IMG/VR virus record: IMGVR_UViG_3300021478_000007
Location: 1-43,691 of that record
DNA: 43,691 bases
Strand: one strand, 5' to 3'
Source: a virus
Shown here: piece by piece, positions 1-43,691 of the stretch
Layout: each line of letters starts with the position of its first letter
Numbering within the stretch: position 1 is the stretch's first letter
Program-made: the position numbers and the translations under genes
Notes under the pieces: generated by a model
The model's database searches: none
The model's input: only the letters and a program-made list of their open reading frames with translations
What the model was told of the DNA's origin: nothing

Positions 1-127
1 GCTTCGCAGCTTGCCCGCAACAGTTGGCTATTATTAGCGCTGGGCTGCTTTACTCTTATCAGCTTGCAACGCAAACCGTTCCTCCTATTATTGCCGGGAC
101 TCTCAGCGGCCCCATTGCTGGGCCTTG
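1..127. repeat. Left copy of 127-bp terminal direct repeat (circularity mark)
   Basis: These 127 bases are identical to 43565-43691. The reading frame of the stabilisation protein passes in phase from the right copy into the left copy, so the two ends are one place on a circle. A fixed overlap like this is typical of assembling a circularly permuted genome and need not be a physical terminal repeat. The unique length is 43,564 bp. Confidence 0.95.
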
Positions 128-1244
128 GGGGGCTTCAGCAGTAACGGAAATAATGTATATCGATGGGTTTTTCTTCCTGCTCGTCTCTTCTTCGCAGACA
201 ATTTACGCTTCGAATGCGTTCGATGCGACGACATGGCCACCGCTACAAATCAAGATCATCAATACATTCGCCGACAATGTGATTGGCATGCAGGCCGACC
301 ATCGCTTTTTGTGGATTTTCGGGGCGAAAGAAACTGAAGTAGATTACGACGCTGGCTCTTTCCCGTTCCCGCTGCAAGCTATGCCATCTGGCTTCATTGA
401 GCAGGGCATTGCGGCCCCGAATGCCACTGTGCAACTCGATAATGCGATTTTCCTTATTGGCGCTCGCAACGATCTTGGGCAGGCTATCGCTTATCGAACT
501 GAGGGGTTTTCGTTCAAGCGTATTTCTACTCACGCCGTTGAGACGGCCTGGCAACAGTATCCGCAGATTGCTGATGCGATAGCCTTTCCGTATCAGGAAA
601 ATGGCCACTCTTTCTGGGTCATTACATTTCCTTCCGGGCAAGCTACTTGGGTGTACGATACTTCTACGAGTTTTTGGCATAAGCGCGGAGCGTTCAATCC
701 GGCGCTTGGCATATTCGCTCCAATCCTGCCAATCTGCCATACGTTTAATTTCGGGAAGCATCTCGTTGGCGATCGTCAAAGCGGGAAGACTTATCAAATG
801 TCTTCGCCGGTTCGTGCCGGCGGTGGTTGGAATTTCGTTACCGATAACGGGGCATTGATTCATCGCTTGCGCCGAGCGCCACATATAAATGTCGAGCATC
901 AATGGCAGCGTTACAGTTCGCTGGAGATTTATTTGGAGACAGGGCTTGGGCCGACGCCGCCACTGCTTGATGGTGCTGGCAACCCGAGAGCGCCACAGTT
1001 GACGCTGCGCTGTTCGCGTGACGGTGGGCATACGTGGGGAAATTCACGCGATACGAGTTGCGGGCAAGCCGGAGAGTTTTTGCAACGCGCTACGTTCCGG
1101 CGGCTGGGGCGTGCTCGTGACATGGTGTTTGAAGTTTCTTGCAGTGACCCCGTACCGTGGCGCTTTATCGATGCATACGTGAACCCGAAGACACAGCCAT
1201 CGCCACGCAAGCGCTTGACGCATCAATATGCGGAGGTCGCATGA
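3..1244 (+). CDS. Packaged-DNA stabilisation (tail accessory) protein, P22 gp10-like; C-terminal part
   Basis: This is the distal part of a gene whose start lies at 43252; joined across the circle junction it encodes about 518 residues (P22 gp10 is about 472). It should form part of the tail hub that closes the portal and holds the packaged DNA. The assignment rests on the N-terminal motif in the other half, NADAQECMNL, followed closely by a STPGL motif, typical of Phage_stabilise proteins, and on its place two genes after a gp4-like protein. This part is a beta-rich chain with no membrane segment. The stop TGA overlaps the ATG of the next gene by four bases. The ATG-less left edge is only an artefact of where the circle was cut. 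Confidence 0.85.
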   Translation, partial: FAACPQQLAIISAGLLYSYQLATQTVPPIIAGTLSGPIAGPWGASAVTEIMYIDGFFFLLVSSSQTIYASNAFDATTWPPLQIKIINTFADNVIGMQADHRFLWIFGAKETEVDYDAGSFPFPLQAMPSGFIEQGIAAPNATVQLDNAIFLIGARNDLGQAIAYRTEGFSFKRISTHAVETAWQQYPQIADAIAFPYQENGHSFWVITFPSGQATWVYDTSTSFWHKRGAFNPALGIFAPILPICHTFNFGKHLVGDRQSGKTYQMSSPVRAGGGWNFVTDNGALIHRLRRAPHINVEHQWQRYSSLEIYLETGLGPTPPLLDGAGNPRAPQLTLRCSRDGGHTWGNSRDTSCGQAGEFLQRATFRRLGRARDMVFEVSCSDPVPWRFIDAYVNPKTQPSPRKRLTHQYAEVA

Positions 1245-1507
1245 GCACGCCTGGATTTGTTCCGCAATCCCCGTTTCGCGCACCGACAGAGACTCCCCTG
1301 GTCGAGAAAAACGGGCAGATGACTTTCGGTTGGGTGCAGTGGATACAGATTGCAGCACAGCAAATAAAGACGCCAGCGAACCAGACGATACCTTCAGCGC
1401 ATTCAACGCCTGGTCAGCATGGGCAGCTGGCAGTCAGTGGTGGTTTTCTGTACGTATACGATGGGACGGTGAGTAAGTGGATAAAGTTCGCACCAGTAGC
1501 GTTCTAG
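1241..1507 (+). CDS. Small late protein of unknown function (88 aa)
   Basis: It starts at ATG 1241, which overlaps the previous stop and is preceded by GGAGG at a good distance; a longer upstream frame is unlikely. The product is Pro- and Gln-rich at the start, then has a short Trp-containing stretch (GWVQWIQIAAQ) and a C-terminal VYDGTVSKWIKF segment that looks like a small beta hairpin. Many podoviruses have a short protein of this type between the tail-hub gene and the ejection genes, but I do not recognise a named family. It is coupled to its neighbours and is probably a minor virion component. Confidence 0.7.
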   Translation: MSTPGFVPQSPFRAPTETPLVEKNGQMTFGWVQWIQIAAQQIKTPANQTIPSAHSTPGQHGQLAVSGGFLYVYDGTVSKWIKFAPVAF

Positions 1508-1971
1508 AGAACGAACGGTTAGTTGACCCGTTCGACGCTGCTATCGTTAATAATGCTGACACGCTGCGTGCTAAGGTTCTTGCACTTGAAGATGCAATGC
1601 GCAAAGAGCCAGACCAGCTTCACATTGAGCCAGTTCATTATATTGCGCATGGGCTTTATGCTCGTGAAATAACAATCCCCAAAGGCTGCACGCTTACTGG
1701 GAAGATTCATCTTTTTGAGCATATCAACATTATTTCTAAGGGTGAAATTTCCGTATTGACCGAGCATGGCGTTAAGCGGATCAAGGCTCCGGCAACAATT
1801 ATCTCTCAGCCCGGCATCAAGCGCGTCGGCTATGCGCATGAAGAAACCGTGTGGACGACGATTCACGCCTGCAACGTGAAAGATGGCGATGAAGCTGAAA
1901 AACTTTTAGTAGTTGACACGTTTGAAGAGTTCGAGAAGGCAATCGAGGACAAATGTCATTTATTGCCGTAG
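1477..1971 (+). CDS. Cupin-like phage protein (164 aa)
   Basis: The GTG at 1477 opens the frame and overlaps the preceding gene by 31 bases; no better start is available before the conserved part. Residues 50-125 read like a cupin barrel: a HYIAHGLYAREITIPKG stretch, then KIHLFEHINIISKG, then a TIHAC strand. The spaced His and Glu residues fit a metal site or its remnant. Cupin-like proteins of this kind are common in podovirus late operons, usually with unknown function, and may be assembly or virion proteins. The last 19 bases overlap the ejection protein gene. The cupin call is by pattern; the function is open. Confidence 0.65.
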   Translation: MDKVRTSSVLENERLVDPFDAAIVNNADTLRAKVLALEDAMRKEPDQLHIEPVHYIAHGLYAREITIPKGCTLTGKIHLFEHINIISKGEISVLTEHGVKRIKAPATIISQPGIKRVGYAHEETVWTTIHACNVKDGDEAEKLLVVDTFEEFEKAIEDKCHLLP

Positions 1972-2801
1972 CAATTGGTGGCGGAGCGCTAATCGGGGCT
2001 ATCGGCTCTGGCATTGCTGGAAGTAAGCAAGCCGGAGCTGCAAAGAATGCTGCTCAGTTGCAATACCAGGAGCAGCAGCAAGCGCTGGACTTTCAAAAGC
2101 AACAGTGGCAAACGCAGCAAGGCAATATGGCCCCGTGGCTCAAAGCTGGACAAGGGGCGGTCGGTACGCTTTCCGGCTTAGAAGGGCAAGCGCTGCAAGG
2201 GCAAGGCCCGCTCGCCCCGTGGACAGGGCAATTTCAAGCGCCTTCGATTCAGCAAGCAGAACAAGAGCCTGGCTATAAGTTCGCTTTGCAGCAAGGCACG
2301 AATGCACTAACGAACTCAGCAGCTGCGAGCGGAAATCTTCTGACTGGCAATACAGGCGAAGCTCTACAGCAATACGGGCAGAATCTTGGCCAAGAGAACT
2401 ATCAGAATGTTTACAACCGAGCAATGCAGCAGTACCAGCTTGGCTATAATCAGTACCAGCAGAATCAATCGAATCTTTTCAACCGCTACGCTTCTCTGGC
2501 TGGGCTTGGACAGACCGCCGCCGGGCAGCTGGGCAGTGAAGGGCAAGCAGCTGCTGGTAACGTTGCGAACATCTCGCTAACTGGTGGTGCTCAGATTGGC
2601 CAGCAACTTAACAACGCTGCGGCAGCGCAAGCTAGCGGCTACGTTGGGGCTGGGAATGCTATTGGCAGCGGATTGAATAATCTTGGGCAGTACGCGCAAC
2701 TGCAACAAATTCTGAATGCTGGCGGCGGTGGGGGCGGCGGTGGAACTTTAAGCAATAGCGGGTTGCCGATTGATCCGGCGACCGGGATGCCGGTGGAATA
2801 A
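1953..2801 (+). CDS. DNA-ejection (internal virion) protein, P22 gp7-like
   Basis: The 282-residue product begins with a Gly-zipper hydrophobic stretch (residues 4-25), suited to inserting into the host envelope during DNA entry. It continues as a Gln/Ala-rich helical protein with YQEQQQALDFQ and repeated QYQ/NQYQQNQ elements, and ends in a Gly run near residue 260. This layout, and its place as the first of three such genes after the tail hub, match the ejection proteins gp7/gp20/gp16 of P22-like phages. Such proteins are packaged in the capsid and leave with the DNA. The exact P22 counterpart is inferred from order, not from recognisable identity. Confidence 0.72.
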   Translation: MSFIAVAIGGGALIGAIGSGIAGSKQAGAAKNAAQLQYQEQQQALDFQKQQWQTQQGNMAPWLKAGQGAVGTLSGLEGQALQGQGPLAPWTGQFQAPSIQQAEQEPGYKFALQQGTNALTNSAAASGNLLTGNTGEALQQYGQNLGQENYQNVYNRAMQQYQLGYNQYQQNQSNLFNRYASLAGLGQTAAGQLGSEGQAAAGNVANISLTGGAQIGQQLNNAAAAQASGYVGAGNAIGSGLNNLGQYAQLQQILNAGGGGGGGGTLSNSGLPIDPATGMPVE

Positions 2802-2802
2802 A

Positions 2803-4410
2803 ATGGCCACTATACCACTCGTTGCCTTAGACTCACGCGCAGCCCAAGAGCAAGAAGGGCCGCTTGCTGCTTACTTGAAGATGCAACAGATCAAGAATGC
2901 GCAACTTGGGCAGCAGACAGCGCAGCTTCAGCAAACTGCACTAGGCCAGGAGAATCAGCAGCGAGAGCTTGCGCTTCAAGATCAGCATACATTGCGCAGC
3001 CTTGCGCCCAATCACGTTGTTAAAGACACTGATGGAAATGTAAAGGGCTACGACATGCCAAGCCTTCTGCAAGAAGCAGCTGGTAAAGGCGTAAACCCAC
3101 AGACGCTGACTCAGATGGGTAATCAATATGCAGAGTCGGTGAAAAATCTTGCTTCTGCTAATGAAGCAGTTCGCACGAACGAGCAAGCGAAAAATAAGGC
3201 AATGTACGAAACTCTGGAATCATTGCGCAGCATAAAAGATCCGGCGCAGCGCAGCGTTGCGCTTCAAGCAGCTTTGCCAAGCCTTCAAAAGCAAGGAGTT
3301 GATGTTTCAAAGATTGGCCCGAACGAGCCACTTGACGATAAGTCGCTCGACGTGCATGAAGCAGCGCTTGGCGTACATGCGCAGATTCTTGCAGATGCGA
3401 AGACAGCAGCGGAAACAGCAAGGGCTACACAAGAAACAGCCACTTCGAAAGCAACGCAAGCACATACAGAAATGGAAACAGCGCAGGGCGGACCGCCAGC
3501 AACGCGGGAGCTGAATTCATACCTTGCAGCGCATCCAGGTCAAACGGCAGCTGATTACGAAGAGCACATGAAGAAGATAGTACCGGCTTTCCAGTTCGGC
3601 TTGTTGAACAATACCGGGGCTGGTCAGCCTGCTGCTGTCGTAGCAAAACAATTCGGCATGACGCCGGTTGCTTTTGACCAGGCAGCTGAAAAGTATTGGA
3701 CTAGTGGCGTCCTTCCGCCTGCTGGGCGTGGCGGACCTGCACTTGCAATGAATAAAGCGCTAATGAATCGCGCAGCAGAGCTTCACCCTGAAGGCTCGCT
3801 CGCAGCAAACTCTGCTGAGTATAAGGCGAATGCCGGCTCACTGACGAAACTGCAAGCAAATCTCGATCAAGTTAGCGCGTTTGAAAATACAGCGATCAAG
3901 AACTTGGATATGTTCACTGGGCTTGCGAAGAAGGCAATAGATACTGGAATCCCGATTGTCAACGCCCCGCTGCGCACTGCTGCTGGCTTGCTCGGCTCCA
4001 AGGATCAAGCGTCGTTTGAAGCTGCTCGGCAAGTTGCGGTCAACGAAATTGCGAAAGTAACTTCTTCGCCTGGGTTGACAGGGCAGCTCAGTGATACAGC
4101 ACGCAAGGAAGTTTCTTCATTCATCCCCGAAAGCGCTACCGTTGGCCAGATCATGAGTCTTGCTAATACACTGAAGCAAGACATGGCTAATCGGCATGTA
4201 AGTTATCAACAGCAGATCGAAGATATTAAGGGGAGGCTTGGAGGTGGCGCGAGCGAGAATAACCCGAAGGTAGCTCCAAGTAATACAGCAGTTCACACTC
4301 CTGGCGGTGAAGCTCCTGGCTTGAAAGAGGGACAGACTGGCACCGGTACTGATGGCAAGAAATATGTCGTGAAAGGAGGCAAATGGCAGCCACAGACGAC
4401 AACGCCGTAA
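2803..4410 (+). CDS. Second ejection-type internal virion protein (P22 gp20-like position)
   Basis: The start is ATG 2803, one base after the previous stop and six bases after a GGTGG ribosome binding site; upstream codons in this frame lie inside the earlier gene. The 535-residue product is Gln/Ala-rich and mostly helical, with long charged coiled-coil stretches (residues 15-75 and 150-235) and a short apolar segment near residue 400. No enzyme motif is seen. The composition and the middle position in a three-gene set fit an ejection protein such as P22 gp20. The gene ends inside the start of the next by 28 bases. Confidence 0.6.
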   Translation: MATIPLVALDSRAAQEQEGPLAAYLKMQQIKNAQLGQQTAQLQQTALGQENQQRELALQDQHTLRSLAPNHVVKDTDGNVKGYDMPSLLQEAAGKGVNPQTLTQMGNQYAESVKNLASANEAVRTNEQAKNKAMYETLESLRSIKDPAQRSVALQAALPSLQKQGVDVSKIGPNEPLDDKSLDVHEAALGVHAQILADAKTAAETARATQETATSKATQAHTEMETAQGGPPATRELNSYLAAHPGQTAADYEEHMKKIVPAFQFGLLNNTGAGQPAAVVAKQFGMTPVAFDQAAEKYWTSGVLPPAGRGGPALAMNKALMNRAAELHPEGSLAANSAEYKANAGSLTKLQANLDQVSAFENTAIKNLDMFTGLAKKAIDTGIPIVNAPLRTAAGLLGSKDQASFEAARQVAVNEIAKVTSSPGLTGQLSDTARKEVSSFIPESATVGQIMSLANTLKQDMANRHVSYQQQIEDIKGRLGGGASENNPKVAPSNTAVHTPGGEAPGLKEGQTGTGTDGKKYVVKGGKWQPQTTTP

Positions 4411-6068
4411 CGATAACGCCAGATTCCGCGCCCACTGTCACGATCACTCCTGACAAGGGGCCGACTATCGGGCCGCGCGAAGAGTTTTCTTCTACTGTGC
4501 CCGGAGCAAAGTTGGCCCACGATCTAGCGCAGAAACTTGAAGACTGGTCAAACTCGACACAAACAGGCCGCGAACAGCACCCAGTACAGGCAGCAGTTGG
4601 TGATTTCGCTCGTAACTTGAAGCAGTATCTAGTCGGCGGCGAAGGCGGCGGCGTAAATCTCAAAACTGGCTTTGCAACAAACCCTGTAATAGGGGCGGTC
4701 AGTGGAGTGCCGGAAGAAGAGACGCTTAATTCAGTACGACAAGGCTATCAGCTTCTTAAAGTTGGAGCGAAAAAGTTAGCTAATGCTCCCGGCGCGGCAG
4801 TTCAAGCAACAGAAGCTGGACGAGCGATTACGCAAACGATGGCGCCGGAAATAGCCAACGCTCCGCTTTCAGCAACTCGCGGGGCATCGACAACGGGCGG
4901 CGCAGCGACAACGAGCGTCACGAACGCCGATGTTATTCAGCACGCGCACGACATGGGGATTAAGCTTACGCCAGCGCAAGCGCTTCAAACTTCTGCTGCG
5001 AAGTCAGAACAGGCTTTCGGGGAAGAAGCTCTCTTAACAGGTAGTAAAATAAAAGAAGCCGCAGCCGTCGAACGTAGTAAACTAGCTGACGAAGTAGCGA
5101 AGTTTCAAGACAAAATCGACCCGCAGCGAGTCGGCCTTTCAGCAGAATCTACTGGTGAGCACTTGCAGAATTCCGCTGATATAAGCCGCTCAGTTCTAAA
5201 AGATAATGTCAACAATGCTTACGCAGATGTAAAAGCGCAGCAAGCTAACCTTGCCGGAGATGTGCAGGGACCGCTACAGAAACTGATTCACGATGAAACT
5301 TTCGCTCGGCAGCCGAATGCTGCTGTAGAGCAGCCAGTATTTCAGACAGGTGCAGCAAAGACAGCGATAAAAGACATCCAGGATATGCTTTCTGATCCTG
5401 CAATGCAAGGGAGGCAATCAGTTCAGTCGTTGCGAAACTTGCGCACGACGCTGCTTGAAAAAGGAAATGACTACGGCGCAAACGCTCTCAGCGATTCTGG
5501 TCAGCGTATCTATAAGCTTGCGGCTTCTCGCGTGGATGACGCAATCATGGACGCAGCAAAAGGAACCCCTTTCGAGCAAACTTTCCGAGATGCCGGACAG
5601 CAGAACGCTAAATTGCAGCAGCTTTACAACCAAAAAGGCTCCCCACTCTATCGCATACTCAACACAGACGACCCAGCGGCTGTTACCAACGGAATCCTCA
5701 ATCGCTCATCGGTCCACGAAATCGAAACATTGAAATCAGAGAAATTCGATCTCGGGCCGCTTGCACGTCAAGCCGTTGAAGATATTAAAGATGGTGGTTT
5801 CAAAGTAACAAATGCCGGACTTGGCGGGTATCCTGACACGTTCCTGCGCTCACTGCTGGGGCCGGATGCGACGAAAGAGCTTTATGCAAAAGCAGAGATT
5901 GCGCGGCGGCTAGCTGAGAATTACAACCCTTCCGGTTCTGGCAAATTAGTTCTCGGCGCTTCGCAAGTCGTTCACCCCGTGGCAGCTGTAGCTGCGCAAG
6001 GTGCACGCTTGCGCTCAATGCCTCAACCGGCGCTTAATTTCCTGCTAAAAGGCGGTTCAAACCCGTGA
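4383..6068 (+). CDS. Third ejection-type internal virion protein (P22 gp16-like position)
   Basis: ATG 4383 follows a strong AAAGGAGG site. The 561-residue product opens with a repeated VTITPD element (residues 9-25), then becomes an Ala-rich helical protein with several coiled-coil stretches between residues 170 and 400. A C-terminal apolar patch (VVHPVAAVAAQGARL) could touch a membrane. It lies last in the ejection gene set and directly before the fiber genes, where P22-like phages keep gp16. No lytic transglycosylase motif is visible. The stop overlaps the GTG of the next gene as GTGA. Confidence 0.58.
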   Translation: MAATDDNAVTITPDSAPTVTITPDKGPTIGPREEFSSTVPGAKLAHDLAQKLEDWSNSTQTGREQHPVQAAVGDFARNLKQYLVGGEGGGVNLKTGFATNPVIGAVSGVPEEETLNSVRQGYQLLKVGAKKLANAPGAAVQATEAGRAITQTMAPEIANAPLSATRGASTTGGAATTSVTNADVIQHAHDMGIKLTPAQALQTSAAKSEQAFGEEALLTGSKIKEAAAVERSKLADEVAKFQDKIDPQRVGLSAESTGEHLQNSADISRSVLKDNVNNAYADVKAQQANLAGDVQGPLQKLIHDETFARQPNAAVEQPVFQTGAAKTAIKDIQDMLSDPAMQGRQSVQSLRNLRTTLLEKGNDYGANALSDSGQRIYKLAASRVDDAIMDAAKGTPFEQTFRDAGQQNAKLQQLYNQKGSPLYRILNTDDPAAVTNGILNRSSVHEIETLKSEKFDLGPLARQAVEDIKDGGFKVTNAGLGGYPDTFLRSLLGPDATKELYAKAEIARRLAENYNPSGSGKLVLGASQVVHPVAAVAAQGARLRSMPQPALNFLLKGGSNP

Positions 6069-8071
6069 AACACTCGCTTAAAACTACGTTCCTTGCGCTT
6101 GGGGCGTTCGTAGGCGCGTTATTTTTTGCGCCTAGAGCAGTAAGTCAAATACCTGTAGCCCTAGCCCCTGTCGCTCGTCAGCAGTTCCTCTCGCCTACGG
6201 GCGTTCCGCTCGCCAATGGTTGCATTTTCACTTACGCAGCAGGCACTTCGACGCCACAAGCTACGTATAGCGAGCCAAGCGGCACGTTCCCAAACACAAA
6301 CCCCATTATTCTTGATGCTGGCGGCTTTGCTTCGATTTGGTTGCCGAATCAATCGTTTCGCATCGTTATTTTCAGCAATGGTGGCTTGAATTGCGCTACC
6401 GGCAGTCAGCAGTACGCAGTCGATAACGTATCGGCGTATCAAATCGTCAACTTGTTTACAAATACTGTTTTCTTCGGCGTGACGAGCTTCCCTCCAGGCA
6501 CTCCGGGAGAGCTAATCTATCGCAGCGACCTTGGGCGCTTCTGCTTTTTCTATTCGATTTGGGATTGCATTCCCGGCCTGGCTACGACTGACACGTTTAC
6601 GAACAAGACGTTCTCGGGCGGCACAATAACAGGCACAACGATAAACAACCCGACGATAAACAACAATTCCAATACTGGTAACGTAGCTAATAAATATGCT
6701 ACGGCTTCAGCGTATCGCTATGTTGATGGTGCTGGCAATGATTCAAACGATGGCTTGTCGCCAGGTACAGCTTATGCCACGCCACAGAAATGCCTTGCAG
6801 ATATCACAGCACTTGGCGGCGGCACTTGTGACGCTCGCACGCTCTACACTTATACTTATGGAGACGTGCAAGGCCAGATCAATGTTGGGCAGAACTCGCC
6901 AGCTGTAATCGATACTCTGTTAGTACCTCCATACGGAACATGGACTTGCAACTTGTCATCTGGCAGCTGTTTGGAAGTTTTCAATTTTGGATCTGTTATA
7001 GGTACAGGCTCCGGCTCTGGAATCCAGTTTCAAATCATTGCTTCCGCGACTTCGAGTGTTGCAGATGTATGTGGAACAGATGCGGCTCCGGTCGGTGGCG
7101 GAGCTTTCGATACTATTCGTGGCCTTAAGTGCATTGCTCTCTCTGGCGCAACCGTTTCAGTAGCAGTTATCGAACTGCAAAAACTCTTCGACATAAATTC
7201 CATTAGTGATATAAGCGCAGTTGCCCAGAATACGAATACCAAAGCTCTATACGCTCATGGCTTATGTTGCAGCACTGGGCTTGCTCGCGTTGCCGGGTTT
7301 GGAAACAATGCAACTGGCAATGTACCGTGTACGTTCGGCAGCGCAACTGATGCTATGAATGGCGCAGTAATTGACAATATAAGCTGCACGCACGCTGGTT
7401 CTACTAAAAATCAAATTGTTATTTTTCAGTCTATGACTGGAAACACCGGTGCTCATTACAGCGATATTTACACCGAAGCAGACGTAGCACTGGACACGAA
7501 CACGCCGATTATGGCAATAGCAAATGCTTCTAGCCTCTCGGACGTGATCGATAACGTTCACGTTGGGACAGATGCAGCCGGTGGTGCTTCGACGCGCTGT
7601 ATAGTTGATGTAGCCTCCGGTTCAAGCGTTACGCTGCGCAACATTCAGCAGATCAATGCAACTTGCGCAATCAACGACCACAATCCGGGGCGTGGCATCG
7701 TAACGCTCGGGGCTTTCGGAATTATTACCGATTACAGCACGAATAACGGGGCATGCTGCACTATTGGAGCATTCAGCAACGGAAGTCGCGTCCCAGTAAC
7801 TATTGCTTTTGGGACTGCGCCAATGACTACGGTCAACATTCCTACGGGGAATTGCGGGACTACTGTCACTGTTTCAGCTCCTGGCGTGCTGACGACAGAC
7901 ACGATTGACTTTGCTTTCAATTCTGCTATAGCCCCGTCGAATCCAGCAGTTTTTTTGAACGTAGTTCGTTGGCCGACTGCCGGAAATGTGAACTTCGCTT
8001 ATTGCAACCCGGATTCAGCTTCACAGACACCATCAGCTGCAACGATTAACTGGAGCGTAAGACGCCCATGA
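6065..8071 (+). CDS. Secreted fiber/tailspike-like protein with beta-helix domain
   Basis: The start is GTG 6065 in a GTGA overlap. The 668-residue product has an N-terminal signal peptide: two Lys and a His-containing head, an apolar core, and a likely cut in AVS|QIP near residue 28. Next comes a domain typical of phage tail-fiber starts (residues 36-105: QQFLSPTGVPLANGCIFTYA, then a NPIILDAGGFASIWL strand). From about residue 217 a YVDGAGNDSNDGLSPGTAYA motif opens a right-handed beta-helix of the pectate-lyase type. This fold is used by tailspikes that bind or cut surface polysaccharide. A signal peptide on such a protein is odd, because virion proteins normally assemble in the cytoplasm. 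Catalytic residues cannot be assigned. Confidence 0.75.
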   Translation: MKHSLKTTFLALGAFVGALFFAPRAVSQIPVALAPVARQQFLSPTGVPLANGCIFTYAAGTSTPQATYSEPSGTFPNTNPIILDAGGFASIWLPNQSFRIVIFSNGGLNCATGSQQYAVDNVSAYQIVNLFTNTVFFGVTSFPPGTPGELIYRSDLGRFCFFYSIWDCIPGLATTDTFTNKTFSGGTITGTTINNPTINNNSNTGNVANKYATASAYRYVDGAGNDSNDGLSPGTAYATPQKCLADITALGGGTCDARTLYTYTYGDVQGQINVGQNSPAVIDTLLVPPYGTWTCNLSSGSCLEVFNFGSVIGTGSGSGIQFQIIASATSSVADVCGTDAAPVGGGAFDTIRGLKCIALSGATVSVAVIELQKLFDINSISDISAVAQNTNTKALYAHGLCCSTGLARVAGFGNNATGNVPCTFGSATDAMNGAVIDNISCTHAGSTKNQIVIFQSMTGNTGAHYSDIYTEADVALDTNTPIMAIANASSLSDVIDNVHVGTDAAGGASTRCIVDVASGSSVTLRNIQQINATCAINDHNPGRGIVTLGAFGIITDYSTNNGACCTIGAFSNGSRVPVTIAFGTAPMTTVNIPTGNCGTTVTVSAPGVLTTDTIDFAFNSAIAPSNPAVFLNVVRWPTAGNVNFAYCNPDSASQTPSAATINWSVRRP

Positions 8072-11000
8072 AGAAACTTTTACTACTGCTTTTATTCGCC
8101 ATTCCTCTCTACGGGCAAGGCGCACGCTTCGAAGGCAACGTTGTGCAGGTGGCTACGATTGCAGGCTTCACCGATGTATTGACTTTCGTCTCTACGGCGC
8201 AAGTCACTCTTTGCACTTACCCGGCAAACGCTGTTCCTTGCACGAATAAAGCGACAACGTACACACTGCCAACGCTTGCTACAGCTTGCTCGACTGCGCA
8301 GCAGTTGACGCTTCCCGGTTCAAACTCTTGTACGTCAAGCACAGATGCATTCGGCAATTGGGGCGTCTGGATTCCTTCCGGGACTTTCTCTTATACGATC
8401 ACGATTGCCGGCGTGAACTTAGGCCCGTATACGTTCTCTGCTGGCGGCACTGGCAATGGCGGAATTATCAACGTTACTGTACCGCCATCTGGTACTTGCT
8501 CTGGTGGCGCAACGAATCAGCAAGTGATCAGTACGGGCGTTATTTACAGCTGTCAGGGCGGGACGTGGGGCGCAGTCGGCGGTGGCTTGTCTAACTTGAC
8601 TCCTGGCCAAGTCCCCGTAGCTAACGGCTCGAATACGGCCAATGGTTCTGTTGCTCCTTCTACAACTGTTAACGGGCAGACATGCGCTCTTGGGGCTAGT
8701 TGTACTGTTGGTGGTGGCTTGTCGGGCCAGACGCCGGGGCAAATCCCTGTAGCCAATACCGCGACTACAGCCAACAGTTCGGTACCTGCTTCAACAACTG
8801 TGAATGGTCAGGTCTGCGCTCTCGGCTCTACTTGTAGCGTAACAAGCGGCTCAGCTACTGCCCCATTCGTAAGCGCATCTTCCCCGTCGGCTTCAAGCGG
8901 CACAGTGCGGCTAGCAAATAACGAAACCGGGACTTGTTGGCGCAACAATGCCAATACAGCCGATGTTTGCATGACGCTCAACGCACTCAATCGATTCACT
9001 TATGGCGGAAAGTACAACCTTGGAGATGATTTTGTCCCTTACGGGCCAAACCCTTATCACGATCTGCGTATAGATGGCGCTCGCAAGCAGATAGCTAATG
9101 CTGCTCCGGCTGTTCCGAGTGTCACGATAACAATGGCCAATGGGGCTAACACCGGAACCATTTCCACAAATACCTGTGCGTCACAGACGCCGACAACTTG
9201 CTTTCAAATCAAAGACGGCGTGACCATCGTCGGCCCCGGCGCAGCGCATGCGATGACGACGCCAGTTGCCCCGACTTTGACGCCTGTGCTTAACGGCGTA
9301 GTGACTGGCGTTGCTTTGGAGACGATAACAGCTCCTGCTGGCGCAATTACTTACAATGCTCAGATTTTTGAAGTCAACAAGTTCGGCGGTTATACTGCTT
9401 CTAGCCCTACAGCTACGATTATAACCAGCAACACGCTAGGGATGCAGCATGTATCGATAGCATCTTGCGCACGATCGAATAACGTAACGACCTGCACTAC
9501 TTCAGCTCCACACGGCTTGCCGATTGGCTGTATCGCAACTCCTAGCCTCAATGTTAATCGTTGCCCAACGGTTTTGCAGAATCTTTCAGGCATGTCTGAC
9601 TTGTCATTCGCTGGTGAAAAGCCGATTCAAAGTGTTGCAGATAATACACACTATACTTATACAGACAATGTGGATACTCGCACCGGCGCTTCGACTTCTG
9701 GAACTGGAGGCATTCTCTACTGGGGTCAAGCGGTTCATTATGTCCTTCCTGCTCACACCGGCGATGGCATGTTCTACATTGCCTGTTCTGACCGTGTAAC
9801 GCCTGGCGTATTCAAAGTTGTCGGCACATCTTGGCCAGTAAATTTTAACGGCGGAATCACAGACGGGGTTTTGGAAATTAACGACTGGGGCACAACGATG
9901 AATGGCTCCAGCCCGACCATGCCGCTGTGGTCGATTCCGACTACGTGCCCGACTGTTGCTTCCGCCGACATGCTCACGACTACTGTTACGAACGTGAGCG
10001 GGAATACGCTGACGTTTGCTTCAAGCGCAGCTAACGCAGCTTGCGCAGGTGGCGGATGCTCTATCGTTATTGACACTGCCCCGATTCTTGCAGCGATACC
10101 TACGAACGCTTACCCGGTTTTCTTTGCTCCAGATGGCAGCAATAGCAACAACTATTACATTTTCAATTCCACAGTCGATTTCAGCGCAAGTAATGCAGGG
10201 CCTTCGCTCATCGGCGGGTGGGTACAACTTAACGCCCCGTTCATGCTTGGCAACTCTACGTGGGTTGGTGGAGATTTCTTTACAAATAGAGACACTCCTT
10301 CGTTTGGCTACGGCAGCTACCCCGTGATCACTTGCTCCGTTAAGCCTTGCGTGTGGTTGGCGGCTTCAAATAGTCAGCAGGTTGAGTTTGGGAGATTTGA
10401 AATCAACATGTCTGGCGGCGGGGGGAACATCGCCATTCTAATGGACGGAGGTGGCGGAGGGCCTGGACCTTATCTTCACGACCTTCAAGCCAGTGTTGGC
10501 AGTGACTTTACTGGCTTCGCACTGCTTACTCGCAACGGCTCCCCGTTTCACGGCTCACGCATAAATTTCTTTGCTAATAACACGCCCACCGATGGCGACA
10601 CTTTCACTCCGCTCGTAGTACTTGAAGGCGGAGAAGTCCGTCTCGATCAGATAAATACATCCGGTCGTGGATTTTTTACGAGAGGCGATCTTTCTATTGG
10701 CTTTAATCACATTCAGGGTGGCATCGAGCCGATTATTACTACTACCGGGCCATCCACTGGTGGCAACGAAGGAATAACTCTGCAACTTGGGTGGAATGGT
10801 GGCATTGAGTTCGACACGATTGCTCATGCGGGGGTTTCTAACCAGCCAGGGTTGGGGTCAGCGCAAGTTGGAGTTCAATTTGTTGGCTCTAATCCAGGAG
10901 GCTCTCCGTCTTCTGGTGTTCCTCTTTATACCGGAGCACCTGTTAACATTGGAGGTGGAACATGCCAAGACCCGACTTACGGCGGCTTTTTCTCAAATCC

Positions 11001-14000
11001 CTACCCCTGTGCTAATGCTAAATTTTCTTCCCACATTGAACTGGTCAACACTTTTTCGTTCTTTACAGATACTCTTCCGAATACTGTAACCTGTTCAGTC
11101 GGCGCAGGTGGTGGAATAACAATAAGCAGTCAACTTGAGTTTTACGTCATTCCTGTATGGGGCAATGGAGCAGAAGGGGTAGCTTCTAAGATTTCTCCGT
11201 TCTGCCCTACCAGCAGCGGTCAGCAGACAGTCACTGTGAATTGGACACAACTTCCAATACCTCCACCATTTTGGAACATCTATCGGATAACTGCACCTGG
11301 CAATGGCCCTATACGCATACGCAACACTGGTGGCGTTTTAGCGACTTCCTGCAACTCTCCGCAGATTGCTGGCAATGTCACGAGTATCGTACTGATTAAC
11401 GATACCCCTTGTTTCGCTCCGGCCAATTCCCCCGCGGGCGGACCTACTTGGATAAAAGATTTTTCAGTAGCGACTGCTATCTTGGATCTGAATAATTTTG
11501 CAGACATTACTGAAAGTGCAACTCCTGCTAACCCGGCTGCAGGCGTCGAGCGCGTCTATGCCAACAGCACTGCTCACGGCTTGAAGTGCATCACGAGCGC
11601 AGGCAATAACTGCCTCGGCTTAAAGACGTTCAACTCTTACTCAGCGAATCACACGCCGAACATCAACGAAGATGGGATGATTGCGACTGCAACTCTAGCT
11701 TTCACTCTTCCGCATGCAATCAATAATTGGGGCTGGGACATTGTGAGCGTTGGCGGCGTTACTACGCTCACGATTGACAGTGGCAATCTCTACGTTGGTG
11801 GCGCTATCGGATCTATCACGATCCCCAACAGCCAGGGGGTCCATGCGTGGTGCGATGGGACGAACTGTTACGCTTACGGGCTTGGTAGTGGCGTTGGGGG
11901 CGGATCACCTGGCGGGACTATTAACGCCGTTCAGATGAACAATGGCGCTGGTGGCTTCTCTGCTGCCAACTCAGCTGTAGCGAACGGGACTTATATCTTC
12001 AGCGAGCACGTAGTTGCGAATGCTTCAGTTGCTGGCGCTTATACTTTACCGGGTATCGTAATAAACGCACAAAGCGGAACAACATATGTCGAGGGCTCGG
12101 GTAATACTGATTTCGACAGATTCTATCTCATTACTGCCAGCAACTCAGGGGCGCAGACGTACACACTGGGGAACCCTTCTGCTACGGGCTTCGGATCTAA
12201 CTACGGGAACGTTCTCTTCAACATCGGTACTGGAACAGTGACAGAGAACGCCAGCGGCTTTACTGTTAACGGGCTAACTTCACTCGCAACCCCGTCTCTC
12301 TGGCTTCGCTGGTTGTGGTCTAACGGCGTGAATTATACAGGCGCAGTCGTACCAACGCTCGGAGCTTTCCCGACGACTTGCACAACAGCTCTTACTATCG
12401 CATCCGGGGCATTCGGTTGCGCTGGCGCCGGAAACGTTGCTTCATGGGCCGGGGACGGGGCGCTTTACAGCAGCACGCCGCAGACAGGGACTGTCGTCGC
12501 GTCACTCGTTAATGCTGGGGCAAATACGGTCTGGGGCCGCTGCACGAACTCCAGCGGGTTGCCGAGTTACTGCCAGATCACTGACTTGATGCTGACCGCT
12601 GTAAGCCACGCAGCGCTGACGAATCAAGTGAATACGTGGGGAGCCTTCCTGCTGGATTTGTCAGCAGCTACTTTGAAAATCCCCACAGGAGCTGGGTGTG
12701 TAGCTAGCGCTTCAGCTATGATTTGCTACGATTCAACGAACAAGAATTGGCATATTTACGATAACAATACAGATTCGATTGGGCTGGGGATTGCTTCAAC
12801 GCCAGCAAACGGAAATCTCGCATCTTATCTTGTCGTTTCTGGGCAAGTACAGGCCGCTGATTCTGGCATATCGAAAGTTACCGCTTCCAATATCGTGCCC
12901 GTCAATCGCCGAAACTGCTCGCAGGATGCAGGAGCCGACGATGGATTGAAACTCCAGGCATGTCTTGTCGCCCTTGCTGCAGCCAACTCTCAGGCTGGAA
13001 TTGCAGATGCTACCGGGCTTACCGGACTCACGTGGAGCGTGAATCCTTTTGCGGCCGGTTCGCTACCTGCGAGCGGGGAAATCTGGCTTCCTCCGGGAGA
13101 TACAGTTACAAGCGTTCCAACCGTGATGCCCGATGCGTGGGTGATTAAGGGCATCGGTGGACGCTCGGTGACCGCGCAATACGGCTCAAACCTTAAGGCC
13201 AGCGCATCATGGCCAGCGACCTATTCGACTGGAACTATCACAACGCCGCTAGGAACTCCCGGCCCGAACATGGCCATCGCCACTAGCGGCTCCGCACTTA
13301 ACACCAACACAGTCGTTGGTTGTGCTTTTGTCGGCGGCACCCAACCAAACGTAACGTATGGAATTATTTCTGCAATCGGCGGAGCAAATTCCATAACGCT
13401 AAAGTGGGGCACGAACAACGGCTCAGGCGCTGTGAGTACTAACACCTTCAAAGTATTCTGCCCGATGATTGCGATGGGTGGCGGCGGAGCATCGAACGCT
13501 GGCGCTCAGTTCGGCATTCAGCTTCGCAGCATGGGCGTGGACTGCAATAACATCGCTGGCTGCGTGGACGTGCTCAACTGGTACGCACAGCAGCATAGCG
13601 AGATTCACGATACGAGCTTCAGGGGATTCACAAATATCGGCCTGCTGGTGGAAGGTCAACCGCAGAATTCCGGCCCTTACGACAATATCAACTTAGTCCC
13701 AGGTTCGAGTTGCACGGCCAGCACAATCCCGCTAGTCATCCGCGCTGCGTCACAGTCACTTGGCCAGTTCCACCGCATCACCGCTACCAAGGGTGCTTGT
13801 GCCACAAATCCAACGGTGGGCATCGACGTACAAGGCAGCTTCACCGAACTCAATACAATTGACGTGGAACAGGTCACAACAGGTATCTCGGTGGGAGCTA
13901 ACACGGCCTGCCCCGTAGCTTGCGCCAACTCAACCACACTCCCCACACAGTTCCACATCGTCAACGCCTACAACGCCTCCGGCTCAGGAACCACGGTGGT

Positions 14001-14472
14001 CGCAGTCAGCAACTTCAGCGGCACGCCAACCGATTACACGCTGACAAACATACAGGGCAACGTCACCAACACATTCACGGACACGCAGAACTCCTGCACG
14101 GAGACGGCGACGAAACTCGGAAGTTATATCGTCAATCATAGCGGGGTCATCAACGAGTCCACATCCACAACTTCCGGGTGCATGAACTCGGCCAGCGTGC
14201 TCAACACGACAACAACGAATCCCACAACGGCAGTTGGCGGGAATGCCTGCTCCGCTTCTGCAACGACTGTGACCATGACGGGCGCTACATCAACTATGGT
14301 TCCGCTCTTTGGCGCTCCATCCGATATCACGGCATCTACTGGCTGGGGTTCAAGCGGCGGGCTCGTAATCGTGGCATGGTTCACGACAAACACTCTCAAC
14401 TACAAAATTTGCAATCAGACAAGTGGAAGTATCACTCCAGGAGCGGTCGCGTGGAACGTATCGGTAAGATAA
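8068..14472 (+). CDS. Giant secreted fiber-like protein (2134 aa) with tandem repeat and two beta-helix regions
   Basis: The 2134-residue product starts with a clean signal peptide (Lys-Lys, a run of Leu, cut in LYG|QGA). It then has a carboxypeptidase-regulatory-like beta domain (residues 20-130) with Cys pairs. Two 44-residue repeats follow at residues 171-258, each opening with GGGLS and ending in a CALG..C pair. A beta-helix type region spans roughly residues 650-950, and a second one from about residue 1610 (an RRNCSQDAGADDGLKLQACL stretch) to the end. This is the largest gene here, about 15% of the genome. It is probably an adhesin or fiber acting at the cell surface. The last 22 bases overlap the next gene. 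Codon choice seems to become more C-ending in the last third, which may mark a chimeric tail. Confidence 0.75.
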   Translation: MKKLLLLLLFAIPLYGQGARFEGNVVQVATIAGFTDVLTFVSTAQVTLCTYPANAVPCTNKATTYTLPTLATACSTAQQLTLPGSNSCTSSTDAFGNWGVWIPSGTFSYTITIAGVNLGPYTFSAGGTGNGGIINVTVPPSGTCSGGATNQQVISTGVIYSCQGGTWGAVGGGLSNLTPGQVPVANGSNTANGSVAPSTTVNGQTCALGASCTVGGGLSGQTPGQIPVANTATTANSSVPASTTVNGQVCALGSTCSVTSGSATAPFVSASSPSASSGTVRLANNETGTCWRNNANTADVCMTLNALNRFTYGGKYNLGDDFVPYGPNPYHDLRIDGARKQIANAAPAVPSVTITMANGANTGTISTNTCASQTPTTCFQIKDGVTIVGPGAAHAMTTPVAPTLTPVLNGVVTGVALETITAPAGAITYNAQIFEVNKFGGYTASSPTATIITSNTLGMQHVSIASCARSNNVTTCTTSAPHGLPIGCIATPSLNVNRCPTVLQNLSGMSDLSFAGEKPIQSVADNTHYTYTDNVDTRTGASTSGTGGILYWGQAVHYVLPAHTGDGMFYIACSDRVTPGVFKVVGTSWPVNFNGGITDGVLEINDWGTTMNGSSPTMPLWSIPTTCPTVASADMLTTTVTNVSGNTLTFASSAANAACAGGGCSIVIDTAPILAAIPTNAYPVFFAPDGSNSNNYYIFNSTVDFSASNAGPSLIGGWVQLNAPFMLGNSTWVGGDFFTNRDTPSFGYGSYPVITCSVKPCVWLAASNSQQVEFGRFEINMSGGGGNIAILMDGGGGGPGPYLHDLQASVGSDFTGFALLTRNGSPFHGSRINFFANNTPTDGDTFTPLVVLEGGEVRLDQINTSGRGFFTRGDLSIGFNHIQGGIEPIITTTGPSTGGNEGITLQLGWNGGIEFDTIAHAGVSNQPGLGSAQVGVQFVGSNPGGSPSSGVPLYTGAPVNIGGGTCQDPTYGGFFSNPYPCANAKFSSHIELVNTFSFFTDTLPNTVTCSVGAGGGITISSQLEFYVIPVWGNGAEGVASKISPFCPTSSGQQTVTVNWTQLPIPPPFWNIYRITAPGNGPIRIRNTGGVLATSCNSPQIAGNVTSIVLINDTPCFAPANSPAGGPTWIKDFSVATAILDLNNFADITESATPANPAAGVERVYANSTAHGLKCITSAGNNCLGLKTFNSYSANHTPNINEDGMIATATLAFTLPHAINNWGWDIVSVGGVTTLTIDSGNLYVGGAIGSITIPNSQGVHAWCDGTNCYAYGLGSGVGGGSPGGTINAVQMNNGAGGFSAANSAVANGTYIFSEHVVANASVAGAYTLPGIVINAQSGTTYVEGSGNTDFDRFYLITASNSGAQTYTLGNPSATGFGSNYGNVLFNIGTGTVTENASGFTVNGLTSLATPSLWLRWLWSNGVNYTGAVVPTLGAFPTTCTTALTIASGAFGCAGAGNVASWAGDGALYSSTPQTGTVVASLVNAGANTVWGRCTNSSGLPSYCQITDLMLTAVSHAALTNQVNTWGAFLLDLSAATLKIPTGAGCVASASAMICYDSTNKNWHIYDNNTDSIGLGIASTPANGNLASYLVVSGQVQAADSGISKVTASNIVPVNRRNCSQDAGADDGLKLQACLVALAAANSQAGIADATGLTGLTWSVNPFAAGSLPASGEIWLPPGDTVTSVPTVMPDAWVIKGIGGRSVTAQYGSNLKASASWPATYSTGTITTPLGTPGPNMAIATSGSALNTNTVVGCAFVGGTQPNVTYGIISAIGGANSITLKWGTNNGSGAVSTNTFKVFCPMIAMGGGGASNAGAQFGIQLRSMGVDCNNIAGCVDVLNWYAQQHSEIHDTSFRGFTNIGLLVEGQPQNSGPYDNINLVPGSSCTASTIPLVIRAASQSLGQFHRITATKGACATNPTVGIDVQGSFTELNTIDVEQVTTGISVGANTACPVACANSTTLPTQFHIVNAYNASGSGTTVVAVSNFSGTPTDYTLTNIQGNVTNTFTDTQNSCTETATKLGSYIVNHSGVINESTSTTSGCMNSASVLNTTTTNPTTAVGGNACSASATTVTMTGATSTMVPLFGAPSDITASTGWGSSGGLVIVAWFTTNTLNYKICNQTSGSITPGAVAWNVSVR
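8578..8841 (+). repeat. Tandem repeat, 2 x 132 bp, inside the giant fiber gene
   Basis: Two adjacent units (8578-8709 and 8710-8841) encode 44-residue repeats sharing GGGLS, TPGQ(V/I)PVAN, STTVNGQ, CALG and a final SC/TC element. They have diverged at many third positions, so this is an old protein-level duplication and not an assembly error. The two Cys per unit are spaced for a small disulphide loop. Confidence 0.85.
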
Positions 14473-16184
14473 CTCTACTCGCGCTTCTTCTTGCTTCCAG
14501 CGTGTATGGGCAACGGGGACCAACTGTTCCCGGACGCACTGGAGCACTTGCTGCCGTCGGCTCCTTCTCCGCGATTACATTCATCGGCACGAATGGCTCT
14601 TGCCCTACGTCCGGCACGACCTGCACAGTAACCATCAGCCCGAATATCTCAGCGGGGCAAGCCGTCATCGGCTGCTTATACAGCAACACGCAGACCTCCG
14701 ACCTCTGGCTGACTGCAAATAATAATTCGGGGCAGTCGCAGCAGGTCCTTGCGGCGTTCTCGTGGAGCGACCCGGCAACGGCGCTTGGCACTAGGTCATG
14801 CCTGCTCACGCTCAATGCCGGAGCGCAAAGTACCAACATCACCTACACTCTCAGCGGAGCACAGGACTCACACGCCAATACCCTTTCTGTATGGGCCGGG
14901 ACTTACACTGGCTCTCCAGCCTACGATGGCGGCAATGCTTTGATGCAGGCCAGCGTTTCCACCGCGACAGCTACCACATTCACTCCCTCGTCGGGAAACG
15001 ACGCCGGAGTAATGGCAGTAATCGCGTTTCAGAATATCAATTCATTCACGGGCATGACCGCCGACCAGACCGGAACGCACTTCGGCTATGGGCATAATCT
15101 CAGCTTCTCCGGGGCGTTTACGCCCACCGCTACTCTCGCCGCTTCTGCAACTTTCGCCTCGAATCAGGAAGTCTACCTCGGCTATAGCGTCACACCTCCG
15201 CTTAATCAGACCGTGCAGCTATTCTCAGGAACAAACACCACTACTCCGACAGCGGCGACATTACTTACCGGCACGCTGGGCTGGACCGGCTCCACCTGGT
15301 CGGTAGCAGGCACAGGCGCGGATTTAACTTATGCGACTGCTGCCTCGATGGCGCTCCAGAATAATACCGGGCGATTGAATGACGGCAGCAATACCACTGA
15401 CGCGACGACGACCGGACTAGCCTACGCCACAGGCCACGGAAGTACTTTCGTAGCTTACGGTTCAACCACGGGCCATCCCATGACTTCCGCTCCAGCCATG
15501 AGTGCGTTCGCTTGGATACAGACGAATCACTCCGCCGCGCTGGCCGAGAACGTGGATACGCTCACGATTCACGGAACAGGGACGGACTTTGCTAACGCTA
15601 TGTCCGCTGGAAGTGGAAGCGTCAGAAGTTGGGCGCTAGAATGTCCTTCTGTAACCAACAATCAGGTCATCGTAGGTATAACGCTCAACACCCAGTACGG
15701 AATAGATATATATTACAGTTCGACGGCTCCCGCTGCGAATCTAGCCCTGAGTTCCGTAGCTAACGCATCGGGCGGTCACACGGTTTACACCGGAACGATT
15801 ACTGGCGGCGGAGCGAATGCCCTCGCCGGAAACTATTACTGGATAAACAGTTTCACGAACGCGGCAAACAACGGCGGCCCGTTCCAGGCGACAGCGTCTA
15901 CAACCACAACGCTGACTCTCAGCAACGCTTCGGGAGTAGCGGAAACCAACACGGCCAATGCCGCACAGACGAACTCCACGGGACTTGCTGGCCTTCATCA
16001 CATGAATGTGTATAACAACGCAAATCCTCCCGTGCTGCAAGGTTCGGCATCCTGCCCTGCTCTCGGGCAACAGCCGACAGTCGTGTGGATAGGAAACGCC
16101 AACGTTGCCAGCACAGCGGGATTTCACTATTACTTTGACAGCGAGAAAATTTCGCTGGATGGAACGGACCCGCTACTGCCATGA
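14451..16184 (+). CDS. Secreted fiber-like protein (577 aa), family not recognised
   Basis: I choose GTG 14451 because AGGAG lies seven bases upstream and it starts a signal peptide (a short charged head, then ITLLALLLASS, cut in VYG|QRG); an open stretch further upstream reads inside the giant gene. The mature part is Ser/Thr/Ala/Gly-rich with alternating beta patterns and few charges. One part near residues 290-500 (SMALQNNTGRLNDGS, then a SAFAWIQTNHS strand and a final HHMNVYNN) resembles a concanavalin A-like lectin/LamG jelly roll, though I am not sure. It probably works with the proteins on either side. Codon use is more GC-ending than in the head genes. Confidence 0.65.
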   Translation: MERIGKITLLALLLASSVYGQRGPTVPGRTGALAAVGSFSAITFIGTNGSCPTSGTTCTVTISPNISAGQAVIGCLYSNTQTSDLWLTANNNSGQSQQVLAAFSWSDPATALGTRSCLLTLNAGAQSTNITYTLSGAQDSHANTLSVWAGTYTGSPAYDGGNALMQASVSTATATTFTPSSGNDAGVMAVIAFQNINSFTGMTADQTGTHFGYGHNLSFSGAFTPTATLAASATFASNQEVYLGYSVTPPLNQTVQLFSGTNTTTPTAATLLTGTLGWTGSTWSVAGTGADLTYATAASMALQNNTGRLNDGSNTTDATTTGLAYATGHGSTFVAYGSTTGHPMTSAPAMSAFAWIQTNHSAALAENVDTLTIHGTGTDFANAMSAGSGSVRSWALECPSVTNNQVIVGITLNTQYGIDIYYSSTAPAANLALSSVANASGGHTVYTGTITGGGANALAGNYYWINSFTNAANNGGPFQATASTTTTLTLSNASGVAETNTANAAQTNSTGLAGLHHMNVYNNANPPVLQGSASCPALGQQPTVVWIGNANVASTAGFHYYFDSEKISLDGTDPLLP

Positions 16185-18160
16185 AAATCCTACTCATAAC
16201 CGTCTTGCTGCTCTGTTTCGTGAGTGCCAGCTATGCACAGGCCACTTACACGGCGGCTTCCTGTTCTGAAAACGACGTGCTGACCGGGGCTGGTTCGGCC
16301 TACAATGTAGAACAGGCAAGCAAGGCCGATGGCGACATCATCGCGGTTCCAGCCTGCGCGGCGGGATTGGCCATCGCTTGGACCACCTCAGTATCCACTA
16401 GCCCGACAAACTCTCTCACTTTCAAGTTCGCCGGAAGCCAGTCCATCGTAGGCGGAAACGACGTGTCGGTTATCTTCGACAACGTTTCCCACACGCCAAC
16501 CGACAATGCGATGTGGACGCTTGTCGCAGCAACAGGCAAAGTAATCCAGATCCTAGGGGTGACATTCAAAACCAACGGGGGAAGCACGCAGAGTTTCAAC
16601 GGCTCGATTCGCCTCTTTGGGCTGGGACAATTCCGGCTTGGCTACGACCACTTCGCCATGACCGTCGATGGCAAGCAAATGCTGGTATCTGGATGCGTGT
16701 ATGGCGTGATGGACCACTCGATAATGGACCTTCCCGCTGGCAGCACGGAAAACGGCGTGTTCATAGACCAGAGTGCTTGTGGCAGCGCGTCAAATGGCAA
16801 CGCAGCGTGGAACTCGGCCAGTGGATTAGGCACGGCCAACTCATTCTATTTCGAGGACGACATTTTCAACGGTGGAACGAACGGAGTCAACAATGTCGTC
16901 CCCTTTGCGAACGACTGCTCGGGCGGTGGTAGATTCGTATTCCGGCACAACACACTGAACGACGTGGAACTACAAGGCCATGCCACAGGGCACTCGAACA
17001 ATCCGCCTGACCGAAGTTGTCGCACTTACGAAATCTACCTGAATACGTTCGGCTCCATCAATTCGACTGCTGGGATTCCCTCGTCAGCGGGATTTTTCAA
17101 TACTGGCGGGACGGGGGTTATCTGGGGCAACACCATCACGGGCCATGTGCAAAAGTTCATTGCCGGACGCGAAGACCGCGCCAACAATTCCACCTATCCT
17201 CAAACCGCTCCCCCGGCAGGATGGGGATACTGCGGCACCGCACAGACAGGCAGCGCGAGCAACTGGGATGGAAACATAGATTCTAGCGGATGGCCCTGTC
17301 TTGACCAGATAGGACGCGGGCAGGGGGACTTGCTACAAGGCTCGTTTCCAACCGTCTGCAACGCCACATCCACGGATTGTACAAACTCGATATTCACAGG
17401 CCGTTGGCCGCATCAAAAGCTGGAGCCTGTTTATGAGTGGCTGGACGCCACCAGCGGCTCCGGTACGATGCCCGCAGTCTGGACGAACTCGGAAACGCAG
17501 GTATCCCAAAACCGGGACTACTATCTTGGGCAGGCGGCAGGATGCAGCGGTACGCAAACAACTGGCGTATGTTCTGGCACTGTGGCGAGCCGAGCGGCAA
17601 ATTGCACGGCAGGGCAGGGCGGAACGTTTGGCAGCAGTCCCACGGGTTCCTACGGTGTGGCCTTTTGGGAAACGGACACTCAACAGCTTGACGTGTGCAC
17701 GGCTACGAATACTTGGACAAATGCTGTCTATAAGCCCTTCACCTATCCGTATCCGCTGGTTGGCGCTACCGCGCCAATAATCAGTTTTTCGCCGCAACCT
17801 TTGGCGTTTGGACAAGCTCCTGTCGGCATGACTAGCAATTTCCTGACGCTGACTATCACCAATTCCGGCACAGCAAATCTGACAGTTTCTAGCCTAAATT
17901 CTCCGGGAGCATTCCCATTTGAAAGCGGCGGAACATGTTCGGCAACTCCTTTCACGCTAGCGCCGGGATCATCTTGCACAGAGCTGGTTGCCTTCCAGCC
18001 CGGGAGCACAGGGCCATTCAGTCAGACCAACACCACAACGGACAATACTTCAACCAGCCCTAGCCCCATTGTTGTTACAGGCAATGGCACTGGACCACCA
18101 GCCCCAGTAAGCACTATTTTCGCTCGAATACAGCTGTATAAAGGAGGAATTTGGAAATGA
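16181..18160 (+). CDS. Secreted beta-helix protein with C-terminal ASH-type domain
   Basis: ATG 16181 overlaps the previous stop. The 659-residue product has a signal peptide (KILLITVLLLCFVSASYA cut before QAT) and a Cys-rich right-handed beta-helix region (residues 60-380) with recurrent GVxDHSI, YFEDDIF and FRHNTL-like turns. Residues 530-640 form an Ig-like ASH (choice-of-anchor) domain, marked by PQPLAFGQAPVGM, then NSGTANLTV and a GTCSA...SSCTELVAF disulphide-like pair. That domain in this exact style is frequent in secreted proteins of Acidobacteriota, the main clue to the host. The many paired cysteines suggest folding in an oxidising compartment. It may be a surface-polysaccharide binding or cutting protein. 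Confidence 0.7.
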   Translation: MKILLITVLLLCFVSASYAQATYTAASCSENDVLTGAGSAYNVEQASKADGDIIAVPACAAGLAIAWTTSVSTSPTNSLTFKFAGSQSIVGGNDVSVIFDNVSHTPTDNAMWTLVAATGKVIQILGVTFKTNGGSTQSFNGSIRLFGLGQFRLGYDHFAMTVDGKQMLVSGCVYGVMDHSIMDLPAGSTENGVFIDQSACGSASNGNAAWNSASGLGTANSFYFEDDIFNGGTNGVNNVVPFANDCSGGGRFVFRHNTLNDVELQGHATGHSNNPPDRSCRTYEIYLNTFGSINSTAGIPSSAGFFNTGGTGVIWGNTITGHVQKFIAGREDRANNSTYPQTAPPAGWGYCGTAQTGSASNWDGNIDSSGWPCLDQIGRGQGDLLQGSFPTVCNATSTDCTNSIFTGRWPHQKLEPVYEWLDATSGSGTMPAVWTNSETQVSQNRDYYLGQAAGCSGTQTTGVCSGTVASRAANCTAGQGGTFGSSPTGSYGVAFWETDTQQLDVCTATNTWTNAVYKPFTYPYPLVGATAPIISFSPQPLAFGQAPVGMTSNFLTLTITNSGTANLTVSSLNSPGAFPFESGGTCSATPFTLAPGSSCTELVAFQPGSTGPFSQTNTTTDNTSTSPSPIVVTGNGTGPPAPVSTIFARIQLYKGGIWK

Positions 18161-18360
18161 ACTCTGCATTATCGAATTGGAAAACTACACTCGGCGGGAT
18201 TGTGGGCGGCTTGTTGCTCGCTTCGCTGACTGTCTACCATCCTGGCATGACTGTTAAAGAGTGGGGAGCAGCAGCGCTCGTAGCTATTGGTGGAGCATTG
18301 CCAGGCATTCTGGCGCATGACGGCTTTGTTGCGCCGCAGCCTCCAGCAACAAAGCCATGA
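18157..18360 (+). CDS. Holin-like small membrane protein (67 aa)
   Basis: ATG 18157 overlaps the previous stop and lies nine bases after AAGGAGG; a TTG two codons earlier sits too close to that site. The product has two predicted membrane helices (residues 9-25 and 35-53) separated by a short polar turn, and a Pro/Lys tail. Size, topology and position at the end of the late block match a class II holin, which would open the inner membrane at lysis. It is followed at once by a second two-helix protein. A function other than holin cannot be excluded, since no holin family motif is diagnostic at this length. Confidence 0.65.
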   Translation: MNSALSNWKTTLGGIVGGLLLASLTVYHPGMTVKEWGAAALVAIGGALPGILAHDGFVAPQPPATKP

Positions 18361-18545
18361 GCAATAAAGCCAGGCTCTTGTTGGCGATCGCGTTGAGCCT
18401 GGAGCTTACATTTCTTGGCGCTGTAACAGCTTTCAAGTACGTCACGAAAGACAACAGCTTTGGGTTCGATATTTGCGTCATGGCTTTAGGTGGCGCACTT
18501 GCTGCAACTCTAGCTGGGTGGAAATCGAACGAACCTGGGGGATGA
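18357..18545 (+). CDS. Second small membrane protein, possible antiholin/holin partner (62 aa)
   Basis: It overlaps the holin-like gene by four bases (ATGA). Residues 5-25 and 37-55 form two apolar helices, with a basic N-terminus and a short polar loop (TKDNSFGFD). Paired small membrane proteins at the end of a late operon are often a holin with its antagonist or a pinholin pair. I infer that role from pairing and topology only. Confidence 0.5.
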   Translation: MSNKARLLLAIALSLELTFLGAVTAFKYVTKDNSFGFDICVMALGGALAATLAGWKSNEPGG

Positions 18546-18548
18546 GAC

Positions 18549-18884
18549 GTGATCTATTTCGATGCTGGTGGTTTCGATTGGTCACACTTCTTTGAAACTT
18601 TCTTTGGCGGCCTTGGCGCTTGCGCTACAGCCGCCACTGTTGTCTATACGGTCTATGCTAGAAATAAAGACAAACGAGACAAATTGGAAAGCGATAATCG
18701 CCAAGCTTTACTTGAAGCAGCCAAGAAAGTTGAGCAAAAAACTGAGCAGCGACATGAAGAGAATCAGAGGATTCTTGCCAGGATCACGACTCTGCTTAGA
18801 TATTTTCGCCCCCATAGGCACGGCGAACGCAGCGGGACACTAACAGTCGAAGGTATTGATTACGAGCCAAGAGAGGATGATTAA
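18549..18884 (+). CDS. Single-pass membrane protein with coiled coil, last gene of the late block (111 aa)
   Basis: The start is GTG 18549, preceded by a GGGGGAT stretch. One apolar helix spans residues 18-38 and is followed by Arg/Lys-rich residues and a charged coiled coil (residues 43-80), then a basic HRHGERSG stretch and an acidic end. Position after the holin-like genes suggests a lysis helper. However, the positive charges after the helix predict a cytoplasmic C-terminus, which argues against an inner-membrane spanin. The stop shares the bases TTAA with the stop of the opposing gene. Confidence 0.55.
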   Translation: MIYFDAGGFDWSHFFETFFGGLGACATAATVVYTVYARNKDKRDKLESDNRQALLEAAKKVEQKTEQRHEENQRILARITTLLRYFRPHRHGERSGTLTVEGIDYEPREDD

Positions 18885-19291
18885 AGATCGTCTTCGTGCG
18901 TGTGCGTAGTCTGTGCGTCGAGTATTTCGATTTCAGCGCCTTCTGTGTTTACAGCCGCTTGAATGACGGGGAATAGCTCTTCGAAAGCAGCTCTCGTATT
19001 GTAAATCTCTTCAATCTCCAGGCTGCGCTGCGAGCCTAGCAGAATACAACCGTCAGAGTTTGCTGGGTAGTTGCCCCAATGAAGAAGAATGTCTTGCCTG
19101 TCTAGCACGTCTTTTAGAATCGGCATCAGTCTGCTGAAGTGCGGCGACGGGTACAGCCCGAGCTGATACGTACCGGCCGGAATAGCTACAGCCTTGCGCT
19201 CAAGTGTCCAACACTCATGCGCACCGCCGCAGAACAGCTCGCCAGGAATCGAGACATTGCCAATCTGACCGCGTTGCAGTGTTAATTTCAT
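18881..19291 (-). CDS. DUF5675 family protein, candidate cell-wall-active enzyme
   Basis: I start at ATG 19291, since the family typically opens with a KLTLQRG-like strand; a GTG ten codons earlier would lie in a hairpin. The 136-residue product has TLERKAVAIPAGTY, then LLHWGNYPANSDGCILLGS (residues 65-85). The His ... Gly-Cys-Ile spacing resembles the catalytic pattern of L,D-transpeptidase (YkuD) folds. DUF5675 proteins are often seen near phage lysis genes but have no established activity known to me. This gene sits on the opposite strand, directly facing the holin-like genes, and no other endolysin candidate is seen in the genome. It lies just past a terminator-like hairpin, so it may be expressed separately from the early block. 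Confidence 0.7.
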   Translation of the reverse strand: MKLTLQRGQIGNVSIPGELFCGGAHECWTLERKAVAIPAGTYQLGLYPSPHFSRLMPILKDVLDRQDILLHWGNYPANSDGCILLGSQRSLEIEEIYNTRAAFEELFPVIQAAVNTEGAEIEILDAQTTHTHEDDL

Positions 19292-19331
19292 AAAAGAAAA
19301 AAGGGGCGAATGTCCCCGCACGCGCCCCCTT
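19291..19331 (-). terminator. Intrinsic terminator-like hairpin upstream of the DUF5675 gene
   Basis: Read on the minus strand, an AAGGGG(G)GCG arm is followed after a short loop by CGCCCCTT and then TTTTCTTTT, an almost classical rho-independent terminator. The right arm and T-tract end directly at the ATG of the DUF5675 gene. It would end transcripts coming from the early block after the 19353-19871 gene, unless there is read-through. Confidence 0.6.
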
Positions 19332-19352
19332 CATTGCTCCTTTCGCTTAGAT

Positions 19353-19871
19353 TTACTTCGCTGCTGCTACAGCCGCCGCTGCTGCGCTTGCTGCTGCTAC
19401 TGCGCCTGCTGGCGGCGCTGTAAGAGCGAGGTTGCCATCAACTTCATTCAACAGAGCCACTACTGCGTTTACAAGCCCCTGCTTTGTGAGCGTTGAAGCT
19501 TTCCCTGCGCCCGGAAAAGAGTTCGTAATCCATTGATCGACTTCAGGCCCAACTGAATTCAGTACGGCTTGAAGCTTTGCCGGGCCATTTGAAGCTTGCC
19601 CGACTGCCGTGAAAGCAGCTTCAGTTATAGCAGCTTGCGAAGCGATCTTGCTGACAAGGCTCTCGCCAGCAAGAATAAGCGGCATCGCTGCCGGATCGAG
19701 AATCCCCACAACTGCCCCGACTGCCCCTGAGATTGGCACTGCTTCTTTGGCAATAAAGCCAAGCGCAACGCCGACAGCATGGCCTAGCTTCTTTAGCCAA
19801 CTTACGTGCGGAACTATCGGCGTTACAGTTTCTGTTACTGTTGCATTTACTGCTGGTATGTTTGTGCTCAT
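19353..19871 (-). CDS. Ala-rich protein with apolar segments, unknown (172 aa)
   Basis: It starts at ATG 19871 with AAAGGA upstream. Residues 26-60 are apolar and Gly/Ala-rich (including VGVALGFIAKEAVPISGAVG) and could form a membrane-associated helix pair. The end is almost pure Ala/Lys (residues 150-172). No family is recognised. It belongs to a group of membrane or envelope-type proteins at the distal end of the early block and is the last gene before the terminator-like hairpin. Confidence 0.6.
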   Translation of the reverse strand: MSTNIPAVNATVTETVTPIVPHVSWLKKLGHAVGVALGFIAKEAVPISGAVGAVVGILDPAAMPLILAGESLVSKIASQAAITEAAFTAVGQASNGPAKLQAVLNSVGPEVDQWITNSFPGAGKASTLTKQGLVNAVVALLNEVDGNLALTAPPAGAVAAASAAAAAVAAAK

Positions 19872-19891
19872 GCTTTGTTTTCCTTTCGAGT

Positions 19892-20533
19892 TTAGATGCC
19901 TAAAAACTTCCCGACTATTTCTGCTGTAAAAAGAATAGCGGCTTTGACTTTCGTGATTGGCTTCATTAGCTGGTTGACTTCGTAATCAACGCCCTCGCGC
20001 ACTTTCGCTATCGTTGCAGCGCTTTCTTTCGTGGCGCTCGCTAAGTTTGCGCTTGAATCAGCTACGTTGTCGAGAGTTTTCTGAATTGCAGGGTCAGTTA
20101 TTTGCGCGTCAGCGTCTTCGATAAGCTTCTCCCCCTGCACAGTCGCCCTGCTGATTTCCAGAAGGTTCTCCCGCAAGGCTGCTTGGGTATTGGATAGGGA
20201 TTGGTTTTGCTCGCTCACGCTGGCTGCCAAATTCGGAAACACCGATTCGTTCAATGATGCATCCGTCCGCCTTACAAGTGTTTGGATAGAGGCAAAAGTC
20301 TCCTTGCCTAAGCCAAGGGCAAGAGTAACGGATTTGGATTGTTCTTCGCTCGCTTTCTGCCATGCTCTGCTCGCTTTCTCGACATTGCCAGCTGCTGCTC
20401 CGGCTGCAATCGTCGCTCGATTGATGTGCTCTAAAGTCAATTCTGCTTTCGGCTTCAACTCATGTACCGCGAGCGCCAGCTCTACGCATACCCAGCTGAC
20501 TGCTAGCAGCGCAATGGCTTGAAGCAGCTTCAT
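19892..20533 (-). CDS. Membrane-anchored coiled-coil protein, unknown (213 aa)
   Basis: ATG 20533 is chosen because it overlaps the previous stop as ATGA and starts an apolar helix (residues 2-24); codons upstream belong to the preceding gene. The remainder is a long Ala/Glu/Ser-rich coiled coil (residues 30-185), and the C-terminus is apolar again (AAILFTAEIVGKFLGI). The overall look is like the signalling helix of a chemoreceptor without its output domain, or an envelope-spanning rod. Its role is unknown; superinfection exclusion or a spanin-like job are possibilities I cannot separate. Confidence 0.6.
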   Translation of the reverse strand: MKLLQAIALLAVSWVCVELALAVHELKPKAELTLEHINRATIAAGAAAGNVEKASRAWQKASEEQSKSVTLALGLGKETFASIQTLVRRTDASLNESVFPNLAASVSEQNQSLSNTQAALRENLLEISRATVQGEKLIEDADAQITDPAIQKTLDNVADSSANLASATKESAATIAKVREGVDYEVNQLMKPITKVKAAILFTAEIVGKFLGI

Positions 20534-21405
20534 GGCTGGGCCGCTGGCACGACATCGCATGGGTCGCCACCACCGCTAAATCTTCGCCATTCCCCGCCAC
20601 CCTCTCGAATCCACGCCACACCATCACGAAATTCCATTTCCATCATTGCCGATGGGTCAGTCTTGAGAGGCGGCGCTGGCTTCACTTCTGGCTGTAGCTG
20701 CGCCCACTTCAAACATTCAGTACCGTTCTCGTACGGGCAAGTTTCTTCTCGCCCATCGCTGTGCACTATTTTGTATTTGCCGTCAACGTCTTTCCAAAGT
20801 CGCTTGCCCTCGGTTGGAGGCGCTGGCTTCACTTCTGGCTGGGGCGCGGCCTCGCAATCAATGAGTCCAGTATCTTTATGGTGCTGATAGATTCCGCTCG
20901 CACATGGTTCAAGTTTTACGCGCCAGTCAATGCCTTCTAACTCCGCTGGTAAGGTGATTGAGCCATGCACTTGCGAGCAATCTGTGTATGAGCAAATGGC
21001 GGGAGCGTCCATGCCAACAAAACTTCCGCCTTTCGGGTCCATTTGAATCGCGTGGCGCGGCTTGCGTGCCTTACTGGGCTGCGTAGTGCAGGGGAACCAG
21101 TTCTTCTTCTGCTCGTTCCAACACAAACCCATGTCTGCGCCGATTCTCGTTATGGAAGCATTGATACTGTCCATGTTTCTAGTTATTTGAGCAGCCACAT
21201 CGTCAAACTGCTTTATAGTTCCAGCTAAATCGCCAGTTGGCTTCGCTGGCAGCCCATCAGGATTGTAGTCGTAGACCACTTTGGGATAAGCGGCGTGCCA
21301 GACATCCGCTACCCGCTTGCCGCACTCATACCAACCGATAGTCCAGATGCAGAATAGGACTGTCAGCACGATTCCCGCTGTGTAGCCGTTCGTTCGCTCG
21401 CTCAT
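20530..21405 (-). CDS. Membrane-anchored Cys-containing protein, unknown (291 aa)
   Basis: The start ATG 21405 has GGAAAGGAAAG just upstream and overlaps the previous gene by four bases; the frame is open further up but without a site. One membrane helix (residues 10-28) is followed by a region with spaced Cys (CWNEQKKNWFPC, CSYTDC, CETAA-like pairs) and two PEVKPAPP linkers that are exact copies at DNA level. The C-terminal 40 residues are Trp/Gly-rich. Paired Cys outside the helix suggest a periplasmic domain. No family recognised. Confidence 0.6.
   Translation of the reverse strand: MSERTNGYTAGIVLTVLFCIWTIGWYECGKRVADVWHAAYPKVVYDYNPDGLPAKPTGDLAGTIKQFDDVAAQITRNMDSINASITRIGADMGLCWNEQKKNWFPCTTQPSKARKPRHAIQMDPKGGSFVGMDAPAICSYTDCSQVHGSITLPAELEGIDWRVKLEPCASGIYQHHKDTGLIDCEAAPQPEVKPAPPTEGKRLWKDVDGKYKIVHSDGREETCPYENGTECLKWAQLQPEVKPAPPLKTDPSAMMEMEFRDGVAWIREGGGEWRRFSGGGDPCDVVPAAQP
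20672..20694 (-). repeat. 23-bp direct repeat, copy 1 (PEVKPAPP linker)
   Basis: These 23 bases recur exactly at 20819-20841 in the same frame and encode a Pro-rich linker in the membrane-anchored protein. Exact identity at DNA level suggests a recent internal duplication or a site prone to slippage deletion. Confidence 0.8.
20819..20841 (-). repeat. 23-bp direct repeat, copy 2 (PEVKPAPP linker)
   Basis: Identical to 20672-20694 and in the same frame. The two copies are separated by 124 bases that encode a small Trp/Cys-containing segment. Confidence 0.8.
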
Positions 21406-21686
21406 TGTGCTTTCCTTTCCCGCTCTCCGCTGCTCGCGTCTCGGGTGGCACGCGCCGCAACTTCTGCCCTCCACTTTTTACTCGCTTCTTCAGCGAACTC
21501 CGCTATGTCTCGCAAGCAGCCAGGGTCAAAGAGCGTATTTATTGCGGGGCTGAAAACGAACTTGCGCCACGCTCCATAAAAGTGAACTCGCCCTAAGATT
21601 GCATCACTGGCGATTGCGGTAACTTCCCAAACTCGCGTCTTGCGCTCAGGATGCGGCTGAAGTTCATTGAAGTACAGGTTGCTCAC
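21402..21686 (-). CDS. Conserved small phage protein, unknown (94 aa)
   Basis: The product has a pattern I recognise from many phage early regions: a strand ending in HFYGAWRKFVFSP, then INTLFDPGCLRDIAEFAEEA. It has no assigned function that I know. The C-terminus is an Arg/Ala/Glu-rich helix. It overlaps genes on both sides by four bases, so its translation is coupled to the membrane-protein cluster. Confidence 0.65.
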   Translation of the reverse strand: MSNLYFNELQPHPERKTRVWEVTAIASDAILGRVHFYGAWRKFVFSPAINTLFDPGCLRDIAEFAEEASKKWRAEVAARATRDASSGERERKAQ

Positions 21687-22114
21687 TTTTCACCTCCAGC
21701 GTCCCGCCCGCTGACTGGCTTATCAAGACATTCCCAGCAAGTAGGTATGCCATTGTGCCTCCACTGAGTGCTTGTTCCGCATTGGCATTTGGCTACTTCG
21801 CTCGAATAGGTTGCGCCAGTGCTCAATGGCCCCAAACCCTTTTTCGGCGTGGTCTGCCCGCCGACTTGGGAGTCGGCCAGCGCACGCTCCAGTTCCTTGA
21901 TTCGTTGCTGGTATCCGCAATCCATGTGCTGAACTACTTTCTGGTCAATGTCGCCCATCCAACCGTTCTCGCAACGCGGAATCGCTTTCCCACAAATACT
22001 GCAAATCAGCGGTGAGCCATCATCGCGTGTCCAAGGCAAGTCTATGCTTGCGCGGCACAAGCACCATAAGAAAAAATCCAGTGCCAGCGCCGCGCAGATG
22101 AGAACTACTGCCAT
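21683..22114 (-). CDS. Membrane-anchored zinc-ribbon-like protein, unknown (143 aa)
   Basis: It begins with an apolar helix (residues 2-20). Two Cys clusters follow: CSICGKAIPRCENGW near residue 38, and CQCGTSTQ...PTCWEC near residues 109-130. Both look like zinc ribbons, with a coiled stretch between (QQRIKELERALADS). It lies three bases after the stop of the ssDNA-binding-like gene, without its own ribosome binding site, so it probably depends on coupled translation. Function unknown. Confidence 0.6.
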   Translation of the reverse strand: MAVVLICAALALDFFLWCLCRASIDLPWTRDDGSPLICSICGKAIPRCENGWMGDIDQKVVQHMDCGYQQRIKELERALADSQVGGQTTPKKGLGPLSTGATYSSEVAKCQCGTSTQWRHNGIPTCWECLDKPVSGRDAGGEK

Positions 22115-22117
22115 ACG

Positions 22118-22948
22118 TTACACTTGATCGTTTGCGCCGGGCTCGTCGATCTCTTGATCGACTTTAATACGCCCCTGCTTGCGCATCTCGCTGAACATTG
22201 CGTACATCTGCGATGCGGCTTCGTAAGTTTCTTGCTTCACGTTTCCGGCGTTCTTGACGACTTCCAGGTACGAAGTGCCTTCAGTGAATGTCTTTTTCTG
22301 CGAGCTGATCTCATAGACACCGCCGAACATATCGATACCGCGCAGGCGCATCAGTGCAAGCCAGTCTTTCGCTACTGGTACGCCTGAAGACTTGAACGAC
22401 TTGACTACTAGCCCCTCGGGGTGAATCAAGCCTTCATCGTCAACAACCATTGCGGGGAAGTTGTAAAACTCAGTGCACGCTTTGCCCTTGCCTTCGCCAT
22501 TCTTGGCGCTGCCGAACTGGTTTAGCGGACAAGTTGCACACTTGCCGCCAGGCTCGCCAATGCCGTTAACCATATCTTCACTACGGCAGAGTATTCCGCC
22601 GCCTTCTTTCTTGTCGCGGAAGTAGATCCGGTTCTTGAAGAACATCAGCGGCACGATCTGCACGAGTTTTCCGTAATTCTTGCCGGTGACAGTGTTGAAG
22701 TGCTCTCCTTCTTTCAGGCCGTCAATGTACTTCGGCTCGCTCGAATCGCGCTGCGGAGTCAGCGACTGGCAGAGCCGCATCTGCGGCACCGTCATATCGC
22801 CAGCACTTACTTCTTCAAACCCTGCCGCTGGACGGCCGTCGGCTCTTTGCAAGTAATCCGGTATTTTTTCTACTTCTTGCGGCTTTTGCTTCACTATCTC
22901 TTCTTTTTTTACTGGGGCCTTTACTGCCGCTTTAGTTGGTTGCGCCAT
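22118..22948 (-). CDS. Putative ssDNA-binding / replication-associated zinc protein (276 aa)
   Basis: The start ATG 22948 has AAGGAG nine bases upstream. A basic Lys/Pro-rich start (residues 3-35) precedes a domain with MTVPQMRLCQSLTP and a YIDGLKEGEHFNTVTG strand. A Cys4 knuckle follows (CATCPLN ... KACTEF), then a VVKSFKSSGVPVAKDWLALM helix. This set resembles a group of phage proteins found with helicases and primases that probably bind single-stranded DNA through an OB fold. The neighbours (SNF2 helicase, nuclease) fit. The assignment is by remembered pattern and needs a profile search. Confidence 0.5.
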   Translation of the reverse strand: MAQPTKAAVKAPVKKEEIVKQKPQEVEKIPDYLQRADGRPAAGFEEVSAGDMTVPQMRLCQSLTPQRDSSEPKYIDGLKEGEHFNTVTGKNYGKLVQIVPLMFFKNRIYFRDKKEGGGILCRSEDMVNGIGEPGGKCATCPLNQFGSAKNGEGKGKACTEFYNFPAMVVDDEGLIHPEGLVVKSFKSSGVPVAKDWLALMRLRGIDMFGGVYEISSQKKTFTEGTSYLEVVKNAGNVKQETYEAASQMYAMFSEMRKQGRIKVDQEIDEPGANDQV

Positions 22949-22964
22949 GTTATGTTTCTCCTTT

Positions 22965-23483
22965 TTAATTGTCTTCTTGGTTGTTTCCGTTACGAAGACG
23001 GAACTGGGTTTTCAGATAAACTTCGACGCCATCAGGCGGCGCTTGCCCTGCAACAAGCCGCTCGTTCGTTACGCCCTTCAGCGTTTGGTAGTTCACGCCT
23101 AGCAGTGACTGCATTTTATGCTTCTTAATCCATGCAAGGACTTTCTCTTTATCGCGCACTACCGGATACGGCGTGTCTTGCAAATAGCCTGTAGCGCCGC
23201 TGCTGAGCGTGACTTTATCGAAGCCCTGGTTTTCAAGCGCTTCGCAGAGCATTTGCGAAAGTGCTTCGAGGCGCACATTGTACTCGCTGATCTCGTTTTC
23301 AAGCTGCTCTTTTGCTTCGCGACAGACGCCGAAAAGAGCTGCAAGGCGGTTAACGTTCGCTTCGCCGGGATTCTCAGCGTCAGCAAGAATCAGTTGCTTC
23401 TCGTCGTTGATTCTTTCCTGGTACTTTACCTCTTCAACAAAGGCTGGCAGCTTGCCGCGCAGCTTCGTATATTTCCCGCTCAT
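22965..23483 (-). CDS. Coiled-coil early phage protein, unknown (172 aa)
   Basis: I start at ATG 23483, which overlaps the upstream stop; the frame is open further but inside the previous gene. Residues 10-95 form a charged helix-rich coiled coil, followed by a compact C-terminal domain (YLQDTPYPVVRDKEKVLAWI, then LKGVTNERL and PPDGVEVYLKTQFRLR). Proteins of this layout next to replication helicases are common in phages of several families. The coiled coil loosely recalls Gam-type end-protection proteins, but I would not assign that. It probably acts on DNA together with the helicase and nuclease. Confidence 0.55.
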   Translation of the reverse strand: MSGKYTKLRGKLPAFVEEVKYQERINDEKQLILADAENPGEANVNRLAALFGVCREAKEQLENEISEYNVRLEALSQMLCEALENQGFDKVTLSSGATGYLQDTPYPVVRDKEKVLAWIKKHKMQSLLGVNYQTLKGVTNERLVAGQAPPDGVEVYLKTQFRLRNGNNQEDN

Positions 23484-23725
23484 CGCTTTACTTCTTTCTT
23501 TTGCGCTACACAGGCTGGATGTGTGCAAGACTTGTAATGCCAAATGCGAAGCTCGCCAGGGCAGCCCGGCAACTCATCGGCTTGCACGGCGTGCCCTTGC
23601 TTGCGAAGCGCTTGCAGGTGCAAGCTCAGTGCCAGGCGATCTTCTGTCGATGCAGTCTCTGGCACAATAGCTTGCGCCCCGGGGTGCTCCAGAAAAGTCA
23701 ATAGATCGCTGCTCTTGTTAGTCAT
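23480..23725 (-). CDS. Small early protein with Cys motif, unknown (81 aa)
   Basis: ATG 23725 lies inside the end of the helicase gene and the stop overlaps the next ATG. The C-terminus has a CPGELRIWHYKSCTHPAC element that could bind zinc; the N-terminal half is a helix pair. Not recognised. The tight overlaps on both sides support it being translated. Confidence 0.55.
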   Translation of the reverse strand: MTNKSSDLLTFLEHPGAQAIVPETASTEDRLALSLHLQALRKQGHAVQADELPGCPGELRIWHYKSCTHPACVAQKKEVKR

Positions 23726-25205
23726 CGCTCAACGCCTTTCTCCACCCTGCGCATGTAAGCGCTGCAAGGTCTTTCTTTGCTCGTAAACAATCCAGAATGT
23801 GATGATCCACAGTTCGCTGCCCTTTCGGGCCCGTAGCCAATACGTCAACGTAAGTTACATTACGTACTTGCCCGATTCGATGACAACGATCTTCACTCTG
23901 GATTCGCCCCGTGTAGCTGAAATCGTTTGACATGTAGACTGCAACGCTTGCGCTAGTAAGATTAAGGCCGTATCCTCCGGCGTGTGGTTGAGCGAGAAGG
24001 ATTCGTCGGCGAACGGGTCCGGGTTCGCTGAAAGCCCCAAGAACTTCACTACGCTGCTTTTCACTTTGACCGCCAAAGATTTCAAGGACATCGCATTTCT
24101 CCTCTCTCAATGCCTCTGCTAGCCGCTCGCGCTCACGCCGCCATCGACACCAAATAATTAACGACTGCTCATTGCCAAGCTCGCCGCCGAAGATTTCACT
24201 GAATAGCCAGTCAAGCTTCTCGCCTGAAACGTCTTCACACGCTCCGGTGTGTCCGTAACCTGTCTTAGTTTCATCTATCATAGGAGTTCCGACATGCCCA
24301 CTAGTCAACTGACACAGCCGCAGTATGCGCACTGCCGCATTCGGTTCTGGCTTTATTTCTTTGTCCGGCAAGCAGAGCAGCGCTTCTTTGCGAAGCTCTT
24401 GATATATAGCCCACGTCTCTTGCTTGAGTGCTACTTCCCGTACTTCATAAGTCTTCTTCGGCAAGTCTAGACAATCTTTCTTCTCCCTGCGCAGCACGTA
24501 CGGGGCGAAATTCTTCGTTAACTCGTCAATGTTCTGAAAGTCTACGACTTGCTGAAAGCGCTGCGCCCCGATCTTCATCATCTTCAAGATAGCGTAGCGC
24601 GAACGAAAATGGTACCAGTTTGAGAATGCTTTCAGCGGCCCATTAATTCCGCCACCCATTACGCAGCCTTGCGCCCACAAGTCTAGCGGGCTGTTGGCTA
24701 TCGGCGTCCCCGTCAATAGCCAACGCCTCGCGCAGCACTTGCCTACATACAGTGCCCCTTTCGTTTGCTTTGCTGTTCTGTTCTTCAAGAACGAGCTTTC
24801 GTCGCAAATGAGCAGCGTCTTGCCGCTTGCGCACCATTTTGTGAACGCTGCAACGTGACGCTCTTGCGGCAGTAGCGAATACGAAACAAGAGCAATGCCC
24901 AAGCTTTTCCCTCTCTTCCGCGCCCCGCTTGCGAGCGTGAACTCGCATACATCAGGCGTATACTGCCCAAGCGTGAAGCTAAATCCTTCAGCGGCTAGCT
25001 TCTCGATTTCCGTACGCCAGCTGTAGCGCACGGCAGCAGGGCAGAATACAAGCACGCGATCTATCTTGTTGCGCCCGGCGAGAACATAAGCTGCAATCAG
25101 CGCTTGGCGTGTCTTGCCAAGCCCCATCTCGTCAGCTAACAGCGCTGAGCTTCTAGCAGTCAAGAAGTCGATTCCATCAGATTGGTGCTTATACAAGCTA
25201 GACAT
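23718..25205 (-). CDS. SNF2-type superfamily 2 helicase/translocase
   Basis: The start is ATG 25205, close to the downstream end of the nuclease gene; a TTG ten codons earlier has no proper site. The 495-residue product has the ordered motifs of an SNF2 ATPase: KHQSDGIDFL, Walker A DEMGLGKT (25-32), Walker B CDESS (134-138), motif III LTGTPIANS, and motif VI SEDRCHRIGQ near residue 440. It lacks extra DNA-binding domains, like the short phage versions. It should translocate on DNA or unwind forks during phage replication or recombination. The gene before it encodes a VRR-NUC nuclease, and this pair is common in phages. Confidence 0.92.
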   Translation of the reverse strand: MSSLYKHQSDGIDFLTARSSALLADEMGLGKTRQALIAAYVLAGRNKIDRVLVFCPAAVRYSWRTEIEKLAAEGFSFTLGQYTPDVCEFTLASGARKRGKSLGIALVSYSLLPQERHVAAFTKWCASGKTLLICDESSFLKNRTAKQTKGALYVGKCCARRWLLTGTPIANSPLDLWAQGCVMGGGINGPLKAFSNWYHFRSRYAILKMMKIGAQRFQQVVDFQNIDELTKNFAPYVLRREKKDCLDLPKKTYEVREVALKQETWAIYQELRKEALLCLPDKEIKPEPNAAVRILRLCQLTSGHVGTPMIDETKTGYGHTGACEDVSGEKLDWLFSEIFGGELGNEQSLIIWCRWRRERERLAEALREEKCDVLEIFGGQSEKQRSEVLGAFSEPGPVRRRILLAQPHAGGYGLNLTSASVAVYMSNDFSYTGRIQSEDRCHRIGQVRNVTYVDVLATGPKGQRTVDHHILDCLRAKKDLAALTCAGWRKALSDD

Positions 25206-25536
25206 TGACGCACCGTCTGACGATTTCTTCGACAAGCCCTTCGAAGTCGAACTCCCAGCCAGAAGACGGAAATATCAGCGCCTGCTTCCCATTCTTGCTT
25301 GCATACACTACTTGCCCTGCGAAGCGCAGCTTCTTCAGTGTATACATTTGCAGCTTGCTTAGATTGTTGTCTTGCATTTTCACTTCAATCCAAATCGTGT
25401 GATAACCGTTCGAGATCGAGAAATCCGGTATGCCGCCTGTCGTAGCATCGTTATGCTTCAGCACGAGGCAATCTTTCATTGCCGGGTGAGTTTCGAGCGC
25501 TCGCTTCAACTTTCGATTGAATGCGCCTTCAAGCAT
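25198..25536 (-). CDS. VRR-NUC type nuclease
   Basis: ATG 25536 gives a 112-residue protein of usual length for a stand-alone VRR-NUC domain. Catalytic motifs of the PD-(D/E)xK fold are visible: an early Glu (residue 3), GGIPDF (34-39), and IEVK (50-53), with a downstream Gln at residue 63 in KLQMYTLKKL. These enzymes cut branched or flapped DNA; with the neighbouring SNF2 helicase it may process replication or recombination intermediates. The start overlaps the end of a 62-residue gene by eight bases, and its own stop overlaps the helicase start. Confidence 0.88.
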   Translation of the reverse strand: MLEGAFNRKLKRALETHPAMKDCLVLKHNDATTGGIPDFSISNGYHTIWIEVKMQDNNLSKLQMYTLKKLRFAGQVVYASKNGKQALIFPSSGWEFDFEGLVEEIVRRCVNV

Positions 25537-25717
25537 TAGCCACCCATACGCTGAGAATCGTCTTGCCAAGCAAACCCTTTGTAACTTCGTATAACCGCCC
25601 GCCGTTGCCGTCGTGGTAGCGCAAGAACAAGCTGACGAGCGGTTTACTTGCAGAGCGATACTCGATGAGCGAAACCCCGAGATTGTTAGTAAATGTACGC
25701 TCTGCTAGTTTTACCAT
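25529..25717 (-). CDS. Small early protein, unknown (62 aa)
   Basis: ATG 25717 has GGAGGT eight bases upstream. The product is a small beta-rich protein with VSLIEYRSASKPLVSLFLRYHDG and no membrane helix. It overlaps the 39-residue membrane protein before it by seven bases and the nuclease after it by eight. Not recognised. Confidence 0.6.
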   Translation of the reverse strand: MVKLAERTFTNNLGVSLIEYRSASKPLVSLFLRYHDGNGGRLYEVTKGLLGKTILSVWVANA

Positions 25718-25830
25718 GAGAGCTTACCTCCACTGAGCCACAAGTATGTGAACAACCACATGCTAGCAGCCCACGCAAGGCAGCCAAGCCAGAACTGCCA
25801 GCGCTTGAGTTCGTGCCAAGGGATTGGCAT
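25711..25830 (-). CDS. Tiny membrane protein (39 aa) with a sequesterable ribosome binding site
   Basis: The reading frame starts at ATG 25830, six bases after GGAGG, and encodes MPIPWHELKRW followed by a Trp/Leu-rich membrane helix (residues 12-34) and a short basic end. Its ribosome binding site is inside the right-hand arm of a 20-bp perfect inverted repeat, so the transcript can fold to hide it. The coding end overlaps the next gene. Small Trp-rich single-helix proteins in early phage regions often act on host membranes, but nothing shows its target here. Confidence 0.6.
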   Translation of the reverse strand: MPIPWHELKRWQFWLGCLAWAASMWLFTYLWLSGGKLSW

Positions 25831-25834
25831 GTCG

Positions 25835-25934
25835 AGCCTCCGACTTGAGCGCTGTGCTCATCCGGACGGAGTAGGTAGCTGAGCTGCTAGCCGTTCCCGC
25901 CGGGCCGGTTTAATCAGCGCTCAAGTCGGAGGCT
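25835..25934 (-). promoter_or_regulatory. Long hairpin: 20-bp perfect inverted repeat enclosing 60 nt
   Basis: Bases 25835-25854 and 25915-25934 are exact reverse complements (one arm AGCCTCCGACTTGAGCGCTG). On the minus-strand transcript the first arm carries CCTCC and the second the GGAGG that serves the 39-residue membrane protein, so the stem would block translation. The 60-nt loop is GC-rich with small palindromes (GCTAGC, AGCTCAGCT). No T-tract follows, so it is not an ordinary intrinsic terminator. The 106-bp gap it fills holds no gene. Confidence 0.8.
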
Positions 25935-25936
25935 TG

Positions 25937-26593
25937 CTACGCCGTCGCTTCTTTCAGTGTTTCAGCGGCCGCTTCCGTGGCCCTTACAAGCTTCGTGGCA
26001 GCCTTCCTGGCCCGCTTTGCAGCCTTGGGTGCGCCGTTGGCCGCAGACTTGGCCTTCTTTGCAGCCTTGGGCTTGGCAGGGGCCTTTTCTACCGCCTTCA
26101 GGGGGCTGGCGTGCCCGCGCAGGACGTTCAACTCGACGCGCTCGCCGTCCTTGTTATACCGCCAAACCTTCCAGCCATCCGCCTGCAACGGCTTGCCCTT
26201 GGCATTGTTTCCAAGGATCTTCTGCGCAGCACTGGAAGGCGAAGTGAACTCTTTTTCGCCCATGCGGATCACGCCGGTGCTCAGCACCTGCGCTTCGTGC
26301 TCCTTTCCGCCACTGTTCATGTAAATCTTGAACGGCGAGTCTACAAACGGCGCGAGGGTCGGCTTGCGGCCTTCGCCCTTGGGCTTCTTTTCCTTCTTTG
26401 TTTTTGCCATTTCATTTTCTCCTATTTGAATTTGCCTTGCTTCCCTAAACTCTTCGCATTTACAGATTTTGAAAGTCGCCGGGTCTTGCTGCCCGCAGCC
26501 CTTGCCGTGTAAGTGCATCCTTGCCTCGTGGCCGCAACGGCATGCCGCTTCCGGCAATACATTCAGTTTGGCGAGCCATGCGTTAGCGGCCAT
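25937..26593 (-). CDS. Zinc-knuckle + DUF4357-like protein with H1-like tail; internal start at 26410
   Basis: ATG 26593 (GGAG six bases upstream) opens a 218-residue frame. Residues 18-50 hold a Cys/His zinc motif (CRCGHEARMH ... CKC). A second in-frame ATG at 26410, preceded by AGGAG at eight bases, starts a 157-residue product, MAKTKKEKK onward, that lacks the zinc part. The shared region has a DUF4357-like element (FTSPSSAAQKILG ... GWKVWRY) and ends with a Lys/Ala-rich tail like histone H1, likely to bind DNA. So one frame may give two proteins. GC content is higher than in the flanking genes. Confidence 0.65.
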   Translation of the reverse strand: MAANAWLAKLNVLPEAACRCGHEARMHLHGKGCGQQDPATFKICKCEEFREARQIQIGENEMAKTKKEKKPKGEGRKPTLAPFVDSPFKIYMNSGGKEHEAQVLSTGVIRMGEKEFTSPSSAAQKILGNNAKGKPLQADGWKVWRYNKDGERVELNVLRGHASPLKAVEKAPAKPKAAKKAKSAANGAPKAAKRARKAATKLVRATEAAAETLKEATA

Positions 26594-26720
26594 TGCTTGC
26601 TCCAAAATACCGTTCCAGTAGAATCACTACCATTGGCCCCGGCTTGCGCTTCTCGCCCCGCGCCAGTTTCTCGACCTTGGCGAAGAGTTTGTCGTCCAAC
26701 TTGATTAGGACCGGCTTCAT
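26583..26720 (-). CDS. Ribbon-helix-helix (Arc/MetJ-type) regulator (45 aa)
   Basis: The frame runs from ATG 26720, overlapping the previous stop as ATGA, to a stop at 26583, inside the start of the next gene. Residues 2-7 form a basic beta strand (KPVLIKL), then helix DDKLFAKVEKLARG, a KRKPGP turn, and helix MVVILLERYFG: the standard layout of a ribbon-helix-helix DNA-binding dimer. Such proteins repress promoters at short operators. The nearby strong promoter at 27756-27783 is an obvious candidate target, although no operator is proven. Confidence 0.7.
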   Translation of the reverse strand: MKPVLIKLDDKLFAKVEKLARGEKRKPGPMVVILLERYFGASNGR

Positions 26721-27748
26721 TGTGCGCATTCCCGTGCAGGCCATTCGGACTGAAATACGTTTAGAATAATTTCTTCCGGCGACTTTGCGACCACGGGGCG
26801 CTTGTAAAAACCAAACTTTGCGTCCTTGTCGCTCGCGGTTACGGTAGCCGTAAATTTCACGTTGTCACCCTTTTCCAAGTTCGCAAAGCGGCTCCCCCAA
26901 ACCTTGCTACCATTATCCAAGCGAATAAGGAGCTTCCATGCGGTAGACTCGCCACCGAAGCGGCTATAGCCGTAAGCAGGCACTTCCACCTCTTTCATTG
27001 AGAGGACCGTGCCGGTCATTTCCACGCGACCTGTAGGCACTGGACCGGCAGCCTCGCGCTCGGCGGCCCGTTCGGCTTCGATAATCGGACGGCGGGCGAT
27101 ATTGGCGATTAGCTTGGAAATAAACGCTTTCTGGGCATCGGAGACGTTGCCGTACTTCACCAGTTTGCCCACGATGTCGCGGATCGTGCGCTCTTCATAC
27201 ATATCGAATTGACGAATGTGGGCCTCGCGATCGCAGGTGCAAGCGTTCTCCGCGCCGTTGTCGTCGCCGAATTGATTCTGGCCAGCGGCCTTGCAGCTCT
27301 CCGCATGCTTTGGATATTCAGCGGTAAATACTTCCCATGCGGCGATCAGGCCAGCGTCAGAAAGAATGGAAATAGCCTTGCGCTTCCCGGCCTGCGCTTC
27401 CCTGGCGTCTGCAAGCTGGCGGCGGAACATATTCATGCGGGATTCGTCCAGCGACATTTCAAGCTTCTGGGCGCAGTTGACGCCGACGCGAATATATTCG
27501 TTTGTTTTGGCATGGTAGAAAAGGGCGAGAAAGATAGCCAGAACGTTGCCGCAAACGTCGCACGATCCACCATGTTCATGATGGCTGTAAATCCCACCCG
27601 TGCGCTCCATGTGGCTCTTGCAGATTTTGCGCTCTTGAAGGATAAATTGCGAGTCACCGAAGCCCTGGATGTTCATCGTCCAAACGGCCACATACTCGTA
27701 ATCGCTGGGGACAATGGCGGATGGCCGGTGAATGTCTGTGCGTTCCAT
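26717..27748 (-). CDS. Zinc- and OB-fold-like early protein, unknown (343 aa)
   Basis: ATG 27748 comes within a few bases of the expected transcription start of a sigma70-like promoter and has no ribosome binding site, so the message looks leaderless. Residues 36-95 hold a Cys/His zinc site (ICKSH ... CDVCGNVLA ... NCAQKL); the middle is a charged helix region with another Cys/His set (CTCDREAH). Residues 245-330 look like an OB-type beta barrel (VEMTGTVLSMKEVEVPAYGY, then GSRFANLEKGDNVKFTATV). Similar proteins occur in phages without an established role. GC content is about 60% in several lines I counted, above the neighbours. Confidence 0.6.
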   Translation of the reverse strand: MERTDIHRPSAIVPSDYEYVAVWTMNIQGFGDSQFILQERKICKSHMERTGGIYSHHEHGGSCDVCGNVLAIFLALFYHAKTNEYIRVGVNCAQKLEMSLDESRMNMFRRQLADAREAQAGKRKAISILSDAGLIAAWEVFTAEYPKHAESCKAAGQNQFGDDNGAENACTCDREAHIRQFDMYEERTIRDIVGKLVKYGNVSDAQKAFISKLIANIARRPIIEAERAAEREAAGPVPTGRVEMTGTVLSMKEVEVPAYGYSRFGGESTAWKLLIRLDNGSKVWGSRFANLEKGDNVKFTATVTASDKDAKFGFYKRPVVAKSPEEIILNVFQSEWPARECAQ

Positions 27749-27755
27749 GCCTGTT

Positions 27756-27783
27756 ACTATATACCCTTCCCAAAGCCTGTCAA
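27756..27783 (-). promoter_or_regulatory. Sigma70-like promoter driving a leaderless-looking transcript
   Basis: On the minus strand TTGACA (27778-27783, a perfect -35) is followed after 16 bases by TATAGT (27756-27761). Transcription should start about 27749-27751, at or within two bases of ATG 27748. The -35 box overlaps the stop codon of the methyltransferase gene. Confidence 0.75.
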
Positions 27784-28457
27784 GAGTTATTTTTATTTAT
27801 TTTTAACTCCTCGCAAGTTGTTGATTCTACGCCAAATAGCACGCTTTGGCTTAGGCGCTTGGCTGCGATCTCGCAATAGCGTTCGTTGATCTCAATGCCA
27901 ACGCAACTCTTGCCAGCGTCCTTACAAGCCTCTAACGTGGTGCCGCTTCCCATAAAGGGATCGAGCACGGTTCTGGCCTTCGGCAAAAAGTTTAAGCACC
28001 ACTTCATTAGATTGACCGGTTTCTGTGTCGGGTGCAGGCGCTTTCCTTTTGTATCCCCGTTCGCAATGTTAAAGCTGAATATACGCAGCGCTCCGAAGTC
28101 GAAGTTTGTCCAGGCCATTTCACCATCTGCAAAGTGCATTCCTCGTATACCCTTATCCCAAATTAGCGGCGTGCGGCAAGGGCCGAGAATGTGCATAAAG
28201 TGATTTCCGCCCCACACTATCATGTTAATAGATGAACGACGTACGAGATGCAATAACTCGGCTTCTGGTATCGTATCCCATTCGTTTATCTCATCGGCTT
28301 CAGACTCAGACAACGAGTTGCCGCCAGTGGCCGACCAGGTGCCTATGCCATACGGCGGATCGGTTAGACACAAATCATAAATGCCAAGTTCCGGCAGCAC
28401 CTCCAGGCAATCGCCGCAATAAATCGTGATGCCTTTTTCTTCGTAATATGGCTTCAT
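27780..28457 (-). CDS. DNA methyltransferase (N6-adenine or N4-cytosine type)
   Basis: I start at ATG 28457, with AGGTGG upstream; a GTG three codons earlier is possible. The 225-residue product has the catalytic motif DPPYG (33-37), HPTQKP (142-147), and the S-adenosylmethionine-binding DPFMGSGTT (166-174), the motif order of the N6_N4_Mtase family (beta class). It lacks a separate target-recognition domain, as usual for small phage enzymes. It probably modifies phage DNA to avoid host restriction. No restriction endonuclease lies next to it, so it is an orphan enzyme. The target sequence cannot be read from the gene. Confidence 0.93.
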   Translation of the reverse strand: MKPYYEEKGITIYCGDCLEVLPELGIYDLCLTDPPYGIGTWSATGGNSLSESEADEINEWDTIPEAELLHLVRRSSINMIVWGGNHFMHILGPCRTPLIWDKGIRGMHFADGEMAWTNFDFGALRIFSFNIANGDTKGKRLHPTQKPVNLMKWCLNFLPKARTVLDPFMGSGTTLEACKDAGKSCVGIEINERYCEIAAKRLSQSVLFGVESTTCEELKINKNNS

Positions 28458-28705
28458 GGCTTCCACCTAAACGGCTCGCCCGGCTCTGTACCTGCGCATT
28501 GCGGGCAATAGTGCGTCAAGCCGCCGTATTCCATCGGCCGCACGCTCCGCAGCCCCGCACGGCCGCAGCGCGGGCAGGCGTCAATGGCGACGCTCGGAAT
28601 CGGCGCAACGCTCGCTAAATTTTTCTCCATCAAGTCGCTCACTGTCTGTGAGTTCTCGCTCTCGAACAGGCTTAGATTCGCTGCTGGTTTTATTCTTCGT
28701 GCCAT
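28454..28705 (-). CDS. Zinc-ribbon protein, unknown (83 aa)
   Basis: ATG 28705 has GGAG seven bases upstream. The C-terminal half is a Cys4 zinc ribbon (CPRCGRAGLRSVRP ... HYCPQCAG). The first 125 bases overlap the preceding gene in another frame; a second ATG at 28630 would shorten the overlap. It is one of several mini zinc proteins here and is of unknown function. Confidence 0.6.
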   Translation of the reverse strand: MARRIKPAANLSLFESENSQTVSDLMEKNLASVAPIPSVAIDACPRCGRAGLRSVRPMEYGGLTHYCPQCAGTEPGEPFRWKP

Positions 28706-28853
28706 ATGCCATCTCCATCTGGGCTACGAGCCCGTGAACTAACTTGCAATGCATGACAATACCTCTGTACGTGCGCACAACTTTCTTGCAGTCGCCGCAG
28801 CGGCAGCGAAAGCCGCACAGCCCTATGTTCTGGGAATATATGGGATCGTACAA
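28581..28853 (-). CDS. C2H2-type zinc-finger protein (90 aa), TTG start
   Basis: TTG 28853 is the start, because a perfect AAGGAGG lies eight bases before it and no ATG precedes the finger. Residues 18-40 are a C2H2-type finger: CGDCKKVV, a basic linker, then MHCKLVHG. I recall similar small finger proteins from other phages. The second half is a charged, unstructured tail encoded where the next gene starts in another frame (125-base overlap). Probably binds DNA or RNA. Confidence 0.6.
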   Translation of the reverse strand: MYDPIYSQNIGLCGFRCRCGDCKKVVRTYRGIVMHCKLVHGLVAQMEMAYGTKNKTSSESKPVRERELTDSERLDGEKFSERCADSERRH

Positions 28854-29017
28854 TGTGGGTACCTCCTTCTGTACGCTGCTGCTCGCTCAGCGCGACGCTT
28901 CTCTAAGCACTCGTTGCATAGCGTGTGGTTTAGCTCGCGCTCGTTGCTGCAATCTCTGCAACGCCATTTCTGGCGCTTCGCGCGGCTGCGGGCTATACGC
29001 TCGGCGTTCGGCGTCAT
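28823..29017 (-). CDS. Arg-rich zinc-binding protein (64 aa)
   Basis: ATG 29017 follows AAAGGAG. The product has CRDCSNERELNHTLCNECLEKRR (C-x2-C ... C-x2-C) framed by Arg-rich helices, a pattern typical of small phage or HNH-like zinc proteins that bind nucleic acid. No catalytic HNH pair is visible. Its end overlaps the TTG-started finger gene. Confidence 0.6.
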   Translation of the reverse strand: MTPNAERIARSRAKRQKWRCRDCSNERELNHTLCNECLEKRRAERAAAYRRRYPHCTIPYIPRT

Positions 29018-29019
29018 TG

Positions 29020-29136
29020 CTATTTCTCCTTTAACCTAAAAAGCCAGAATAGAAAATCTCCAACCTTTATGCGCCAATTTCCGCCACTCGTGGCCCAATC
29101 TACAATTTCAAGTTTTAATCTCTCCACTACTTTCAT
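29020..29136 (-). CDS. Very small early protein (38 aa)
   Basis: ATG 29136 overlaps the primase stop (ATGA) and lies eight bases after a perfect AAGGAGG, strong evidence for translation. The product (MKVVERLKLEIVDWATSGG, then NWRIKVGDFLFWLFRLK) is amphipathic with no membrane-length helix. Its stop lies in the ribosome binding region of the next gene. Not recognised. Confidence 0.6.
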   Translation of the reverse strand: MKVVERLKLEIVDWATSGGNWRIKVGDFLFWLFRLKEK

Positions 29137-30830
29137 TTGCTTTTCCTCCTTACTTCAGCTGCATAGCCGCGAATTGTATCCACTTTCACGTTAATCCCAT
29201 GCTCCAAGAATTTCTCTCGTATTTCCTTGTACGAGAGTCCCGGATCGTGCTCCGTCCATTCTGTATATAGTGCGATGTTCGCGCTTTTGAATTCTTTTTT
29301 CTGCACGTTCGATTTCGTTAATATATCCGGCTGTTCGTCTTGAAGCGGCCCGCACTCTTCTGGGCGCTTCAACATCGCAAAGTCGCCTTCACGTTCTATG
29401 TTTGGACGCCCAATCAATTGAAACGGGCCACACGGCTCGAAGTCACGTGGTTTGACGTTCTGTATGTGAATTACGTTTGCCTTTGCTTCGATTTGTTTTA
29501 TGCCCCAGGCTGTTGCTAGGATTGCGCCCAGTTCTCCGCTGCCACGGATCATGTTCTCCAATGTCATAACTGATTGCTTTCCAAAATCTTTCGCTGAGTG
29601 GAAAAGCGGAACAACCGTCCGCGCTCCGGCACGAAGTAAATTCATTAAATCTTCACTTAAGCCGCGGGCAACTTCACTTGCTGAATTATCATCAGCCTCC
29701 CCAACAAATCGAATCGCAGTATCGACGAAAACGTTTGCGCCTTTCGCGGCGTATAGGATAGCTTTATCGTCTAGCTCCGGTGTCGAACCCTTCGAAAGTG
29801 TACGCACTAACAGCCGGTCGCTGGCTAGCTCATCATAAAGCCCCATCAGTTTTAGCCTATGTTTGAATGGAGTAATCGTTGATTCTGGAATTAAATAGAT
29901 AACTCGCTCGGCGCGTTCCGTGCCAGGAAACCAACCCCACAGCTTCGACGGCCCAAACAGCAGTGCCTTCACAATAGAAAGCGCTACGAATGTTTTACCA
30001 TGCCCACTCAGCCCGGCAATCGCTGTTATCGCATCATGTTGCAAAAATCCTTCTATCGAGAACGAGAGTGGCGGCGCGTGCTCAAATTCTTCGAACGTAT
30101 GGAATATTCCCCGCCAATTATCGGGTGGCTTTTCTTGCCACTCTTCGGCATACTTAACGACAATGGCATAAGCTTCGGCTTGCGGATTCCACTCCGATAT
30201 ATCTTTGTGCGTCTCCGGCACGCGCGCAACGCGCACGCTTGCAGCCTTGTTTTTCAACGAGCGCGCTACTTCCTCTAAATATTGCGCGCCTTTCTCGTCA
30301 TTGTCCGGCGTGATGACTACATGCTTGCCGCGCAAACTCTCCGAATATTCATCTTTCCAATTTCCGGCGCCCATCGGACTAGTCGTTGCCGTGAAGCCAA
30401 GTGCACGCACTGTTTCTGCATCTTTCTCACCTTCGACGATAATTACCTGTTCTGCGGCTATAATCTCTGGTAAGTGATAAAGAACTCTCCGCACACCCTT
30501 CAAGTTCCATACCCAATGCCCGTTTACAGGGTGGCGTTGCGTGAACTCTTTCGGCTCCTTGCGCACGCATTGGAATAATAGTTTCCCTTTCTCGTCTGTG
30601 TAATCATATGCCGCAACTTCAATCGCACCACCTATCGCTTTCAGTACTGCTTCCTGGCTACACCCAGTATGGCAATGGAATAGTATCTTCCCGTTGTCGC
30701 CAACACTAATCGAAAGCGATGGATCGCGGTCGTCGTGCGCCGGGCAGCACGCCATATAACCAGAGCCACGCTTTACAACGTGGTCGAACTTCGCCAAGAC
30801 GGCTTCGAGATTAGATGGAATTTTCGACAT
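29133..30830 (-). CDS. Primase-helicase: CHC2 zinc finger, TOPRIM and RepA/DnaB-like ATPase
   Basis: The 565-residue product combines three parts. A CHC2 zinc site comes first (C29-P-A-H32 ... C53-H-T-G-C57). A TOPRIM domain follows (VEGEKD 132-137, TPDND 174-178) that would hold the metal for primer synthesis. Then a RecA-fold ATPase (Walker A GLSGHGKT 273-280, Walker B VFVD 367-370) like RepA/AAA_25 proteins. The end has a small helical domain (SYKEIREKFLEHGINV). It should prime and help unwind phage DNA and is the main replication protein here. It lies about 300 bp from an iteron-like array that may be its origin. Confidence 0.9.
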   Translation of the reverse strand: MSKIPSNLEAVLAKFDHVVKRGSGYMACCPAHDDRDPSLSISVGDNGKILFHCHTGCSQEAVLKAIGGAIEVAAYDYTDEKGKLLFQCVRKEPKEFTQRHPVNGHWVWNLKGVRRVLYHLPEIIAAEQVIIVEGEKDAETVRALGFTATTSPMGAGNWKDEYSESLRGKHVVITPDNDEKGAQYLEEVARSLKNKAASVRVARVPETHKDISEWNPQAEAYAIVVKYAEEWQEKPPDNWRGIFHTFEEFEHAPPLSFSIEGFLQHDAITAIAGLSGHGKTFVALSIVKALLFGPSKLWGWFPGTERAERVIYLIPESTITPFKHRLKLMGLYDELASDRLLVRTLSKGSTPELDDKAILYAAKGANVFVDTAIRFVGEADDNSASEVARGLSEDLMNLLRAGARTVVPLFHSAKDFGKQSVMTLENMIRGSGELGAILATAWGIKQIEAKANVIHIQNVKPRDFEPCGPFQLIGRPNIEREGDFAMLKRPEECGPLQDEQPDILTKSNVQKKEFKSANIALYTEWTEHDPGLSYKEIREKFLEHGINVKVDTIRGYAAEVRRKSK

Positions 30831-31020
30831 TGACCGAGCGCCCCTGTTGTTGCATATATGCTTCGAGCGAGGCTCGTTCGATCAATATAATGATGGGTGC
30901 AGCCCGAAGCTTTGCCTTTCGGCTCCTGATTCGACGGGCGTTTATAAGATTGTAAAGATGAACTCTTGTGTAACCGCTGAACTTCACTGCTTCAGTAACT
31001 GTCAAATCGGCTGGTAGCAC
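30811..31020 (-). CDS. Excisionase/MerR-like helix-turn-helix protein (69 aa)
   Basis: The start is GTG 31020, with TGGAG eight bases upstream. The product reads as an HTH_17 domain: LTVTEAVKFSGYTRVHLYNL, then a wing INARRIRSRKAKLR and an IIILIERASLEAYMQQ strand-helix. It is the first gene of the early block, 38 bases from the predicted promoter, and overlaps the primase gene by 20 bases. No integrase is present, so an early-block regulator or origin-binding role is more likely than excision. Confidence 0.75.
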   Translation of the reverse strand: MLPADLTVTEAVKFSGYTRVHLYNLINARRIRSRKAKLRAAPIIILIERASLEAYMQQQGRSVNVENSI

Positions 31021-31053
31021 GGCAACGCTCCACGCAAAAGAAAAGCGTTTCGT

Positions 31054-31081
31054 AGTATATAACGTTATACAACGAAGTAAA
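31054..31081 (-). promoter_or_regulatory. Early (leftward) promoter with a 12-bp palindrome over it
   Basis: On the minus strand TTTACT (31076-31081) and TATACT (31054-31059) are 16 bases apart, and transcription would start near 31047. A perfect palindrome, TATAACGTTATA (31058-31069), covers the spacer and touches the -10 box, a natural repressor site. ACGTACGT (31092-31099) lies just upstream of the -35. Confidence 0.55.
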
Positions 31082-31120
31082 GAGTTTTTTTACGTACGTT
31101 TTTAGGCGATTGTGCCCCTA

Positions 31121-31308
31121 GCGTTTTGACGGCGTTTTGACGTTTTGACGAGCACTGTTTTGACGGCGTTTTGACGACTTTTTTTCGAACTCGTCAAAAC
31201 GGGCTTAGTAGCTAGATTCTAAAAGCTTTATAAGGAACGTTTTGACGAAACGCGGCCTTAGGGGGTGAAAACGAGCGTTTTGACGAAGACTTTTTGAGCG
31301 TTTTGACG
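31121..31308. repeat. Iteron-like array: nine copies of CGTTTTGACG
   Basis: Copies on the plus strand start at 31122, 31133, 31141, 31156 (first base T), 31167, 31238, 31276 and 31299, and one is inverted at 31192-31201. The first three are packed end to end. A partial inverted copy (TGAAAACG) is near 31266. The array sits between the early and late blocks, beside the primase gene. It could be a replication origin bound by an initiator or an operator cluster. The TTGACG core also looks like a -35 box, but matching -10 boxes are not evident. Confidence 0.85.
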
Positions 31309-31385
31309 GCGAGTAGATCGTGCCGCAGCTAGCTCTAGCGAGCGCTGCGGGCACTACGAGCTTTCTACTCGGTTCGAGAAAATAC

Positions 31386-31415
31386 TTTACACGTACGTAC
31401 TTTTGCGCGTATAGC
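31386..31415 (+). promoter_or_regulatory. Late (rightward) promoter candidate
   Basis: TTTACA (31386-31391) and TATAGC (31410-31415) are separated by 18 bases. The ACGTACGT palindrome recurs here at 31391-31398, directly after the -35, mirroring its place near the leftward promoter. Transcription would start near 31422, about 47 bases before a strong hairpin and 107 before the first gene. Confidence 0.5.
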
Positions 31416-31468
31416 TTCTAGCAACGTGAAGCCAAACCCCCTACTCCTGGAACGAGAGGCCGCTCAAC

Positions 31469-31495
31469 GGGGCAGCAGCCCACTCCTGCTGCCCC
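31469..31495 (+). terminator. Strong hairpin in the late leader (attenuator-like)
   Basis: GGGGCAGCAG (31469-31478) pairs perfectly with CTGCTGCCCC (31486-31495) around a 7-base loop. A short AATTTT follows five bases later. It sits between the late promoter and the terminase genes. The weak T-tract leaves open whether it stops polymerase, pauses it, or protects the message. Confidence 0.6.
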
Positions 31496-31528
31496 AACCT
31501 AATTTTGCTGAGAGGTAGTACTGGTGAA

Positions 31529-31792
31529 ATGGCACAGGGCAAAACAGATAACCTCGAAGCTTTCGCAAAAAGAATCGAGACGCGGATTCGTAAAGCTCGC
31601 GGCTCTGATGATGGTATGGAGCAGCTTATCTGTCGTCTGCTCACCGGCAACGACGCAAACATCGCAACGAAGCTTGCTGAGAAATGGGTTGAGTGGCGTT
31701 ACGGAAAAGCAAAGCAGGCTGTTGAACTTAGCGCCCCTGGCGGCGGACCACTCGAACATACAATCAGTTTCGAGAATCCCATTGAACGTTAG
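31529..31792 (+). CDS. terS: Small terminase subunit-like protein (87 aa)
   Basis: I prefer ATG 31529 with a GAGAGG site 13 bases before; a TTG eight codons earlier is possible. The product is a short basic, helix-rich protein (ERIEAR-like stretch AFAKRIETRIRKARG, then LLTGNDANIATKLAEKWVEWRYGKAKQ). It lies directly before the large terminase, where the DNA-recognition subunit is normally found. The length is short for the family and no classical HTH is clear, so the call rests mainly on position. Confidence 0.55.
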   Translation: MAQGKTDNLEAFAKRIETRIRKARGSDDGMEQLICRLLTGNDANIATKLAEKWVEWRYGKAKQAVELSAPGGGPLEHTISFENPIER

Positions 31793-31793
31793 A

Positions 31794-33146
31794 GTGCAAT
31801 TCCCTCCGAAGATGCAGTTCTTGTTTCGTCCTTCACGTTACAAAGTTGGCTATGGCGGTCGCGGCAGCAGCAAATCATGGTCAATTGCGAGGGCTCTTCT
31901 TCTTATCGGCAAGCAACCGGACTTACTTTGGCCCGGCTGGTCGGCACAGTTCGGAAACGAAGGCATTCGTGTGTTGTGTTACCGCGAAACGATGCGTTCG
32001 ATTGAAGAATCTGTCCATCAGCTTCTCACTGACCAGATCCGCCTGATGCAGCTGAGCGACTTCTACCACATTCAACAGAAAAACATCGTCGGCAATAATG
32101 GGACTGAGTTCTTTTTCGCTGGCGTCAGACAGTCAGTTGATAACTTGAAGAGCTATGAAGGCGTAAACATCGCCTGGGGTTCGCAAGCCGAAGCAATGTC
32201 GAAGCGCTCGTTGAACGTGGTAATCCCAACGATTCGCAAAGATATAGTTATCGGCGACAGGAAGTTCAACAGCGAGTTATGGTTCGACTTCAACCCCGAG
32301 TTTGAAGACGATGAAGTTTACAAGCTATTTGCCGTTGAGCAGAACAGGCCGCAGGATTCGCAAGTCATCTTCATTAACTGGCACGATAATCCATTCTTCC
32401 CTGAAGTGTTACGCAAAGAGCGCGAAGACTTGGAGCGCCGCGATCCGGACGAATGCCAACATATTTATGAAGGTACTTGCCGCACAGCAGTCGAGGGCGC
32501 GATTTACAAGAAAGAACTGCAAGCCGCTGAAGTGCAAGGCCGCTTGACGGGGCGGGTGCCTTATGACCCAACAAAGTCAGTTGATACATTCTGGGATATC
32601 GGCCCGGCGCATACCCGCATCTGGCTTGCGCAATCGTTTCCAATGGAATATCGCATTGTTGATTACATTGCCGGGGAACTGGAGGCGCTTAGCTTTTACG
32701 TCAAACAGCTGCAAGAGCGTGAGTACCATTACGGAATGCATACTCTGCCTTGGGATGGAGCAGCCCGAGAGCTTGGAAGTGGACGAAGTATCCAAGAGCA
32801 GTTGCAGGCAATTTTTGGTAAAGAGCGTGTACGCTGCGCACGCCAGCTGAGCGTTGAAGATGGTATTGCTGCTGTGCGAGCGATTTTTCCGAAATGTTAT
32901 TTCGATAGCGAGCGCTGTAACTACGTGCTGCCGGTAACGAAGCAGCAGGTTGGCATTCGTGGCTTGCGCTGCTATCAGTATGAATATGATCAAGACTTGC
33001 GCTCGTATGGCCGCAAGCCACTGCATGATTGGGCTTCGCATGATGCAGATGCTTTCAGAACGCTAGCAGTTTCGATACGTGAGCAAAAAGCAGCGCGGCC
33101 AAAGCCGGAGCCTTCGAGAGTGGCAGCGGGGATACGATGGGGATGA
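31794..33146 (+). CDS. terL: Terminase large subunit (packaging ATPase/nuclease)
   Basis: GTG 31794, one base after the previous stop, gives the usual short lead (VQFPPKM) before the first motif; the open frame further upstream reads inside the small gene. The 450-residue product has Walker A GGRGSSKS (21-28), a conserved PTIRK and LWFDFNP (coupling), and RNase H-like nuclease residues: DIGP near D268, LPWDGAARELGSG near D321, and HDWASHDADAFR (411-422). It cuts and pumps DNA into the procapsid through the portal. The Walker B region reads NIAWGSQAEAMS (125-136) where relatives usually have WxEEA, so the expected catalytic Glu pair seems changed. Confidence 0.93.
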   Translation: MQFPPKMQFLFRPSRYKVGYGGRGSSKSWSIARALLLIGKQPDLLWPGWSAQFGNEGIRVLCYRETMRSIEESVHQLLTDQIRLMQLSDFYHIQQKNIVGNNGTEFFFAGVRQSVDNLKSYEGVNIAWGSQAEAMSKRSLNVVIPTIRKDIVIGDRKFNSELWFDFNPEFEDDEVYKLFAVEQNRPQDSQVIFINWHDNPFFPEVLRKEREDLERRDPDECQHIYEGTCRTAVEGAIYKKELQAAEVQGRLTGRVPYDPTKSVDTFWDIGPAHTRIWLAQSFPMEYRIVDYIAGELEALSFYVKQLQEREYHYGMHTLPWDGAARELGSGRSIQEQLQAIFGKERVRCARQLSVEDGIAAVRAIFPKCYFDSERCNYVLPVTKQQVGIRGLRCYQYEYDQDLRSYGRKPLHDWASHDADAFRTLAVSIREQKAARPKPEPSRVAAGIRWG

Positions 33147-33250
33147 AGAGTAGCGGCGGCGACAGATTGACGATGATTGGCATTATCATCGTATGTGCTG
33201 CAATCATTGCTATCGGGTGGATATTCGCTTTTCTCTGGAGTATTGAATGA
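33143..33250 (+). CDS. Tiny single-helix membrane protein (35 aa)
   Basis: A reading frame too short for most gene callers starts at ATG 33143, overlapping the terminase stop as ATGA, and ends overlapping the next ATG as ATGA. The product is a polar start (MKSSGGDRL) and one strong membrane helix (IIIVCAAIIAIGWIFAFLW). The two exact coupling overlaps support translation. A role in lysis timing or head maturation at the membrane is guesswork. Confidence 0.6.
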   Translation: MKSSGGDRLTMIGIIIVCAAIIAIGWIFAFLWSIE

Positions 33251-33453
33251 GCAAGCTGAAAGCTGCGCGGCGTAACGCACTACCGGCAAGCAAGTTCGGG
33301 TTGCCGGGTTCGCGCAAGTATCCGATGCCAGATCGCTCGCACGCTGCTAACGCAAAAGCGCGTGCAACGCAGATGGTCAGCCGGGGGAAATTGTCGCCTG
33401 CTAGTGCAGCGCGTATCAGGGCCAAGGCCAATAGAATGCTAGGAGGTAAATAA
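33247..33453 (+). CDS. Small basic phage protein (68 aa), conserved type
   Basis: The product has the pattern LPASKFGLPGSRKYPMPDRS followed by a basic helix (HAANAKARATQMV) and an ARIRAKANRML end. Segments of this type (KFALPG..YPIPD..HARNA) are widespread in phage head regions, including as parts of prohead proteases and decoration proteins. Here it stands alone. ATGA overlap upstream. Confidence 0.65.
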   Translation: MSKLKAARRNALPASKFGLPGSRKYPMPDRSHAANAKARATQMVSRGKLSPASAARIRAKANRMLGGK

Positions 33454-33455
33454 CG

Positions 33456-33752
33456 ATGGCATCACATGGCGCAATGAAAGAAGCGGCACTCGTGGAGCCA
33501 CGGGCCCCGAAGAAAATGCCGAAAGAGCTTGAGCACATTCGCTTGACTCCGGCAGAGAATGGTGGTGTCAGCGCTGAGCACCACTTCACGAGCTATGAAC
33601 ACAAGCCGGAGATGCATGTCTTTGCTGCCGGCCAGCACAAGGAATTGATGGCGCACTTGCAGAAGCATCTCGGCATGGAGAACCCCGGTCGAGCAAAAGG
33701 CACGGTAGCTTCGCCTGCAAGCGGTGAAGCCGGAGAAAACGAAGAGGAGTAA
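33456..33752 (+). CDS. Small late protein, unknown (98 aa)
   Basis: ATG 33456 follows AGGAGG. The product is Lys/Glu/His-rich with a central segment (HHFTSYEHKPEMHVFAAGQH, then KELMAHLQKHLG) and an acidic tail. I recall similar short proteins in phage terminase-portal intervals, without a function. Confidence 0.6.
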   Translation: MASHGAMKEAALVEPRAPKKMPKELEHIRLTPAENGGVSAEHHFTSYEHKPEMHVFAAGQHKELMAHLQKHLGMENPGRAKGTVASPASGEAGENEEE

Positions 33753-33759
33753 AACGAGC

Positions 33760-34203
33760 GTGTCATCGTTTGGCAAGGAGAAGCAGTATGCTACAACAGA
33801 ACGTGCTGGAAAGCTTGATAAAGCCATCGTGCTTTACTTTCCGGCAACAGTTCTCGGTTCGAATGTTGGAGCACACTGCGGCGACTGCTGGAAATACGTT
33901 GGAACTGAGAGCGGCACTGGAGAGTGCATTGAAGTTGCTGGAGAAATTAATCCAGCGCATGGAGTTTGTGGACTTTATGTTAACGGGCGAGTATTCGATG
34001 GTGTTAAACCAGAATTGCCGACGCCGGTTGTGCAGATTAGCAAGACAATCGCAGGTTATGTCGAAGAAGCGCCGACACATTGCGGCAATTGCGAATATTA
34101 CAGAGGAACGGAAGACGGCAGTGGGCCGTGCAAGAAAGTAGCCGGAGTAGTTGAGTTCTTAGGGTGCTGCAATCATTGGGAATCGAAGGAGGAAGAGAAA
34201 TGA
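33760..34203 (+). CDS. Tandem HiPIP-like Cys4 protein (147 aa)
   Basis: I choose GTG 33760, ten bases after AGGAG; an in-frame GTG at 33724 lies inside the preceding gene. The protein has two copies of a Cys4 unit: HCGDCWKYVGTESGTGEC ... GVCGLY and HCGNCEYYRGTEDGSGPC ... GCCNHW. In both, two Cys in a C-x2-C pair are followed by a third after 12 residues and a fourth about 12-13 further on. This spacing, with VAG before the last Cys, recalls high-potential iron-sulphur proteins, a domain reported in some phage head operons. Metal could equally be zinc. No function is known. Confidence 0.6.
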   Translation: MSSFGKEKQYATTERAGKLDKAIVLYFPATVLGSNVGAHCGDCWKYVGTESGTGECIEVAGEINPAHGVCGLYVNGRVFDGVKPELPTPVVQISKTIAGYVEEAPTHCGNCEYYRGTEDGSGPCKKVAGVVEFLGCCNHWESKEEEK

Positions 34204-34361
34204 GCAGAGGCGATCAAGAGCACGTAGCGAAGCAGACGCATGGCATACAGTTCAAGGAAGATCCGCCAGCGCCGCAAACCGTCGAGCAGCGGCTGTCGAA
34301 GCTTGAAGCGGAAATGAAAGCGCTCGTCGGCGTGAAGGAAGAAGTCAAAGAAGAGGCGTAA
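34200..34361 (+). CDS. Short coiled-coil protein (53 aa)
   Basis: The start is ATG 34200, overlapping the previous stop and preceded by AAGGAGG. The C-terminal half is a charged coiled coil (EQRLSKLEAEMKALVG, then KEEVKEEA). The in-frame stretch upstream reads within the Cys4 gene. Function unknown. Confidence 0.6.
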   Translation: MSRGDQEHVAKQTHGIQFKEDPPAPQTVEQRLSKLEAEMKALVGVKEEVKEEA

Positions 34362-34718
34362 ATGCAGATGCTTGAGCCATCTGAATTTCTCGCCATGATG
34401 CAGAACCATTGGCGAGATGAGCTAAAGCGCTTGCGTGGCAAGCCGCCGCTTTGGCGTTGCTTCGATTGCAAGCGTTGGATTCCGCGCGAAGAGTTGCCGA
34501 TGAAGTGCAGCGAGTGCAGCGGCCCTCCACTTCAAGGCAAGAAAGTTGGCTACCGGTATAAGAAGATTCTGCAAGACGCAATGGTTTGCTCGCACTGCGT
34601 CAATAAGCATGACCATCTGCGCAAGATGGTGCTTGACGCAATGATGCAAGCTTACGCGCACGGGCTCGAAAAGCGTGCAACGATGCGAGCAATGGGCAAG
34701 TTTGCAGGTGCAGTATGA
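34362..34718 (+). CDS. Zinc-ribbon protein, unknown (118 aa)
   Basis: It begins directly after the previous stop. A Cys4 ribbon (CFDCKRWIPREELPMKCSEC, residues 33-52) is followed by VCSHCVNKHDH, which adds a third Cys pair and His residues. The rest is helical and basic. It lies among small genes between terminase and portal, so an assembly or packaging helper is possible. Confidence 0.6.
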   Translation: MQMLEPSEFLAMMQNHWRDELKRLRGKPPLWRCFDCKRWIPREELPMKCSECSGPPLQGKKVGYRYKKILQDAMVCSHCVNKHDHLRKMVLDAMMQAYAHGLEKRATMRAMGKFAGAV

Positions 34719-34891
34719 ACCCAACAGTTGACAAAGATTTCATTTTGCGGCGTGCGGCGACGAAGATCGTTCTTGCCGCTGAACGCCTTGGCCGTATGTC
34801 GGCAACCGGGACGCAAGCTGTGTTGCATTGCAATGGTAAGGTAATGTACAAGTCGGGCGTATTGAAACCGACGACGGAGTACGTGAACTAA
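34715..34891 (+). CDS. Small late protein, unknown (58 aa)
   Basis: This frame (MNPTVDKDFILRRAATKIV onward) starts at ATG 34715 in an ATGA overlap and ends one base before the next ATG. It is a basic helical protein with no membrane segment. Tight packing on both sides supports it; nothing identifies its role. Confidence 0.6.
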   Translation: MNPTVDKDFILRRAATKIVLAAERLGRMSATGTQAVLHCNGKVMYKSGVLKPTTEYVN

Positions 34892-34892
34892 A

Positions 34893-35114
34893 ATGCCGTG
34901 GACGCGCAAGCAAGTGAAAAAGCTTTTATCGAAAGGTTCGCCGCTCAGCGCGGAGCAGCAAGAGAAGATGAAGTCTGAGCTACACGCCAATCCGGCTATG
35001 GGCCATGCCAAGAAAGGCAGTAAAGCCTTGAAGCATGCGCGGCAACATGGTTTGACTTCGACGCGGCGCGGCAATCAGCACGTAGAAAGCGAGACGCACA
35101 GCTACCACTACTGA
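34893..35114 (+). CDS. Conserved small phage protein (73 aa)
   Basis: The product begins MPWTRKQVKKLLSKGSPLSA and continues with KMKSELHANPAMGHAKKG. I recognise this opening from short proteins encoded near the portal genes of many podo- and siphoviruses; none has a proven role that I know. It is basic and helical, and is followed one base later by the portal gene. Confidence 0.7.
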   Translation: MPWTRKQVKKLLSKGSPLSAEQQEKMKSELHANPAMGHAKKGSKALKHARQHGLTSTRRGNQHVESETHSYHY

Positions 35115-35115
35115 G

Positions 35116-37362
35116 ATGCTTGAGCAGAACCCAAAATCGTCGCTGCTGAAAGAGATCAGGGAGAACTACACTGCTTTCGAAGAGCAGTGGCGTCCGATTA
35201 AAGAGCAGGCCGATAAGGATATGCTCTGCGTTGCCGGCGATCCGTGGGATGCGAAAGAGCGCGAATTTAGAGATAAGTACGACCGCCCCGTAATGACGTG
35301 GGACGAGCTTTCGCCGTACGTGAATCAACTGGTCAATGACCCGCGCCAGAACAAGCGAGCAATTAAGATCAACCCGCGTGGCGCTGGCGCAACAGACGTA
35401 ACGGCGCAGCTGCGCGAAGACAAGATGCGTGAGATTCAATACAACTCTCGCGCACAGTCAGCCTTTACGACAGCTTTCCAGGCAGCAGCAGAGCGTAGCT
35501 TCGGATATTTTGGCATTAATGCTCGTCTTGTAGCCGACGGCTTGACAGAAGATCAGTACGCAGAGCTAGTAAGCACAGCGCCGGAGAAACTTTTTGAGCA
35601 AGAACTTTACATCTACAGAATTCCTAATCCCAATTCCGTACTTTTCAACCCGAGTTTCAAAGAGGCTGACGCTAGTGACAGTACGGAGTGCTTCGTTGAA
35701 GAGGGCATTCAGCGAGCAGAGTTCAAGCGCCGCTGGCCGAAAGCAAAATTCATCGACTGGGTCGGCGACTACGCAACGGAAGCGCCCGGCTGGCAAAAAG
35801 AAAAAGATGTCCGCGTAGCTGCATATTACAAAGCGATCATCAGGAAGAGGAAGTTGTATTTAATTGATGGCGAGAAAGACACAGAAGATAGAGTTGCGCT
35901 TTACGGCGATGAACTGCCGGGCGGCGAAGATAAGTGGACAGCTGACGAGAAGAACCAAAAGCGGATTCGGCGTGACCGCACAATCGAGACGCGGCGCATC
36001 AAGCAGTATTGGACTAACGGGCTGGAAATCCTAGAAGAGTCAGACGAAATCCCGATTCGTTGGATACCGATTATCCCCGTGTTCGGCAAAGAGATGTGGC
36101 TGGATGAAGGTAGCGGCCCGAAGCGTAAGCTGATGAGCTTAGTCAGGCTGGCTCGTGACCCGTACATGGCGTACTGTTACATTCGCAGCAGCGAAGCGGA
36201 AGAAGCTGGCATGGCTCCGAAGTCGCCGCTCATTGGCTACACGGGGCAGTTCGAGACTGACCGCGAAGCTTGGGAGAATCTGAACAAAATTCCACGCTCG
36301 TTCGTACAAGTTGACCCAGTAGTTGACCCGACAGACCCGAACAAACTGTTGCCGTTGCCTTCGCGCCCGCAATTCCAGCCAAACTTCCAGAGCTATGAAG
36401 TATTTGCCGAAGCTGCGCGGCGTGCGATCAGAACGGCTTGCGGTGGAAGCGACTTGCCTACTTCTGCGCAGCGAATGAACGAGAAAAGCGGCGTTGCGCT
36501 GAAAGAAATCGAAGCGAACGAGGACCGCGGCACGTTTCACTTCATCGACAACTTCAACTTTTCGCTTGAGCATGCTGGGCGTGTAATCGATGCGTGGTTC
36601 CCGTATGTGTACGACACGAAGCGCGATATTGCAATCATGAAGGCCGATGGTGAGTTCAAGACGCTCACGATCAACGACGAAGAGTACATGGAGAAAGACG
36701 CTAACGGCCAAGCTGTGAAGCAGCACTATGACGCTGTGACGGGCGATCATGGCGTTACAGTTTCGACCGGAAAAGATGCAGCCTCCCAGAGAGACGAGGT
36801 AAAAGATTTGCTTGCAAATGTTATGGGAGAATTGCAGCAAATCGCGGCTATAGCGCCGCCAGGCGCGGCGGCAAAGTTACTGGCGCTGAATATCCGGCTT
36901 GCGGCGCTTGGCCCTCTTGGCGATGAGATGGCGGATACGCTTGACCCGCCGGATGCTGAGAAAGAACAAGGGCAGGCGCTTCAGAAAGCGCAGCAGCAAG
37001 CGCAACTGGCGCAGCAAGCAATTCAAGAGCTGCAAACAGAGAATCAGAAACTCAAGCTTGAGAAAGCCGGGAAGATTATTCAGGGCGAGTACGAGAAGCA
37101 GCTCGCAACGATCAACAATGATGTCAAGGTCCTGATTGCTGAAATCAGTTCGAAAGCCCAGAAAGACAGCGAGCGCTTGGAAATGTTCTTGCAGTATTGG
37201 ACAGAAACGCACGGCGCTGCGCACGAAGTAGGGATGCAGCAAGAGCAACACGGGCACGAGCATGAACTTGCCGATAAGCAAGCGGTTTTAGCAGCACAGC
37301 AGCAACAAGCAGAAGGAGCGCAAGATGGCAACGCAGGAGCAACAGGCGGCGGCAGCGAGTAA
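35116..37362 (+). CDS. Portal protein, P22 gp1-like
   Basis: The 748-residue product is close in length to P22 gp1 (725). The start has FEEQWRPIKEQADKDMLCVA, then the conserved KEREFRDKYDRPVMTWDEL and VNQLVNDPRQNKRAIKI stretch of P22-type portals. The C-terminal 130 residues are Gln/Glu/Ala-rich coiled coil, as in the portal barrel that projects into the head. Twelve copies would form the DNA channel, bind terminase during packaging and the gp4/gp10-like proteins later. The end overlaps the scaffold gene by 38 bases. Confidence 0.92.
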   Translation: MLEQNPKSSLLKEIRENYTAFEEQWRPIKEQADKDMLCVAGDPWDAKEREFRDKYDRPVMTWDELSPYVNQLVNDPRQNKRAIKINPRGAGATDVTAQLREDKMREIQYNSRAQSAFTTAFQAAAERSFGYFGINARLVADGLTEDQYAELVSTAPEKLFEQELYIYRIPNPNSVLFNPSFKEADASDSTECFVEEGIQRAEFKRRWPKAKFIDWVGDYATEAPGWQKEKDVRVAAYYKAIIRKRKLYLIDGEKDTEDRVALYGDELPGGEDKWTADEKNQKRIRRDRTIETRRIKQYWTNGLEILEESDEIPIRWIPIIPVFGKEMWLDEGSGPKRKLMSLVRLARDPYMAYCYIRSSEAEEAGMAPKSPLIGYTGQFETDREAWENLNKIPRSFVQVDPVVDPTDPNKLLPLPSRPQFQPNFQSYEVFAEAARRAIRTACGGSDLPTSAQRMNEKSGVALKEIEANEDRGTFHFIDNFNFSLEHAGRVIDAWFPYVYDTKRDIAIMKADGEFKTLTINDEEYMEKDANGQAVKQHYDAVTGDHGVTVSTGKDAASQRDEVKDLLANVMGELQQIAAIAPPGAAAKLLALNIRLAALGPLGDEMADTLDPPDAEKEQGQALQKAQQQAQLAQQAIQELQTENQKLKLEKAGKIIQGEYEKQLATINNDVKVLIAEISSKAQKDSERLEMFLQYWTETHGAAHEVGMQQEQHGHEHELADKQAVLAAQQQQAEGAQDGNAGATGGGSE

Positions 37363-38374
37363 GCCGCCGCAGCATAAAGAAGTCGAGCACTTCAGCGATG
37401 CAGAGCGGGATAAGTGGCTGAAGACTGGCGAAATGCCACTGCTCGAAACTGAAGAAAAAGCTTCGCCTGTAAAAGAGGATGGCAAACAGGCACCATCAAC
37501 ACCTGTGAAGGAGTCGGCGGGGTCAGGGCCTGCTAAAAAAACCAGCGAAGAAAAAGACGCGGAAAAAGAATTGAATTTCAAAGCATTGCGGGAACGCACC
37601 GAGCGCGTCGAAGCTGAACTGGAAGAATACCGCACCGGCAAGAAGAAATTCGAAGAGAAGAAGCCGGACTCAGCCGCTGCGAGCACAGCCCCGAAACTTC
37701 TTGAAATGCCGAAACGCCCGTCGATGGCGCAGTATTCCAAAGACGGCGCATTGGATTACGAGAAGTACGAAGCCGCGCTCGATCAGTACGATAAGGACAA
37801 AGACGCTTATACTAACCAGCAAGTTCAACTGCGAACAGCTGCGCAAGAGATGGAGCGCATTGTCGGTCAGCAAAAAGTCGAATTGAAGACGAAGTACGGT
37901 GAAAAGTCCGATAGCATTGACGTGAAGAAGACGATGGACAAGCTTGGCGAAACTGTCAAGGAAGCTCCGGCCTTCTTCATGTTCTTGAATGACTCGGAAG
38001 TTTTCACCGACCTTCTCTACGTACTCGGAACTGACCCGAAGCTTGATGAACTGCTCGCCGAAGCAAAAGACCCGAAAACGGTAACGCGGGCAGTTCGTAA
38101 ACTTGTCGCACTTGAAGCTGGCGTAAAAGCTGAACTCGCAAAGGGCGCTGCGAAGCCGAATGGGCAAGAGCTGCCGCCGAAGAAAGAAGCGAAGCTGACG
38201 CAGGCTGGCAAGCCGCCTGCTGAAGCTGCTGGTGGTAACTCTTCGCCAGAAGATGACGGAAGCTCTGGCGCTGCTTGGCGGCGCAAGGATTTATCTACTG
38301 CCGAGCGCGGCGAATTGTACCGCGAGCGCAAAAACAAGGAAGAGCGCGAGAAGCGACATAAAAAAGTCAACTAA
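37325..38374 (+). CDS. Scaffolding-like protein
   Basis: ATG 37325 follows AAGGAG. The 349-residue product is highly charged, with Lys/Glu-rich helices (residues 60-120 coiled coil), low-complexity Ala/Pro stretches and a very basic end (REKRHKKVN), the part that in P22 gp8 binds the coat. Its place between portal and coat is exactly that of the scaffold gene. P22 gp8 has 303 residues. It should direct procapsid assembly and then leave. A protease motif is not seen, so the scaffold may be reused as in P22. Confidence 0.82.
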   Translation: MATQEQQAAAASKPPQHKEVEHFSDAERDKWLKTGEMPLLETEEKASPVKEDGKQAPSTPVKESAGSGPAKKTSEEKDAEKELNFKALRERTERVEAELEEYRTGKKKFEEKKPDSAAASTAPKLLEMPKRPSMAQYSKDGALDYEKYEAALDQYDKDKDAYTNQQVQLRTAAQEMERIVGQQKVELKTKYGEKSDSIDVKKTMDKLGETVKEAPAFFMFLNDSEVFTDLLYVLGTDPKLDELLAEAKDPKTVTRAVRKLVALEAGVKAELAKGAAKPNGQELPPKKEAKLTQAGKPPAEAAGGNSSPEDDGSSGAAWRRKDLSTAERGELYRERKNKEEREKRHKKVN

Positions 38375-38416
38375 ACCGGCGAAGTATAGCGGCATGCCGC
38401 CGCAGAGAGAACTCAG

Positions 38417-39658
38417 ATGGCAGAAGGCCAATATGTATTTCCCGATTGGGTGGCGGAAGAGGCTCTTCGTCTCCTGATTAACATGCTTGAAGTATGTCAA
38501 TACTTCAACACTCAGGACAACAAAGAGTTTGAGCATGAATTCCCCGTTGGTGAAGTAATCAGAAAGAAGCTCCCGCAGCGCTTTCTGATTCGTGACGGGT
38601 TGGGGTATTCTCCGCAACCGATTAACCGCATCAATACCACCGTAGCGTGCAACCAGATTTTCGGCGTTGACTTCGAATTCGATGATTTCGAGCAAGCCTT
38701 GCTGATGGAGCGCTCGAAAGAAGAGATTTCGGAGCAGTATCTGCGCCCAGCAATGGAGCAGATAGCGCAGGAAATGGATACACGCGCGGCGTTGTTCGCT
38801 TATCAGAACGCGAACAACATCGTTGGCGCTTTGGGCGTTGACCCGAACTCAGCGACAACGTTCATGCAAGCTCGGCAGCGCCTCAAGAACTTGGCTGGCG
38901 CGACTCGCGGAAGTGATAATGCGATGATCGTGCCGTCAAGCGTCTATACAGCGCTCGTCCCTGTTCTGCAAGCGCTGTTGAACCCTTCCGATGAGATCAG
39001 TGAACAGTACAAAGAAGGCTCACTTGGCCGACTTTGGAACTTTGACTGGTACGAGTCGGAATCACTCTTCCGCCATACAGCCGGTACGCTTGCCGGTGCA
39101 GCTACGCTGACGAACGCAAGCGCTGGCGGTACGACGCTCACGATCACCACGACAGGCGGCGATACTTACAACGTTGGCGATGTATTCTCGATTGCTAACG
39201 TCAACCTCGTTAACCCCATGACACGGCGTGCAGTCTCAACGATTGCGAAAACTTTCGTTATTACTGCGCCGCTTGTGGCTGCTGGTGGTGGTGCAGACGT
39301 GATCAACTTCTCGCCTGCAATTTTCCTTCCCGGTTCGCAGTATCAGAACGTTGACTCGACGCCTGCTGCTGGCGCTGCATTGACGATGTTTCCTGGCACT
39401 GCGGCTCCGGCTGGAAAGTCCGGCGCTCAGGGCCTGTGGCTCAACAAAGACGCTTTTGCGATGGTTGGCTTGAAGCTGCAATCCCCGAAAGCGACTGAGT
39501 TGACTTCACAGGCACGCGACAAAAAGACTGGCATCCCGGTTCGCTTCGTCAGAATGTATTCTCCGACGGAAAAGAAGATGACGAACAGCTGGGATACGCT
39601 CATCGGCTTCGGCCAGTACTATGCCGACAGCTGCGCTGGGAGGGTTCTCTGCGGATAA
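38417..39658 (+). CDS. Major coat protein, P22 gp5-like
   Basis: The 413-residue product is near the 430 of P22 coat. The N-terminal arm and helix (VAEEALRLLINMLEVCQYFN) are followed by an HK97-type fold. Residues 230-300 look like the inserted I-domain (TYNVGDVFSIANVNLVNPMT), and the C-terminus has VRFVRMYSPTEKKMTNSWDT, typical of the P22 coat family. It forms the icosahedral shell with the scaffold and portal. A GAGAGAAC ribosome binding site precedes the ATG. One of the surest assignments. Confidence 0.92.
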   Translation: MAEGQYVFPDWVAEEALRLLINMLEVCQYFNTQDNKEFEHEFPVGEVIRKKLPQRFLIRDGLGYSPQPINRINTTVACNQIFGVDFEFDDFEQALLMERSKEEISEQYLRPAMEQIAQEMDTRAALFAYQNANNIVGALGVDPNSATTFMQARQRLKNLAGATRGSDNAMIVPSSVYTALVPVLQALLNPSDEISEQYKEGSLGRLWNFDWYESESLFRHTAGTLAGAATLTNASAGGTTLTITTTGGDTYNVGDVFSIANVNLVNPMTRRAVSTIAKTFVITAPLVAAGGGADVINFSPAIFLPGSQYQNVDSTPAAGAALTMFPGTAAPAGKSGAQGLWLNKDAFAMVGLKLQSPKATELTSQARDKKTGIPVRFVRMYSPTEKKMTNSWDTLIGFGQYYADSCAGRVLCG

Positions 39659-39699
39659 GTCGTCTGTAAAAGACTAAACCGAAAAGAGAAAAACAGAAT

Positions 39700-40557
39700 A
39701 TGAAAAACTACTTCAAACTCGCACTTCTCGCAGCTCTGATTGCGTTCTTCGGGATAACAACCGAAGCGCAGCAGAACTTCCTCGGGCAAACGACGCTTGC
39801 CGCAGCCGTGAATGGCCAGTACCTTGGCCCCGGCCCGACGGGCAACGTGCCAGCGCCGACGCTGATTCAAGTTACTTCAGCTACGAACATCATCGGCATT
39901 CAGCCAAATCTCGCCGTTACGGCATCTGCTTCAAGCTCATCGACAAATCTTTACATTGATCGTGAGCAGATGCGTGTTACTGCCGTGAATGGCACGCTGC
40001 TGACCGTAGTGCGTGGCGTAAACGGGACAGCGGCTACACCGCATGCTAGCGGCGCAATGGTGCTGTTCGGCCCTGCTCGCTTCTTCTACGTCATGGACCC
40101 CGGCAGCATTACGATGGCGAACGGCACAGTTTCCGGTGTCGCCTGTGTCGTCAATAACGTCGTCGTTTCGCCGTGGCTCAATGTTCGCTCCGGCGCTCAA
40201 TGGCTATGCTCTTCCGATACTCTGACTTGGGTACCGGGATGGCACAATCAGGGCGCAGGCTCTGCGGCTAACGTTCCTTCTGCCGGTACTGAAGCTTCAG
40301 CAGCTGGAACAAACGCTGTTCTTGGCCCTGTCTTTGCCATTTCAGGGACTAACGCAATCGTGACGTTCACTCCGCCAGTTGGCTTCGATAACACAGCACT
40401 TGGCGGTGGTTGCTTCACGGTTATCCCGAAAGGCATCTTTACGTGGACGGCTGCGGGGAATATCTCCGTTGCCGGAACAACGACAGCGATCACTCAGAAC
40501 GTAACATTCTGCTGGAACCCGTATACATCGAAGTGGGTTCCGAGCCGCGTAGCGTAG
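39700..40557 (+). CDS. Secreted decoration-like protein after the coat gene (285 aa)
   Basis: The product begins with a signal peptide (MKNYFKLALLAALIAFFGI, cut in TEA|QQN). The mature part is beta-rich, Ala/Gly/Thr-rich and low in charge, with a YIDREQMRVTAVNGTLLTVV stretch resembling phage head- or tail-decoration modules. It sits immediately after the coat gene where a decoration or head-fiber gene is expected. Why such a protein should be exported is unclear. A hairpin follows the gene. Confidence 0.6.
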   Translation: MKNYFKLALLAALIAFFGITTEAQQNFLGQTTLAAAVNGQYLGPGPTGNVPAPTLIQVTSATNIIGIQPNLAVTASASSSSTNLYIDREQMRVTAVNGTLLTVVRGVNGTAATPHASGAMVLFGPARFFYVMDPGSITMANGTVSGVACVVNNVVVSPWLNVRSGAQWLCSSDTLTWVPGWHNQGAGSAANVPSAGTEASAAGTNAVLGPVFAISGTNAIVTFTPPVGFDNTALGGGCFTVIPKGIFTWTAAGNISVAGTTTAITQNVTFCWNPYTSKWVPSRVA

Positions 40558-40575
40558 TCTAACAATTTAACAGAC

Positions 40576-40601
40576 GGGAGCGGTCAGTCACCGACGCTCC
40601 C
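40576..40601 (+). terminator. Hairpin after the decoration-like gene, weak terminator
   Basis: GGGAGCG (40576-40582) pairs with CGCTCCC (40595-40601) around a 12-base loop, followed by a weak T stretch (CCCTTTTCG). It may give some 3' end or protect the abundant coat message. The block continues, so it cannot be a full stop. Confidence 0.45.
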
Positions 40602-40629
40602 TCACCCTTTTCGAACTTGAGAGGATAAG

Positions 40630-41082
40630 ATGACTCAGATACAAACGCCACGACAGCCAAGCATTATTACGGGCCCGCGCGGAATTGGAGCGCGTTCAGT
40701 TGGCGGCGCTTATAGCGCTGATGCGCAGCAGGATTTGATTGACACAGATTCATTTCAAGGCGCACCGATTGAGCTTTCTGGCACAACGGACGTTCTCAAT
40801 TCACAAACAGGCGGGAATTATGTTGTCAAGACTGCCGGCGTCAATGCAATGACGCTTGGCGCTCCGCGTGTTGGCATTGACGACGGCGTGACGATCAGCG
40901 TGTTCTCTGATACGACGAACGCGCACACGATCACATGCCCCTCAGCAATCGTTGCTGCTGGCGTAGCGTTGAAAACGGTCATTACATTGCCAGCTTTCCG
41001 TGGTGGTGGCGTAACGCTTCGCGCTTACAATGGCGTGTGGCAGATCATCGGTCAAGGCTTTACAGCTGTAGGGTTGGCGTAG
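40630..41082 (+). CDS. Late structural-type protein, unknown (150 aa)
   Basis: ATG 40630 follows GAGAGGAT. After a flexible start the product has DVLNSQTGGNYVVKTAGVNA and NAHTITCPSAIVAAGVA strands, and ends GGGVTLRAYNGVWQIIGQGF, a beta-sandwich pattern I associate with phage decoration or trimeric fiber-tip proteins. No signal peptide. Position between decoration-like and head-completion genes suggests a virion part. Confidence 0.6.
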   Translation: MTQIQTPRQPSIITGPRGIGARSVGGAYSADAQQDLIDTDSFQGAPIELSGTTDVLNSQTGGNYVVKTAGVNAMTLGAPRVGIDDGVTISVFSDTTNAHTITCPSAIVAAGVALKTVITLPAFRGGGVTLRAYNGVWQIIGQGFTAVGLA

Positions 41083-41128
41083 AATCGCCGCGCTCTACGC
41101 GCTCTCGGCATTTTTAAGAGGAGAAAGT

Positions 41129-41584
41129 ATGAAGAAAAGACGCATGACAGTAAAGGAATGCAAGTTGCAATTCCCAGAAGCGTTTCAAGACGCTAACGGG
41201 CGGCCGGACAAGCGCATCGATGAGAACATGGAGCGCATTATGACTCACATGATCAACGAAGGCGAGCAGCCGTTAGATGCGAAGCTGAAAGCGCTATGCA
41301 TTGCAAAGTCGCCGGATCATTTTCAGCAAGTAGCACATGCTGGAGCTTGGCCGAAGCTGTTGTACCATGCAAGCGGCGCAATGAAGTCTGTCGAAGATGA
41401 AGAAGAGTACGCTGACACGATGCGGCAAAAGGGCTGGTCGGCAGAGCCGTTGCCGAAGCACATCGAAAAGTTGCAGCGTGGCGTAACGCCGCGCGACGAG
41501 AACATCAAGCGGCTTCAGCGTGAGCTTGATGCGGAAGTCAAGCAGAAAGAAGCAGAACGGCAAGCAGAAACAGCGGCGGCATAA
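41129..41584 (+). CDS. Charged late protein with C-terminal coiled coil (151 aa)
   Basis: ATG 41129 follows AGGAG. The product is helical and charged, opening with MKKRRMTVKECKLQFPEAF and ending in a long coiled coil (residues 115-148). It is not recognised. It may be a head-assembly helper, from its place three genes after the coat. Confidence 0.6.
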   Translation: MKKRRMTVKECKLQFPEAFQDANGRPDKRIDENMERIMTHMINEGEQPLDAKLKALCIAKSPDHFQQVAHAGAWPKLLYHASGAMKSVEDEEEYADTMRQKGWSAEPLPKHIEKLQRGVTPRDENIKRLQRELDAEVKQKEAERQAETAAA

Positions 41585-41587
41585 GCA

Positions 41588-42439
41588 ATGCCAGGCCCCG
41601 TACTGCCTCCGAATGCCCAGACGCCAGGATCGTATCTTAATCCTGGCGGTACTGGCTCGTTCAAGCTGCTCGATCTCTGCAAGATGGCGATGGTTAAGAT
41701 TGGAGCTATCGACCCGGCAGAGAACCCGAGTGGGCAGGAAGCTGCTGATGTTCAAGGCCAAGCAAACATTCTGATTGATTCATGGAACGCAGCGCGAGCT
41801 TATATCTGGGCAAATAAATTCTTCACTGGTCTTATAACGCCAAACCTTCAGCCGCATCAAATCGGCCCAACTGGCACTGCCGGGTTTAATCAGGCAGCTG
41901 GGATTCTGCAACGCCCGGTCAAGATTCTTCGTGCAAGTATTCTACTGAATGCTCTTGGCGCGTCTCCGTGGATTGGGCAGACGACAGTCCGACTGAAAGT
42001 ATTGGTCCATCAAGACAAAGGCTCATGGTGGGCAGCGAAAGCTGCTCCTGGAGTGGCGAGCGTAACGCCAACAGATATGTATTACGAAGAAGATTGGCCG
42101 AACGGGTCGATCTTTCTTTGGGTTGTCCCGACAGTTGCTTACCCGCTTGAGCTGCTGCTGCAAACGCTGATTTCGCAATACCAACTAGCCGATACGGTGA
42201 CGCTCCCGCAAGGCGGGACAATGGCTTTCGTGTACTCGCTTGCAGAGATGATTGCTCCTGATTTTGACTTGCCGTGGACTGCGGGGCTTGAGCAGCTGAA
42301 GCGGGCAGCGTTGCGGCGCTTTACGAATTTGAACATTACATCTCCGCAAATGGGCACTCGCGATGCTGGTATACCAGGTGGCAAGGGAACCGGAAAGCGC
42401 AGCGATTACAACTATATTTCGAAGCAGGTGAATGACTGA
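41588..42439 (+). CDS. Tail accessory factor / head-completion protein, P22 gp4-like
   Basis: The 283-residue product has the outline of P22_Tail-4 and related proteins: LLDLCKMAMVKIGAIDP, then the LIDSWNAARAYIWANKF helix. A central PVKILRASILL strand follows, then TDMYYEEDWPNGSIFLWVVP, YPLELLLQTL, and a helical end (SLAEMIAPDF ... LKRAALRRFTNLN). Proteins of this kind bind under the portal as the first part of the tail. Two genes later comes the gp10-like protein, its partner in P22. It is longer than P22 gp4 (166) but within range for related phages. Confidence 0.85.
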   Translation: MPGPVLPPNAQTPGSYLNPGGTGSFKLLDLCKMAMVKIGAIDPAENPSGQEAADVQGQANILIDSWNAARAYIWANKFFTGLITPNLQPHQIGPTGTAGFNQAAGILQRPVKILRASILLNALGASPWIGQTTVRLKVLVHQDKGSWWAAKAAPGVASVTPTDMYYEEDWPNGSIFLWVVPTVAYPLELLLQTLISQYQLADTVTLPQGGTMAFVYSLAEMIAPDFDLPWTAGLEQLKRAALRRFTNLNITSPQMGTRDAGIPGGKGTGKRSDYNYISKQVND

Positions 42440-43245
42440 TGAAAAAACTATTATTGGCTTTGCTTTTACTTCTTCTGCCTGTAATCGTGCTTGCGCAGCA
42501 GGGGCAAACTTCTGCCATCTCTTCGAACCCGCTTGGCGGCAGCTTATCAGCATCTTCAGCTACTTGCGCTGTTGCGAATGCTTGCGCATGGATGAAGCTT
42601 CCGCCTAATGCAGGCACTGTTGCCGTTACGCTATCGGGGACATTCTCAGCAACGTTTATAGTCGAGCAATCTTCTGACGGTGGCTCGACGTTCACAGCCG
42701 TTGCTACGTACACGACTGCACAGACGGCGGTCCAGTTTGCAGTTGGCGGCATGTCTGATTTTCGCGTTCGCTGTTCTAGTTTCAGCAGTGGCGCTGGCCA
42801 AGTAATGATTCAAGCCAGTCTAGCGTCTGGCGGTGCAACGGCAACAGTCACGCCAGTAAATACTCCAGGCACGACAGATCCTTGTGCAAATTCTAGCGTG
42901 CCGAAATTATCTGCATTCGTTAATATTACAACGGCAACGACCACGGCAATTGTAGCAGTTTCGGGGAATACGGCAGTATATGTCTGTGGCTTCATGTCTG
43001 ATATTGCTTCAACGACCACAGCGAGCACTTTAATTCTTGAGCAGGGTACTGGCGCAGCTTGCGCCGGATCTCCGGTTTCGCTGACGCACACAATGACTAA
43101 CGGCACACTAGCCGATACTTTCAAGTCTTATGGAGGTGGCGGCCAGACTATTTTCAAGACTGCTGCTGCCAATGGGCTTTGCGCTGTCACTACAGTCGGT
43201 AGCACGCCTACTACTGGCGTGACGGTAACATACGTTCAACAGTGA
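42439..43245 (+). CDS. Secreted beta-rich protein between gp4- and gp10-like genes (268 aa)
   Basis: The gene starts at ATG 42439 in a TGATG overlap. A classical signal peptide (Lys-Lys, then a long Leu run, cut in VLA|QQG) leads a Ser/Thr/Ala-rich beta protein with two similar halves (residues 45-130 and 150-265) and Cys pairs (CAVANACAW). It stands inside the tail-completion cluster, where P22-like phages need no exported protein. It resembles acidobacterial secreted hypotheticals. Function unknown. Confidence 0.6.
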   Translation: MKKLLLALLLLLLPVIVLAQQGQTSAISSNPLGGSLSASSATCAVANACAWMKLPPNAGTVAVTLSGTFSATFIVEQSSDGGSTFTAVATYTTAQTAVQFAVGGMSDFRVRCSSFSSGAGQVMIQASLASGGATATVTPVNTPGTTDPCANSSVPKLSAFVNITTATTTAIVAVSGNTAVYVCGFMSDIASTTTASTLILEQGTGAACAGSPVSLTHTMTNGTLADTFKSYGGGGQTIFKTAAANGLCAVTTVGSTPTTGVTVTYVQQ

Positions 43246-43251
43246 GGATGA

Positions 43252-43691
43252 ATGTCTCGTTTCGGATTCTGTTCCGGTACTTACACAGCGCAATCGGTCA
43301 ACGCCGATGCGCAGGAGTGTATGAATCTCGTGCCAGAAGCAGACGAAAGCCAGATGGGCGTCTCCGCAATGACGCTTTATTCGACGCCGGGGCTTGCTCT
43401 ATTCAACGACGTTGGCGGAAATCAGTCGCGCGGAAATTTTACCATTACTACCGGCCCCGCTGCCGGACGAACGTTCAAAGTCGTTGACGGGACGCTATAC
43501 GAAGAGTTCACCGATGGAATATTCAACCCGATTGGGGCTATCGCTAACGACGGTAAGCTAGTTGGCTTCGCAGCTTGCCCGCAACAGTTGGCTATTATTA
43601 GCGCTGGGCTGCTTTACTCTTATCAGCTTGCAACGCAAACCGTTCCTCCTATTATTGCCGGGACTCTCAGCGGCCCCATTGCTGGGCCTTG
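43252..43691 (+). CDS. Packaged-DNA stabilisation protein, P22 gp10-like; N-terminal part
   Basis: ATG 43252 with a GAGG site opens the gene that continues in frame at base 128 of the window (joined length about 518 residues). The beginning has the conserved SVNADAQECMNLVPEADES, then TLYSTPGLALF, diagnostic for Phage_stabilise proteins. With the gp4-like protein two genes before, it completes the tail hub. It is cut only because the circular genome was opened here. Confidence 0.88.
   Translation, partial: MSRFGFCSGTYTAQSVNADAQECMNLVPEADESQMGVSAMTLYSTPGLALFNDVGGNQSRGNFTITTGPAAGRTFKVVDGTLYEEFTDGIFNPIGAIANDGKLVGFAACPQQLAIISAGLLYSYQLATQTVPPIIAGTLSGPIAGP
43565..43691. repeat. Right copy of the 127-bp terminal direct repeat
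   Basis: Identical to bases 1-127. See the left copy: the overlap closes the circle in the stabilisation protein gene, and one copy should be removed to give the 43,564-bp genome. Confidence 0.95.

Follow-up and report, generated by a model that had tools for sequence, protein, structure and literature searches.

Predicted Sec signal peptides with glutamine at +1 on the tailspike and fiber-like proteins of a soil podovirus

Do the tailspike and fiber-like proteins of the phage represented by IMG/VR virus record IMGVR_UViG_3300021478_000007 leave the cytoplasm before they meet the virion? Tailed phages normally make their spikes and attach them within the cell, and the assembly of these phages is taught as a cytoplasmic process; in P22, the tailspike is added last during assembly, and this addition also works in vitro. 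The question arises from the N-termini encoded in the stretch analyzed here, positions 1 to 43,691 of the record (the window, 43,691 nucleotides), where several large products appear to open with signal peptides. In the following, proteins are named by the first coordinate of their genes and a slash marks a predicted cut site.

An identical direct repeat of 127 bases is found at both ends of the window (1-127 and 43565-43691), and the window is therefore a complete circle of 43,564 bases. Judged from its sequence, the genome is that of a P22/Pam1-type podovirus of ~43.6 kb. In addition to terminase and a DNA-ejection protein (phrog_598), it encodes the following core virion components:

35116..37362, + strand, P22-type portal (PF16510, E 1e-99), without signal peptide
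38417..39658, + strand, major capsid protein (phrog_283, E 5e-50), without signal peptide
43252..43691, + strand, gp10-type tail hub (Hc3), 5' part, without signal peptide
128..1244, + strand, gp10-type tail hub, 3' part, docking partner of the tailspike

The hub gene spans the join of the circle, running from 43252..43691 into 128-1244. In searches of the PDB, its profile matched the stabilization/needle-head proteins of Pan3 (8e-47) and Pam1 (3e-40), as well as Sf6 gp8 and P22 gp10, and the genome that encodes 6065 thus also holds a gp10-type hub, the docking partner of a tailspike. A product of 164 residues without leader, encoded at 1477-1971, matched the phrog 'short tail fiber' (E 1e-45) and gave no significant match in Pfam or the PDB; it is the sole candidate here for a fiber-type protein lacking an export signal. 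Where the tail genes meet the minus-strand genes, 18881-19321 (- strand) encodes a DUF5675 protein (PF18925, E 3e-20) of unassigned function.

Six products of the genome open with a predicted Sec-type signal peptide followed by Gln:

6065..6145, + strand, signal peptide of the tailspike, 27 aa, cut AVS/Q
8068..8115, + strand, signal peptide of the giant fiber, 16 aa, cut LYG/Q
14451..14510, + strand, signal peptide of 14451, 20 aa, cut VYG/Q
16181..16237, + strand, signal peptide of 16181, 19 aa, cut SYA/Q
39700..39768, + strand, signal peptide of the capsid-adjacent protein, 23 aa, cut TEA/QQNFL
42439..42495, + strand, signal peptide of 42439, 19 aa, cut VLA/QQG

The N-termini read MKHSLKTTFLALGAFVGALFFAPRAVS/QIPVAL in 6065 (GTG start), MKKLLLLLLFAIPLYG/QGARFE in 8068 (ATG start), MERIGKITLLALLLASSVYG/QRGPTV in 14451 (GTG start, AGGAG upstream), MKILLITVLLLCFVSASYA/QATYTA in 16181 (ATG start), MKNYFKLALLAALIAFFGITTEA/QQNFLG in 39700 and MKKLLLALLLLLLPVIVLA/QQGQTS in 42439. 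The initial annotation had described Sec-type leaders with Gln at +1 on four consecutive products, and these four N-termini are as described; four is nevertheless too low a number, as 39700 and 42439, which lie outside the range it considered, also qualify. A basic n-region, an apolar core and small residues at -3 and -1 are present, the last being weak (Gly at -1) in 8068 and 14451. When a strict home-made rule was applied to 35 genes, with shuffled N-termini as control, five were signal-peptide-like, compared with a shuffled mean of 0.46 and a maximum of 3. These five comprise four of the six products listed above and a lysis-region gene at 19892-20533 (- strand), whose product has a leader- or anchor-like N-terminal segment, MKLLQAIALLAVSWVCVELALA, without Gln and is possibly a spanin or holin partner. 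8068 and 14451 fell below the strict cut mainly because of the Gly at -1. For 8068, which is weak by the rule, evidence from its family compensates, while the signal peptides of 14451 and 16181 are predicted from their own sequences alone. The cysteine richness noted in the initial annotation was also found: the six mature proteins contain 107 Cys in 4467 residues and the eleven other proteins of the virion cluster 22 in 4154, and the number of Cys is even in five of the six.

In the tailspike, the predicted cut falls exactly before a head-binding domain:

6065..8071, + strand, tailspike gene, product predicted to be exported, 668 aa
6146..6440, + strand, head-binding (virion-docking) domain, mature residues 1-98, with the pair Cys26-Cys83

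In tblastn searches against phage records, 6065 matched annotated tail spike and tail fiber proteins from residues 26-46 onward, a stretch that begins at the cut site or a little beyond it. In the proteins of Xanthomonas phage PBR31, Rhodoferax phage P26218, phage DSL-LC05 and two uncultured podophages, the initiator Met either opens the domain or stands only a few residues away from its start (the five N-termini are MSVNLSPLAG, MAVQIAPLP, MATLLPEGK, MPAVSLSPV and MAVVSPTAK), and the N-terminal part of the PBR31 protein has been described as apparently the virion-binding domain (PMC10975493). A profile of 54 homologues identified 7eeq, 'Tailspike head-binding domain', in the PDB (E 2.7e-12) and the Pan3 tail spike, and a Foldseek search with an AlphaFold2 model of the domain (pLDDT 77) returned the tailspikes of Pan3, Pam1, P22 and Sf6, including in-situ complexes with the hub. 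The body of 6065 gave no sequence match to solved structures. Known P22-type tailspikes are without signal peptide, and this is where 6065 departs from them. Its orthologues carry the cut sites A/QVAVAP, A/QVTVAP, A/QTPVAL and A/QVPVTL.

Among the 54 homologous domains, 32 lie behind a signal peptide (SP+) and 22 at or near the start Met (SP-). The SP- domains from IMG/VR usually have an SD-like sequence before the start, and the SP+ leaders mostly end A/Q[VT]. The two classes also differ in their cysteines. In the 53 homologues from IMG/VR, domains starting at Met contain 0-1 Cys and leader-bearing ones nearly always exactly two; over the whole alignment, exactly two Cys were found in 29 of 32 SP+ rows and in none of the 22 SP- rows. 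The Cys columns shift as pairs, with 28+96 in 21 rows, 28+93 in four, and 30+96, 30+94, 81+104 and 24+27 in single rows each. Paired and co-moving cysteines are what a disulfide formed in an oxidizing compartment would look like. One of the search patterns for domain homologues included a Cys-containing motif; among loci found by a Cys-free motif the contrast stays (21 of 24 SP+ vs 1 of 29 SP-), as counted by an automatic classifier that placed L058, leader-bearing on inspection, in the SP- class. The SP label changes only ~4 times on the tree, so the SP and Cys counts are not independent and few separate events underlie the link between them; Fisher tests on the Cys counts and on the co-occurrence of signal peptides take no account of kinship, and an independent-pairs test on the tree points in the same direction, with no power to reach significance at ~4 SP changes. 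The three SP+ domains without the Cys pair (L050, L052 and L099) are of proteobacterial type, having GGK or GGS for GGC and no Cys, yet they follow an A/Q leader; they may be recent independent gains of a signal peptide. Leaders were found on 28 of 157 other same-strand ORFs in the SP+ phages, vs 2 of 113 in the SP- relatives.

The other five proteins predicted to be exported are encoded as follows:

8068..14472, + strand, Cys-rich fiber-like protein, 2134 aa, N-terminal module of ~120 aa conserved, remainder variable
14451..16184, + strand, protein predicted to be exported, 577 aa
16181..18160, + strand, protein predicted to be exported, 659 aa, with a C-terminal HYDIN/ASH-type Ig-like domain
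39700..40557, + strand, protein predicted to be exported, 285 aa, directly 3' of the major capsid gene, phrog_1101 tail protein
42439..43245, + strand, protein predicted to be exported, 268 aa, between 41588 and the tail hub

Relatives of 8068 mostly have only the N-terminal module in common with it, and in most of them a signal peptide is followed by QG[VIFS]R. A conserved N-terminus joined to a variable remainder would be the usual layout of a virion-attached fiber. The first five members of the 39700 family share an invariant A/QQN behind a variable apolar core. Nearly all of ~50 further members are leader-bearing, and in most of these QQN or QT stands at the predicted cut or adjoins it (motifs QQNFL or QTIL); one relative, L164, is without leader. 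In dozens of loci the gene directly follows the capsid gene, and the protein is possibly a head or tail fiber. Its fold gave no match in the PDB at E <=0.001, and its best match in a viral library was an uncharacterized phage protein of 280 aa. The relatives of 42439 carry leaders too. In 16181, residues 532-633 form a HYDIN/ASH-type Ig-like domain (Pfam PF22544, over the cut-off). For 14451 no relatives were found in IMG/VR, and for 16181 none in IMG/VR or the plasmid collection. A docking domain was identified in none of these five proteins.

The conservation of leaders on orthologues in related phages, which the initial annotation had proposed as a check, was thus found for the 6065, 8068, 39700 and 42439 families, with a conserved cut motif in the first three; 14451 and 16181 have no orthologues found to compare. 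Because orthologues keep their leaders, the cut motif outlasts a diverged core and the Cys pair tracks the leader, the proposal that fiber and tailspike proteins are exported via Sec is strongly supported at the level of sequence, and we consider functional export highly probable.

The Gln at +1 also bears on the host. Among predicted signal peptides, Gln occupies this position in 14 of 19 on Granulicella plasmid pACIX901 (L168-L173) and in 4 of 9 on Acidisarcina plasmids (L178-L181), giving 18 of 28 for Acidobacteriota; the corresponding count is 4 of 8 for a Spirosoma plasmid, and E. coli and Pseudoalteromonas together gave 0 of 16. An acidobacterial host is therefore likely from the difference between Acidobacteriota and the proteobacteria. 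The codon usage of the window correlates with that of the plasmid samples at 0.64 for Acidisarcina, 0.54 for Granulicella, 0.40 for E. coli and 0.35 for Spirosoma. A search of genome contigs for the host gave one weak match, in a Hyphomicrobiales MAG, to a protein start without signal peptide, and Shine-Dalgarno usage was uninformative as a host test (15 of 27 starts, 12.5 by shuffling). The Q-rule, Gln at +1 after cleavage by signal peptidase I, has been given as specific to Bacteroidetes (PMC5837995, PMC10653852), and Acidobacteria are unmentioned in the main text of both papers. Given the 18 of 28 plasmid signal peptides, the rule seems to hold in Acidobacteriota too, for which no direct precedent was found in the open-access literature.

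Based on these results, we favor a reading in which Sec export of the tailspike and fiber-like proteins is followed by docking on the hub at lysis, and hold it to be fairly probable. Capsid, portal and tail hub would be built in the cytoplasm, as in P22-like podoviruses, while the tailspike 6065 and the fiber-like 8068, 14451, 16181, 39700 and 42439 would be passed to Sec. Signal peptidase I would cut the leader and expose the Gln, which would probably cyclize to pyroglutamate, and the exported proteins would acquire their fold and their disulfides in the periplasm. Once lysis disrupts the inner membrane, tailspikes would dock via the head-binding domain on the gp10-type hub of particles complete but for their spikes; the receptor-binding apparatus would therefore join outside the cytoplasm. 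Sequence supports the presence and conservation of the signal peptides, the position of the docking domain after the leader of 6065, the Cys pair linked to the SP and the leaderless hub. We infer the cleavage, the cyclization of the Gln, when and where docking occurs, and the virion destination of the other five proteins. Incorporation into the virion after export is, taken by itself, reasonably probable.

Of the four fates that the initial annotation offered for the exported proteins, attachment to the virion beyond the inner membrane is favored because mature 6065 starts with a head-binding domain and the genome encodes a leaderless gp10-type hub; the free-protein options are less likely, and surface coating, superinfection block and free depolymerase activity are possible side roles without positive evidence. 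That the proteins are exported and never bind the virion, acting instead as free depolymerases in the periplasm or outside the cell, as surface coats or as blockers of superinfection, would agree with the surface modification proposed for Q-rule proteins of Porphyromonas gingivalis phages (PMC10367356) and with the lack of an identified virion-docking domain in 8068, 14451 and 16181. We nevertheless regard it as improbable, since 6065 retains its head-binding domain and the genome its hub, 39700 adjoins the capsid gene in dozens of phages, and every large fiber-like protein recognized in the genome has a signal peptide; if none of these joined the virion, the 164-residue product of 1477 would be the last fiber candidate.

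Two further explanations place assembly inside the cell. An uncleaved leader could serve as a membrane anchor or internal attachment segment, with assembly in the cytoplasm or at the inner membrane, and the leader of 8068, short, weak by the rule and with Gly at -1, speaks for this. This is very unlikely given that A/Q and the residues that follow are kept whereas the apolar core diverges, that Gln at +1 agrees with the signal peptidase substrates predicted from plasmids of Acidobacteriota and Bacteroidota, and that a Cys pair suits an oxidizing compartment. Export might instead be partial, the assembled fraction being cytoplasmic, either retained or made from an internal start. Two GTG codons in 8068, at +10 and +12 past the cut and with an SD-like sequence upstream, could provide such a start; no in-frame ATG occurs within 60 codons past the cut of 6065, 14451 or 16181, nor of 8068, and several genes of one phage keep their signal peptides, and we give partial export still less credence.

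Export followed by docking at lysis combines parts that are already known, namely the tailspike head-binding domain, the gp10-type hub, Sec leaders and the Q-rule. With P22 gp9, Sf6 gp14 and the Pam1 and Pan3 tailspikes, 6065 shares the fold and sequence family of the docking domain, and the hub and portal types of these phages are also common to this genome; those tailspikes begin with the docking domain, whereas 6065 has a Sec leader in front of it and an additional Cys pair. The filamentous phage proteins pIII and pVIII are virion proteins with Sec signal peptides and are assembled at the envelope, but these phages leave the cell by extrusion across the membrane and do not lyse it, whereas the present phage is a tailed one with dsDNA and a capsid formed in the cytoplasm. 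The Q-rule leaders of P. gingivalis phages (Matrishin et al. 2023, PMC10367356) expose Gln as here; they are carried by proteins of unknown function in a Bacteroidota phage group, whereas the present ones are found on podovirus tailspikes and capsid-adjacent fiber-like proteins. Gln at +1 is likewise common to the Bacteroidetes Q-rule and the leaders described here, and the plasmid samples extend it to Acidobacteriota. No report of Sec leaders on docking-domain tailspikes or on virion proteins of tailed phages was found in the open-access literature.

This soil phage and dozens of its relatives thus appear, from their sequences, to send spikes and fibers through the secretion machinery of the host. 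We see about an even chance that a whole group of tailed phages finishes its virions outside the cytoplasm, with spikes and fibers that the secretory pathway of the host exports, oxidizes and pyroglutamylates and that dock on spikeless particles only once the inner membrane opens, the head-attached 39700 fibers likewise. If spikes do join outside the cytoplasm, disulfides and other chemistry of the periplasm become available to receptor-binding proteins, particles would be non-adhesive until lysis, and finished heads might take spikes from other phages in the same cell. The results also suggest that the Q-rule reaches beyond Bacteroidetes, and a signal peptide followed by Gln on a docking domain is a signature that may help to assign environmental phages to Acidobacteriota or Bacteroidota.
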